A stretch of 64,000 nucleotides of DNA. Source: Lentinula raphanica (lineage: Eukaryota; Basidiomycota; Agaricomycetes; Agaricales; Omphalotaceae). This document shows, one piece after another, positions 1-64,000 of the stretch. Where the stretch lies: the NCBI GenBank assembly GCA_027919835.1, contig JANVFP010000010.1, positions 1,423,340 to 1,487,339 of the forward strand, given 5' to 3'. The position numbers and the translations under genes are program-made. The notes beneath the pieces were generated by a model, which saw only the letters and a program-made list of their open reading frames with translations, ran no database searches and was not told the origin of the DNA. Positions within the stretch are counted from its first letter, which is position 1; each line of letters starts with the position of its first letter.

Positions 1-1221
1 AAGGGTCAGCTCTGGATGATTTGAAACCAATACGATGAGCTTCAGTTCGGAGTTCCTTGAACCATATGTGTCCAGCTTGAGCGAGTCCGTACAAAGGCTT
101 TTTCATCAGGCAAACCTTACTCTCCTCCCCCTGCCTGGTGAAACCGGTGACTTGGTTCATAAAGATTTTCGGTTCCTCCGGAAGTGTCCCATTCAAATAC
201 GCCGAAGAAAAATCCCATTGACGTGTAGACCATCTCAGAGCAGCCGCGCATGCAATGAGAATCCTCGCTGATTCCATACGAGCGACCATTGACCAAGACT
301 TATCGTAGTCAAGACCCGGACGTTGCATATCTCCTCTGGCGACCCAACGCGCCTTACGGGAGAGAATTTCTCCCTTTCCATCGACCTTGAGATCATAGAC
401 CCACATGCCCTTGAGGATCTTTGCGTCATTAGGCCTGTCGACGAGCTCCCAACAACCACGTTCTGTGAGCGAGTCGAATTCCTTTTGCATCGGAGGTCTC
501 CAGAGGTCAGGTTCAGTCATCGCCTGATTGTAACGTTTCGGAATGGGGTTCGAGGTTTTTCCGGCACCTTTAACAACACTGGCCAAGATCATGTTATTAG
601 CCCAGTCTTCACAATTTTCTCGGGCCCTACGCTCATCTTTCTCATACTCCCAGGATCGTTGCAGTGCCTGAGAAGGAGCAGAGTTGCGAGATGACCGCCG
701 AAGAATTATACCTTCGTCATCCTGGTGCTGGATAATACCATTGTCAAGGTCAATAACTTCTTCTGGAATGTCCTCGATCGAGGCAGGGTCAAGAACATCA
801 TTGTTGTCGGGAGTGTCGTTTGGAGAGGACAAGGGAAGGGGAAAAGTTTTGGTTGATTCTGATACGGTGCGATCTGGGACTCCTTCGTTGAATTCGGCTG
901 ATCTGACTGGAAAAATTCGTCTCCTAATGGGGTCCCATACCCTCCAGCCTCTACGATCCCAATAACCAACCAAGAAACCTTCGAACGTTTGATCACCAAG
1001 CTTTCCTTCCCGGTGATCTAGATCTTTCGCAACAACTCGACAACCCCACCGACGCAAGTGGGATACGTTCACCTTGGCATGCTCGGGGTACCAAGATTGA
1101 ATTGGGACTACACCAGGAACCCGGGACGTCGGAACCATACCGGTGATATAGCAAAAAGCCTCCGCTGCCTCAGCCCAGAAACACCAGTCGAGACCTGAAT
1201 CCTCAATCATTGCCCGAACAC
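1..1221 (-). CDS. Copia polyprotein, 3' part: integrase C-terminus and reverse transcriptase (partial)
   Basis: The minus-strand frame is open over the whole stretch and runs off the window start. Near 1160-1215 it encodes the end of the integrase core (DWCFWAEAAE). It then has a proline- and acid-rich linker, and at roughly 530-60 a typical Copia RVT_2 domain, with ELVDRPNDAKILKGMWVYD, WVARGDMQRPGLDY and AYLNGTLPEE in order. The catalytic YxDD and RNase H would lie beyond the window. The gene is the continuation of the Copia gag-pol at 29224-31329. Joining 29229 to 1221 across Gypsy-A restores an uninterrupted frame (CTVIEGV then RAMIEDSG). I see no nonsense codon in this part, so the element looks recent apart from the insertion. 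Confidence 0.88.
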
Positions 1222-1807
1222 TGTTAGGACCGTGCCACCGACGGAGTCGGAGCTCCGATCAGAGACACAGAGGATTGTTGAACGTTAGTGTTGTTATTGA
1301 GCAACACCCTCGCCACGTTACCGTGTTCAACCAAGAGAGCAGAGGAGGACGAGTACAACGTGTACGAAGTCCGACGGAGGTTCGGAGTCGGCGATGATCA
1401 ACGATCAAGACGACACCGAGAGCACAGAGGTGAGTGTTAACGTTAACGAGGTAATCCAAGTTGATATTAAAACTGAGGTATGTAAGTATGTACAGGCTCC
1501 TTATATACTGTACGGATAGTCAGTCTAATCTAAAGTACAATAAGACAATACACATCTCGGTACTACAGCATCGGAGGTGAGAAAGACAATAAGCTATTGT
1601 AAAGTAAATCAATATAAAGGTCAGCTGAGCTGTCAGAGAATAATACAATAAGATCATAATCAAGTTAGTTCAAACCGATGCACCGGCGGAATTGGAATAA
1701 GGGACAAGGTGGATGCTGTTGGAAACGACTTAGAGAGATTCAGGAAATCTCCAAGTCCAACCTCCGAGTGAAGCTCCGGCGGAGCTCCGATTCTGATGGT
1801 CGTAACA
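1222..1807 (-). repeat. Gypsy-A 3' LTR (586 bp)
   Basis: It matches 28425-29223 almost base for base but lacks that copy's 213-bp internal tandem duplication. Ends are TGTTAG and GTAACA. The sense-strand TATA (TATATAAGG) lies near 1501-1509. Most differences from the 5' LTR are C/T or G/A changes at CpG sites, for example at 1258 and 1404. Confidence 0.93.
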
Positions 1808-1822
1808 GTATCCCCCTCTTAG
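1808..1822 (-). promoter_or_regulatory. Gypsy-A polypurine tract
   Basis: Read on the minus strand, the sequence directly before the 3' LTR is CTAAGAGGGGGATAC, an all but pure purine run. That is the expected primer site for plus-strand DNA synthesis in LTR retrotransposons. Confidence 0.75.
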
Positions 1823-2016
1823 GCTTGAGCCCTCGAAAGCCGATGACGGAATCCAGCACGATTATATGATCCTGTTGATCCGATCACATGACTCCGTTGG
1901 TCCGATTCTAGAGCTCTGGAATCGGCCAGCCCGATTAGGAAATGGTTTGATGGTGGTCTTAGAATTTTGACGCGAAAAGACCAGCCCTAAACAATGGTCC
2001 ATGCGCCGATCCAAGG

Positions 2017-2024
2017 TATAAAAG
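2017..2024 (+). promoter_or_regulatory. TATA box of the Gypsy-A opposite-strand gene
   Basis: GGTATAAAAGC lies 47 nt before the ATG at 2064, on the strand opposite to gag-pol. The same GGTATAAAAGC string stands 47 nt before the opposite-strand gene at 15848 in element B. This supports real, separate promoters. The 240 bp between the polypurine tract and this box hold no gene. Confidence 0.7.
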
Positions 2025-2063
2025 CGGAGCAGGATTAGAGGGGACTTCAACAAAATTTCTCTC

Positions 2064-3389
2064 ATGTCTCGATTCCGATCCAGCACCAACGCCAACACCA
2101 CCACCACCGATGGACCTGACTCGGTCAGGTTACCAGTCCTTCGGCTTCGTGGTGACAAAACTGCCGAACAACGTCGACGACGTGAGGCGGAGGCGGATGA
2201 GGCGGCACTTGCAGCGATGCGGGAGCGCCTAGAACAGAACCGACGACGGCGGGAGGAGGAGGAGAAACAAGAAGCGGAGGAGAGACAGCGGAGAGAAGAA
2301 GAGGAACAACGAGCGGAGGAGCGCCGACTTGCAGAGGAACGTCGAGCCGAAGAGGAACGACTCCAACGCGAGGCGGAGGAGCGAGTAGACGAAGCCCACT
2401 GACGGAAAGTTCGGGAAGGCAAGAAACGTCGAGCGGAGGAAGAAGGGGCTGGTAAAGCCAAAAAGAACACCAAGGTTGGTGGCTCTCATCAGCTACCGCC
2501 GCCGGAGCAACTTCGGTTGCTTCGACTTCAACAATTTTCTCATGCTTCGGCAAGCAGAAAATTTCTTCTTTCCTAAGTTTGATTACTGACGTTTTTCTTG
2601 TTAGCACAACACCACAACGAGATCGACTCCAGCGGAGTCGCCATCGGCGGGTCCATCCCGAATCCGAAGGTATGTTCCTGAGTTTCCCTTTATTCCTTTC
2701 TTGGTAAGTCACTAACTTCTTTCCTTTTCGTTTTCCTAACTCGTAGCCAGAATGTCGGCACCGGAGGAGATCCGAGCGACAACGAGTACCCAGGTCCGGA
2801 CGATGGCGACGATGACGACAGTTCAGAAGCCTCGCCGGCTCCTAGCGGAGGGGACAACGAGTCCGACGAACACACAGCCTGTGCGAGGTGTCACCGCCTC
2901 GAACGGGATGAGTTTTGTGTTCTGCAAACGAGGAAGAACGCCACCGCCTGCCAACCTTGTCACGACAACAAGGTGCAGTGCTCGTGGTCCGGTTCCGTCG
3001 GAGCGGTTCCAGCTCGTACCGGTCCCGGTCGAAAACCAAAACCTAGGAAGGCGAAGACTCCGATCCGAGGGACCGACAACTCCTTGAGGTTGTCCAACCT
3101 CGAGGACGACATCCAGGGTCTCAAGGAGACCTTCAACGATCTTGCCAACACTCAGCAAGAGATCCTGGATATGTTGAGGGAAAACCGGGCGGAGTCATCA
3201 AGACAGGCCCACAACGCTGACGTCCGCCTTCGGACTATCGAGGCCACCCTCGATTACTTGTTGGAGTTTTTCCAGGTGGGAGAAGACAATGCGCCAAAGG
3301 AAACGGAGTCGGAGCAGGACAAGGAGAAGAAAAAGAAAATGGAAGTCATTCAAGTGGACTCCTCGGATGAAGAGGAAAGTTCGGACTAG
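2064..3389 (+). pseudogene. Gypsy-A opposite-strand gene: coiled-coil, Zn2Cys6-like nuclear protein (one nonsense codon)
   Basis: Three exons fit one frame: 2064-2474, 2605-2669 and 2747-3389. The introns end in TAG, and the second donor is GTATGT. Exon 1 encodes a very charged Arg/Glu helix (about residues 35-110). Exon 3 encodes an acidic stretch, then six cysteines spaced CX2CX8CX10CX2CX6C (2880-2981), close to the fungal Zn2Cys6 DNA-binding cluster. A basic patch (GRKPKPRKAK), a predicted coiled coil and an acidic tail follow. A TGA at 2401-2403 interrupts exon 1 and is most simply a CGA (Arg) hit by a CpG transition. The gene lies between pol and the 3' LTR and runs against them from its own TATA box. 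Zn2Cys6 proteins bind CGG triplets, and this element is rich in CCG-N-CGG. The function is inferred, not shown. Confidence 0.72.
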
Positions 3390-3713
3390 TAGTAAAAACT
3401 TGTATATAAATTTTCTTGGTTTTTCTTGAAGTCCAACCTTGTATATAATGAACTTGAATATTGTGAAATGAAGTCCAATGAGAAAGTAATAGTAAAGTAA
3501 ATACAGGGAATGAAAACAACGATAAGTCTGATGGAAATCCGTCGGATTTGACTTAGAAAAATTTAAGAAAAATACAAACGCTCAATTTGCTATCATCGCG
3601 TTTATACTCAATCAGTATAAATACCGAGAGTGTTGAATAAAATACACCGAAGTGTAGTGTTAGTACAACAATGAAAACAGAAGTAAAATCAATGATATAA
3701 AATGAACACATAG
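3390..3713. other. Convergent intergenic stretch in Gypsy-A
   Basis: This AT-rich spacer separates the stop of the opposite-strand gene from the stop of pol, so both genes end here tail to tail. It holds one CCGTCGG dyad (3539-3545) and no coding signal that I can see. Confidence 0.6.
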
Positions 3714-6700
3714 CTAAGTCAAAGGTCCGGGTTTGTCTGGATATCGGAGGTGGAAAGCCGGAATGAGTTCGTCGGCATGAATGTCGTCTGCAGCAACCCA
3801 AGAGAACTCTTCATCGGTACCTTCATAACCAGACCATCTAACGAAGTACCGGAGGGGACAACGTTTGAACCGACGGTCCAGCTTTGAATCAAGTACTTCA
3901 GCAACGAGATACTCGACTTCACCTTCAACCTCTATCGGAGGTGGAGGTGTTTGGGTCCGATTCGGAATCGGATTCGGATAGGAGGGTTCGAGTTGTGAGA
4001 CGTGGAAAACAGGATGAATGCGACGAAGATAATTGGGGAGTTGTATCTTGTATGAGAGAGAGCCGATCTTCTCAAGAACTGTGAAAGGTCCAAGATACTT
4101 CTCTGCAAACTTCGCTGTAGGTCGAGTGGATTTGATGTATTTCGCTAGAACGAAGACTTCCGATCCGACGGAGAACTCCGGCGGAGGAATTCGTTTTCGA
4201 TCAGCCTGTTCCTTGTATTTCTTTTGAGCATTAGTGATTTCATCACGTAGAAAAGTATGAAGCTCATCAAGATTAACAACGAAATCCTTGGCTAAGTCGG
4301 AACGAATATCGATCTCCGGTTGGACTGTGATGTTCGGTTGGTAGCCTTTGTTAGCAAAGAACGGAGTAAGACCAGTAGAAGCGTTAGGAGCGTTGTTATA
4401 AGCAAATTCCGCAATCAGAAGAAGGGATGACCAGTCATCCTGTTGATAAGAACAATAGATCCGGATGTACTGCTCCAGAGTTTGGTTTACTCATTTGGTT
4501 TGACCATCAGCTTCCGGATGATAACCAGATGTATAGTGTAATTCCATCGACAAAGCTTGACCTAAAGCTCGGAAAAACGCCGAAACGAATTCCGATCCTC
4601 GGTCGGAGGTAACATGATTCGGAACACCGTGTTTAGAGAAGACATGAATAACGAAGAGTTGTGCCAATTGTTCGGAGGTGATTTTGTCATCACAGGCAAT
4701 AAAGATAGCTTGTTTGGAAGCACGGTCGACTACGACCAAAATAGCGGTGTAGCCGTCGGAGTCGGGAAGTTGTTCGATGAAATCCATTGAGATTGAATCC
4801 CAAGGACGAGAAGGCACAGGGAGAGGTTTGAGAAGTCCGTAGGGACGATGCCGACGGGGTTTATTCCAACCGCAAATTGTACAAGACGAAACATAGTCCT
4901 TAACGAATTCTCGTACCTTTGGCCAAGTATATTGACGACGTACAGCTTCGAGAGTCCGATTCTGACCAAAGTGGCCAGACAGAGGATGATCATGAAAGAA
5001 TTGGAGGATCTGCAACCTGAGATCTCCGAAGTTTGGAACGTATATTCGACCATCCAGACGCAAGAGACCATCTAAACCCATAGTCCATCGGAGGTTAGAA
5101 GGATCGTCGACCAACTTCAATCCCGCCATCGCTTCGCCGTCGGAGGAGTAATGTTCTCGGATCGATTGATGAACTGCTTCAAAGTCCATAACAACCGATG
5201 CTCGAAGAACAGGACCTTCAAGGAAGGTAGCACGAAGTGATGTGGTGAGTTGATCATTAGTGAATATGGGTCTAAAATTGTGAGGATTAACTTGCGCGTA
5301 GCCGATATCCCCCTCTTTGGGATAGACGTCCCATCGTCTAGTCATAGCGTCAGGTTTCGCACCGAGTTTTCCAGGACGGAAACGGATAACGAAGTTGAAC
5401 TGATGAAGGTATTCGGACCATCGAACCTGCCGTTGGGTAAGAATCTTCGTAGTGGAGAAGTACTCCAGATTCTTGTGGTCAGTAACGACGTCGATCGGAG
5501 TGCCCGAACCTTCAAGGTAATGCCGCCAAGCTTTAAAAGCTTCGAAAATAGCTAGCAATTCCTTATCATGAGTGTCATAGTTCAATTCGGCAGAGTGGAA
5601 TGTGCAAGAAAGGAAAGCCACCAGATGAATTTCTCCATCGGTGCCGACGATGGATAGGATAGCTGCTAGAGCATAATCCGACGCATCTGTTTTGACAATA
5701 AGAGGTTTATCAGGTTCCCAATGAGAAAGAATAGGGGCATGAGTGAAAGCGTGCTTAAGCGTATCGAAGGAATCTTGACATTCCGAAGTCCAGACCCATG
5801 GAGTATCCTTCCTAGTGAGTCGGTTCATCGGAACGACGATATCACTGTAATTGTGAATAAAACGACGATAGAAATTCGCAAAACCTAGGAAGGACTGGAT
5901 GTCCTTAACCTTCCTTGGCGTCGGCCAATCGATAATAGCCTTGATTTTGTCCTCGGCCATGGAAAGTCCATTGGGGGAGAGAATATACCCAAGATATTCA
6001 ACCGTATCAATTCCGAATTCACATTTCGCTGGATTGCAGAAAAGTTTGTGTTTGCGAAGACGTCGAAGAACCTCTTTGACATGCTCCTCATGCGCCGTCG
6101 GATCGTCGGAGTAGATGAGGATATCGTCAAGATAGACTATAACACAGACATCGAGTAAGTCAGCAAAGATATCATTGACGAAACGTTGAAACGCAGCAGG
6201 AGCATTGGTAAGACCAAACGGCATGACCAGCCATTCAAAAGAACCATATCGGGTTCGGAACGTGGTCTTCCATTTGTCTCCGTCGGCGATCCGAACGAGA
6301 TGATAAGCATGAGCGAGATCCAACTTCATATAGATTTTCGCTTTCTTCGGGGCGTCAAGCAAATCGGAAATGAGTGGGAGAGGATACCGATCTTTTTTGG
6401 TGATGCGGTTTAGTCCTCGGAAGTCGACGCAGAGTCGGAGAGAGCCATCCTTCTTCGGAACGAAGAGAACAGGAGCTCCATGAGGAGAAGTCGAAGGCCA
6501 AATAGCTCCACTAACCAACTGTTTGTCGATGAATTCTCGTAGAGCTTCCAGCTCACGAGGGGAAAGAGGGTAAATTCTTCCGATCGGAGGTTCCGCACCT
6601 TCCTCCAGATCAATCTTCAGGTCGTAAGACCTATGTTCTGGGAGCACTTCTGACTCAACTTCGTCGAAGACATCAGCGAAATCCCAATAAGCTTCAGGAA

Positions 6701-7523
6701 TAGGAGGAGATTTAGAGTCCGACTTCGCCGTCGGCGGTGCTGGTTGAGATGCTCTAGCCGCCACTTCGGAGTGTACAGCGTAGAGTAGAAGGGGTTCCAT
6801 ACCAGACATCTTGCAGGCATGATGAAAAACCGTAGCACTGACCAAGGCTATATCGACTCCGGAGTATTCCAGTTTTGAAGCCATCTGAACAACGGAGGGA
6901 TAAGTATACAATGGTTCGAAAGGAAATTTGTCCGAAAGAGGACGAGGTTTCAAATGAGAACGGGAGGTGAAGGCAGATCGACCAGCTCTTGTAGGAAGAG
7001 GATCATCTGGAGGTGACCGAGGGTATCGAGTCGGATCAAGATTCTCTGAGTCCTCCGATCCGTCGGAGGGTATCTCAGAAGAAGACGTCTGTGATAAAAC
7101 TTGATCAGTGGTTCGGATTGTAATTGTTTTCGCTACCCAGTCAATCGACGGATTGCAGCGGGAGAGAAAACTATATCCTAAAACTGCTTTACAAGAAGAA
7201 TCCAAAGGTGTGACATAAAAGTCCAGAGGTAGTTGCTCGTTTGAAGGAAAAACTACTGATAACGAAACGTATTCCGAGATCGGAGTCGGAGAAAGTAAAC
7301 CATCAAATAATCGGAGATTGATCAGAGTAAGGATAGGTTTTGTCGGAATTCTTTTTTGGCGAACAAATGAAGTATCAATAAAACAATCAGTAGAACCGGA
7401 ATCAAGTAAAGAATCAAAAGAGATGGAAATGTAATCAGAAGTAATAGTAGAAGTTTTAGCAGACAGAGGTATGATGAAAGATTTCTCGAGATTAGAAAGA
7501 GCGGACGCGTTGAGAGTTAGCAC
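3714..7523 (-). pseudogene. Gypsy-A pol: protease, RT, RNase H, integrase, chromodomain (one nonsense codon)
   Basis: The frame reads 7523 down to a TAG at 3714, broken once by TGA at 4491-4493. Order: aspartic protease (LLDSGSTDCF, DSG near residues 41-43), RT (MPFGLTNAP and YLDD near 464-467), RNase H (VKTDASDYALA), integrase zinc-binding HHCC region, and the DDE core (SMDFIEQLPDSDGY, TSDRGSEF). The stop falls in the conserved GQTERVNQ block, which reads GQTK-stop-VNQ here, so at least two codons changed. Downstream the frame continues through the integrase C-terminus to a chromodomain (YFVRWSGYEGTDEEFSWV near 3790-3840). Chromodomains in this family direct integration to marked chromatin. 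The frame is open upstream across the gag stop, so gag-pol frameshifting is likely. No ATG sits at the start; 7523 is a GTG. Confidence 0.9.
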
Positions 7524-7588
7524 CTCTGGTAGAGCACGAACCAGGTCAACGCAACTCCTGCTTCGTGCAGAGGGACAGGAGTTGCGGA

Positions 7589-8152
7589 CTATTTTTCCGG
7601 TTCCTCCGACGGAGAGTCCGGAATCTCTTCTTCTTCAGCTACATCCTCGAGAACGCCAGCTCTGCCTTTAGCAGCATTTTCTTTAGACTTCTTTTGGGGA
7701 CAGTCCTTAAGGACATGACCACCTTGTCCGCAGAAAAGACAGAGATTAAACTTCTTACGACATTCCCGTTCCGCAGGAGTGAGCTTGCCGTCGGAGCCGA
7801 GGTTGTCTGTGATCAATTTCTTTGGAAACTTGTTGCCAGAGTTGCCTTTGTTGTTGTTGGAATTACCGAACTTCTTTTGATTGTTAAAGTTCGAACCAGA
7901 GGACGAAGAGGACTGATTAGCACCAGAGTTCTGAGAGGAGTTAAACGGTACCGGTTTCTTGCCATCCTTCTTTCCTTTCTTTGGGTCCGAAGGCTCCGAA
8001 AACCGATGACTTTCCCGCTTCTTCTCTTCTTCTCTGCGCCAATAACGGTTATCCAACCGTAACACTTCTCTCCGATATTCGGAGAGAGTCCGAGGTTCCG
8101 GCATACGAGCAATTTCGTCCTTGAGTCGGGGTGCTAGTCCTTTCTGATACGC
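7589..8152 (-). pseudogene. Gypsy-A gag, C-terminal part with CCHC zinc knuckle
   Basis: The segment encodes the end of the capsid region (KGLAPRLKDEIARMPEP), a Ser/Asn-rich linker and a zinc knuckle CLFCGQGGHVLKDC (CX2CX4HX4C), ending EEPEK at 7589. It is cut at 8149-8152 by an element B solo LTR. Removing that LTR and one copy of its 4-bp duplication joins it in frame with 9852-10109 (LRWA then YQKGLAP). Confidence 0.9.
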
Positions 8153-9851
8153 TAACGAGGTATAAAGTCGGTTCTTAGTATAATGCCTTATGACAGGTCA
8201 CTTAGCATGAACACAGAGTACGACTTCACGGATTCGTCAATCAAATTGTATTTATAGCGAGGTGTGGGGCGTTGTCAGAGATTCCGCACTATCTTATATC
8301 TCAAGTCAAACGCAGTCTTGTAAGATCTTTTAAATCAGCAATACTGGTCAGCAGAATGAAGTGACACGGATATACCAGTCGTAAGATCTGGACTAAAGGG
8401 TTTGTTTTGAGTGGCTTCCACTCGGATAAGGGTTTTTAGGCTCGGAAAGCAATGGGGTACCAGACATTATGGTAGACCAATCGATTCCGCTCCCGGGTGA
8501 AGCAGTACTGATCACTATTCTCAGTAAAACCTCGAAGATCACGCAGATCACCAATCACTACGTGTCAACTTGAACAGAGCCACCAAAACTCTGCACGTTC
8601 ACTCGGCACAACCTGAGACCAAGTCCTCTGTATCTCCGGAACGGAGTCTACCTTCAACTAGCAAGTGACAGACACCAAGTCAAACCACTCAAAAGTCGGG
8701 CTTATCGCGATGAAGTAACACACTTAATCTGCAAGGTCCGGTACGGCTTAGAAGCCTTTACTCCCACATATGGATGAAAAGGATTACCAGTTCAGAGAGA
8801 TCTGGGCGCGAAACCTATTTCATTTGTGCGGATACAGGTCTTTAAGTACACTACGAAAAGTCCGATACCCGTATTTGTCCTTGATCTAGTAGATCTAGCT
8901 ATTTCTACAGACGGAGTCCGATAATATACACTTAAATAGTAAAATATGACTGAAACGATACAAACACGCAAGGAAATAGTAAAGAAAACAGAGAAAAAGA
9001 TGAAACTTGTCTGTATTTCGTCGTACTTTCGCCAGATCTAGAAGACCAAGCAAGTTCCGACCATAGTCTGTGCGGCCTCCACATGCTAGGGTGCCTAACT
9101 CGTCAGAGTGGCTCCTGCCTGTGTTGCTCAAGTGTTTCCGACGAATTTGCTTCCGCGGAATGGTAGTGGTCTTCCCAAGTTAATGAGATAGACTCGTAAC
9201 AGTGGTTGATCTCGCGGATCAGGTTGGTCTGGTCCGTAGCTTTCAAACGGTATGCATATAGCCTGGTGGTCTGGAGCGGACAACGAAGATAAATGCTTCA
9301 GAAGTGTTTTCCATAGGTTTCTGCGCGTTTCCGTGAGTGCGGGTCAAAGCTGTACATAGCATACGCTATATCCCAGTTTAGAACTTGAACATATGCGTGT
9401 TTCCGCCGCGGGTTTCACCCGTACTGCCACGGAAATGCTAGATCATCATGTTTCCAACGGTTTCCGCTACTTTGCGTAGGGTTTCCGTGTGGTAACTCGT
9501 CCGGATAGACTCTCGTCGTGTCTGATCTGCTAGATCAAGTGAAATTTCCGTCATCACAGCCAAGTACCAAACTCAGTTGTGCCGATCCGGCAGATCTTAA
9601 TACTAAGTCGATATTCCCTTGGTGTGCTCGTACCAGTAGTCAGCATTCTTGAAGGATCCCCGACCAAGGGTGCGAGCAATAGCTCTAAGTGGATATTCAT
9701 GGCTGATCCTGCCAAAGGATCTGTATCCTAGCTTATACTGATACAAGTTTGACTGCTAGTTCGGGCTCACTACAGTCCTTATTGATACTATGCAATGGTC
9801 TAAGTTGATCTTTTTGATCATTGCACGCCTGCGCGGAAAAACCGCGCAACA
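8153..9851 (-). repeat. Element B solo LTR (1699 bp)
   Basis: It is full-length relative to the LTRs at 10110, 25749 and 42817, running TGTTGCGCGG to CTCGTTA on the minus strand, with no internal region. ACGC occurs on both sides (8149-8152 and 9852-9855). It sits inside Gypsy-A gag. A solo LTR forms when the two LTRs of an inserted copy recombine, so element B landed in this gag gene at least twice. One GATC-N5-GATC site near 8331 has lost a half-site (AATC). Confidence 0.93.
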
Positions 9852-10109
9852 ACGCCCATCGGAGAGCGTTCACATCCCAACCGGAGGCAGCAGCCAGAGT
9901 GTTAAACTTGATATTGTATGCTCCGACCTTATTGTCGTTGCGCATCCGAAGGGTTCCGAGTTTATCTTCGGACTCACCCTGCGCATCGTACAAACCAAAG
10001 TTTTCCTGCAGCTCCTGGACTAAAGCAGCGTATGACGTGGTCCAAGCAGGTAGAGCTTTGACATTCGGATCCAAGATGTCTGGTTCAAACCATTCACGAG
10101 CGGCGCCGG
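9852..10109 (-). pseudogene. Gypsy-A gag, middle part (capsid)
   Basis: This 258-bp island of gag lies between two element B insertions. It encodes REWFEPDILDPNVKALPAW through GAYNIKFNTLAAASGWDVNALRWA, a standard Ty3/Gypsy capsid core. CCGG at 10106-10109 is repeated at 27448-27451. Joining there gives ALSYLTGAAREWF in frame, so the original gene was intact before element B arrived. Confidence 0.88.
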
Positions 10110-11808
10110 TAACGAGATATAAAGTCGGTTCTTAGTATAATGCCTTATGACAGGTCACTTAGCATGAACACAGAGTACGACTTCACGGATTCGTCAATCA
10201 AATTGTATTTATAGCGAGGTGTGGGGCGTTGTCAGAGATTCCGCACTATCTTATATCTCAAGTCGAACGCAATCTTGTAAGATCTTTTAGATCAGCAATA
10301 CTGGTCAGCAGAATGAAGTGACACGGATATACCAGTCGTAAGATCTGGACTAAGGGGTTTGTTTTGAACGGCTTCCGCTCGGATAAGGGTTTTTAGGCTC
10401 GGAAAGCAACGGGATACCAGACGTTATGGTAGACCAATCGATTCCGCTCCCGGGTGAAGCAGTACTGATCACTATTCTCAGTAAAACCTCGAAGATCACG
10501 CAGATCACCAATCACTACGTGTCAACTTGAACAGAGCCACCAAAACTCTGCCCGTTCACTCGGCACAACCTGAGACCAAGTCCTCTGTATCTCTGGAACG
10601 GAGTCTACCTTCAACTAGCAAGTGACAGACACCAAGTCAAACCACTCAAAAGTCGGGCTTATCGCGATGAAGTAACACACTTAATCTGCAAGGTCCGGTA
10701 CGGCTTAGAAGCCTTTACTCCCATGTATGGATGAAAAGGATTACCAGTTCAGAGAGATCTGGGCGCGAAACTTGTTTCATTTGTGCGGATACAGGTCTTT
10801 AAGTACACTACAAAAAGTCCAATACCCGTATTTGTCCTTGATCTAGTAGATCTAGCTATTTCTACGGACGGAGTCCGATAATATACACTTAAATAGTAAA
10901 ATATGACTGAAACGATACAAACACGCAAGGAAATAGTAAGGAAAACAGAGAAAAAGATGAAACTTGTCCGTATTTCGTCGTACTTTCGCCAGATCTAGAA
11001 GACCAAGCAAGTTCCGACCATGGTCTGTGCGGCCTCCACATGCTAGGGTGCCTAACTCGTCAGAGTGGCTCCTGCCTGTGCTGCTCAAGTGTTTCCGACG
11101 AATTTGCTTCCGCGGAATGGTAGTGGTCTTCCCAGGTTAATGAGATAGACTCGTAACAGTGGTTGATCTCGCGGATCGAGTAGGTCTGGTTCGTAGCTTT
11201 CGATCGGTATGCATATAGCCTGGTGTTCTGGAGCGGACAATGAAGGTAAATGCTTCCGAAGTGTTTTCCGTAGGTTTCCGCGCATTTCCGTGAGTGCTGG
11301 TCAAAGCTGTACATAGCATACGCTATATCCCAGTTTAGAACTTGAACATATGCGTGTTTCCGCTGCGGGTTTCACCCGTACTGCCACGGAAATACTAGAT
11401 CATCATGTTTCCGACGGTTTCCGCTACTTGGCGTAGGGCTTCCGTGTGGTAACTCGTCCGGATAGGCTCTCATCGTGTCTGATCTGCTAGATCAAGTGAA
11501 ATTTCCGTTATCACAGCCAAGTACCAAACTCAGTTGTGCCGATCCGGCAGATCTTGATACTAAGTCGATATTCCCTTGGTGTGCTCGTACCAGTAGTCAG
11601 CATTCTTGAAGGATCCCCGACCAAGGGTGCGAGCAATAGCTCTAAGTGGATATTCATGGCTGGTCCTGCCAAAGGATCTGTATCCTAGCTTATACTGATA
11701 CAAGTTTGACTGCTAGTTCGGGCTCACTACAGTCCTTATTGATACTATGCAACGGTCTAAGTTGATCTTTTTGATCATTGCACGCCTGCGCAGAAAAACC
11801 GCGCAACA
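10110..11808 (-). repeat. B1 3' LTR
   Basis: It is nearly identical to 25749-27447. It contains seven GATC-N5-GATC dyads, at 10281, 10494, 10840, 11165, 11481, 11541 and 11764, and many TTTCCG/CGGAAA hexamers. The TATA for sense transcription (TATAAATA on the minus strand) lies near 10206-10213. Confidence 0.93.
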
Positions 11809-11809
11809 T

Positions 11810-11835
11810 CTCCCCCAAACTAAAGATCTGACCGT
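11810..11835 (-). promoter_or_regulatory. B1 polypurine tract with adjoining hairpin (module mark 1)
   Basis: On the minus strand TTAGTTTGGGGGAG abuts the 3' LTR, as expected for the polypurine tract. On its inner side is a small inverted repeat, TGACC-N6-GGTCA. The same 13-14 bp string plus a hairpin recurs at 15747 and 18039. Confidence 0.75.
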
Positions 11836-12263
11836 CCCCGGTCATCGCTATGGGTAGTGTAGGCTCGTATCCCTTGAAAGGAGTGGTACTGTAGCTGATC
11901 CGACAGATCAATCACTTTTCCGCAATATTCTGACTTGATTATACCCGGTGATCTAACAGATCAAGTTGATCCGTTGATCTTAGCACCCGTACCGACAACT
12001 CCGCTGTCCTCTTGTCGAAAACGCTAAGTCCTCGGTTTGTTATCGGCGCTTAATTTCCGAGTGTGATATCATGACGTAAATCACGCTTCCAATTCTATCA
12101 CATCACATACACACTTCCTCGAAACAACTTCTTTTCAACATTTTACATACTATCCCTATGCCTAGGCCTGGGATTAGTAAGTGCTGACAAAGGTTCAACG
12201 GACTTGGAAAATTTTCTAAGTTCGTTTCTTCCTTCTCCCCATTGTCATTCTATCCTCTACACG
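11836..12263 (+). promoter_or_regulatory. Upstream region of the first opposite-strand gene of B1
   Basis: No gene is seen. It holds GATC-N5-GATC dyads at 11897 and 11950 and a CRE-like TGACGTAA at 12072-12079. No clear TATA box stands before the ATG at 12264. The limits of the promoter are a guess. Confidence 0.35.
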
Positions 12264-15048
12264 ATGTCGTCTTCGAAGGGTTCCACCTCCCAACGCCCTC
12301 GTCCCAAAGCCATTCCTTCATCTTCTGCTTTTCCTGAGCCGCCTCCTCACAAGAAGTTGTCCGTTCGCCCAGTTGACACGCTCAATGTGGACCTTGTGCA
12401 CCGGGTTGCTTTTCACTCTACCCTCCGTGAACTAGATAGGACGCCCGACGACCCCAACGCTTTGTTCCTTCCGGCTTCGGCCGAGGAATGTTCAGTGTTG
12501 GTTAACCGCTTCCGGCAATACCCCAACACCGCTAGCCCTGCTTTCAGCCTTCGAAGGTATACCCACCCCGAGGAAGTCATCTTCCGGGAGTTGACTGAAC
12601 AGGATACGAGTGGCATCCGTCCAGATTCCTTCTACCCTACCCAGTTAACCCAATTCTGCAAAACCTTCTCGACTGGCTCTCCCTCTTCTGCCGAAGGCTA
12701 TCAGCTGTATCAAGCCATGGCTTTCCTCCAGCGACGGTTAGCTCGCATTATTCGCGGCCACCTTGCTAAAACCGAAATCCACCGACGTCTAATCGATCTG
12801 ACTGATCTTCCCAATTTCTCAGCGAGCCTGGTACGTTGGTCAATCCTCCAGTCTTTATTGTTTTTGTCGCCGCTGACTCGCATGAAGGAGTATTACCAGC
12901 TTTTCTGGCACGGTCATAGCAACTGTCCTCTTGCCGCGGTGGTTCTCGTGCTTCTCCTCTGCGAATTCTGTGAGGAACACCTGTCCGCCGATGAATACGC
13001 CGAACGGATTTACAACCCCAAAGTCCGCGATGGGCCTGGGATGAGCATCAAGACACGAGAGCGATTGTTGGTACGTCCCCCCTCGCCAGCTTCGTATCCA
13101 CCTCCTCCTCATGAACTCTCTTCTAATTCGCAGGAGGACATTCCCGATAGTTACGCTATCGAGGACCTGGCGGTACCCCTTCCCTTGGATCCTTCGACTC
13201 GCGAGGGACAGTTGATCTTGACGGTTGCCAGCAAAGGGTCCCGTGTCGACCAGATTTTACACCCGTCTACACGGAAGGCCTTGCTACCGGACACCGGACC
13301 CCGCTTTCCTGCCTAAAGCAGTTTCTAAGCCGGTGGCTCCTTCTGTTTCCAAGCCCCGTCTTCGCCCCCCGTCTCCCGATTTCGACGAACTTCTCTTGGA
13401 GGACGTCGCGCCGATTTCCCCAGCCAAACCTCAACGGGTCTTGAAGAGGCCGGCGAAGTTTCCTGTCTCCTCGTCTGTGGCTGACGGAGACACGGAAGAC
13501 GACCCCGTACCGACTGATGTCTTCAAAAGCCCTGCTGTCCCCGATGTACTAGTGGTTCGTCAGAGCATTGCTCGGGCGGCCAAAACCAAGCCCAAACTAC
13601 CGGATGAGGTCCTCCACCCTCCTGCCTCTGCTGGATCTACTAAGCGCCCCCGGTCTCCTGCTTTCGCTAATCCTGACCCTCTGCTCCCGGAGCCTGTCCC
13701 CAAACGACGACGAGCCCAGAAGACTACTGGGAAATCGCGAGGCGGATCTGTGGTGCCCCCTCCCGAGGATCCTTCGTCCTTGCCAGATGAGGGACCTCTC
13801 TGCATCCAGGAGGGGGAACCTGATTATTTTCACGGCGACGACATAGACGTTTCCGCTCACCCACTCTTCCTCACTAATCCTCACTTCAAGGTTAAAACCC
13901 CCTTTTCTCAGCTAGTTGCTAAGGCTATGGAGACCAATAAACGCGGCTCGAAGCTTCCCTTCCTTCGTCCACCAAAGTGGCATCTTTCTGACGAGATGAG
14001 AGGCTTCGGAGCTTTTGCCACCATTGGCGACACGACGTTTTCTTTGCAAGGATTAAGCCATTTCGGCTACGCCAGTTCTCGCTATCTGTGGACTGCTAAC
14101 AACCGTACTCTTCCTTCCCCCGAATCTCTCTATTCTACCAACAACTGTCTGACCTGCATCAGCCGCGGAGAGGTGTGTGAGAGCAGTGAGAAGCCCAGCG
14201 GGGCCTGTCATCAGTGTAACGGCACCCATCGGTCGTGCCCCAGCTGCTTGTCTCTGGAGGATCATCGGGATCGCTTTCAAGCACTTCACAATCATGTGCA
14301 GGGCTATCCTGACGGTACGTAGTTCGTCCTTCCGTTCTCCGTCTTATCCTTACACACTTCCACAGGTTATGCCGCCTCTCTTGACCAGTATGCCTCGGCG
14401 TTGGACCACATCACTAAGCTCCAGGCCGCCTTTGCTCCTTTATTCCAAGATGCGCAACAGGCCCTGCTCCAAAGCATGCGGACCGTCCGAGACACCGGTT
14501 TCGACTTCAATGTCGTACTCTCGCAATGGGCCATCGATAATCCTCATCTCCCTTTAGATTACGACACCATGACTTGGCTGGCCACCCTTTTCGGCTGGCA
14601 CTCAGCTTGCAACCTTTCCGACCACTTGGCCACGCCCGCGGATCGCGAGAGATTGGAGGAGTTCCTTCGTATCAATCTGCCCAGTCCTGAGGAACTTGAC
14701 ACTACTCAGGCCGCTTCCTCATCCACTCCGTTTCCTTCCGCCGATCCTACTTCTTCTACTGTTCCTGCTTCGCCGGGATCCCCTTGTCAACCTCGTCGTC
14801 GGCCAGCCGCCGCAACACCTAGCAATTTCTTTTCGAAGGACAAGTTTCATACCCCTCCCGCTTCTACTACAGTCGAGGAGGAGATGGAGGTCGACGAAGG
14901 GACGTCTCGGGCCTCCATAGCCCAGGCTTTGGTGACCGAGCACGATGACAGTGACGATGAGGAGGACGTCGATGTGGAGACTGACGACGAGGCGCCCGTT
15001 GAGATTGCCCCACCTGCTTCTTTGAACGCTCCCAAATCTCGCAAGTAG
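12264..15048 (+). pseudogene. B1 opposite-strand gene 1: large Zn2Cys6-like protein of unknown function
   Basis: The start ATG at 12264 (MSSSKGSTSQRP) was preferred over the in-frame ATG at 12204, which lies in pyrimidine-rich leader. A globular N-terminal region is followed by Pro/Lys-rich linkers with likely nuclear signals (PKRRRAQK), then a cysteine cluster CX2CX6CX9CX2CX6C (14146-14237). That spacing is exactly the fungal Zn2Cys6 pattern, but without the usual basic residues. An intron at 14315-14365 joins an acidic C-terminal part that ends at 15048. A second likely in-frame intron is 13074-13136. Between about 13140 and 13316 the frame must shift by one base (run of C near 13303), so this copy is either broken or misassembled. 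Its partner promoter and target sites are discussed in the findings. I do not recognise a named family. Confidence 0.68.
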
Positions 15049-15746
15049 TGTAGCAATGGACTTTTACAATTCCCGGACTTCCGCCTTCATAGATTAGTGA
15101 TCGGACTCTCGTCTTGAGCCAGACTAATTCTACTTCAAAAATTTGTTCATCCTATTGCTGTATCTAGTATTCCTTTTTCTTGGTTTCTAGTAAACTAGTC
15201 CTATCCTCTGTGAATGCCAATGCCCATGTGGGCCTTATCTTGTCTTTTGCCTTGTCTGAACCTTCTTTCAAGCTTCCTAAGTTGAAACTTCAAGACACTT
15301 GAGATATCTCTTAAAATGTCTTCTGAGTTTTCCCTTAAGCCAGCCTCTAAGTTAATGCCTCAAGTTTTCCTTGGCTGTTACCTGATAGAACCCTATAAGT
15401 ATCTCATTGACCTATGTTGTTCTTCTAAGTATCTGCCCTAGACATTCTATGTCCTTTCTGAGTCTTTTGCATTACTTTTCCGCTGTCTTTCCGCCCGAAT
15501 TGATGTCTGATCCGCTAGATCAGACTCATCAAGGTTATTTCTTCGGTTATCAAGTTGGTGGTTGCAGCCTCATATGACATGTTAAATCCATTGGGCTTTT
15601 CAAATTGCAACCTGCGTCGGTTTTAGATCTAAGTCTTTGCGTTGTACGCATGCTTAAGCTGTCAATGAGCACAGGTCTTTTAGATCTCGTAAAATTTTCA
15701 TGAAAATTTCTGAAATTTCGAAAATTCTTGAAACACCGTGTGTCCC
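15049..15746. other. Non-coding spacer between the two opposite-strand genes of B1
   Basis: About 700 bp of T-rich sequence with no open frame of note. It holds a GATC-N5-GATC dyad at 15509-15521 and presumably the 3' untranslated region of gene 1. Confidence 0.55.
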
Positions 15747-15782
15747 CTCCCCCAAACTAAAGCTCAGCAGTCCCCTGCTGAC
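15747..15782 (+). promoter_or_regulatory. Module mark 2: CTCCCCCAAACTAA plus hairpin
   Basis: The sequence CTCCCCCAAACTAA is identical to that beside the 3' LTR. It is followed by TCAGCAG-TCCC-CTGCTGA, a hairpin. It lies about 50 bp before the TATA box of opposite-strand gene 2, so it may act either as a remnant polypurine tract or as a promoter element. Confidence 0.6.
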
Positions 15783-15800
15783 CCGAAGCATTGGAAAAGG

Positions 15801-15808
15801 TATAAAAG
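15801..15808 (+). promoter_or_regulatory. TATA box of B1 opposite-strand gene 2
   Basis: GGTATAAAAGCC stands 47 nt before the ATG at 15848. A GATC-N5-GATC dyad (15814-15826) lies right between the TATA box and the ATG, near the expected transcription start. That placement would suit autoregulation. Confidence 0.7.
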
Positions 15809-15847
15809 CCCTTGATCTAAGAGATCCAACTCCCAACTCAACGAAAA

Positions 15848-17863
15848 ATGGCTCCCAACTTCGAGTACCACAATCTCCCTATCTCGCTTGAAGCTGACTT
15901 TGCCAACTGGTGCGTCGACGCGGAGTACTGGGCTGCTCGTGTTAGCGATGACAAGAGTCTGGCCTGGCAAGGTGCCAAGTACAGTTCCAGCAAGGACAAG
16001 GTCGAGTTCACCACGTCCAACAAAACGATCTTTTTGAACGATGTCCGTTGCGCGTACACTCATCTGGTACGGAAATCGTCTGATCTGCTAGATCTAGCAA
16101 AGTTAACCATTTTCCGTCAGCTCATTCGAGTGTCCCGCGACGCTGCGTGTATGAACAAGGAATATCTGCGGGCGTACGACAATCTCGCGGAGGAATTACT
16201 TTCCGCCGTGAATGCGTACCGCACAATCCGTGACGAGATCCCTAAGCAGTTTCCTAAACTCTCTGAAGAGGGAGGGAAGAATGCCGAGATCGTCAGTTTC
16301 TACATTCAGCTGAACGACCTTCGTCGCAAAAGCTCCGTGAGGACCAAGGCAGACAGGGTTCTCCTGCTGTCAGTACTCGCGGACCTAGTGTTCCACCTGC
16401 TGATCCTGAAGGACCGTCGAAATCCAAGTCGAAAGGCAAGGAAGTTGCGACTGATCCAGCAGATCCAGCAGTTTCCGATGCTGACGCCAAGTTCATGGCG
16501 GAGGTGGTGCGTTTCCGCAACTGTTTACGAAGATTCATTTACTAAGTAAAGGTCCTAGGATGCTGATCTTGCAGAACATGGTCCTTCTCCTCCAAAAGGT
16601 CCTCGAGGCGCACTTGCTAACCATTTACGAGGCCGCGGACTTCCCATGCGAGGCCACTTCCATAGTCCACGCGAGCAACGCTTTGAAATGCAAGAATCAC
16701 TGCGTATGGGTGTGCCTGTTCCGCGGTATGACCCTCCGGTAAGTATGGTACCTTGATATGTTAGATCAGCAGCTAACGGTTTATCCAGCCTCGTCGTGCT
16801 GAACTCGTCATCGATCATATCATTGGTATGGACGAAAGGATCAAGCACGCCAAGGAGGAACGTGAAAAAGGCGAGAAGGGGAAGAAGACCGCGGAAGCGA
16901 CTCCTCCTCCTCCTACCAGGCCCTCTACTCGTTCCAAAAGCAAGAAGAAATCCCCTGACGACGAACCCGCTGCTCTGGCAGATCAGGATGTCTCGGTACA
17001 TGGCTGATCTTGTAGATCAGACAAGTCTATGACTAACCCGTGCCATAGATGGCTGACGAAGTCGAGGATCCTACTCCTGCGAAGGCTAAGACCAAAACCA
17101 AAAAGCGCGACATTGTTGACGACGATGACACTCCGAAGTCTTCCAAGACCAAGAGCAAGCGCAAACGTTCCGAACGCGATGTCGGTCCCGCGGACGGTGA
17201 TGAGACTGAGCGGGCTCTGTCTCCTCAAGCACATAGCACTGTGCACGCTGTAACCGCGATCTCCCAGCCTCGTGCTGTTGGTGAAGATCTGATTAAGAGG
17301 GTGAAGTATTCGTTGGAACTCGCGGATACTAGTGAGTACCACTTCCATTTTCCGCTTTTTCGTACGGACTTCTACGGAAACTCGTTGATCTGCTAGATCA
17401 CGCATTTTCCGTTAGATATTTTTGCTTTGCATAGTCCGGAGTCCTTCCGCAAATCTTCGTGTTACTGATTATTGTCACAGGTACCCCCGACGATACAGAT
17501 CATCAAGATCTTGTGCAACTTCTTCACAACATCGGACTCGCCCACAACCCGGAGGTTGAATTGTACACCGAAGAGCAGTACAATGCTTTCATCAACTTCC
17601 ATACGACCCAACTCTTCGACTGTGTTATGAAAGCTCGTTTCTATGCACACCGTGGGGAGGCTAGTCAACGGATCATCGACAACGCCCGGGCTGCTCGGAA
17701 GGCTGGTGAACCTCTGCCCAAAGACGAGGACACCACCATGACTCCTGCCGACGTTGAAGAGGTGTACGTGTTTTCCGCACCACCGTCGCTGCCACCCGTA
17801 ATTAAAATTGCGCAGACAGACTTAGAGGATCCCGAAATGCAAGGGCCACGCTCCGCACCTTAA
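15848..17863 (+). CDS. B1 opposite-strand gene 2: multi-exon, lysine-rich nuclear-type protein of unknown function
   Basis: Starts MAPNFEYHNLPIS. Clear introns are 16067-16120, one from about 16742 (GTAAGTATGG) to 16789, one from about 16997 to 17048, and one from about 17332 to 17480. Another near 16504-16558 is likely. Each keeps a sensible frame. A frame change near 16250-16400 is not resolved. The N-terminal 200 residues look globular. The middle has RGRGLPMRGH, then KSKGKE, TRSKSKKKS and KTKSKRKRSE basic blocks with Asp runs, typical of nuclear proteins. The C-terminal part (TPDDTDHQDLVQLLHNIG) is globular again and ends at a TAA near 17861. Several introns contain GATC-N5-GATC dyads. 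It faces pol tail to tail. I recognise no domain. Confidence 0.62.
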
Positions 17864-18074
17864 GCAAGTGCTTATCGAGGCTGACCATCTAGATCATCGT
17901 TCATTCTGCCCTGTCGCCTATTTTTATACCTGTACTTTTGTCAAGTCAAGTATCATTGGTAGTTTTTGAGGTAATCCAGTGGCAACTAAATTCCTCGAGT
18001 GATTATTGAGATAGAATAAGTTGAAACATTGCGGAAACTCCCCCAAACTAACTGATCTGTTGGATCAGGCATGT
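17864..18074. other. Convergent spacer with module mark 3
   Basis: Between the stop of opposite-strand gene 2 and the stop of pol lies CTCCCCCAAACTA (18039-18051) followed by CTGATC-N5-GATCAG (18052-18068), which is both hairpin and GATC dyad. This is the third copy of the mark. Confidence 0.6.
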
Positions 18075-21000
18075 TTAGAAAGATTTCCGTCGACCACTTC
18101 GTCGTGGACCATTTGGTAGGGGCGGATTCGCCTCTTCTTCTTGATCTTCGGACTCAGCAGCCTTCAGATCCTCCGGATCAAGCTGTTCAACAGGCGGAAC
18201 CAGTGGTGGTTCAGCGGAATTCGATTGATCATCACCGGAAATGTTTATTCGAGGGACAGTACTGAAAATAAAGTCCTCCACTTCCTCAGGTTCGTCTTCC
18301 TCATCCTGTACCATAGATTCTAACTGCTCGGGCGACAGATCTATCAGATCATGTATATTTTCCGGCAGTTCAATTGGTTCGTAACGAGCATGATGCGGGA
18401 TCACACGGAAAGCACCCACTTTGTCTTTAAGTACAGTGCCATCCATTTCCGCAATGATATATGCGCCTCCTCGGGTCCTCCGGATGACAACCATAGGTCC
18501 ACGATATCGAAGGTACATTTTCCGATCCAAATTCTTCTCGATGGCCGTGTTCCGTACTTGTACTAGGGTTCCCGGTTTGAAATCCCAGTCCTTAATGGTG
18601 TACTTGTACTTTTCCTCGAAAACTCTCGCTTCTCGACGTTTGTTCTTGTCGATCCGTGATTTCATGTTCTCGACGAAGGAACGATGTTTGGAAAGAGCCT
18701 GAGCCCGGAAGCCCAGTAACTCTTCCCGTGATAGTATTCGATTTGGTGGATTGACCAAATATGTAGATTCAACAATATCGAAAGGTAGCAGAGGTTCCGT
18801 ACCGGTAGCTACGAAGTATGGTGAACAGCCTAAACCTCTCCGTGCAGTAATACGATCAGCCCAAAGTATTGGTTTCAAGAAGTAGTACCATTTTGACAGA
18901 TCTCCCGCACACGCTTTCGCAAGTGCTTGTCTCAGATCAAAGTGAGCCCGTTCAATCTTTCCGTTAGCTTGTGAATTGTAAGGCGATATCTGTATTCCAC
19001 GGATCCCGTATTTCTGTTCGAGCCATCTCAACATAAGCTTCATCTGTGGTGCATTGTCCGAGACCACGATTTCCGGACATCCCCATCTACATATGATGTC
19101 TTCAAAGAACCATTCCGCGAGTGATCTCGCATTTTCAACTCTCAGTGCCCTAGCTTCCGACCAACTCGACAATGAATCCCTTCCGTGAACGATATATCTG
19201 CAACCATTACTGGCCGGAGACATAACCATAGTATCGATATGTATCTTTTGGAACAAGGATGGCGTGAAGGTCACCGTTGGAGGGATCCGTACCAAAGACC
19301 TAAGTCGATCTTGGCAGGCTTGACATGTTTTCACATACCACTCCACGTCTTTCTCCAGATCAGGCCACCAAAACCTCTTTTCTAAGAAGTCTTTCGTAGC
19401 ATATGTGCCCTTGTGTCCTAACGCATCATGAGCACTGTGCAATAGATACATTCGTTTTTCCGGTTCAACCACTAAACGCAGTTGATCTGTGGATGGTTTC
19501 CGATGGAACAGTCGACCTTCCGAGTCTATTGAAAAGGACAGTGTTTTCCGGTCCATTTCCGCTCGTTGTCTCTTGTCCAACTTCGCAAATTGCTCAGCAT
19601 TCGGGTCCTTAAGCCATGCTCGGATTTCCGGTAACTGCTGATCTAGACGATTTCCGCCATCCGATCTATGGGATATCGGATATTTGTGATCAGGTCCCCA
19701 CGTAGCATTGTCGGGGATCGCAGTATATTGCAGAAATTGAGAGGTCAAAGGCATTCCCGAGGCCTCTAAACGTTCTTTGAGGAATGCATGCTGGATCTCT
19801 TCCTCCCGGGCAACTTGAAGATCTTCCGCAAACTCATCTTCAATGGTCTCGCAAAAGTATCCTGTCCGGGGATCTATATGATCTTTGAATGATTCAAAGG
19901 GCAATGGATCATCCGCTTCGTCCGCCTTGAAGAACCTAACGTTGTTGGAGTCATCTGCATCTTCTGCTAGATCCTCTTCGGTTTCCTGTCGAGGGGTAGT
20001 CCAACCTCCCGGAGGTCTTCGAGACAAACCATCCGGTCCAAAAGTTGCTCCTTTGACATGGATCAAATCGAAATGGAATTTACGGATATCTTCAATCCAA
20101 CGGTTGATCGTAGCGTTTGGACCACTACTCGGATTTTCAAGCATTCCTTGAATATAGCTAGCATCCGTTTCTACCGTGAGTTTCCGACATCCATAAAGAA
20201 GATAGTGTGTTGCTCGGAGAGCAACCTTCAAACCATAGAGTTCACGCTTAGATTGAGAAAACCGAGCTTCACGTTCATTATACGGGATGGATCCGAAGTA
20301 ATTATAGTAAATCTTCGTCTGATCTACAGGATCAATCTGATAGATGTAAAATCCCATACCCATGTAAGAACTATCCACTGCTAAGTGTGTTTCCCAGTCA
20401 TATACTATGACTCTTAAAGCTGGCGCATTACGGACCCCGTCTTTCAACAGGTCCATGGCTATGACATGCTCATCCTTCCACTCAAACGGAATATTCGCCG
20501 TTAATTTGGTCAAAGGTGAGGCTTTCTTAGCGTAATTGTGAATGAACATCCGGAGCTGACCAACAGTTCCCAGAAAGGCTCGGACCTGTGTCTTAGAAGA
20601 GCACGGAGGCCAAGTCAGAACCGTAGTTGCGATTCTATCTTCCGGTTTCTGTCCTTCGTACGTGCAACGGTGTCCAACCACTACAGTTTCAGCGCAACAC
20701 AGGAATGCTTTAGGTCCCGAGAAGGTTCCGCCGCAATACCGCATCCGCTGAATGATTCGGTTCACATTTTGGAGATGCTCCCAGACAAATCGTCTGATCA
20801 AAGGATTTTCAGGGATAGTTTCGTATCCGCCACCCGGTAATTCATAACGAGTCCCGGGGCCTCTGATAGGAACATCATCGACGTAAGGAATAGTATATTC
20901 CGGAATTTCATCTCGCATCATGTAAGTTACATCGTCATGGAATATCGGAACAGAGTTCGTCCAACCCATAGGCAACTTTACGAGACGGTGTGGTCCGTAC

Positions 21001-22250
21001 GGAGTTTGGAAGGTCATCAGATCTCGCGAACTGACATCGAGTGGTCGTTCATCATAACCCACATAGATATCCAACAAACCACCACAGGCACGACCCGCAA
21101 AATGATGAGCAATATCCGCGGTAGCAGGAGGAATCCCAGAGTGTTGAATGGTTACCTTGTTCAAGGGTTCCAAACTATGTACTAAACGAAGACTCGTTCC
21201 ATCTTTCTTGACCACACAAAACCATTTTGAACGATAGCTCGAGCAAGATGGTTCATAAACTCCAGCATCAATCTTATCCTTGATGATCTTACAAACCTTT
21301 TCGAAGATTCCGGGAGGAATTGGAATATTTCGTTCGACCCAGGGCTCATGAGGTATGACCGGAATTTTCACGGGAGGAAAGAAGTCCTCTCTGAATGTTC
21401 CGCCCTCGGAAGCTTCCCAAGCAAAACCCATTTCCTGCAACTTCATCATATGATGAACTAGCTTCATTTCCTCGTCCGTAAGGAAACCTTCCGCATGGTT
21501 TTTCTCGATGATCTCTTTCCGTTCTTGCGTATACCGAATACCCGGCGTGAATTCCGGAGGATGAGTTGGTAGATCTGGCAGATCAGCCAAAGGATCCCCG
21601 TAAATGTGTCTCCACACACGGAATTCTTCCGGTAGATCAGCCTTGACAGGGCGAACTTTCACCGCTACAGGCTTATATTTTCGAGAACCAAAGACCGAAA
21701 CTGGCTGATCTGGCAAAAACACATCATTATATGCGCATATATGCTGATCGATTGTCTCGTTCTTGAGTTCCCAGAGCTTAACACGATGCATCGCAGCCTC
21801 CAAATCTTGGGTCATTGAAGACAATTCCGCATCTTTTGTTTGATCTACTTGATCTGGTAGATCTTCCGTGTTATCATATGGACGAGTTAACCCGTGTAAG
21901 TCTTTCCACCTAACATCCTTTGTCATGGACTGGTAAAAGGTCTCTTTCAGGTCCTCAACGGTCGGATCAGCTCTAAATCCTTCCTTCCATGGGTTGATCA
22001 CACGATTTTGTTGATGATCTACACCTTTGTTCAGGTATAGTGATATGGTTTCGGCAATTCCGGGGTGGGACTTCTCGATCGTTGGCAGACAGCATTGTAC
22101 ATACACGTCCGCTAATTCTTCATCTGAGAAGGTACCTCGTTTCACCTGATTCGACTCTATAACCACTTCCTCCGCTTGAGCATCCCAGTACCCACTAAGA
22201 GCGATTTCTACCTCTCCCTGGTCGCTACTCAGATCCCAGAGGTTATTCAA
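18075..22250 (-). CDS. B1 pol: reverse transcriptase, RNase H, integrase (intact frame)
   Basis: The frame is open for 1391 codons and has no ATG start; it begins with TTG directly after a slippery AAATTTT, so it is probably made by -1 frameshifting from gag-pro. About residues 1-280 form an N-terminal region rich in Asp, then RT with SLRLVHSLEPLNK, LPMGWTNSVPIF and YVDD (456-459). RNase H follows (LAVDSSYMGMGFY). The integrase (roughly 940-1180) has an HHCC zinc site (HDALGHKGTYATK, CQAC) and catalytic D, D, E in HIDTMVM, VSDNAPQ and GKIERAH. No chromodomain is seen; the C-terminus is RRSGRRKSF. The family is a Gypsy lineage distinct from Gypsy-A. Dipeptide repeats such as DLPDLP and DQVDQT are encoded by GATC-N5-GATC dyads. 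Confidence 0.92.
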   Translation of the reverse strand: MNNLWDLSSDQGEVEIALSGYWDAQAEEVVIESNQVKRGTFSDEELADVYVQCCLPTIEKSHPGIAETISLYLNKGVDHQQNRVINPWKEGFRADPTVEDLKETFYQSMTKDVRWKDLHGLTRPYDNTEDLPDQVDQTKDAELSSMTQDLEAAMHRVKLWELKNETIDQHICAYNDVFLPDQPVSVFGSRKYKPVAVKVRPVKADLPEEFRVWRHIYGDPLADLPDLPTHPPEFTPGIRYTQERKEIIEKNHAEGFLTDEEMKLVHHMMKLQEMGFAWEASEGGTFREDFFPPVKIPVIPHEPWVERNIPIPPGIFEKVCKIIKDKIDAGVYEPSCSSYRSKWFCVVKKDGTSLRLVHSLEPLNKVTIQHSGIPPATADIAHHFAGRACGGLLDIYVGYDERPLDVSSRDLMTFQTPYGPHRLVKLPMGWTNSVPIFHDDVTYMMRDEIPEYTIPYVDDVPIRGPGTRYELPGGGYETIPENPLIRRFVWEHLQNVNRIIQRMRYCGGTFSGPKAFLCCAETVVVGHRCTYEGQKPEDRIATTVLTWPPCSSKTQVRAFLGTVGQLRMFIHNYAKKASPLTKLTANIPFEWKDEHVIAMDLLKDGVRNAPALRVIVYDWETHLAVDSSYMGMGFYIYQIDPVDQTKIYYNYFGSIPYNEREARFSQSKRELYGLKVALRATHYLLYGCRKLTVETDASYIQGMLENPSSGPNATINRWIEDIRKFHFDLIHVKGATFGPDGLSRRPPGGWTTPRQETEEDLAEDADDSNNVRFFKADEADDPLPFESFKDHIDPRTGYFCETIEDEFAEDLQVAREEEIQHAFLKERLEASGMPLTSQFLQYTAIPDNATWGPDHKYPISHRSDGGNRLDQQLPEIRAWLKDPNAEQFAKLDKRQRAEMDRKTLSFSIDSEGRLFHRKPSTDQLRLVVEPEKRMYLLHSAHDALGHKGTYATKDFLEKRFWWPDLEKDVEWYVKTCQACQDRLRSLVRIPPTVTFTPSLFQKIHIDTMVMSPASNGCRYIVHGRDSLSSWSEARALRVENARSLAEWFFEDIICRWGCPEIVVSDNAPQMKLMLRWLEQKYGIRGIQISPYNSQANGKIERAHFDLRQALAKACAGDLSKWYYFLKPILWADRITARRGLGCSPYFVATGTEPLLPFDIVESTYLVNPPNRILSREELLGFRAQALSKHRSFVENMKSRIDKNKRREARVFEEKYKYTIKDWDFKPGTLVQVRNTAIEKNLDRKMYLRYRGPMVVIRRTRGGAYIIAEMDGTVLKDKVGAFRVIPHHARYEPIELPENIHDLIDLSPEQLESMVQDEEDEPEEVEDFIFSTVPRINISGDDQSNSAEPPLVPPVEQLDPEDLKAAESEDQEEEANPPLPNGPRRSGRRKSF

Positions 22251-23725
22251 AAATTTGGTTGCGGAACTTTCTCTGCCTCCTCGTGAGTGTCTTCCCGTCT
22301 TGATTCGGGTTGCAACTGTTGAGTTGGCTGTGATACTTTTCGTTCCACCACTTTTCTTGGTGCTCTCGGTCCATGTCCTTTCGGATATGTACCCATGGTA
22401 TACCGTTTTCCAGTATTCGGATCCGTAATCGTAAGTTCCTGATCACCCGATCCAAAAGTCTGAATGACACTCTCAGTTAACACATCAAACGGACGTCCCA
22501 ACAGTATTTCGAAGGGAGCCTTTTCTTGAACATGTAACTGTAAATACACTGTGACTGGTCCAAATCGAAAGGGCACATTTCGGGCTAAACCTTTGGTCCG
22601 CGCTATCCCGCCATGTACATTTTGCATCTGTATGGTGATTCCGGGATCCCAACCTAGACCTAAGCCTAACGCCACGCTCATATCGATTGCGACTATCTGT
22701 GATCCTGAGTCCAGGAGGTTCTCTACTTCGAGATCTTCCTGATCATTCACAACAGGCCACACTGCACGGAGACCATTGCCGATGGTAGCAACTATGGTCA
22801 TATCTCGTCGTTCATCATTCTCGTCTACATCACTCAAGAATGATTCTACTGGATCTACTTGAACAAAGGCTCCTGCTTTCATCCCATCCCGATCCTCAGA
22901 TAATCTTTCAAAAGCCCAAGCTTCGGGTAATGCTAGATCATCCACGGAAATGACTTGTTCGTCTTCGGAATCATCATTTGAAAGGGTTTCCGTAGCTAGA
23001 TCTTGTTGATCAGCCACGTTCAGCAGCATTTTCTTTTGATCTTGCGGAAGTACTCGCTTGTTCCGTATCTTTCGTGCTACGATCTGCCTGATCTTCCCCG
23101 AAAGCTGTAAAGCTTCGGAAGAAGTCAATTCAATCGTCTTTCGCACTATCCGGTCAGCAAGCTCTTCCTCTAGACCAGGCGTGAACAGTTCATTCTGCAG
23201 CCTGTATTTTGGTGCCTTCGAAGATCCCTTAGATTCAGGTATCTTTTCCGGCTTTGGTTGATTTCGAGGGTGAGGTGTAACTTCTCTGGGCTGAACATCA
23301 TCAAATGGCCTTCTCGGATTTTCCGTACGAGGAGGTGACGGATCGCGGAATCATACTTGCTTCGATTTCCGTTGATCTGCCTGATCAGGCTCGGGATGCG
23401 AGCCTAAAGCACTCTCATCCGTTAAATCGTCAATGGTCACTGACTGTATCCTTTCCAAAGCAGCTTCCCTCAGTGATTGAGAAGGATCGGGGTCTGATCC
23501 AGCAGATCTGTCATGATTAGGCGTAGAATTGTCCGGATTGGACTTTGGTTTTTCAGATGTTTTGTTTTTACTAGGGTTATTTCGATCTATGGGTATATGC
23601 ACCCCGTCAAAGCGTTTATTCTTGACGGCAGGTATTGCTTTTGGTGAGTTAGGCTTTGGGGCACCTTCATGAGTTGTTGCCTGTTGCTGAGACCGTGTCC
23701 TTGGCCCAGAGGTCAACTCAATCAT
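22247..23725 (-). pseudogene. B1 protease region (one nonsense codon)
   Basis: It corresponds to the intact 492-codon frame in B2 (46538-48016). The C-terminal part carries the retroviral-type aspartic protease: NLLDSGSQIVAIDMS (DSG) and FEILLGRPFDV. The N-terminal part is Ser/Asp-rich linker. A TGA at 23351-23353 (minus strand) replaces the CGA present in B2, a single CpG transition, and splits the frame into 23725-23351 and 23146-22247. Unless read through, this copy cannot make protease or pol. The ATG lies just after the gag stop, in a different frame. Confidence 0.85.
22248..22256 (-). promoter_or_regulatory. Probable -1 ribosomal frameshift site (B1)
   Basis: On the minus strand the protease frame ends CCA-AAT-TTT-TGA. 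The heptamer A-AAT-TTT has the XXXYYYZ form. A slip of one base back avoids the stop and enters pol (TTG-AAT-AAC). The same bases are kept in B2 at 48007-48013. Confidence 0.72.
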
Positions 23726-23733
23726 TGGATTCC

Positions 23734-25304
23734 TCAGTTTCCCGACTCGTTCATGTACACCGTAGCCACACCATTGCTAGATCTCCCTTGCACCATCTCC
23801 GCCAGATTGGCAATGACCATCCAAGCTGGGGATCCGGCCAACTGTTCCGAGTAATCCTCATTGTCCGGGATCATCTCGTTCATCATCGTCGAAACCTCGG
23901 GCCATCCTTTGGCCTGACCATATTTCATGATCTTTTGGTATCTACTCTCACTTCCGAAGTTGTTCGGTAACGGAGACCCATCCTTCAACTTAAGACGTTT
24001 TGGATCTTGCGGATCACGCATAATCCAACCTTTCCCTAAAAGTTCCAAGAACATTGGACAACTTTGCATCATATGGTTCAGTTCCCGACAAAGGAAACAC
24101 AACATCTCAGACCTTTGACCTTGTGCATTATTCGGATTCGTGTTAATGATTCCGCGGGGAGGCCCACTGTTTCCGGGATTACCACTACCAGAAGTGACAG
24201 CATGGGGCTGCACCCGTTGCGCAGGTTGAACATTTCCTGTCTTGATGTTAGCCAGCATTTGAGCCAACGTCTCAAGTTCCTCTTTGTAGGTAGCCTTAAG
24301 TGCTCCCAAATCTTTGACCAACACACTGTACTGGTCCCTGTTTGCAGCTAGTGCTCTTTCCGTTTCCTCGGAAGCCTCTCGTTTCACTTCTACGGGCTTA
24401 GCTGGAGACCGGAAGAAATGCGAGAGATCCGGTACTTCTTCTTTGATCACCGGAGGACCACCAATCGGAACGTATACACCTCCTCTTGAGTGGGTTTCCG
24501 CATTGAAGACCACACCATCCCGACTTGTTACCGTCCGGTACAACGATTTCAAGGGTGGGTGCCTTGCTACGGCCTCTGCTGCTTCCTTGTACTCTATGAA
24601 CAGATATGGATCATCGACCCGACGTTTCTCTACGCGGAAAGCAGGTACCTGCTGTTGAACCTTACGATTCACAGCTTTCCGTAACTCGTCATCGAATGCT
24701 GACAGGAAAAGAGACACCAGTTCCGTGTTTCCTATTGCCGGAGGCGGTTTCAACAGCTTATTGGCTTCTACCTCCATCAACAGACAATATCCGAGCAACC
24801 TATCTCCGTCCCGGACACCCAAAGGAGCATAGTTCTGTACGATCTGCAAGAGCGTATTCTTCGAACCCATTGGTCTCCCTAGAGATGCTGGGAATCTTTC
24901 ACACAGGGAACGCAGAAAACAGTCCGCGTCTTCCCTTCCCTCCTGCGCGCCGGGAAGATGCTCGAGAGCCTGCTTGGTCTGAAGGGTCATCCAAGAAAAG
25001 ATCTTTTGCATCTTCACCTTCTCGGAGGTAACTTCCGTAGCCTGGAACGTGTTCAAACAGAACCTCACCCACTCGGGGATCATGCTCGGATTGGCCAAGT
25101 CCAGGATCATAGCAGTTTTGTGTGTAAGCGGAAACTTGGTATTGTTATACTCTGCTTGTTCCGCAGGAGTTAATTCAGGTGGACCAAGCATCCTTATGAT
25201 GTCGAGTTGGTCCTCCGGTCGTTTTTGTTGGGCAGCCGGGTTTGCTGGTGCGTTAGCATTCGCTCCCGCGGCTCCCTGATCATTTCCGTTATGTACTTCG
25301 GACA
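23734..25304 (-). CDS. B1 gag
   Basis: First ATG in frame is at 25304 (MSEVHNGNDQGAAG). The frame is open further upstream to about 25655, but without ATG. The capsid part (DIIRMLGPPELTPAEQ through RVEKRRVDDPYLFIEYKEA) is alpha-helical in character. A zinc knuckle CFLCRELNHMMQSC (CX2CX4HX4C, Gly missing) follows near residue 415, and the protein ends YMNESGN. It packages element RNA in virus-like particles. B2 has the same protein with a few substitutions. Confidence 0.86.
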
Positions 25305-25728
25305 TATTGTTGGGCAAAAACAGTCGTATCAAATCAAATGGTTCGGGTTGTAATGTAGGATCTGAACTAGATTGCGGATCTGGTCCAACAGTAGCTGCCT
25401 TCTGTCTACCGTTTCCTGGCACTACGTTAGATCTCTTCGTTACTGGTTGTTCCGAAGATGGTCTAGGAGCTCTCCCGTTATCTGGATTGCTAGTACTCGC
25501 TCTTCCGAGGTTTCTCGGATCGTAAACAGGTACAGAGGGTTTCTTTGTTGCGCGCTTTCGCTGATCTGAAGCTTGTATCGCTGGATCAAAGAAATCTGCT
25601 GAGCCCGCGTTCTTCGAAGTCCGAGTAGCTCTTGGAGCTATTTTTAATGATCAAATAAATTCGATCAAAGGCAGTAGTTTTGAGAAATCAAGAAGATCTC
25701 TCGAGTTCGACCAAAATATAGATTCCAC
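25305..25728 (-). other. Leader of element B between PBS and gag ATG
   Basis: About 420 bp. The gag frame is open for the inner 350 bp (for example KRAAKKPSVPVYDPRN) but has no ATG. The same holds in B2. Either a spliced or non-ATG start extends gag, or the open frame is left over. Confidence 0.5.
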
Positions 25729-25746
25729 CCCTCGCGGTGGGCTCCA
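25729..25746 (-). promoter_or_regulatory. B1 primer binding site
   Basis: Two bases inside the 5' LTR, the minus strand reads TGGAGCCCACCGCGAGGG. It begins with TGG, the complement of a tRNA 3' CCA end. The matching tRNA is not identified here. B2 has the same site at 44517-44534. Confidence 0.65.
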
Positions 25747-25748
25747 GA

Positions 25749-27447
25749 TAATGAGATATAAAGTCGGTTCTTAGTATAATGCCTTATGACAGGTCACTTA
25801 GCACGAACACAGAGTACGACTTCACGGATTCGTCAATCAAATTGTATTTATAGCGAGGTGTGGGGCGTTGTCAGAGATTCCGCACTATCTTATATCTCAA
25901 GTCGAACGCAGTCTTGTAAGATCTTTTAGATCAGCAATACTGGTCAGCAGAATGAAGTGACACGGATATACCAGTCGTAAGATCTGGACTAAGGGGTTTG
26001 TTTTGAACGGCTTCCGCTCGGATAAGGGTTTTTAGGCTCGGAAAGCAACGGGATACCAGACGTTATGGTAGACCAATCGATTCCGCTCCTGGGTGAAGCA
26101 GTACTGATCACTATTCTCAGTAAAACCTCGAAGATCACGCAGATCACCAATCACTACGTGTCAACTTGAACAGAGCCACCAAAACTCTGCCCGTTCACTC
26201 GGCACAACCTGAGACCAAGTCCTCTGTATCTCTGGAACGGAGTCTACCTTCAACTAGCAAGTGACAGACACCAAGTCAAACCACTCAAAAGTCGGGCTTA
26301 TCGCGATGAAGTAACACACTTAATCTGCAAGGTCCGGTACGGCTTAGAAGCCTTTACTCCCATGTATGGATGAAAAGGATTACCAGTTCAGAGAGATCTG
26401 GGCGCGAAACTTGTTTCATTTGTGCGGATACAGGTCTTTAAGTACACTACAAAAAGTCCAATACCCGTATTTGTCCTTGATCTAGTAGATCTAGCTATTT
26501 CTACGGACGGAGTCCGATAATATACACTTAAATAGTAAAATATGACTGAAACGATACAAACACGCAAGGAAATAGTAAGGAAAACAGAGAAAAAGATGAA
26601 ACTTGTCCGTATTTCGTCGTACTTTCGCCAGATCTAGAAGACCAAGCAAGTTCCGACCATGGTCTGTGCGGCCTCCACATGCTAGGGTGCCTAACTCGTC
26701 AGAGTGGCTCCTGCCTGTGCTGCTCAAGTGTTTCCGACGAATTTGCTTCCGCGGAATGGTAGTGGTCTTCCCAGGTTAATGAGATAGACTCGTAACAGTG
26801 GTTGATCTCGCAGATCGAGTAGGTCTGGTTCGTAGCTTTCGATCGGTATGCATATAGCCTGGTGTTCTGGAGCAGACAATGAAGGTAAATGCTTCCGAAG
26901 TGTTTTCCGTAGGTTTCCGCGCATTTCCGTGAGTGCTGGTCAAAGCTGTACATAGCATACGCTATATCCCAGTTTAGAACTTGAACATATGCGTGTTTCC
27001 GCTGCGGGTTTCACCCGTACTGCCACGGAAATACTAGATCATCATGTTTCCGACGGTTTCCGCTACTTGGCGTAGGGCTTCCGTGTGGTAACTCGTCCGG
27101 ATAGGCTCTCATCGTGTCTGATCTGCTAGATCAAGTGAAATTTCCGTTATCACAGCCAAGTACCAAACTCAGTTGTGCCGATCCGGCAGATCTTGATACT
27201 AAGTCGATATTCCCTTGGTGTGCTCGTACCAGTAGTCAGCATTCTTGAAGGATCCCCGACCAAGGGTGCGAGCAATAGCTCTAAGTGGATATTCATGGCT
27301 GGTCCTGCCAAAGGATCTGTATCCTAGCTTATACTGATACAAGTTTGACTGCTAGTTCGGGCTCACTACAGTCCTTATTGATACTATGCAACGGTCTAAG
27401 TTGATCTTTTTGATCATTGCACGCCTGCGCAGAAAAACCGCGCAACA
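25749..27447 (-). repeat. B1 5' LTR
   Basis: 1699 bp, the pair of 10110-11808. Differences seen include TAATGAG/TAACGAG, GCACGAAC/GCATGAAC, CTCCTGGG/CTCCCGGG, CGCAGATC/CGCGGATC and GAGCAGAC/GAGCGGAC, all CpG transitions. All seven GATC-N5-GATC dyads are kept. A sense TATA lies near 25845-25852. Confidence 0.93.
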
Positions 27448-28373
27448 CCGGTCAAGTATGACAAGGCGTAATTGATTTTCCGCTGATCAGTGAAATAGTT
27501 CGGACGATCAATGAATACCAAAGACAAAGATACCAGGAAAGATTTGAGTTTTCGGGGGTTAGAACCATCAAATGGTTCAGAATCTTTGACCTTCGTCTTT
27601 CCAGAGTCCGATTCCGACTCCTTTGGACGTAAGGCCGATGTGAAATCCGCAAGAGTTTCGTTGAAGGACATCAAGGCATTAAGAGCCAAGTTATCTGACA
27701 AACGAGAAGAGCTCGAAGAGCGACTTCGAACCGACGGAGGTGGATTAGGAGGTGGGTCAGGAGGATCTCGATCGTCGCCAGGGCCTCCGGGAGGACCCTC
27801 AGGAGGACCATCATCAGGTGGACCTTCAGGAGGATCACGTCTCGGGCCATCGGGAGGTCCTTCATCATCCGGTTCATCACCAGGGAAACCTGGCAGAAAG
27901 CCCGGCGGATCCGACGGAGGATCACGTCGAGGTTCCGGATCTCTGGAATGATGACTACCTTGCAAATGTCCAGGTAGAGAAGGAACTTGGGTAGGTCTAG
28001 CAGCTGCACGAGACGGAGTAGGAGGTGGTTGTAGTGGAGGAACAGGTTCACCTTCGATAACCCGTTTAGCTTTCGGAGTTAATACACGAACGTGTTCACC
28101 ACTAGGCAGAATAGCAGTCTGATAGACATACTCCGTAGATTCCGAAACACCGCGAACGTTTTCAGTAGTAACCGTCGGAAGAGGAACAGGAGCAGGACCG
28201 AACGCAGAAATGCGCGGTCTCCGGTTACCAACTGCAGAGATAGATTTGTTGAAAGCCGTCAAAGCCTGAGCATTTGCGACAAAAGGATTTTCTTCATCCC
28301 GAGTGGGAGAAGGGGTACGAGGACGATGAGCAGCACGAGTTTGAGCCCGTAGTGTTCGTTGAGTGCGATCCAT
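27448..28373 (-). pseudogene. Gypsy-A gag, N-terminal part
   Basis: Starts at ATG 28373 (MDRTQRTLRAQTRAAHR), 51 bp inside the 5' LTR. It has a long Pro/Gly/Asp-rich stretch (DPPDPPPNPPP and similar) and a Ser run, then the start of the capsid (FDGSNPRKLKSFLVSLSLVF, NYALSYLTG). Element B1 interrupts it at 27447. Three CCG-N-CGG dyads lie in it, at 27731, 27911 and 28172. Confidence 0.9.
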
Positions 28374-28410
28374 ATGGAATAGAGATGAATCAGTGCAACG
28401 TTGACGAGAT

Positions 28411-28422
28411 AAGTTTTAATAT
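28411..28422 (-). promoter_or_regulatory. Gypsy-A primer binding site, self-priming type
   Basis: Two bases inside the 5' LTR the minus strand reads ATATTAAAACTT. Its first 11 bases are the exact complement of AGTTTTAATAT in the LTR (28677-28667). That sequence begins 33 bp after the TATA box, where the transcript should start. Self-priming of this kind is known from Tf1 and related chromoviruses. Confidence 0.65.
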
Positions 28423-28424
28423 AC

Positions 28425-29223
28425 TGTTAGGACCGTGCCACCGACGGAGTCGGAGCTCCAATCAGAGACACAGAGGATTGTTGAACGTTAGTGTTGTTAT
28501 TGAGCAACACCCTCGCCACGTTACCGTGTTCAACCAAGAGAGCAGAGGAGGACGAGTACAACGTGTACGAAGTCCGACGGAGGTTCGGAGTCGGCGATGA
28601 TCAACAATCAAGACGACACCGAGAGCACAGAGGTGAGTGTTAACGTTAACGAGGTAATCCAAGTTGATATTAAAACTGAGGTATGTAAGTATGTACAGGC
28701 TCCTTATATACTGTACGGATAGTCAGTCTAATCTAAAGTACAATAAGACAATACACATCTCGGTACTACAGCATTGGAGGTGAGAAAGACAATAAGCTAT
28801 TGTAAAGTAAATCAATATAAAGGTCAGCTGAGCTGTCAGAGAGAGGTGAGTGTTAACGTTAACGAGGTAATCTAAGTTGATATTAAAACTGAGGTATGTA
28901 AGTATGTACAGGCTCCTTATATACTGTACGGATAGTCAGTCTAATCTAAAGTACAATAAGACGATACACATCTCGGTACTACAGCATCGGAGGTGAGAAA
29001 GACAATAAGCTATTGTAAAGTAAATCAATATAAAGGTCAGCTGAGCTGTCAGAGAATAATACAATAAGATCATAATCAAGTTAGTTCAAACCGATGCACC
29101 GGCGGAATCGGAATAAGGGACAAGGTGGATGCTGTTGGAAACGACTTAGAGAGATTCAGAAAATCTCCAAGTCCAACCTCCGAGTGAAGCTCCGGCGGAG
29201 CTCCGATTCTGATGGTCGTAACA
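28425..29223 (-). repeat. Gypsy-A 5' LTR (799 bp, with a 213-bp tandem duplication)
   Basis: It is the partner of 1222-1807. The block starting AGGTGAGTG at 28631 is repeated from 28844, adding 213 bp. The duplicated block contains the TATA box (28702-28710 and 28915-28923) and the presumed transcription start, so this LTR has two core promoters. Confidence 0.93.
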
Positions 29224-31329
29224 AACACCCTCGATGACTGTGCAATTAGCTCGTTCGACAACGCCATTTGCTGCCGAAGAGTTGGTAGGAACCTTCTCTA
29301 TGATAATGCCTCGAGACGCCGCCCAGTCGTCCATTATTTTATTGTCGAACTCCTTTCCTAGATCAATCCGGATATGCTTGACCAATTTGCCAGTTTGTTT
29401 TTCAGCCTTGTCAACGAATCGAATGACGAGGATTAGGATCTTAGGAGCCTCTTTCGTGTCCGAGAACAATGGAGATGGAACTCCGGTGGCATCATCTACG
29501 GCAAGCATCATGTACCAAGCTCCGCCAAGACTCATAGTACGAGCTTTACCCCATAGATCTAGATGGATTGAAAAGAGAACCTCGGTGGCAGGAGTTACAA
29601 TGGAATCAAAAGGGCGACGAGTGGGTTTCGCATGCAGGCAGGGCTTGCATTTGCCGTTGAGACTCGAATCAGTTATGTCCAGACCGTCAACTAGTTCTTG
29701 TCGTTTCATAAGAGCGATCACGTTGGTGTTAATGTGACCGAATCGCGTATGCCACATCATGAGAGAGCAAGGTTTCCGAAGCAATCTTCCCCCAGCAGCG
29801 ACAGAAATGCCAGTGGCCAGAACATGTTGTCCAGAGGTGTGGGCAACCACTTCGGCTCGATATAATCGGTGACTTCCCAGACTGCTCGCGATCTTCCCAT
29901 CCACTACGACGGTACTGCTCTTTGGATCTTTGATGCTGAGAACACCACTCCCCCATGATCCAATAAACCCTTTTGAATTGAACGTGGGGATTGATAATAG
30001 ATTCATCGCGAAAGACGGTGTATACAACACGGCCATCCTTAGAGTCCTGACTGATCCATCACTGTTCCTCACTTTGATTTCAACGGTACCAAAGCCCTCA
30101 ATGCTGAAACGTCCAGATGCTCCATCTGTAGCCATTCGACCGTGTGCTTGACGAGGCGTAAACGAAACGAACAGATTCTTGTCACGGAAGCAATTCTCAG
30201 AAGCCGCGCTATCGAGGAATGTGGGGGAACAATATGACGATTCATTGGACACGGATAAGACACTATTACACTGGTATGGTATGGTATTCCCCTCACTACT
30301 CTCGCTGATGTTACCCTTTAGAATGGGAGAAGCCTCTCCTGGATGTCTAAAGGATAACTCGTCAGCTTTAGTAGCGAGAGCGTGGAAGAACACCATACCG
30401 CCGGTGTCAGATCCCATGTCTACAACGGTGGATAGCGTGGCAGGCTGCATGGTCGAAGAGGAAGCTGCAGAGGGCATATTGAGAGGAGGTCTCCAAGTGG
30501 GAGGGCCTTCGCCTTGTTTACCGCCGCCGGTCGCGTAGCATTTAGCCTTCGAATGGCCACGGCGACCACAGTTGACGCAACGAAGGATGCCATTTTGACA
30601 ATGATTACTGGAATTAGCGAGGGCGGTAGGAACGGCTTGAGAACTTCCTGCGTTATTGCTAACAACATCCTTTCGAAGCTGGATCTCGATGAGACTGGCA
30701 TAGATCTCGGCGTATGGTTTTCCAGCGTAGTTCTGAATAATCCATGCAAAAGCATCCGACGGAGGTAAACTTGTCAGGAACTGAGAGGCGAGATCCTCAT
30801 CAGAGATCGAGCACCCCACTTCATTGGCCTTGGATTTCAAACGCTCCAAGTTGCTGAAATACACATCGAAACAATCGCCTTCGTTGAAGCGGAGAGCCTT
30901 GAGACGCTCTTTAGCGATGGTCTGGGCAGCACTAGTCCTGGGATTATACTTGGTGAGAATTTTATTCCACATCTCCAACGCCGACTGGTTGGGATTGAGG
31001 CCAATGCCGCGAGGATCTTTGATGTTCATATAGATAATCGCGGCGACTCTGGCGTTGCGAAGCTCCCATTCTTCAAGAGTGGGCGAGTTGGAGTTATTGG
31101 CAGTAGGAGTCGGAATAACAGGTTGCCCAGGAGTCAATCCAGCGGCGAGAACAAAAGGTGCGATGGTACCGGCCGGACGAGGAATGCTGCCGTCGATGTA
31201 CCCTTCAAGACCGTAACCACGGGTGATGCTCACAATAGAGTCACTAAACGCGAGAAAGTTCGAGACGCTGTCCAATTGGCGAGTTTCAACGAAAATCTGA
31301 ATCGACGGGAGAGAGTTCGAGTTCGACAT
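29224..31329 (-). CDS. Copia gag-pol, 5' part: gag, protease, integrase
   Basis: Starts MSNSNSLPSIQIF at 31329. Gag has the UBN2-like helical region (WNKILTKYNPRTSAAQ) and a zinc knuckle CVNCGRRGHSKAKC. The protease motif is FLDSAASENCF. The integrase has the HHCC domain (WHTRFGHINT, CKPCLHAK) and DDE residues in HLDLWGKA, IRIDLGKEF and NGVVERAN. The reading continues in the Copia part at 1-1221 once Gypsy-A and one AACAC are removed. It is uninterrupted by stops in this segment. The minus-strand frame that runs on into the Gypsy-A LTR to 29146 is a chance fusion. Confidence 0.9.
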
Positions 31330-31436
31330 GGAAACAGATTATATGCGTGGACGAATACGGCAGAGGTTCGATATGCAAAGGCGATTACGGAAAAAGTTCG
31401 ATACAGAAATGAAATGGCGATGTTCGCGCTTCTGAC

Positions 31437-31768
31437 TGTGAATCTATAAAAGATTCGCTCGCCGCCTATACGAATACAGAGTAAGTCTTCAACGTGATGA
31501 TACGAGTTCCTATTAGCAAATACCTATACCAATACGGAGTAAGCTAGAAATGTACTATAAGTAAGGTAGCATATAGCGATGGAAATGAGAATACTCACTC
31601 TTCAACGTGATGATACGAGTTGAAGAGTGATAATACAGAAAGATGACTTAAATAGACAAATCGAGAATACAAACAAACCCATACACCGATCTCGCCCGTA
31701 TATTCGTCACGACACCGCGTCCGACGTAAACATATCGACGCCATGCATATCTACTGGTTTTCCTAACA
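31437..31768 (-). repeat. Copia 5' LTR (332 bp, proposed)
   Basis: On the minus strand it starts TGTTAGGAAAACC and ends GATTCACA, the usual TG...CA form. A TATA-like CTATTTAAG lies near 31650. It contains a repeated 20-odd-bp block with CAACGTGATGATACGAG (31488 and 31602). The partner LTR is outside the window, so the borders are inferred from form only. The 107 bp between it and gag are leader. Confidence 0.5.
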
Positions 31769-32024
31769 GATAGCTTTCCGAGCTCGCTCGTTGTCGTTTG
31801 GATTCTGCGTCTCTTCTTGGTGTTTCCCGAGGAAGAAGCTGTAGCGGAATGTGTGGTCTACTCGTAGACTGCCAGCGGCGGAGGCTTTTGTCGGAGAGCA
31901 TTCTTCGAGCATCTCAACGTGGTCCAAAAATCTGCAGTGCGACGCTGGACGCACCCGAGTCGGCGGTCCAGCAGGCTTACGGCGCCAATACGTTTCAATG
32001 GTATCTATGCAAGTTTCAAGCCGT
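31769..32024. other. Spacer between the Copia LTR and the small secreted-protein candidate
   Basis: A minus-strand frame can be read here as a further exon of the neighbouring gene if a 41-nt intron with GTTGGG donor is allowed. That is not well supported. Otherwise nothing is seen. Confidence 0.35.
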
Positions 32025-32314
32025 TCAGCGGCAGTCACCCCCAACCGGGGGTTGAAACTTGAGGGCCACGATATAGTATTCCGGGGTAAAGGGAAATCTC
32101 ATGAGGATGTCCGTAGCGACGGCTGAGACGGCGTTTCCACGAGATTCGATTGTCACATCACTTGGAAGCAACTCGAGCTGGGGTTTCTATGACAGAGAAT
32201 GATAGTGTAAGACCTTCTGGAGAATGAGCAGAGTCCAGCACTCACATTGTTTGTCACAGGAACAGCGCATGTAACGGAGATCAGAGCCAACGTGACCAGG
32301 CAGACAATGTTCAT
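32025..32314 (-). CDS. Small secreted-protein candidate, unknown function
   Basis: ATG at 32314 opens MNIVCLVTLALISVTCAVPV, a clear signal peptide with a likely cut after TCA. An intron at 32187-32245 (GTGAGT...CATAG) keeps the frame. Exon 2 encodes KPQLELLPSDVTIESRG and ends at TGA 32025, giving a protein of about 76 residues. A splice variant would add about 55 residues and end near 31863. A TATAAA element lies about 270 bp upstream. No homologue is recognised and no toxin or enzyme motif is seen. A Copia element sits about 260 bp behind it. Confidence 0.42.
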
Positions 32315-32582
32315 GCTGGGGGTGTAGACTGGTGTAGAAATAGGTAGAAATCTGGTCAAAAAGCTCGGTCAGTTGCCGAAAACGACGTTAACCCTTCCTG
32401 GTTTGACCTACAATGATGAGTTTTTGGTTGGATTGGAATATCTGAAGCACAAGTAGAAGCAAGAGCGATAAAGATGACCACAAGTATGTGAAATTTTCAA
32501 GTGAGCCAGCAATTTGAAGAGTGCAAGCGCGAAGGACTGAACCAGCAGTATGAGGGAAAGGAACGAACGGATGCGGCCTTAC

Positions 32583-32590
32583 TTATAAAT
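32583..32590 (-). promoter_or_regulatory. Possible TATA box of the small secreted-protein gene
   Basis: The minus strand reads ATTTATAAGT about 270 bp before the ATG. The distance would require a long or spliced leader. The rest of 32315-32703 shows nothing else. Confidence 0.3.
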
Positions 32591-32709
32591 GAACAGGCTG
32601 TCGAAAAGACCGAATCATTGAATTCTTCTCCAGACTCCAACGGATCGGCAATCCTGGGAGTCTAGAGGAGAATCATCAGAACAAAAATATGAGTGATATT
32701 TGGTTCTTG

Positions 32710-33156
32710 CAGGACCCATGATAATAGGTGAGAAGGCCTGATCCCGGACCCTCCAAAATGGTCGGGATTTGACCGAAATTTGCCTCAGGCATAGCCCGGG
32801 AGGTCCATTTTTGACCGAACTTTGACTCAGGGTTCGAAAAATTTTCCTACCACTTGCAGGATGAGATCTAGAATTGAGTCAAATTAAGTTAGTGAAGATA
32901 CCTATGAAAAGCGAATCACAACCTGTTTCTAGCTGCCAACATTGACTAGTTGACACAAAATGTGCGCTACCCAAGCCTGGGTCTCCAAGGGCCCTCAAGT
33001 TCTCCAAATCTGACGAAATTTGACCGAACCCTCTGCTCAGGGTTCCCGCCTATGGTAGCACTTTTTGACCGAATCTGGATCAAGCTTCCAGCCAAAATCA
33101 GGTCAAAATTTGACCGAATCTGGATCAGGGATCCCCACCTATTATCATGGGTCCTG
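32710..33156. mobile_element. MITE-like element (447 bp) with terminal inverted repeats
   Basis: The ends are inverted copies: CAGGACCCATGATAATAGGTG at the left and its complement at the right, with good match for about 40 bp. TTCTTG flanks both sides (32704-32709 and 33157-33162). The inside repeats TTTGACCGAA in several places and has no coding frame. The superfamily cannot be named from this copy. Confidence 0.7.
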
Positions 33157-33162
33157 TTCTTG

Positions 33163-34233
33163 CCAAACAATGTCGAAAAGTTGACTTACACGTAGCAAGT
33201 AATCGATCATCGATAAACCAGGATCAACTCAAGGACTCGAAGCCCTGAGGAGCGAGATATCTGGGGAAACAGAGAAGCACAGAGAAGCCCAAAGAAGCAC
33301 GATGGAATCTGAATGCATCTCTGCCCAGGTCCTGAGCTGAACCTAGCAGAACTGGCTCACAATACATATTGATGAATTTTCTTTCTTCTCTTCAACTCGT
33401 TGCCCCCCCCCCCCCCCCCCCCCGTCGCCTCCCACCACCGCCCGTCGTCAGAAGGAGAGACGATTGAACTCAGATGGACTTGATGTGAAGATTTGAAAGG
33501 TAGCAGCTGGTAGCAGAGGGCAGAATGGGCGATGCGCGAGCATATGCACTTCTATGCACTTCCGATCCTGGAGGCTGGAATAGCATTTTGGGGCCCTGGC
33601 TATTCCCCTTGTGGACACTGGGATTCTGGGAACCTCTCCTTCGGGTGGAACCCTGTGGAACCGAGGTCTGAGAATCAGATCAGACCTTTAGTGTGAAGAC
33701 TCTACACTGAATTTGCTGGCTGCACAGACACTCCAGGGACACGGGAAGAGGGACTTTGATAGAACGATTTATCGGCGTCGTCTCGACTCTTCAGCTTGAG
33801 TGAGCTTCATGTATCTCAATGAATGATGCGGGATAATTCCAAGGATAGAAAGAAAAAGCACCGAGTCCTGTACGGGAGACACAGCACAGTCCTTGCGTGA
33901 ATCGTTCCCCCCCCCTGCTTTCTACTCTACTGTCGAAACCGCCGAGTCCCGACACCTAAAAGTAAAAGTTGGAAATTAAACCGGCTGAGTCGTCAAAATT
34001 GAGGGTTAGACGTTAGACGTTGGATCGTTGGACGTCTCAGACTCCGAAGGACAAGTCTAGTGGTGTAGTAACTTGAACGTGTTAACAGAAAGCTCAGAGT
34101 AGGCAGAAAGGAACATCTTCCCGAAACCCAGAAGTGAATATTGAATTTGCGACAACATTAACGACCTTCAAAGCCCTTTCTCTACACACGGTTGGACCAA
34201 AAACGAGCTATCAACGTTGCAACCCCGATGCTC
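33163..34233. other. Gene-free stretch
   Basis: No gene or transposon end is seen. It contains a run of 21 C (33403-33423), a likely weak point for sequencing, and short purine repeats near 33270-33300. Confidence 0.5.
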
Positions 34234-35419
34234 CTAATGCTTCACTCGCCCTTGAGCTTTAGCTTTATCTCTATCTCTAACCTTCGGGTTGCCAGATTTA
34301 GGCGCAGCCCGAATCGCCTCGAGCACGTCCGTCAATTCCCTATCCACAGACTTCTCGTCCTTCTCGTCCTTCTCGTCCAATGGTCTCCTCGTCTTTGTCG
34401 TTGTCGTTGTCTTCGTGACTCTGCGTGGTGTTGTATTTGTCGCAGTCTCAACCTCCCTCACCTCCCTCACCTCCCTCACCTCCCTCACCTCCCTCACCTC
34501 CCTCACCTCCTTCACCTCCCTCACCTCCTTAACCTCCCTCCTCTTTTTCTTCTTCTTCGTAGAATCCGCCGCAGCGTCGAACAGCTCGTCAATCTCGTCT
34601 TTGACCCGGGCTTCTTTTTCGCGCTTTCGTTTCTTTGAGTCGGGGTTTGGGGGGTTTGGGGGGTCTGTGGGTTTTGTGGGTTTTGGGGGTTTTGTACCTT
34701 CTGTACCTTCTGTACCTCCTGTAGCTCCTGTAGGTTCTGGGGCTTTTGTGAACGGAGGTTTCGTAGAGGGTACACCGGGGACGTTGTCGGAGTCGACGAC
34801 GGTGCGGAGGCTAGTAGGAGGATGCGTGGATTTTGTCGAGGTCGTGGACTTTATGGAGGTCATGGAGGTCATGGAAGGAATAATATCATTTATATTCACC
34901 TTCTTCCTCGCCTTCCTCGCCTGACCCGTCTTCCACTCCTCCGGTCGCCGCCTCAACAGAACCAAATCCATCTTCCGGACAAAAAACTTCCCATAGAACG
35001 ACGCGGCGAGGGTTTGTTCGTGGGGGAGGACCGAGCGGGCGATTTTTTCCTGGAAATTGAAAATTCAGAGTTGAAAAAAGTGTTGGAGTATGATAAGTAT
35101 GATATATATGATATATATGATATATATGGATATATGGATATCCAACCGTTGGGTGGGAAGGATTAAAATATTAAAATACCATACCTTGAGATACGTATCT
35201 GCATACGCAAAACACCTCTCGCCCACTCTACTGCCGATCCGGTCGTCAACAAGTAACTCATACCTCCCGATGAAGCTCTGGACAAAAGCCCGCTTGGATT
35301 TGGAAGGGACGGTGGGAGAGTCGAGGAAGACGTCGAGCACGCGGGAGCTTGTCGGGTTCTGGGCGAGTGGGAGGAGTTCGGATGATGGGTCGAGGGCAGC
35401 GAGGCTGGGAGTGTGCATG

Positions 35420-35454
<35 letters not shown>

Positions 35455-37889
35455 GGAGAGAGAGAGGGAGAGGGAGAGAAGATAGATAGATAGATCAGTA
35501 AAAGGAGTAAAAAACCAAGAACAACAACGGGGCATTTGGAATTCGGAATTCGGGATTCCCTTACCTGTCTATCACGGGCTGATTGTACGGAGAGGAGAGC
35601 TTGAGTAAAGATTGGAGGATGAGAGATCCTTGGACGGTTGTTGGGCGTGCGAGGGAGGATGAGGATGAGGATTCCCCGGGTTCTTGTCTCTCGCTCATCT
35701 CGTTCATCTCCTAAACGGACAACGGTTATCAGGAGTCCTCGGAGGTGATGGAAGATTTCCAGCGATGACAGATTATGTAACAGTACACACCGATGATATA
35801 TCTCGAGTCTTGAGGGGTTTGAGAGAAAGCATACACGGGACGAGATATTTCCTGGCTTGGTCTGATCCCGGGTTGAGACGCAACCCAGCGCACGCGGCCT
35901 ATTTATCAATCAAATCAAATCAAATCAAATAAAAAAAACAAAAAAAAACAAAAAAGCCCACCAACCTCGATAGCACTCTGCTCTGCACACCGCAGAGCAA
36001 CAGAACGATCTATCGCCGCGCGGAGGACGGCTGTTCTGGCCGTTTCTGTGTGATACGCCCCCCCCAAAAAAAGAACAAAAGAGACTCATTGAACGGACAC
36101 GGACAAAAACATATATAGCAAACCAAACGCACCGATCATCTTCTCCCAAACCCCTCCCTCTCCCTCTCCCTCTCCCCTCCCTTCCCCTCTCCCACCCCCA
36201 ACTCCCCATAGACCCCTCCAACCGCACCCGATCCACCCTTCCTATCGCGCTCGCGACGACGTAGTTCCCGATCGGGTGTACCGCCAGCCTGCGGAGTTTG
36301 CCGCAGAGGTACGCGTCCCAGATCAACCCGAATGGGTTGGGAGAGGCCCGGGAGAGGATGGTTTCGAGGAGATGGGAGGAGGTGGGGTCCCGGAAGAGGG
36401 TGGCGAGGTAGTCGGATGGGGTGAGGGGGGTGAGGGATGGGGTGTTTTTGTCGACTGCATGAGGAGGAGTGAGGGTTGATTGATGAGTGATGAGTGAATG
36501 GAAGGAAAGAGAGAGAGAGAGAGAGAGAAAGGGGGGGTTACTTACGAGACGCAGAAACAGCTCCGACCGTGATTCTGTCCATCAAAGACCCATGTTCATC
36601 AGCGATGTTGAGCTCGGCCTCGACGTTGAGAAGCATCTGTGTGTGTTCAAATCAACGTTCATTTGAACGTCCAACAAATCTCAACCGAGCGCTCACCAAC
36701 AAACAAGGACACGCCACCGGATCCACAGCCAACGCGCGGACTTCGTTCGGCCCGAGCTCGTTCCGGATCGTTTGGATGATTTCTTGGCTCGTTTGGCGAA
36801 ACGCGGGGAGCATTCCACGCGCACGGGGTGGTGTGTCCTTGTCGATATCTTGGAAGACAGACACCAGAGGTCCCTGTTGTGATTTCCAGCGTGCGCTCTT
36901 TTTGGACCGCACCGTCCCCGTCCCTCCTTGGGTCGTTCTCTGCGTCTCGTCCGCGGCGGAAACGGAGGAGGAGGAAAAGGAGGAAGGACAGAGCAAGCCC
37001 AACAACACACGGATGACGTGCGATGCGAATGGGTCTGTGAGGAGGCTGCTGATGCACGGGAGGAGTTCCTATATAAGTATACGAGATCAGTCGTTGTAGA
37101 GCCTCCCTTCGAAACAGACTTTAGCAAACCTTGCAAACGTCCAAGATCAACTCTGTCGCCGTCCGAAGCTCGCCTTGATCATGAGCGGAATCTGGACGGG
37201 TGGGGGGAACGACGGCTGTGGTCTTTGGATTTCCCAAATTTACAGGGAGGTGAGATGAGTTGAACGGGGACGCAGCGAAGCTCACCTCACGCGCAACCGT
37301 ATCAGATACAACGGTGAACAATGTTTGACAGACGTGTGACGCGAAGCGGTGTTTGACTAGGGTTTCGTATCTGTTGTACCGCAAACTCAACTAGTAGGGA
37401 TCGAAATAGAGAGGACAACAAAGTCCACTCACGACCCAGCCAAACTATCCAAAAACACCCTCCGCACAAAGTCATCCATCGAGTACGCTATTCGTTCTAG
37501 GACCAACGAGCAATCAGGATCAGTCGCCAGTTGTTTTTCTTTTCCTCGCATTTCGCCGAGGGCGGCGAGGAAGAACATGTGTTTTTCTATAGAAGAAATG
37601 AAGATCAACCAAGTGATGTGATTGGAGAGGTTGTGGCCGCACCTGTATTCGGATCAACACCCGCCTCGGTCTCAACTTGTTCTCTGCCTTCCTGCCAATC
37701 TCTGATGTGTAGGTCGACATTGCGAAAATAAGCGTTGAGGTCCGCGTCGACATAGCCAAAGGGAGCTTCTGGATTAAAGTCTTCGTTGGTTGGGGCGGTG
37801 ACAATCCAAGAAGGTCCAGGTTCGGATGGAACTGGCTGTGATGGTTTTGATTTATGTTTTTTTCCGCGTTTTCTGTTCTCTCGAGGCAT
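34234..37889 (-). CDS. NOP9: Nucleolar Pumilio-repeat protein NOP9 (multi-exon)
   Basis: NOP9 binds pre-18S rRNA in the nucleolus and is needed for small-subunit maturation. The start [13 protein letters not shown] (ATG 37889) has the usual basic NOP9 opening; in-frame ATGs at 37940 and 37982 are possible. Exons then encode [19 protein letters not shown], a Pumilio-type series ([16 protein letters not shown] near 37360, [17 protein letters not shown] near 37000) and [31 protein letters not shown] near 36290-36390. Later exons carry [15 protein letters not shown] near 35350 and [18 protein letters not shown] near 34980. The last exon (34971-34234) is a low-complexity tail with a run of Arg-Glu-Val repeats and Lys blocks. 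There are about eight short introns; exact borders are not all fixed. One intron holds a TA/GA microsatellite (35419-35475). The gene is divergent from CFD1. Confidence 0.88.
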
Positions 37890-37989
37890 GTAAGTAGGTG
37901 GTTGAAAAGTGGAAAGAGGTCGGCTTCTACCGGCAGGCATATTCATTGTGCCTATGGCAAAAAAATCGGCTGCCTTATTCATCCACTAA
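37890..37989. promoter_or_regulatory. Shared NOP9/CFD1 promoter region
   Basis: Only about 100 bp separates the two opposed start codons, so transcription must start from a compact bidirectional promoter. No TATA box is obvious. If NOP9 starts at 37940 or 37982, the gap is smaller still. Confidence 0.5.
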
Positions 37990-38959
37990 ATGTCACTCAA
38001 CATCAACGAGAGTAAAATATCCCAACGCCTGCAACACATCAAAAAAATCATCCTCGTCTTATCCGGTAAAGGCGGCGTAGGCAAATCCTCCATCTCCACC
38101 CAACTCGCTCTCACCCTCTACAACTCCTCCCCCAACGCCCGAGTCGGCATCCTCGACATCGACCTCACCGGGCCTTCCATCCCCCGCATGCTCGGACTAG
38201 CCGGACACCCTGTCTACCAGAGCACAGACGGCTGGGTCCCCGTGTACGCCGATGGCTCAGAACGACGACTGGGGTGCATGAGCGTCGGCTTTCTCCTCAA
38301 GAACCCCGGGGATTCCGTCGTGTGGAGGGGTCCGAAGAAGAATGGGATGATTAGGCAGTTTCTTGCTGATGTGAGATGGGGAGAGTTGGATTATTTGATC
38401 ATTGATACTCCTCCAGGTACCTCCCGTTCTCTCTCTGCCTTTGATTTTAACCCCCTCCTCCATCTTCCATCTCAGGTACCTCCGACGAACACCTCTCCCT
38501 CATCGAACACCTCTCCCCCTCCTTCCTAACCACCCCAACAAACCCAACAAACCCAACAAACTCTCCTCCATCATCGTCACCACCCCCCAAGCCGTCGCGC
38601 TCACCGACGCCCTCAAATGCCTCTCCTTCGCACGCACCGTCAACCTCCCGGTCCTAGGCCTCATCGAAAACATGTCCGGCTTCGTCTGTCCCTGCTGCGG
38701 TGAGCGATCCGACGTGTTCTCCACCGGTGGAGGCCAGGCGATGGCCCTTAGGGAGGGGTTGGCGTTTTTGGGCAGTCTTCCGGTTGATACGGAGCTCGTG
38801 GCGCTTTTGGATGCGACGCCGATGAGTGGAGGGGGATCTGATGACGAGGTATCATCACCCTCGTTTGAACTTATGGTCCGGTATAACGCCACTCCGTCCT
38901 CGAAGCTGTTCAAACTTGTATTAGATAAAATACAGGAATCAAATGTAGGTATAGAATAA
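37990..38959 (+). CDS. CFD1: Cytosolic Fe-S cluster assembly P-loop ATPase CFD1 (NUBP2)
   Basis: CFD1 forms a scaffold with NBP35 that builds 4Fe-4S clusters for cytosolic and nuclear proteins. Exon 1 (37990-38416) has the deviant Walker A motif [23 protein letters not shown] and [10 protein letters not shown]. An intron at 38417-38475 joins [12 protein letters not shown]. Exon 2 continues with [27 protein letters not shown] (the C-terminal CX2C that binds the bridging cluster) and STGGGQAMA, ending at 38959. Between TSDEH and VTTPQ the frame must shift by one base. The simplest site is the C run at 38515-38519. Since this gene is essential in fungi studied, a sequencing error is more likely than loss. 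Length otherwise fits the family. Confidence 0.9.
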
Positions 38960-41274
38960 TACTATATGCAATTCACTAAAGACCATGCATCGAACTCACA
39001 CAACCATTCCCTTCTTTAGATGGGAGATCCGAACCGATGTAGGATTCAATGATTCCCTTGGCTTAATCATTACGGAACACCCATCCTGTAGATGAGGGCT
39101 CTGGTTTCTTCACTAATCCCATCCATGTAGCCTACCAATCACTGATTTCTTAGTGCCACTTTTATTTCATGTTCGATTGGTTGCCAGGCTATATGCATGC
39201 CACCAAATTTTTGGTCTTTGGGTGATTGTATAATGTATTTCACATACAACATAGATGGTAATCCACTGTTAGATGATATTTTATTTTATATTCAATATCC
39301 AATATTCAAGTCAAGTTAATTAGAATTTTTTTAGCAATTGGTGGGGCCCCTGGCCCATAACCTGTAAGACTGATCAGTGACAATACACCGTTCATTCTGT
39401 GTGCAGGCATGCAATGGCCTGATTTTAACAATTGGAGCCTTGCATACTAACTACTTATATCAAAGGACTGTAGTGAGTCCACTGAGCTGACAGTCAAACT
39501 TGTATCCCACCGGGGTCAATTGCCAGGGCAGTAAAAATGAACTTTGCCTTATAGGCAGTATGAACTTGGGCAGGTGAATGAGCAATGGGCAGATGATCAT
39601 GTAACTTGGACAGCTGGCTTTTTTTTAACACTCACATGTGATCAAAGATTTAGAATCTAGATTGGCTCATTTGTGCTACAACTCCACAAAGCACCTGAGG
39701 AGTACCAGCGGGGAAGCATGCAATGAGTCCCCACAGAAATTTTGCATGTTGTAGGATAAGATTCAATGCTGTGTGCCAAGTTGAAGTTATCAAGCATAAC
39801 ATATGTTCTCCTGTCCCCTACCAATTGCATTTGTCTTGACACTTTTTGGATTTTTCTTGATTAATTCTGCATTTTCACAGCTGGGATCATATGTCTTTAA
39901 ACCAAGCCCATGGTCTTGGATCTGCACTATCTCATCTCTGTATCTAATATATCAAGTTCTGGACCTATTTCTAGTCTAATTTCCCATGGTCTAACCATAA
40001 GTACTCTGGAATTTTTCCTTTCACTGACTCAATCCTCATTGTCTTACAGCATATCTGGAAAACCTTGTCAGTGCACATCATTTTGTCAGCACAAAAAATA
40101 AAATAAAAAGAAAAGGTACTGAGTACAAGCGACTCTAAGTGACTCTAAGCAAGCCAGATCACTGTCACCCTTGAAGTGTGCATCACACTCACAAGCCTTT
40201 TGTTTTCTCATTATGGCCCACAATGGGCAATTATATGATGATTTGCATTGATGGAATCTTGATACCAGTGCTTGATGTGCTTGAAGGTCCTACAGACATG
40301 AAAATCTTTGAAAGGTGAACTGCAGTAATAATTTTGATCCTGATATCCAATATCTTACCTCACTTGTACTCAATTACTTGCCTTGCTTAGACTCGGTAAC
40401 TTTTATTTTTTAGGTGGTCAAAAAAACCTGCAGTGACAAGGTTTTCTGGACATGCTGTAATCATAGATGATCTAGTTCTGGAGCATTTTCCCATGGTTTT
40501 ACAATAACATTGGAATTAACGATCCCCGATGGGGACCTACACCTTACTTGCTCTAATTGCCAACTGGTTTGTGCACTAAGAAGGCAGCAGTGTAGATGAA
40601 GTTGACCATGCTGTTGAAGCAGAAACAAAAAAGTGAAAGTTCGGAAGTCGCCGGTGCCAAAAAGATCAGGAGATTCACTGAGATTCAGAACAATGACCTG
40701 TGCAGTGTACTCAGAGGAGGCAGGGAATAACAGGGAATAACAGGGAATAACCGAGTGTAGAATCTATAGATGAACAGTAAAGGGCATTGCCGAGTTCTTG
40801 TAAAGGAAATTGCCGAAATTTGAGGAAGAAGACCTCATTGAAGAACAGAGATAGAAAGAGAAATGCGAGAGAGCGGAGAAAGGACGCTGTAAAAGGAAAT
40901 TTGCACGGGCGCTTAGAGGTTATGGAATTTCATTAACCTTGCAAGCAAGGTGACTATTCCTAATCAGGATTGCATACTAGCTATTCTTAATCTAATTCAG
41001 GGCCATTTACCCATGGTTCCCAATAACCTCCAAACTATTCCTTCTCAGGATTTTATACTAGCCTTTTTTGATCTAGTTCAACAGAAGGCTGTTCAATATG
41101 GCTCAAGTCCAGTGATATTGACTCAGAATGACAGGAGAGTTGAGACACCCCATGTGAATGAGGAACAATACAAATGAGTCAGCATAACTCCAATGACCCA
41201 AATTGGGTTATGGACTTCCAGTAGTATATAAAGGCTAGATACTTGCATGTAAAGGCCCCAGATTAGTTATCTTG
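38960..41274. other. AT-rich, gene-free region
   Basis: About 2.3 kb with markedly lower GC than the host genes. I find no frame with domain signal, and the ORFs are short. It includes a triple 10-bp repeat CAGGGAATAA (about 40722-40751) and a TATATAAAGG motif near 41225. It looks like worn transposon debris. Confidence 0.5.
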
Positions 41275-41660
41275 GAATTGTACTCAGCTTTGGCTTTGGC
41301 TCTCTCACTCTTGTCTCATGTTTCTTGTTTCTGGTTCTGGTTCTGGTGTAACAATGATCATCAACAATTCACTGGAGTTCAGACATTTGGTGTAGACTTA
41401 CCTGCCTAGCAGCTTCTTTAATGTTTGTGTGGATCAATTGCTCATAGACATTGTCTGTGGTTCAAGGGCTAGAGCATCAAGCACCTTCCCTGATATTGAT
41501 ACACACAAATGTTGTAGAAACTGCTAGGCAGGAAGGTCTACACCGAATGTCTGGACTCCAAAGAATTGTTGATAGTTGTTGTTACACCATAATTAGAGGC
41601 CAGAGACAAGAAACATAGGACAAGAGAGAAAGAGCCAAAACCAAAGCTGAGTACAATTCT
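41275..41660. repeat. Long inverted repeat (arms about 143 bp)
   Basis: The left arm 41275-41417 and the right arm 41516-41660 are inverted copies with scattered mismatches. For example GAATTGTACTCAGCTTTGG is mirrored by CCAAAGCTGAGTACAATTC. About 98 bp lies between. They are probably two LTR ends of one old family in opposite orientation, or a foldback element. Confidence 0.65.
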
Positions 41661-41799
41661 AAAATAACTGATCTCAGCAAGGGCTGGAGAGCTAACAAGG
41701 TTGGGTTTGATGCTGAGTAAAGAGCCAATAATGAAGATTTGTTTTCTGGTTGATTTGGGCTGGTTGTATTAGGATTGTGAAATCCAACATCCATTGAAT

Positions 41800-41870
41800 A
41801 TGGCCCAGTAGCTCAGTGGTAGAGCACTGCACCAGAAAGGCAGGAGGCCCAGTTTCAATCCCATGGCTCA
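41800..41870 (+). repeat. tRNA-like segment, copy 1
   Basis: Contains a Pol III A-box match (TAGCTCAGTGG) and a weak B box (GTTTCAATCC) at tRNA spacing. The acceptor stem does not pair, so it is a tRNA-derived repeat rather than a working tRNA gene. The same unit, with about 40 bp of shared upstream sequence, recurs at 42048. Confidence 0.55.
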
Positions 41871-42047
41871 GCTGGTTTATTGTCATTCTTACAGATTTGC
41901 AGTCAGAGCAGTGATTTCTGCCAATTTGATGATATAAGCCTGCTAAGCAATCAAGGGGTCCTGAAATTGATACAGAAGCACAGAAAGTTGCTGTAGATGT
42001 TGGTTTCAGGGGGAGTGTTAGGATTATGAAATTCAACATCCATTGAA

Positions 42048-42117
42048 TATGGCCCAGTAGCTCAGTGCCAGTAGAGCACTGCACCGGAAAGGCAGGAGGC
42101 CCAGGTTCAATTCCTGG
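42048..42117 (+). repeat. tRNA-like segment, copy 2
   Basis: Same unit as 41800, with a good T-arm (CCAGGTTCAATTCCTGG) but a 6-bp insertion in the A box. GGGGGAG-TGTTAGGATT just upstream (42013-42026) resembles a polypurine tract plus LTR start, so the tRNA-like part may lie inside an LTR. The acceptor 3' strand is missing, because a hAT element begins directly after the T-arm. Confidence 0.5.
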
Positions 42118-42816
42118 CTAGTGATTGGTTCGGGTCGGGTCGGGTGTCCCTCAGCTCGACCCGACCCGGGACCCGGTACTCAACCGTAACCGTACATCCG
42201 GGTCCGGGTGCACCCGGTTCAGCCAGCTCACCCGACTCACCCGGAATACTTGCCTAACCCGACGACAGTAGTCGGGTTTGCAACTCGAAAGAATACATCA
42301 ACTACATTATAAGATACTATATACAGCGAGTATAACAAACGTATCATAATACATAAATTTCATCGTCAACTAGGTTACCAAAATCTTCACCATCAACATC
42401 TGAGTTCGAGTTCAAATAACCAACTAATTCCCCATTCGAAACAAAATCTTCCCGGGACCAGTCACCGAAACACATAAGGGCGCGAATTGTGTCAGCTCGA
42501 AGGCGGTTACGGAGGTGTGAGATGAGGATTCGGCCTCGCGAGAATGTTCGTTCCACGGCCACTGAGGTAGCTAAGAAATAAAGTCAGTACATGGTAGTAA
42601 GAAACGGAGAGAAATTGTTACTTACCAGGAATAGAATGGATAGATATAGCTAATCTTGCCAGGTTAGGATACAGTTTTCGGTTGGTCATCCACCACTGGA
42701 GAGGGTTGTCGGTCTGGACGCAGCCGTCTGCCAAGTAGCGTTCAAGCTCGTCCATGTCTCCTCCGAGGTCCAGTTGCTTGTGCTTGTTCATAAGAGATAT
42801 GAAAGAATTTTGCCGT
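42118..42816 (-). mobile_element. hAT transposon, 3' fragment
   Basis: The terminal region (about 42118-42285) starts TAGTGATTGG and is full of CGGGT/ACCCG repeats, as in many hAT ends. The transposase C-terminus follows. Element B2 cuts it at 42816, so the rest should lie beyond the window end. Confidence 0.75.
42344..42816 (-). pseudogene. hAT transposase, C-terminal dimerisation region (cut by B2)
   Basis: Exon one reads DELERYLADGCVQTDN and WWMTNRKLYPNLARLAI, and an intron (about 42571-42626, GTAAGT...TTAG) keeps the frame into ATSVAVERTFSRGRIL and RNRLRADTIRALMCF. These are the hallmark residues of the hAT C-terminal dimerisation domain. The N-terminal and catalytic part is missing from this side. 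The protein ends NLVDDEIYVL at 42344. Confidence 0.86.
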
Positions 42817-44514
42817 TGTTGCGCGGTTTTTCCGCGCAGGCGTGCAATGATCAAAAAGATCAACTTAGACCGTTGCATAGTATCAATAAGGACTGTGGTG
42901 AGCCCGAACTAGCAGTCAAACTCGTATCAGTATAAGCTAGGATACAGATCCTTTGGCAGGATCAGCCATGAATATCCACTTAGAGCTATTGCTCGCACCC
43001 TTGGTCGGGGATCCTTCAAGAATGCTGACTACTGGTACGAGCACACCAAGGGAATATCGACTTAGTATCAAGGTCTGCCGGATCGGCACAACTGAGTTTG
43101 GTACTTGGCTGTGATGACGGAAATTTCACTTGATCTAGCAGATCAGACACGATGAGAGCCTATCCGGACGAGTTACCACACGGAAACCCTACGCAAAGTA
43201 GCGGAAACCGTCGGAAACATGATGATCTAGCATTTCCGTGGCAGTACGGGTGAAACCCGCAGCGGAAACACGCATATGTACAGGTTCTAAACTGGGATAT
43301 AGCGTATGCTATGTACAGCTTTGACCAGCACTCACGGAAACGCGCGGAAACCTACGGAAAACACTTCTGAAGCATTTACCTTCATTGTCCGCTCCAGAAC
43401 CCCAGGCTATATGCATACCGTTCGAAAGCTACGGACCAGACCTACCGGATCCGCGAGATCAACCACTGTTACGAGTCTATCTCATTAACTTGGGAAGACC
43501 ACTACCCTTCCGCGGAAGCAAATTCGTCGGAAACACTTGAGCAACACAGGCAGGAGCCACTCTGACGAGTTAGGCACCCTAGCATGTGGATGCTGCACAG
43601 ACCATGGTCGGAACTTGCTTGGTCTTCTAGATCTGGCAAAAGTACGACAAAATACGGACAAGTTTCATCTTTTTCTCTGTTTTCCTTACTATTTCCTTGC
43701 GTGTTTGTATCGTTTCAATCATATTTTACTATTTAAGTGTATATTATCGGACTCCGTCCGTAGAAATAGCTAGATCTACTAGATCAAGGACAAATACGGG
43801 TATTGGACTTTCGTAGCGTACTTAAAGACCTGTATCCGCACAAATGAAATAAGTTTCGCGCCCAGATCTCTCTGAACTGGTAATCCTTTTCATCCATACG
43901 TGGGAGTAAAGGCTTCTAAGCCGTACCGGACCTTGCAGATTAAGTGTGTTACTTCATTGCGATAAGCCCGACTTTTGAGTGGTTTGACTTGGTGTCTGTC
44001 ACTTGATAGTTGAAGGTAGACTCCGTTCCGGAGATACAGAGGACTTGGTCTCAGGTTGTGCCGAGTGAACGTGCAGAGTTTTGGTGGCTCTGTTCAAGTT
44101 GACACGTAGTGATTGGTGATCTGCGTGATCTTCGAGGTTTTACTGAGAATAGTGATCAGTACTGCTTCACCCGGGAGCGGAATCGATTGGTCTACCATAA
44201 CGTCTGGTACCCCGTTGCTTTCCGAGCCTAAAAACCCTTATCCGAGTGGAAGCCACTCAAAACAAACCCTTTAGTCCAGATCTTACGACTGGTATATCCG
44301 TGTCACTTCGTTCTGCTGACCAGTATTGCTGATCTAAAAGATCTTACAAGACTGCGTTCGACTTGAGATATAAGATAGTGCGGAATCTCTGACAACGCCC
44401 CACACCTCGCTATAAATACAATTTGATTGACGAATCCGTGAAGTCGTACTCTGTGTTCGTGCTAAGTGACCTGTCATAAGGCATTATACTAAGAACCGAC
44501 TCTATACCTCGTTA
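42817..44514 (+). repeat. B2 5' LTR
   Basis: 1698 bp, clearly the same LTR as in B1 but with more differences. It starts TGTTGCGCGG and ends CCTCGTTA. GATC-N5-GATC dyads are kept at about 43133, 43772, 44118 and 44333, among others. Confidence 0.93.
44411..44418 (+). promoter_or_regulatory. TATA box of element B sense transcript
   Basis: CTATAAATAC lies about 100 bp before the LTR end and is conserved in all four LTR copies. That leaves a short R-U5. Confidence 0.6.
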
Positions 44515-44516
44515 TC

Positions 44517-44534
44517 TGGAGCCCACCGCGAGGG
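44517..44534 (+). promoter_or_regulatory. B2 primer binding site
   Basis: TGGAGCCCACCGCGAGGG, two bases after the LTR, identical to the B1 site. Its TGG start fits a tRNA 3' end. Confidence 0.65.
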
Positions 44535-44958
44535 GTGGAATCTATATTTTGGTCGAACTCGAGAGATCTTCTTGATTTCTCAAAACTACTGCCTTTGATC
44601 GAATTTATTTGATCATTAAAAATAGCTCCAAGAGCTACTCGGACTTCGAAGAACGCGGGCTCAGCAGATTTCTTTGATCCAGCGATACAAGCTTCAGATC
44701 AGCGAAAGCGCGCAGCAAAGAAACCCTCTGTACCTGTTTACGATCCGAGAAACCTCGGAAGAGTGAGTACTAGCAATCCAGATAACGGGAGAGCTCCTAG
44801 ACCATCTTCGGAACAACCAGTAACGAAGAGATCTAACGTAGTGCCAGGAAACGGTAGACAAAAGGCAGCTACTGTTGGACCAGATCCGCAATCTAGTTCA
44901 GATCCTACATTACAACCCGAACCATTTGATTTGATACGACTGTTTTTACCCAACAATA

Positions 44959-46529
44959 TGTCCGAAGTACATAACGGAAATGATCAGGGAGCCGCGGGAG
45001 CGAATGCTAACGCACCAGCAAACCCGGCTGCCCAACAAAAACGACCGGAGGATCAACTCGACATCATAAGGATGCTTGGTCCTCCTGAACTGACTCCTGC
45101 TGAACAAGCAGAGTATAACAATACCAAGTTTCCGCTTACGCACAAAACTGCTATGATCCTGGACTTGGCCAATCCGAGCATGATCCCCGAGTGGGTGAGG
45201 TTCTGTTTGAACACGTTCCAGGCTACGGAAGTTACCTCCGAGAAGGTGAAGATGCAAAAGATCTTTTCTTGGATGACCCTTCAGACCAAGCAGGCTCTCG
45301 AGCATCTTCCCGGCGCGCAGGAGGGAAGGGAGGACGCGGACTGTTTCCTGCGTTCCCTGTGTGAAAGATTCCCGGCATCTCTAGGGAGACCAATGGGTTC
45401 GAAGAATACGCTCTTGCAGATCGTACAGAACTATGCTCCTTTGGGTGTCCGGGACGGAGATAGGTTGCTCGGATATTGTTTGTTGATGGAGGTAGAAGCC
45501 AATAAGTTGTTGAAACCGCCTCCGGCGATAGGAAACACGGAATTGGTGTCTCTTTTCCTGTCAGCATTCGATGACGAGTTACGGAAAGCTGTGAATCGTA
45601 AGGTTCAACAGCAGGTACCTGCTTTCCGCGTAGAGAAACGTCGGGTCGATGATCCATATCTGTTTGTAGAGTACAAGGAAGCAGCAGAGGCCGTAGCAAG
45701 GCACCCACCCTTGGAATCGCTGTACCGGACGGTAACAAGTCGGGATGGCGTGGTCTTCAATGCGGAAACCCACTCAAGAGGAGGTGTATACGTTCCGATT
45801 GGTGGTCCTCCGGTGATCAAAGAAGAAGTACCGGATCTCTCGCATTTCTTCCGGTCTCCAGCTAAACCCGTTGAAGTGAAACGAGAGGCTTCCGAGGAAA
45901 CGGAAAGAGCACTAGCTGCAAATAGGGACCAGTACAGTGTGTTGGTCAAAGATTTGGGAGCACTTAAGGCTACCTACAAAGAGGAACTTGAGACGTTGGC
46001 TCAAATGCTGGCTAACATCAAGACCGGAAATGTTCAACCTGCGCAACGGGTGCAACCCCATACTGTCGCTTCTGGTAGTGGTAATCCCGGAAACAGTGGG
46101 CCTCCCCGCGGAATCATTAACACGAATCCGAATAATGCACAAGGTCAAAGGTCTGAGATGCTGTGTTTCCTTTGTCGGGAACCGAACCATATGATGCAAA
46201 GTTGTCCAATGTTCTTGGAACTCTTAGGGAAAGGTTGGATTATGCGTGATCCGCAAGATCCAAAGCGTCTTAAGTTGAAGGATGGGTCTCCGCTACCGAA
46301 TAACTTCGGAAGTGAGAGTAGATACCAAAAGATCATGAAATATGGTCAGGCCAAAGGGTGGCCCGAGGTTTCGACGATGATGAACGAGATGATCCCGGAC
46401 AATGAGGATTACTCGGAACAGTTGGCCGGATCCCCAGCCTGGATGGTCATTGCCAATCTGGCGGAGATGGTGCAAGGGAGATCTAGCAATGGTGTGGCTA
46501 CGGTGTACACGAACGAGTCGGGAAACTGA
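44959..46529 (+). CDS. B2 gag
   Basis: The ATG at 44959 (context AACAATGTCC) opens MSEVHNGNDQGAAG. The frame is open upstream to about 44608 without ATG, as in B1. It encodes the same helical capsid region and a zinc knuckle CFLCREPNHMMQSC (46160-46200), ending TNESGN. It is intact. The protease ATG follows 9 bp after the gag stop in another frame, so either frameshifting or re-initiation links them. Confidence 0.88.
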
Positions 46530-46537
46530 GGAATCCA

Positions 46538-48016
46538 ATGATTGAGTTGACCTCTGGGCCAAGGACACGGTCTCAGCAACAGGCAACAACTCATGAGGGT
46601 GCCCCAAAGCCTAACTCACCAAAAGCAATACCTGCTGTCAAGAATAAACGCTTTGACGGGGTGCATATACCCATAGATCGAAATAACCCTAGTAAAAACA
46701 AAACATCCGAAAAACCGAAGTCCAATCCGGACAATTCTACGCCTAATCATGACAGATCTGCTGGATCAGACCCCGATTCTTCTCAATCACTGAGGGAAGC
46801 TGCTTTGGAAAGGATACAGTCAGTGACCATTGACGATTTAACGGATGAGAGTGCTTTAGGCTCGGGACGCGAGCCTGATCAGGCAGATCAACGGAAATCG
46901 AAGCAAGTACGATTCCGCGATCCGTCACCTCCTCGTACGGAAAATCCGAGAAGACCATTTGATGATGTTCAGCCCAGAGAAGTTACACCTCACCCTCGAA
47001 ATCAACCAAAGCCGGAAAAGATACCTGAATCTAAGGGATCTTCGAAGGCACCAAAATACAGGCTGCAGAATGAACTGTTTACGCCTGGTCTAGAGGAAGA
47101 GCTTGCTGACCGGATAGTGCGAAAGACGATTGAATTGACTTCTTCCGAAGCTTTACAGCTTTCGGGGAAGATCAGGCAGATCGTAGCACGAAAGATACGG
47201 AATAAGCGAGTACTTCCGCAAGATCGAAAGAAAATGCTGCTGAACGTGGCTGATCAACAAGATCTAGCTACAGAAACCCTTTCAAATGATGATTCCAAAG
47301 ACGAACAAGTCATTTCCGTGGATGATCTAGCATTACCCGAAGCTTGGGCTTTTGAGAGATTATCTGAGGATCGGGATGGGATGAAAGCAGGAGCGTTTGT
47401 TCAAGTAGATCCAGTAGAATCATTCTTAAGTGATGTCGATGAGAATGATGAACGACGAGATATGACCATAGTTGCTACCATAGGCAATGGTCTCCGTGCA
47501 GTGTGGCCTGTTGTGAATGATCGGGAAGATCTCGAAGTAGAGAACCTCCTGGACTCAGGATCACAGATAGTCGCAATCGATATGAGCGTGGCGTTAGGCT
47601 TAGGTCTAGGTTGGGATCCCGGAATCACCATACAGATGCAAAATGTACATGGCGGGATCGCGCGGACCAAAGGTTTAGCCCGAAATGTGCCCTTTCGATT
47701 TGGACCAGTCACAGTGTATTTGCAGTTACATGTTCAAGAAAAGGCTCCCTTCGAAATACTGTTGGGACGGCCGTTTGATGTGTTAACTGAGAGTGTCATT
47801 CAGACATTTGGATCGGGTGATCAGGAACTTACGATTACGGATCCGAATACTGGAAAACGGTATACCATGGGTACATATCCGAAAGGACATGGACCGAGAG
47901 CACCAAGAAAGGTGGTGGAACGAAAAGTATCACAGCCAACTCAACAGTTGCAACCCGAATCAAGACGGGAAGACACTCAAGAGGAGGCAGAGAAAGTTCC
48001 GCAACCAAATTTTTGA
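46538..48016 (+). CDS. B2 protease protein (intact)
   Basis: 492 codons. A disordered Ser/Pro/Lys N-terminal half is followed by KTIELTSSEALQLSGKI, an acidic stretch and an aspartic protease domain with NLLDSGSQIVAID (DSG) and ILLGRPFDVL. The sequence carries CGA where B1 has TGA. It ends at TGA 48014-48016, just after the slippery site AAATTTT (48007-48013) that leads to pol. It releases the mature proteins from the polyprotein. Confidence 0.88.
   Translation: MIELTSGPRTRSQQQATTHEGAPKPNSPKAIPAVKNKRFDGVHIPIDRNNPSKNKTSEKPKSNPDNSTPNHDRSAGSDPDSSQSLREAALERIQSVTIDDLTDESALGSGREPDQADQRKSKQVRFRDPSPPRTENPRRPFDDVQPREVTPHPRNQPKPEKIPESKGSSKAPKYRLQNELFTPGLEEELADRIVRKTIELTSSEALQLSGKIRQIVARKIRNKRVLPQDRKKMLLNVADQQDLATETLSNDDSKDEQVISVDDLALPEAWAFERLSEDRDGMKAGAFVQVDPVESFLSDVDENDERRDMTIVATIGNGLRAVWPVVNDREDLEVENLLDSGSQIVAIDMSVALGLGLGWDPGITIQMQNVHGGIARTKGLARNVPFRFGPVTVYLQLHVQEKAPFEILLGRPFDVLTESVIQTFGSGDQELTITDPNTGKRYTMGTYPKGHGPRAPRKVVERKVSQPTQQLQPESRREDTQEEAEKVPQPNF
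48007..48013 (+). promoter_or_regulatory. Probable -1 ribosomal frameshift site (B2)
   Basis: AAATTTT directly before the protease stop, conserved with B1, where it joins protease to pol. Confidence 0.72.
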
Positions 48017-49532
48017 ATAACCTCTGGGATCTGAGTAGCGACCAGGGAGAGGTAGAAATCGCTCTTAGTGGGTACTGGGATGCTCAAGCGGAGGAAGTGA
48101 TTATAGAGTCGAATCAGGTGAAACGAGGTACCTTCTCCGATGAAGAATTAGCGGACGTGTATGTACAATGCTGTCTGCCAACGATCGAGAAGTCGCACCC
48201 CGGAATTGCCGAAACCATATCACTATACCTGAACAAAGGTGTAGATCATCAACAAAATCGTGTGATCAACCCATGGAAGGAAGGATTTAGAGCTGATCCG
48301 ACCGTTGAGGACCTGAAAGAGACCTTTTACCAGTCCATGACAAAGGACGTTAGGTGGAAAGACTTACACGGGTTAACTCGTCCATATGATGACACGGAAG
48401 ATCTACCTGATCAAGTAGATCAAACAAAAGATGCGGAATTGTCTTCAATGACCCAAGATTTGGAGGCTGCGATGCATCGTGTTAAGCTCTGGGAACTCAA
48501 GAACGAGACAATCGATCAGCATATATGCGCATATAATGATGTGTTTTTGCCAGATCAGCCAGTTTCGGTCTTCGGTTCTCGAAAATATAAGCCTGTAGCG
48601 GTGAAAGTTCGCCCTGTCAAGGCTGATCTACCGGAAGAATTCCGTGTGCGGAGACACATTTACGGGGATCCTTTGGCTGATTTGCCAGATCTACCAACTC
48701 ATCTCCGGAATTCACGCCGGGTATTCGGTATACGCAAGAACGGAAAGAGATCATCGAGAAAAATCATGCGGAAGGTTTCCTTACGGACGAGGAAATGAAG
48801 CTAGTTCATCATATGATGAAGTTGCAGGAAATGGGTTTTGCTTGGGAAGCTTCCGAGGCGGAACTTTCCGAGAGGACTTCTTTCCTCCCGTGAAAATTCC
48901 GGTCATACCTCATGAGCCCTGGGTCGAACGAAATATTCCAATTCCTCCCGGAATCTTCGAAAGGTTTGTAAGATCATCAAGGATAAGATTGATGCTGGAG
49001 TTTATGAACCATCCTGCTCGAGCTATCGTTCAAAATGGTTTTGTGTGGTCAAGAAGGATGGAACGAGTCTTCGTTTAGTACATAGTTTGGAACCCTTGAA
49101 CAAGGTGACCATTCAACACTCCGGGATTCCTCCTGCTACCGCGGATATTGCTCGTCATTTTGCGGGTCGTGCCTGTGGTGGTTTGTTGGATATCTATGTG
49201 GGTTATGATGAACGACCACTCGATGTTAGTTCGCGAGATCTGATGACATTCCAAACTCCGTACGGACCACACCGTCTCGTAAAGTTGCCTATGGGTTGGA
49301 CGAACTCTGTTCCGATATTCCATGACGATGTAACTTACATGATGCGAGATGAAATTCCGGAATACACTATTCCTTATGTCGATGATGTTCCTATCAGAGG
49401 CCCCGGGACTCGTTATGAATTACCGGGTGGCGGATACGAAACTATCCCTGAAAATCCTTTGATCAGACGATTTGTCTGGGAGCATCTCCAAAATGTGAAC
49501 CGAATCATTCAGCGGATGCGGTATTGCGGCGG
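48016..49532 (+). pseudogene. B2 pol, 5' part (RT), frameshifted and cut by KDZ
   Basis: It follows the B1 pol to RMRYCGG, where KDZ is inserted. Compared with B1, one base is missing from homopolymers near 48703 (CC to C), 48857 (GGG to GG) and 48962 (AAAA to AAA). These move the reading through all three frames and then back. RT motifs LPMGWTNSVPIF and YVDD are intact (49285-49390). Whether the indels are real is open. Confidence 0.85.
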
Positions 49533-50300
49533 CACTTCAGTCACCCACCTAACTAGGCCTACTTAGGCTTAACTTTCATCAAAATCCCATAGCCTACAGG
49601 AGCTTGATCCCTGGGATATCCCAGGTGTGGGAATCCCAGATGTGGGATTCCCAGGTACCTGGGACACCCAGACATGGGATTTCCAAGTACCTGGGACACC
49701 CAAATGGGATTTCCATACCTGTTATCTCAGTATGGAGTTCCCACCTGGGACTCCCACTTGGGACTTCCAATGCATGGGACTCCCATCTAGTCTGGGCATC
49801 CCATGCTAGTTCTTATGACATGGGAGTCCCACATCAGCTGGGAATCCCAACTCACTACTCATTATGGGAAACCCACCTGAAATGGGAGTCCCATATGAGC
49901 TGGGAATCCCATGATGACCACTTATTATGGGAAACCCATCTGAAATGGGAGTCCCATATCAGTTGGGAATCCCAACTAACCACTTAGTATGGGAGACCCA
50001 CCTGAAATGGGAGTCCCATATGAGCTGGGAATCCCATGATGACCACTTAGTATGGGATACCCACCTGAAATGGGAGTCCCATATGAGCTGGGAATCCCAT
50101 GCTGACATTAGTATGGGATACCCACCTGAAATGGGAGTCCCATATGAGCTGGGAATCCCATGCTGACCACTTATTATGGGAAACCCATCTGAAATGGGAG
50201 TCCCATATCAGTTGGGAATCCAACCAACCACTCAATATAAGAGTCCCACCTGAAGTGAGTTTCTCTGCATGGGAATCCCAAATATTTAATCCCAGGGACC
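49533..50300 (+). repeat. KDZ left end: terminal inverted repeat plus palindrome array
   Basis: The first ~80 bp mirror 63010-63091 with three one-base gaps and one substitution. From 49610 to 50290, TGGGA-N-TCCCA-type palindromes and half-sites recur roughly every 20-25 bp. They are partly organised in a 65-75 bp higher repeat with ACTTATTATGGGAAACCCA. They are likely transposase-binding sites. Confidence 0.9.
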
Positions 50301-50472
50301 AGTATGAGACCCACACCTGTCTAGGGGATTCTAAAATTCACAAGTAGCTCATGGCCATACTACATCTACATAGCATTCTCAGTTACTATATATTCTTGCT
50401 TCTTTGTATTTTCAAGCACTTCATGGAACAAAAAAGGATTCAAATTGTGAGATTGTTAATAAATGAGCAATT
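50301..50472. other. Spacer after the transposase stop
   Basis: AT-rich and short, presumably the transposase 3' untranslated region. Nothing else seen. Confidence 0.5.
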
Positions 50473-53400
50473 CTAGATTATATGTTCAGCGTATGCATCT
50501 GCAATATCTAGAGTATCAATATGCTCTATCAACGCTAAATCTAAGTCATCGTTGTCCAAATCATCAATTTCATCCAAGTCATCAGTGTTCCCTTCTTCGT
50601 ATGACTGCTCGTGGACGTCTTCTGTCTCCTCATCATTCAGACCTTCAAGAGATGGTACAACCTCTGATGGAAGACCTGTGAATGTTTGCATCCATCGCGC
50701 CGACATTTGCTTAAGGAGTTTGCGGCGCCGACGGAGCTGGTATAACAGTGTTACATCTGCCGAAATTGGTCAGCAGATCAATGGTGCGGAAACGATTCAT
50801 TATTCATGCCTTCTGTGTCGCTCATGGCAGTTTGAAGAACCACCCATTCCTCATTATACCAACTACCCAATGCGGATAGTTCATGCTTGAGCCGCTGAAG
50901 CTCCTCATCTGCTCGGTCTCGTAGCAGAATGCCACGGATGCCTGTTCGAACTTCTTCATCAGATAGCCAGAGTGGTGGATGTTCGTTATCATTGTCTTCT
51001 GTTAGCCCTGTATCATCCCAAACCGCATCATCAACATCAAGGGTGAACAACTCCTTCATCACAAGTGGTCTCGGAGCCTGAGCATGTGCTGGTGCTCGTT
51101 GAGAGGCGATCATGTTGGACATCGACTTGCATAAGTTGTTATATTTGCGAACCAGTGCTTCAATCCCACTATCGCGTCGTTTGACAGTACTTTCAGTGTG
51201 ATTGTGTAGCTTGCGTTCAGAAGCTAAGTACATTCTCATGAGTTACCAGTTGATGAGAAACGATGGGATCTTACTGTTTGTCTGTCGACGAAAAGAGCGC
51301 TCAACACGATCACGCTCAAACTTCCGTGCGCGTAATCTTTGACATATACGAGCCTTTAGCGCACAGGCATTCATGCGATCCCTCACAAAACTGCTTGAAG
51401 CCAGTCTCCGATAGTCCTGCATCCCTTCGACTCCAAGTCGAGACTCGGAGGCCCGAAGTTGGTTCTGTAGTTTGACTAACTTCTCCTTTACTGACGCCAG
51501 CTCTGATTCTGCCTCTGCTATCTCATATGGTTCCGAGAGAGGATCCGCTATGATGGCCTCCATACGTTTCAGTGTTTCAGCCGAAGTGTCGCGCGCTCTT
51601 CTTAGCTGTATAGTGCTTTCGATCGCTTTCTTTCCTGCGGTTTGAGATTGCCCTATAACCAAATGCATGCATGTCATGAACAAATCCACGAGACATGATA
51701 CAAGGGATACATACGTGGGAGAGGGCGTGTAGCAGAGGCCACCTGCAGCTGCCATTGACTGCGAAGAAATTCTGGATCACGCATCGAAGAGAGTACGTCC
51801 TTGTCTCCCTCATCGCGTCGGGCTTGAGCTTGTCGCCATTTCCTCACTAGGAACCCCGCAATACCCTCTAGATTGACTTGATTGATATGATGGATTTGCA
51901 TATCCAACGTATAAAGCCGCGTATAATACTAGAAGTACTGTCAGTTATTCCTCTTGAAAATTTTGTACATCCGACGACTCACACCACAAACTCTGAGGTA
52001 TGCAATAAGCGGGCTGATCGCCAAAAGCGTTCACACCCCTCTCCGTCAGATAGTCCAAAACCTATGCATTTACGAGGATGGTAAATGCACTGACAAGCCC
52101 AGCCATGCCCGAATGCGTGGAAGACCGAAATTCCAAAGCCAATTCGGGGAAATACTCATTAAGGAAGCCCCACTTGACGCAACTACGCTCGAGCTGGCAA
52201 GCTATGTCGTATAGCAGGCCAACAGACCAGTCTGGAGGTAGGTGCTTGAATAACATATCGACAAGGGCTAGTGCGTAATGTTGGCGTTCTCCCGGGGTGG
52301 TCATGTTCACTAACCACAGCACGTTGTCGTGCCGACACAAGAGTCCCATAACTGCCGTGGAGTCAAAACTGGGTACTCGCTTTCTGTCTGTCACCATCAG
52401 CAGCGGTAAAACTGTCGTTACAGGCATCTAGCACGGAGTTCGGAACTTTGAGATGAGGCTCCATTCTATCATCCTCCTGTTCCGGTCGAGCAGGTGCCTT
52501 ATTCGTCCGTATTGAGTCCACCTTCGCTTCCCAATGGTCAACATGGTCTTGGGGAATGAATGACGTCTTCGGATGCTCGTACAATGGATCCCGTACTTGC
52601 TTGTTATGTTTCTGCGTGAAGCACGCATCGAGGCAGACGATAGCACTAAAACTATGTCATGCTTAGCATATTCTCAAGGTGGACATATGTCGAAGGACTT
52701 ACCCTCCTTCGAATTTCATATCACTTCCAAAGCAGAGGGGACAACGACTCCGAAGGTACTCGGATGGACGAGTGAGTGTTTGTGGTATAGCACCTTCAGT
52801 GCGAATCCGCTTCGCAGGTGCTCCTGACTCATCCGATTCATCGTCGGATGAGTTTGGTGATCCAAACAACTCCTCGACGTCGAAGTCAGTAGCGGTCTCG
52901 TTTATTGAGGGTACGGGGGGTGAAATGGTGTCTGATGGATGGATATTTGCACGAGTTTTCTCGATCACCGACTGTACCGAACTTTGAGCGGCCTGTTGGA
53001 GAACGTTGTACCAACGCAGAGCATTGGAGAACTGCCGCCGAAGAGGATCCTAAGTGTAATCGTAAGAACATAGGCCAGAGCACGAGACCAAACTAACCCA
53101 CCTTGCCGCTCATTTGATAACCTTGCGATCGGAGAAAATCTTCGATTGCAGCACAGAAAGCAGTGACGTTGGGCGAGATGCGGAGAAATAAGCGAGTTAC
53201 AAAATCGAGTAGGCGGATGTCGAATGCTAGAGTAGGGAAGATCGGAGCACAACCGAACAATCCCAGCCGCATGAGTTGAGTCGCTGCAGTTCTACATTGA
53301 CAGACGACCAGGGAAGTTCTGTGAACCTCTGAACAACAGGAGTCAGCCGAAATTGAGCAAATTTCGAAGGAAACTCACTGTTGAAGGATACTACATTAAC

Positions 53401-53910
53401 CTCTAACCGTCTTTCACCTGAACCCATGCAAACACAAGTTTGAGACTCTAACGTCACCTCTTGAGCAAGATTGGCTGAATTGCAAAGATATTTCATATAC
53501 ACTGGTACGAGTGAAGGTATAACCAGCGTCTGCCAATTGGTAACCTGTCGAAGTCGTTTGTTGCGATGTGTCGTAGATGTAGCCGCAGATGCTTCAACAA
53601 TATTAGAAACGATTGGATCCGCAGGTTCTTGACTGCGTGTGTCCTTGGCCTTCGACGCATTGGAATTATCTACGCCGAGATCAAAGAGTGGTCTTTCAAG
53701 GAAGCCCACTTGTCCACGAGGAACAGGTAGAAATCGTCTTTGGGCGTGTGTTCTGCCATGCGGGCCATATAGAACGACAGCCGCCGATCTTTTTGTGGGT
53801 GATTTCGAATGCGGCGAGCTTGGGAAAGCCACGTATCGAGAACGTGAAGGTGTCTGCGGTCGAGTAGGATTGCTCTCGAGTTGAGATTTTGGTATCCGCA
53901 ATCGAGACAT
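50473..53910 (-). pseudogene. KDZ transposase (multi-exon; one apparent frameshift)
   Basis: The start MSRLRIPKSQLESNP (ATG 53910) is favoured; an in-frame ATG lies at 53934. The N-terminal part has KRLRQVTNWQTLVIPSLVP and two Cys-x-Cys pairs (CVC, CQC) around an intron (about 53332-53380). It continues with LGLFGCAPIFPTLAFDIRL and a CPLC pair. The core has VCLDACF, MGLLCRHDNVLWLVN, GLLYDIACQLERS and DGEGCERFW, giving the expected D, D and E. The C-terminal exons (EKLVKLQNQL, SERKLHNHTESTVKRR, RTGIRGILLRDRADEE) match the usual KDZ tail. Near 52020 the frame breaks after ERFW; one extra G in the GG run would restore AISPLIAYLRVCG. It cuts and pastes the element through the terminal repeats. 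Confidence 0.85.
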
Positions 53911-54443
53911 GGTGAAAGTGTAGAGGGAGGTCACTGAACTGCAAAGCGTAAGACTCTTCTTGTCATTGTTCCTTTGCTTGGTCTAGAAGAATAGACTATT
54001 GTTCGATACTGACAATCAAAATGAGTCGGCTAACGCACCTGTGAATACCGACAACTTCCACGTAGCAGATCCAGCATCGTTCGATATCCAACGTGGTTGC
54101 TCCGACTCCGATAGTATTGATCACAGTTTCGTTTCTGTATACGCTAACTTGCAACTCAATCATTCATAACTCACGTCGTAAGTCTGACAACGTACCGGAG
54201 ATTCCGATAAGCTCATCGATACTCGAACGCGTCGACATTGAATGATCCCGAAAAGCTTGTAGAAACTTGAAACTCGTCTGAAGATGCCGGCAGCAAGAGG
54301 TCGTGCAGCAATAGGAGGAAGTTGAGCAGTGAGGGCGTTGTATAGAGGTAGTGAGAGAGTCCAAAAGGCTTCGAAAGGTTTGAAGGCTGTCGGGGACGAG
54401 CAGGACGACGAGCAAAGGACTTAGCGTGAAGCAAGGAGAAAAT
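53911..54443. other. Divergent promoter region of KDZ
   Basis: About 0.5 kb between the transposase start and the perfect inverted repeat. No convincing gene. Short frames are present, but none with domain signal. Confidence 0.5.
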
Positions 54444-54595
54444 GTTTTCCCACGCGTTTCCCGCCAGGTTGAGCCACAGGTCCGGAAGAAAACTTCGTTT
54501 TTGGAAATATTCTTTACATCCGGAAGAATATTTCCAAAAACGAAGTTTTTCTTCCGGACCTGTGGCTCAACCTGGCGGGAAACGCGTGGGAAAAC
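54444..54595. repeat. Near-perfect 71-bp inverted repeat (hairpin) in the KDZ divergent promoter
   Basis: The left arm 54444-54514 and right arm 54524-54595 are complementary apart from one extra T in a T run, with a 9-bp spacer. It lies between the transposase gene and the KOW gene. It could form a cruciform in DNA or a long hairpin in RNA. Confidence 0.92.
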
Positions 54596-54728
54596 AATTT
54601 CTCTTTCTTCTTACTCGTCGTCGTTACTTATGGCAGTGAGGTCGCTAGGCTTCTTTGGGCTCCGTCTTCGTGTTCAACCCCCGAGGTATGTCTCTCCGAT
54701 GCTTCAAATGTCTTACTTACTGATATAA

Positions 54729-57700
54729 ATGTCAGATATACGCTATAACGACGACGACGACGACGACGAAAGACGCTACGCGATTAGTGAGTTTTTCCAG
54801 AGTCCTTCATCTGAAAAGGATTGGGAACGATTTCGGAATCAGTTTTGGAGTAGTCAGGCTTCGCAGGACTCGCAAATGGCAGCAAACAGCGCTCTAGAGG
54901 CCCTTGCGGGTATGTCCTTTCGTTGTGCTTGATATGTTTCTTCTCATTATCAGGTTAGAATACGGCTCAGACGATGAAGAACTCGTATATCATCCTTCGA
55001 GCCCACAAGAATCTACGTTGACACGAATCGCCGCATTTCACGATGATCACGACGTACCAACTACATCCGATCCCAACCTCCTTGCAGGTATGCGATAGGT
55101 CTAACTATGTCCATCCATATTTCTCATCGCCCATCGTAGAAAACACTTCGAAAAATGATGGCGAACCTATGTCACAACCCATCACAGTACCCACTCTTAC
55201 TTCTCCTTTGATATCTGACCGGGACTGCTTGACGCGTGGAGGCTCACCGCTTATGTTCTCGTCTCAACCTGTTCACAAATTGTCGAGGATCAAACAAGAG
55301 TACGCTCGGCGATTTTTGGATATAGAGGCTATCGACGATGAAGAAGAAGAGATGGCGCGCGACAGTGATATCTCAGAAGGTAGGACTGCCTGCTTTGATT
55401 TTCAAATCTTCCTAAATTGTCGTGTCCAGATGATTTCATTGAATACTCCATGCCCGGCGACGCTTCTATCTCACAATCTTCTACGAGTACTTTTGTTCTG
55501 CCCCGAACTGAAACAGCTACGACTCGCTTCATCGACCATCTCGAAGAGACCTACGTTCACGGTAGTCAGACCCTGATCGAGGAGTCTGAGTCTCAGACGA
55601 TCGAGGAAATCACACGCACCAATCATCAAGACCGAGATTGGGTAGAAACGGTTCTGCTTGAGGCTACTCATCTTCCCGATGATTGGGTACTCTTTCGTGC
55701 TGATTGCAAGGTAAGATGAGCTTGTGTCATCGACGTCCACCTGTACTCATGTATCAACTTAGTCGGGCTCCGAATACAACATCCTCTTCGATGTCATGGA
55801 CTCGCCAATTCTTCAGCGCGAAGTGCGAAGTGCCTTCTATAATCCTTCTTTGGGTAGTCATATTTACTTCGAAGCTTCGATTCCTCATGATCGGCCCTCC
55901 GTTCTCATGAACTTCTTAACCGTGCACTCGGACATCTACGTCTCGTCTCTATTCTGCGTTCAGCCCATAGATCACAAAGCATGTCTGCGGATACTACCTC
56001 ATAATGACCGTATATTCTCTCCTGGTACTTGGGTCAAAATACAATCACCAGGTCTCTATAACGGCGACACGGGATTGGTTCGGGGCTTCGTCATATTCCA
56101 GGTCGATTGAACATCGCCGTAGCACTCGTTCCACGTATCGTTCGCGAATGGGACGAACCAGATCCTCCCCGTCCCAAACTCGATATCTTGACCGAGGATC
56201 ACCTCGATGAGAATGACATAGAAAGGCGGACCGCTAATGGAATCTCCTATTTCAAGTACAACAATCAATTCTTCGAGTCAGGTCTTATGATCGAATATTT
56301 CTCACCGGCTATGTTGTCTGTGGCGCCCGACATATCTTGGACAATCGCCGACTCTTCATAGAGAGCAAACACCCGTTCGTGTTACAACGGCTTAGCAGTA
56401 TGCCAACGCCTGAACTCTGGCACTTCGAAGAAGGGGAATCGGTTTCTATCGTAGGGGAGGAGCTTGACTTACACGGAGAGATTGCGAGAGGCATCATAAT
56501 TGAGGTTTTCATCGGAGAGTGCGAGGTGGAAACCAATGTCGGCGAGACTGTCGTCGTGCATATGGATCATCTTGTCAAGAGATTCGTACCCGGCGATTAT
56601 GTGAAGGTTATGAAGGGTACTCACACCGATACAAAAGGCCTGGTTGGTGAAAGAGATGGTCGTGTCCTTGGTTTGATTCCCGATTCCTCCCACTCTGTGG
56701 TATGTTATCTCAACAATCTATTCATTGTTCTTTTGCATCACCTTATCGTTCCTTTTCGCCAGAGCATCTGGGTCGATGTCAACAGTGTTACTGCAGCAGT
56801 TTCTGATTCTTCACTTCCCATGCCGACGAATAACTTTCCCTGGAAGGATCTCAAAGTTCGGCGAATCGATCACGATTTCTATGCGCAAATCGAGGGAGTG
56901 ATTAAAAGGGCTTGGCCTGACGGTCATGGTTCCGCTCGTATCTTAATGTATATCCCTTCGCACGATTGTTCCTTCGAACTAGATTACACCCAGGTCGCTG
57001 AGGTCGAGTGAGTGGCTCTCTTATGGTTCTCCCAAGTGACATTGAGCGTTTTGCAGGTCAGATAAAACCCTCGATCAACTTGCTCTGGACCTTGACGGGC
57101 AATCATTCTTCTTTGACCGTTTCAGGATCGATCGCTCTCTCCATCGGATGAAGACAGCCCCTGAACCCTGGATTGGTGCTCGTGTACGTGTTGTTCAAGG
57201 CCATAACCATGGTCTGACTGGCACCGTCCGGGATGTGAACCGTTATCGTGTCGACCTCAAAATGAATCCTCGGGCAAGTGGGATTATTCTGACGGTTGAA
57301 CTTGATGTCGCTCGAGGCAACATTGTAAGCCCTCAAGTGAGACTTGATTATGATTCTGTCCGTGAACTACAGTGAGCATCCCTGACATATCAGTCAATCT
57401 ATCATTTACTTTTCGCTAGAACATGTCAACTGTTACACCAAGTTATCCCTCCCAGCTGGCGACAGTCTTTTTTCATGCCGAGTACGACGTATATTCCCAC
57501 CAAAGACATTTCCCTGACAGACCCTGTTCCTGCTCGAGCTTACACTCCCGTAATTGATTGCGATGCAGTCTCGAAGTTATACGAATTTGTTGGCGCCTGG
57601 CATCCCGGCCTAGATAGCGGTGGAATCCCAACACATGGTAAGTTTCCTACTCGTTCGGTCGTGAAAAGCCTCCTCACAAGCTGGATAGAGGTCGACAAGT

Positions 57701-58248
57701 TAGGCCCGAACTTCGTGGCACCTCCTACTCACTTCCTTTGTAACCGAAATCTTCTTGGCATATCTATCCGAGTAGACATTGTCGATGGTCCTTACGACAC
57801 TCTCAAAACCAAAGCTGGTGAGAGATATGTCATTCCTACGCCTACGGCAAACGGAAACATACTCTTACGGGTTGATCAACCTAAGATTAAAGTTGGTGAT
57901 GTCTTTTTGGACACCACAACAGTTATGAAACACCGCGTTCGGCCAAAACCCAGCACTGAGAAAAGGTTGATGGTTGTAATTGGAGGAGTACAAGAACACA
58001 TTGGGAAACTCGTGCGGCGGATTCATCACTTTTTCAAGGGAAGCAAGACTGATGCAAATAAATGGTTCAAACTTGTTGTAGTGGAATTCTCAGGTGAAGC
58101 GGAGAGAGTCACGGATCTGGAGCTTGAGCTTTCACCTAACGACGTAGAATTTGTACGAGAGAGTGACAAAGTGCGGAGAGCTTCAACCCTCCTGTTAGCA
58201 GAAAGGCGACAGTTCTTGAGCCATTCAGCTCCCGAGATACGTCCATAG
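54729..58248 (+). pseudogene. KDZ passenger gene 1: Spt5-like KOW-repeat protein (two apparent frameshifts)
   Basis: The ATG at 54729 opens an acidic N-terminus (SDIRYNDDDDDDERR). At least six short introns fit, for example 54910-54953, 55381-55430 and 55711-55762. The protein has several KOW-type segments: FSPGTWVKIQSPGLYNGDTG, FVPGDYVKVMKGTHTDTKG, IGARVRVVQGHNHGLTGTV and, at the C-terminus, VVIGGVQEHIGKLVRRI. This order, with an acidic N-terminus and a region like the NGN part, resembles elongation factor Spt5. Two frame breaks (near 56085 and 56302) vanish if one C is added to a short C run. The gene is divergent from the transposase. Why a transposon should carry it is not known; a role in its own transcription is only a guess. 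Confidence 0.66.
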
Positions 58249-58481
58249 GCATATTATATGTTGTACTTTTGGAAAATTGAACAGTAATGAATTCAACCTC
58301 CTGGGCTCTCCCTTTGAGTATTACATCTAAGTCTCTAATGCTCGAAGACACTTCAGAACGCGTCCGAAATGACGTTAAACTAAACACAATGGAGGTGGTT
58401 CAGTCACGTTATCAAGAGGTGGATCCGTTGGTCTATGGTTGTGCACAACTTAATCTTTAACACCTATCGTGGTCGTTGTAG
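58249..58481. other. Spacer between KDZ passenger genes
   Basis: About 230 bp, no gene, presumably the terminator of gene 1 and promoter of gene 2. No TATA box is clear. Confidence 0.5.
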
Positions 58482-61400
58482 CGATGCCACCTCAAACTCG
58501 CGCCAGTCGTAAACTGCAATCACAAACCAACGGAATATCGCCGATGTTAACGTTGTCGACAGCGCAAGGCAGTAACCCTACAAGAGTATGTGTACTCCCT
58601 TGTTTTGCGGAATCATCCTCACTCACTCAGCATTCACAGAAGACCAAGCGGCAAAACACCAATGCGAGCAAGCGCAGCAAGCGACTGAAGACAGTATTGA
58701 ATAATGAGGAAGAGGAGGATAACAACAACGAAAGTGAAGTACCTTCAATAGTAGGTGTTGTTGCTTTGCTCGAAGTTCTGTGCTCAAAAGCTTAATGCCG
58801 TATAGGGTTCTAAGCGCAAGCGCTCCACTGCCGATGAAGACGTTGAGAAAGATGTTGAGGATCGTAATGAGAACATCAATAATACACCTGGAAGTTGGAC
58901 GACAAGGCAGCAGTCCAAGAAAAAACGTTCAAATGCTTTGGTAAGTGTTGTGCTTGATAGAATGAACTTTCTTCATGAACTCTGTGTAGGAACTCGGTGA
59001 ACAAGATCTCTCAGCGAGCCGTTCTCATCTGCTTGAAAGAGCCGCCACTCGTAACCCATCAAAGTCGCCTGCTGTCGGCCTTCTATCATCTGCCTCAGCC
59101 GAAGACAATGTTAGTTCTGATCACGAACTAGCTTCTCGTGACGTGCCATCTCCTTATGCGCCATCTCCTGACGCGCCATCTCTCGATGCTCAATCTCCCG
59201 AACCCCCAGCTCCTGACCCGCATGCGGCGCCATACGAGTGGTTTCTGAGTGGCCAAGATCCTCTAGTTAGTACCCCGGACGATTGGGAGGAGGAGGACGA
59301 CGGTCTCACAGCAGCTATCGTTGCACATCACCTTCAAAGAGTCGGCGAATTACGTGACAGCTACCGAGAGAAAGCTTGGGCGTTGAAACCTCATCTCGCT
59401 CAATTAATCGATCAAAGATGTGATCTCGAGGCGGAGGCTTTGGCTTGTTCACCCTACCACCCTAGGGACGAATTGCCAGAGGAAGACAGACTTCCCCTGA
59501 CCCCCGAAGAAATTGAAGAAGAAGAACTCAGAACCTTCAAGAGAGATCCCAACGACCCTGATAATATAGACGCGATCTACGAACACCTCAAACAGCATGA
59601 TATGATAGGTGTATACGGCATCTATTTTCGTTCAACTTACCTCTATCGCGAAGTGGTGACAGGTCTCCTACCCGAAGTATCAATGCATTTTCAGAAGCGA
59701 TTCGGGCCAGCGCTTCCACTAGAAATACTCATGCTTCATGATATGCGGAAGCAGTTGCCGCTTGATCCTCGAAGTGTTGCAGACCACGAGAAGCACCTGT
59801 CGTCATTCAAGATGCATAATGAAATGGATAACATCGACAAGTCTGACTTCCCGGATCAGCCTCAGCCTGCTCCTGCTGGTCCTAGCCAGCCCCGTCCTTC
59901 GATTGCTGGTCCTCGCCAGCCTCAGCCTCAACCTCCTCGTCCTCCGCTTGCTGGTCCTCACCAACCTCAGCCTCCTCGTCCTCCGCTTGCTGGTCCTCAA
60001 CCAACCTCAGCCTCCTCGTCCTCCGCTTGCTGGTCCTAGCCAGCATCAGCCTCCTCGTCCTCCGCTTGCGGGTCCTAGTCAGCGTCAGCCTTCTCGTCCT
60101 CCGCTTGCGGGTCCTAGCCAGCCTCAGCCTCCTCTGCTTGCTGGAGACATTGTTCATACCCAAAACGATCCCAACTCTCTCTTTGATATCGATGATTCTG
60201 AAGTTGTTTTTGCTTCTTCTAAAGGCAAACCTAGTCACGATGACTCTTTGGCGCCACGCACACACGAAAGTGGAGGAGAACGTAACGTCGATATTAATCT
60301 TGCCAGTCGCCGTGGAGCCCAAAGACGGCGTAACACGAAGGGCAAAGAGAAGGCCAAGCGCGTTTCTGATGATGAACCTTCATCAGCAGAGGATGAAGGA
60401 TCGTCAATCGAGGATGAAGAATCGTTGACTGGGAGCGAAGATTCACCGAGCGATGAGGAAGTTCAAGGACGGCAGAAGAGAGGTCCGTTACCCAAAACGC
60501 TCAAGAAAAAACTTGATAGCCTGCGTGCCGACTATGACAATGTTATTCATGATCTTTCTCGTGAATACAAGGTCGACTCTCAGCGCCTTTTCTCGTATTT
60601 CCATCCCGAAACTCCTATGACACGCGACCTGAATCTCTGGAACATTTTCGAAATGTGGTATGGCAAAAATGGTGAAACAAAGAAGCCTGAAACAAGTGCG
60701 TACATAGTCTACTGTTTATCTCAACGTATTCGAAGCATTTTTATAGTGCTTCTTGGCGAGTGGTCTACGTTTGTTAGCCAGGAGTTCGACAAGTATCTCA
60801 AAGCGAAACTCCCAGCGGACAAGTTGAAGGATCAAGACGCTCGGGAAGAAGCTCTTAAGGAGCAAATCGAGTGGTATAATGCAAACATGGACAATTTTGT
60901 TGAACGAAAAAAGCAGTCCGGAAGGATGGGAAAGACGCTCCTTAAGATCCTGCGGCCTATTATAGCAATGGTGCGTTCTTCCACAGTCTCTTTCTTGTGT
61001 CATCGCTGAGTTGAGATTCAGTCCAGGAAAATTCAACGAGAAACCGGTTATGAGATTGGTGGCTATGCGGTCCATTCAGAACTGAGAGCATAGCGTGGGT
61101 AGGGACAGACCTTCTTGAGACCGTAAAGGCAACACATGGTACTCAGATGATCGCCCAAGCAACACAAATAGCCTCTCTTGTGCAGTGAGTATCATCTAGA
61201 TTCTTTGTTGTTTTCCTCATCATTTCATAGGGTTCAGAAGATGGTCGATAACAACATCGATAAGCAGCTTGGGGAGCTAGCCAACCACTGTGTGCTCCCA
61301 AAGGGGGTGTCTACGGGACCGAGATCGTAAAGTTATTCCCAAAATTTTTGCTTATGATGCAGGTAGGTCCTTACTCTTGTGTCTCATGCACAAATTGATA

Positions 61401-62107
61401 GCGCTATGTATGTTGCAGAACGCATCCTAGGTGACGATGATTCAGTCAATATAGTACCATCAAAGCTTCAACCTACCATGTTCTTGACGTGGGCTTACCA
61501 GGCTAAATGTCGTATCATGAATTGGCCAGTCGGAGTCCCTTTTATCCACGGCAGTGGAAAATCTCACAAGAGAATCGAGGACACGGTTAAGAGTATTCAC
61601 AGCTATGCCTCAGAAGACTTGGAAAGATAGCTCATCCCCGCATTGCGCAAATCATGCGGGCTTCAAAGAATGAGGAAGAGCCTGACGATGCAGAGCCATA
61701 TTTTGAAATGGTGCGCTGGAGTGAAGGTATGTTTTGGTTGAATTGTGCAATGCTCGAAGTTGCTTTGCTCAGAAAGTTTTATGTATGCAGATGAACGGAA
61801 GCTTCCCTTAGATCGCATCGACAAAATCCACTTGTATCTGATATTGATGGCAATATCATTGTCGCAGTAGCACAGTCGGAGGCCTACCAGGAGGCTATCA
61901 CACGCTTTAGGGCTCATGGCACAAATGGCGTGAGTGCTGATGCACAGAACCCAGCAATGCCCAATCCCCGGCCTGCACAGAGAATGGCACCATTATATCA
62001 GGACGAGGACAATGAGGAAACAGATCCTCTTCGGGCTGAGCATCCTCCTCCTCTTCCGCCTAGGAACACTAGACCCCCATGGCCAGTTCCTGCTGTCCGA
62101 CCCTAAT
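58482..62107 (+). pseudogene. KDZ passenger gene 2: large protein of unknown function with Pro-rich repeats (frameshifts)
   Basis: Starts MPPQTRASRKLQSQTNG at 58482. The first exons are basic and low complexity. A longer exon (59143-60040) encodes a helical domain (LRDSYREKAWALKPHLAQL, GIYFRSTYLYREVVTG) followed by a tandem repeat of about 15 residues, PRPPLAGPSQPQP-like, six or more times. Then an acidic Ser/Asp stretch, KRGPLPKTLKKKLDSL and LWNIFEMWYGKNGETK lead into a helical region. Introns near 60696 and 60969 fit. One extra A near 60001 and one missing A near 61080 break the frame. The C-terminal end is Pro-rich and stops near 62105. I do not recognise the family; similar large genes are common next to fungal transposons, but I cannot name a role. 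Confidence 0.52.
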
Positions 62108-62429
62108 ACTGACTTATGGTTACTAGTCATGTATGATTATCAAAAATGTATGCAGTATTATATGATATGAACAAGTGATCTGATTACCCAATGTAATGGA
62201 ACGAAAAATTGAAGCCTTGAATGACTGAAACAAGTGTTCAACCTATCCATGAGGGCTGAATGAAATTGACCCACTGACTTCATAGAGATGGTTAATGAGG
62301 TGAGGAAAATGAAATGGAATACAGTAAGGATATTCCAGTTTAGAAATAGAATACACTGGAATAATGTTCATTACATACCATATATGATGAGATTAGCTCT
62401 ACACAATATATGGATTGATTCTCAACTAT
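62108..62429. other. Spacer before the KDZ right end
   Basis: AT-rich, no gene, presumably 3' untranslated sequence of passenger gene 2. Confidence 0.5.
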
Positions 62430-63091
62430 ATGGGATTCCCATAATAAGTGGTAGGTTGGGACTCCCAACTCAGGTGGGTTTCCCATAATGAGTGGTAGGG
62501 TTGGGAATCCCAAGTGACATGGGACTCCCATTAAAGGTGGGTATCCCATACTAAGTGGTCAGCATGGGATTCCCAGCTCATATGGGACTCCCATTAAGGT
62601 GGTTTCCCATAATAAGTGTTTAACTGGGATTCCCAACTGATGTGGGACTCCCATCTAAGTTGGGTTTCCCATAATAAGTGTTTAACTGGGATTCCCAACT
62701 GATGTGGGACTCCCATCTAAGTTGGGTTTCCCATAATAAGTAGTCAACTGGGATTCCCAACTGACATGGGACTCCCAATTCAGGTGGGTTTCCCATAATG
62801 AGTGGTAGGTTGGGACTCCCAGATTATATGGGACTGCCATATATAAAATTACTATGGGATGCCCAGACTAGATGGGATTCCCATACAAGTGGATATCCCA
62901 AATGGGAAGTCCATACTGAGATAATGGGCTTGGAGATCCCAGTTGGGTATCCCATCTGGGTGACCCATGTACTTGGGAATCCCATGTCTGGGAATCCCAC
63001 ACCTGGGACATCCCAGGATCAAGCTCTGTAGGCTATGGGATTTTGATGAAAGTTAAGCCTAAGTAGCCTAGTTAGGTGGGTGACTGAAGTG
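62430..63091 (-). repeat. KDZ right end: palindrome array plus terminal inverted repeat
   Basis: Mirror of the left end. TGGGATTCCCA-type palindromes run from 62430 to 63010, again with a 60-70 bp higher repeat carrying GGTTTCCCATAATAAGTG. The last ~80 bp are the terminal repeat ending GGTGACTGAAGTG. Confidence 0.9.
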
Positions 63092-64000
63092 GCGGCGGAA
63101 CCTTCTCGGGACCTAAAGCATTCCTGTGTTGCGCTGAAACTGTAGTGGTTGGACACTGTTGCACGTACGAAGGACAGAAACCGGAAGACAGAATCGCAAC
63201 TACGGTTCTGACTTGGCCTCCGTGCTCTTCTAAGACACAGGTCCGAGCCTTTCTGGGAACTGTTGGTCAGCTCCGGATGTTCATCCACAACTACGCTAAG
63301 AAAGCCTCACCTTTGACCAAATTAACGGCGAATATTCCGTTTGAGTGGAAGGATGAGCATGTCATAGCCATGGACCTGTTGAAAGACGGAGTCCGTAATG
63401 CACCAGCCTTAAGAGTCATAGTATATGACTGGGAAACACACTTAGCAGTGGATAGTTCTTACATGGGTACGGGATTTTACATCTATCAGATTGATCCTGT
63501 AGATCAGACGAAGATTTACTATAATTACTTCGGATCCATCCCGTATAATGAACGTGAAAGCTCGGTTTTCTCAATCTAAGCGTGAACTCTATGGTTTGAA
63601 GGTTGCTCTCCGAGCAACACACTATCTTCTTTATGGATGTCGGAAACTCACGGGGAAACGGATGCTAGCTATATTCAAGGAATGCTTGAAAATCCGAGTA
63701 GTGGTCCAAACGCTACGATCAACCGTTGGATTGAAGATATCCGTAAATTCCATTTTCGATTTGATCCATGTCAAAGGAGCAACCTTTGGACCTGATGGTT
63801 TGTCTCGAAGACCTCCGGGAGGTTGGACTACCCCTCGTCGGGAAACCGAAGAGGATCTAGCAGAAGATGCAGATGACTCCAACAACGTTAGGTTCTTCAA
63901 AGCGGACGAAGCGGATGATCCATTGCCCTTTGAATCATTCAAAGATCATATAGATCCCCGGACAGGATACTTTTGCGTGACCATTGAAGATGAGTTTGCG
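63092..64000 (+). pseudogene. B2 pol, continuation after KDZ: end of RT and RNase H (partial)
   Basis: From GCGGCGG-AACC the pol sequence resumes (FSGPKAFLCCAETVVVGH), through PPCSSKTQVRAFLGTVGQL and the RNase H start (LAVDSSYMGTGFYIYQ). Compared with B1 there is an extra A near 63558, a GTA to GG change near 63652 and an extra T near 63757, each shifting the frame. The window ends before the integrase. Confidence 0.86.

Follow-up and report, generated by a model that had tools for sequence, protein, structure and literature searches.

The window, a 64,000-nt stretch of Lentinula raphanica DNA, contains several gypsy elements, whole or in part; all coordinates are positions within it (Table 1). 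Element B1 is a young Ty3/gypsy-type element: its LTRs differ in 6 of 1699 columns, a 4-bp direct repeat (CCGG) flanks it, and Pfam matches to protease, RNase H and integrase H2C2 follow one another on one strand in Ty3/gypsy-type order. RVT_1 and rve gave no Pfam match in B pol, and gag was assigned by position, no Pfam gag match being above cut-off.

Table 1: Features of the window; dyad, GATC-N5-GATC.
Feature	Position	Strand	Remarks
Gypsy-A, 3' part, nested, chromodomain integrase	1220–8152	−	19 CCG-N1-CGG sites
Gypsy-A antisense gene	2682–3389	+	C-x2-C-x8-C-x10-C-x2-C-x6-C at 2880–2981
Element B1, Ty3/gypsy-type LTR retrotransposon	10110–27447	−	gag-pol on minus strand
B1 left LTR	10110–11808		7 dyads: 10281, 10494, 10840, 11165, 11481, 11541, 11764; 18 CGGAA/TTCCG
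Noncoding, LTR-adjacent dyads	11897–11971		11897, 11950, 11959; the last two overlap, period 9
ORF-I, antisense, several exons	12264–15048	+	start according to earlier reading, without gene model
Dyad upstream of ORF-II	15509–15521
ORF-II, antisense, several exons	15821–17863	+	no Pfam match; dyads 16082, 16453, 17006, 17387, 17498; 15814 just upstream
Apparent-intron dyad	17387–17399		CGGAA to one side and TTCCG to the other, each 7 bases from the dyad edge
B1 pol ORF	18075–22442	−	Pfam RNase H and integrase H2C2; 7 dyads: 18167, 18338, 19871, 20321, 21572, 21842, 21851, all frame 0 (DxxD)
B1 protease ORF	22247–23350	−	dyads 22732, 22999, 23081
B1 gag-like ORF	23734–25650	−	dyad 24003; 23374 and 23496 directly 3' of the ORF
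B1 right LTR	25749–27447		matching 7 dyads: 25920, 26133, 26479, 26804, 27120, 27180, 27403
B2, inverted second copy of B, interrupted further along	42813–48703	+	14 dyads between 42849 and 48409

Spacing of GATC pairs in element B

The original prediction held that B1 carries at least 37 copies of GATC-N5-GATC; 40 exact sites were counted between 10110 and 27447, comprising all those listed at the time (23 internal, 7 per LTR) as well as 11959, 12795 and 14260, which had been missed. The proposed preference for five intervening bases was borne out in B1 (40 sites at k = 5; 0–4 at each other k from 0 to 30) and in the whole genome (3214 sites versus about 1000–1100 at other spacings; k = 0–4 together 4985, k = 6–20 together 16399). 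The chance expectation of 0.3 given with the prediction is an underestimate, since B1 is rich in GATC as such (194 copies in 17.3 kb). When the GATC frequency was preserved in a third-order Markov control, about 1.9–2 dyads per 15.6 kb resulted (300 simulations, maximum 6), whereas one LTR and the internal region together contain 33.

Among the larger parts of B the LTRs have the highest dyad density (4.1 per kb). The dyads at 16082, 17006 and 17387 lie within apparent introns of ORF-II, and that at 15509 belongs to a run GATC-N5-GATC-N5-GATC-N5-GATC in 23 of 29 other ORF-II loci. ORF-I occupies a hypervariable, tag-poor region (about 12300–15490), in which the dyads 12795 and 14260 may be due to chance. 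Dyads had been thought to fall in different reading frames; of the 11 in gag, protease and pol, 10 begin at the first base of a codon and one is off-frame. Those in frame read D-x-x-D, since the 9-base period equals three codons.

Other words and antisense genes in family C and Gypsy-A

Family C, a sister family with a pol protein about 77% identical to that of B, showed no N5 peak for GATC pairs; AGATCT was found 58 times in 15.5 kb, often inside SAAY-AGATCT-RTTS. Flank symmetry was judged on one-strand reads, two-strand tables being symmetric by construction; with a match defined as at least 3 of 4 letters, SAAY and RTTS were both matched at 22 of 58 sites and one side only at 11 (P 2e-6). 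The pattern AAYAGATCTRTT had 247 genome matches versus 4 for the reversed pattern; among the 50 matches listed, most belong to a single site pair with a distance of 52 bases, like that in the LTRs of C. This pair recurs with copy number, and therefore family restriction is demonstrated, not independent gains.

Gypsy-A contains a single GATC-N5-GATC (1868), as had been noticed before, and its own word is CCG-N1-CGG; CCG/CGG pairs at other spacings up to 12 numbered 0–7. The one related copy visible has 11 CCG-N1-CGG in 8.1 kb (0.12 expected). No comparable tag was found in two control stretches.

In each of the three families (B, C, Gypsy-A) an antisense gene encoding a Zn2Cys6-like cysteine module lies between pol and the 3' LTR; no antisense Cys6 gene was found in the two control stretches, the 3' ends of which are perhaps incomplete. 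The Zn2Cys6 spacing is C-x2-C-x6-C-x5/12-C-x2-C-x6/8-C; ORF-I of B (C-x2-C-x6-C-x9-C-x2-C-x6-C within 14146–14247) and of C fits it, and in Gypsy-A the second and third cysteines are separated by x8. The Gypsy-A protein reached 12.8 bits with Pfam Zn_clus (cut-off 21), and ORF-I gave no match. The Gypsy-A protein has a basic linker and a predicted coiled coil, and a PDB sequence search with it gave no match up to E = 10; one relative is labelled Zn(2)-C6 fungal-type domain in UniRef. AlphaFold was uninformative at the cysteine modules (ORF-I, mean pLDDT 42; Gypsy-A protein, coiled coils only). None of ORF-I, ORF-II and the Gypsy-A protein matched the TRP28 domain (PF04195). Protein searches returned 14 matches for ORF-I, 8 for ORF-II and 13 for the Gypsy-A protein, all from L. 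raphanica where named, by a method that requires shared exact words and could miss matches outside this species.

ORF-II is 95–98% conserved in most B copies. The ORF-I protein differs from that of B1 by 26–51% in 9 copies, and every one of these has dyads elsewhere in its element (2–8 per locus). Of 30 ORF-I loci, 2 lack dyads and 5 contain one or two, for which nested insertions or foreign flanks may be responsible. One table of loci, with 30 rows, has the window copy entered twice and leaves out L068 as too short. At one locus (L072) the longest open frame, 19% identical to B, is not its pol and was disregarded. The ORF-I region is poor in tags in both B and C.

Tests for selection on the tags and their conservation among copies

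Synonymous shuffles preserving protein and codon usage were compared with the observed counts: B pol, 7 dyads versus a mean of 2.6–2.8 (P 0.002; top of 1000 shuffles also 7); B protease, 3 versus 0.8 (highest shuffle also 3); B gag, 1 versus 0.5, not significant; C pol, 14 AGATCT versus 3.5; Gypsy-A pol, 8 CCG-N1-CGG, in three frames, versus 1.1 (maximum 5 in 1000). Each family tag thus exceeds its shuffles at least in pol. Asp before C is encoded by GAT in 57 of 65 cases in B and 62 of 71 in C, versus 60 of 92 and 79 of 111 where no C follows; none of five other coding sets (two very small) had this preference. The counterpart for Ile (ATC after G) was not significant in B (P 0.13) and gave P 0.018 in C.

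Conservation of the dyads among copies, expected to exceed that of neighbouring bases, proved only weakly better: in 29 B copies (duplicate L039 removed) dyad halves were lost in 25 of 432 cases (5.8%) versus an average of 6.9% for non-CpG 4-mers, GATC ranking 45 of 164 4-mers. Single GATC was better kept than the dyads (7 of 353 lost). Aligned with C, 1 of 10 B coding dyads is intact, so the N5 arrangement is without deep conservation.

CGGAA, the second B tag, was found pointing toward a dyad from 7–9 bases 8 times (0.76 expected; picked after looking). It is in any case concentrated around dyads, with 22 copies pointing toward them and 29 away from them (15.4 expected for either direction). 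In B gag and pol the single words TCGGA/TCCGA, too, occur somewhat more often than in the shuffles, in part because they overlap CGGAA. Family C has a Cys6 gene yet shows no CGGAA excess.

Of the earlier proposal of selection at DNA or RNA level for a dispersed tag, the DNA part is supported and the RNA part is disfavoured. The spacing peak, the shuffle excess in pol and protease, the codon context and the different tags elsewhere argue for selection on the sequence, and the dyads are very probably a tag selected at this level.

Candidate readers and rival explanations

The dyads are proposed to be dispersed, dyad-symmetric sites on double-stranded DNA, which a dimeric sequence-specific protein would read and which would mark the whole element as self. 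We lean slightly towards this reading, in which the predicted binding sites serve a protein marking the family's own DNA and probably encoded by the element. That the reader is encoded by the antisense genes which the element carries between pol and its 3' LTR has, from the sequences compared, a somewhat better than even standing. Since ORF-I diverges while the dyads persist, it is a poor candidate reader of them; ORF-II, being as uniform among copies as the dyads, would be slightly preferred for GATC, and ORF-I with its zinc-cluster-like module may read CGGAA. More weakly, body-wide binding might keep chromatin open or control transcription, as VANC does on VANDAL; by this analogy, anti-silencing rather than other regulation is a doubtful assignment of the role. 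A broader scheme is put forward tentatively: each gypsy family of this mushroom might possess a private code, its own symmetric word spread over noncoding and coding sequence and an antisense-encoded reader, which would co-diverge, with ORF-I of B as an exchangeable cassette of anciently diverged alleles in a near-uniform element.

Binding by a host transcription, chromatin or silencing factor, either driving LTR transcription or reading the sites on behalf of the host, is rather unlikely. The high dyad density of the LTRs and the resemblance of CGG-type sites to those of host zinc-cluster factors agree with it, and the element-encoded binder is so far predicted only. However, pol, protease and introns are full of sites far from promoters; each of the three families examined has a different tag, so that several host factors would be required; sites promoting silencing would be selected against; and all three tagged families have their own antisense Cys6 gene. 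A functionless origin, be it in biased codon pairs or amino acids (DxxD), in mutation bias or in small duplications, is improbable: the in-frame position of 10 of the 11 gag, protease and pol dyads and the 9-base tandem run upstream of ORF-II would suit it, but dyads exceed protein-preserving shuffles, noncoding sites exist, five comparison coding sets are without GATC bias, and other families bear different tags.

GAUC-N5-GAUC hairpins in genomic RNA, acting in packaging, dimerisation or export, are highly improbable. Being self-complementary, the two GATC of a dyad could pair into a 4-bp stem closing a 5-base loop, and most sites lie within the genomic RNA; yet other 4-bp inverted repeats numbered 68 at k = 5 versus 53–73 at the other spacings from 3 to 12, N5 was without covariation (13 seen, 14.8 expected; 10 seen, 10.4 expected), and the tags of C and Gypsy-A, with 0 and 1 base between the arms, cannot form such hairpins. 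Five bases is a common target-duplication length, equal to the dyad centre, and the dyads might thus be integration targets of the element itself (safe-haven self-insertion). This reading is disfavoured on three insertions and has hardly any probability: B1 lies between 4-bp CCGG repeats with no dyad, and none was found at either flank of the solo LTR at 8153 or at the outer flank of B2 that was read.

The preferred reading, an element-encoded dimeric reader of self tags, has partial precedents. In VANDAL DNA transposons of Arabidopsis, the element-encoded VANC binds a short motif that one family contains at high density and others rarely, lowers DNA methylation and relieves silencing; related families have different motifs (PMC5735166), as B and C do here. 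VANDAL motifs (e.g., YAGTATTAY) are described as located mainly in noncoding DNA, sharing one orientation and having spread through tandem repeats (PMC5735166), whereas the present tags, of a function predicted from sequence, are symmetric, mostly single, also coding and located in LTR retrotransposons; in B1, 11 dyads lie in gag, protease and pol ORFs, and there is one 9-base run. Retand and other plant gypsy elements share an antisense accessory gene between pol and the 3' LTR, a predicted DNA-binding accessory protein (Retand TRP28) and family-specific repeats in that region (PMC11963269, PMC7264820); the L. raphanica elements differ in their Zn2Cys6-like or unknown modules, fungal host and a tag over most of the element, not in tandem arrays. 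The usual target of Zn2Cys6 proteins, which act as coiled-coil homodimers, is a pair of CGG triplets (PMC5559640). The Gypsy-A protein resembles fungal regulators with everted sites such as Leu3 (PMC5559640) in (nearly) its cysteine spacing, basic linker and coiled coil, and CCG-N1-CGG is an everted CGG pair; unlike them, it is under the Zn_clus cut-off and its gene is inside a retrotransposon, and GATC is not a CGG site.

These observations bear on self-recognition of DNA by transposons and on the role of antisense genes in LTR elements. The sequence shows many predicted target sites, which are not the same in sister families and have candidate reader genes linked to them, and therefore binding, specificity and co-divergence are directly testable. 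If true, the proposal would mean that sequence-specific control by element-encoded proteins, described for plant DNA transposons, reaches to LTR elements of fungi, and would represent a DNA code superimposed on coding sequence.

Element B and the spacing of its GATC half-sites

Element B1, a Ty3/gypsy-type LTR retrotransposon, is inserted in the chromodomain element Gypsy-A and carries the 4-bp repeat CCGG on both flanks; 6 of the 1699 columns of its LTR pair differ. Close matches among public proteins belong to Lentinula raphanica, the host mushroom. No Pfam match was obtained for its antisense genes, ORF-I and ORF-II. Several GATC-N5-GATC dyads lie inside apparent introns of ORF-II, the exon limits of which were deduced from frames and database protein models. 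The solo B LTR within Gypsy-A has no adjoining internal region and is flanked by ACGC.

Coordinates of the elements, genes and neighbouring features (window positions unless a contig is named)
Feature	Position	Strand	Description
B1	10110-27447	minus	gag-like ORF, protease, pol; matches to RNase H, integrase-zinc, protease
ORF-I	exons within 12264-15048	plus	antisense gene, between pol and 3' LTR
ORF-II	15821-17863	plus	antisense gene, between pol and 3' LTR
Family C copy	contig C1, 393958-411131		sister family of B; pol protein about 77% identical to B
Solo B LTR	8153-9854		within Gypsy-A
Tandem duplication	28629-29055		213 bp, Gypsy-A right LTR; 2 copies, 98% match
Copia-type ORF	29146-31338		gag + pre-integrase, adjoining Gypsy-A
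DNA-transposon-like insert	49533-63091		13.6 kb, in pol of B2, the inverted second B copy
L069	contig C1, 1739000-1748999		two arrays, at 488-922 and 1961-2230

Dyad counts: exact GATC-N5-GATC occurs 40 times in B1, every other spacing (k, bases between half-sites) from 0 to 30 giving at most 4; one LTR plus the internal region holds 33, against a mean of 1.9 and a maximum of 6 in 300 simulations (k = 5; third-order Markov control, raised GATC frequency retained). The genome as a whole contains 3214 dyads at k = 5; the spacings k = 0-4 sum to 4985 (997 each) and k = 6-20 to 16399 (1093 each). The peak at five bases that the original prediction had claimed is thus confirmed in B1 and genome-wide. 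At 30 ORF-II loci of B copies (window copy included) 242 dyads were counted at k = 5; the sole further peak up to k = 20, at k = 14 (48), is as expected from period-9 GATC runs. With the window copy set aside, 23 of 29 loci have such a run, four GATC long, 5' of ORF-II.

Better conservation of the dyads among copies, also anticipated, was seen as a weak trend only, with no clear advantage over other words: within the B family 25 of 432 dyad halves and 7 of 353 single GATC were lost, against 6.9% for all non-CpG 4-mers; GATC ranks 45th of 164 4-mers in retention, and column variation gives the same weak direction. The power of this test is low because recent copies are mostly in neutral decay. 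When the coding dyads of B were aligned with family C, 1 of 10 was whole in C, which makes the N5 arrangement particular to B.

Form of the sites and coding constraint in families B and C

Read on a single strand, the N5 of the dyads has the consensus T-R-S-Y-A (T, 23/33; A, 18/33). Its marginal composition is symmetric, no covariation was seen between paired N5 positions, and 4-bp inverted repeats other than GATC were not enriched at five-base spacing; these observations favour a protein reading over an RNA stem and speak for a predicted protein that would read two identical half-sites on DNA. In the gag, protease and pol ORFs of B, 10 of 11 dyads stand in frame 0 and encode D-x-x-D; dyads against synonymous shuffles (highest of 1000 in brackets): pol, 7 vs about 2.7 (7); protease, 3 vs 0.8 (3); gag, 1 vs 0.5 (1).

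Throughout the parts of B and C, GATC density is ~12-15 per kb (one short stretch of C has 10.9), except in the ORF-I region of both, where it is 4-5 per kb and close to that of other DNA. The Asp codon preceding a C nucleotide is GAT in 57/65 (B) and 62/71 (C) cases, a bias not significant in five other coding sets (two very small); the Ile codon test was significant in family C only. At Asp retained in both families, GAT stands in both in 33/40 cases before a C nucleotide vs 38/78 otherwise (P = 0.0003). Synonymous sites of pol are saturated between B and C (dS about 2.2). In the LTRs, GATC of B is kept in C at 9/20 sites vs 23.5% for other 4-mers (P = 0.03); reverse direction, 9/23 (P = 0.07).

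The family C copy has only 5 N5 dyads and, in one LTR plus internal region, 58 AGATCT, flanked on a single-strand reading by S-A-A-Y and R-T-T-S. Both flanks fit at 22/58 sites, one alone at 11 and neither at 25 (P 2e-6); this joint fit marks the AGATCT sites as whole symmetric 14-base sites. AGATCT vs synonymous shuffles: gag, 6 vs 1.0; protease, 5 vs 0.9; pol, 14 vs 3.5; no significant excess over such shuffles was found in B. The pattern AAYAGATCTRTT has 247 genome matches vs 4 for the reversed pattern, mostly copies of two LTR sites among the matches listed. B is also rich in CGGAA, with about 10 per kb in its LTR and pol (44 in pol vs 16.5 in shuffles); C shows no such excess. In 8 cases vs 0.76 expected (11481, 16082, 17387 and others) CGGAA is oriented toward a GATC dyad lying 7-9 bases away, suggesting possible composite sites. 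The arrays of L069 have a 61-bp unit with ACTTAACA, apparently in opposite orientations, and lie within or adjoin a family C copy; they may represent a further transposon that has a word of its own.

The Gypsy-A word and candidate readers

The word CCG-N1-CGG, picked after looking at the data, has 19 occurrences over 7.15 kb of Gypsy-A, where other spacings as far as 12 give 0-7; the Gypsy-A pol has 8 vs 1.1 expected, all three frames being used. The fixed pattern recurs in a related copy on contig C2 (11 sites in 8.1 kb vs 0.12 expected, limits set from the sites themselves; accessory protein 56% identical), the only relative among 50 places listed on contigs C1-C3; genome-wide it shows no excess (725 vs 708). 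No comparable spaced word was found in L072 and L073, two control stretches surrounding gypsy pol matches that are more distant. The adjoining copia-type ORF region has three CCG-N1-CGG after 30000. The 13.6-kb insert in B2 (inverted ends CACTTCAG...CTGAAGTG; flanking repeat GCGGCGG) has 51 TGGG-N3-CCCA palindromes within 62-63 bp arrays near both ends, other spacings of 0-7 giving 0-2.

A six-cysteine spacing search of the whole window (open frames >60 aa) gave three matches: B1 ORF-I, the Gypsy-A gene at the same antisense position, and a simple repeat; none fell in the 13.6-kb insert. The module is also present in family C, and was found in neither control stretch. In the Gypsy-A protein it is followed by a basic linker and a confident predicted coiled coil, and UniRef names one relative Zn(2)-C6. 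Zn2Cys6 proteins are described as typically binding paired CGG triplets (inverted, direct or everted) as coiled-coil dimers (PMC5559640), a reading that CCG-N1-CGG fits. For GATC the choice of candidate reader is less certain; across most B copies ORF-II is 95-98% conserved, similar to the dyads.

ORF-I alleles and known systems

Alignable bases (58 loci, some belonging to the same copies) are 96% identical as far as 12250, where identity drops to about 63-66%; at 15500 it recovers to 95%. ORF-I protein identity to B1 is 49-74% (9 copies); synonymous divergence is saturated (dS 2.1-2.9 in 4/9 copies, not computable in 5/9), with dN/dS about 0.1 in the four computable copies. Since this cassette (window 12250-15500 and loci L010-L038) is diverged and the rest of the elements about 96% identical, B looks like a uniform backbone carrying old ORF-I alleles, which, judged from sequence, were apparently exchanged between young copies. 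Two of 30 ORF-I loci have no dyad and five have one or two. L019 and L036 have zero in 3.8-4.0 kb; similarity of L019 to B is confined to ORF-I, and L036 may contain another insert.

Among the titles and abstracts listed for dispersed palindromic motifs, retrotransposon GATC tags, L. raphanica elements and antisense zinc-cluster genes of Agaricomycete elements, none describes a system of this kind. In Arabidopsis, the VANC proteins encoded by VANDAL transposons relieve silencing and bind short motifs specific to a family, these motifs being mainly noncoding and multiplied as tandem repeats (PMC5735166); plant Retand elements have family-specific tandem repeats and antisense genes with a predicted DNA-binding domain, at the same position as those of B (PMC11963269). 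By the tests made the L. raphanica elements described here are members of neither group and would, by analogy, resemble a blend of VANC/VANDAL and Retand.
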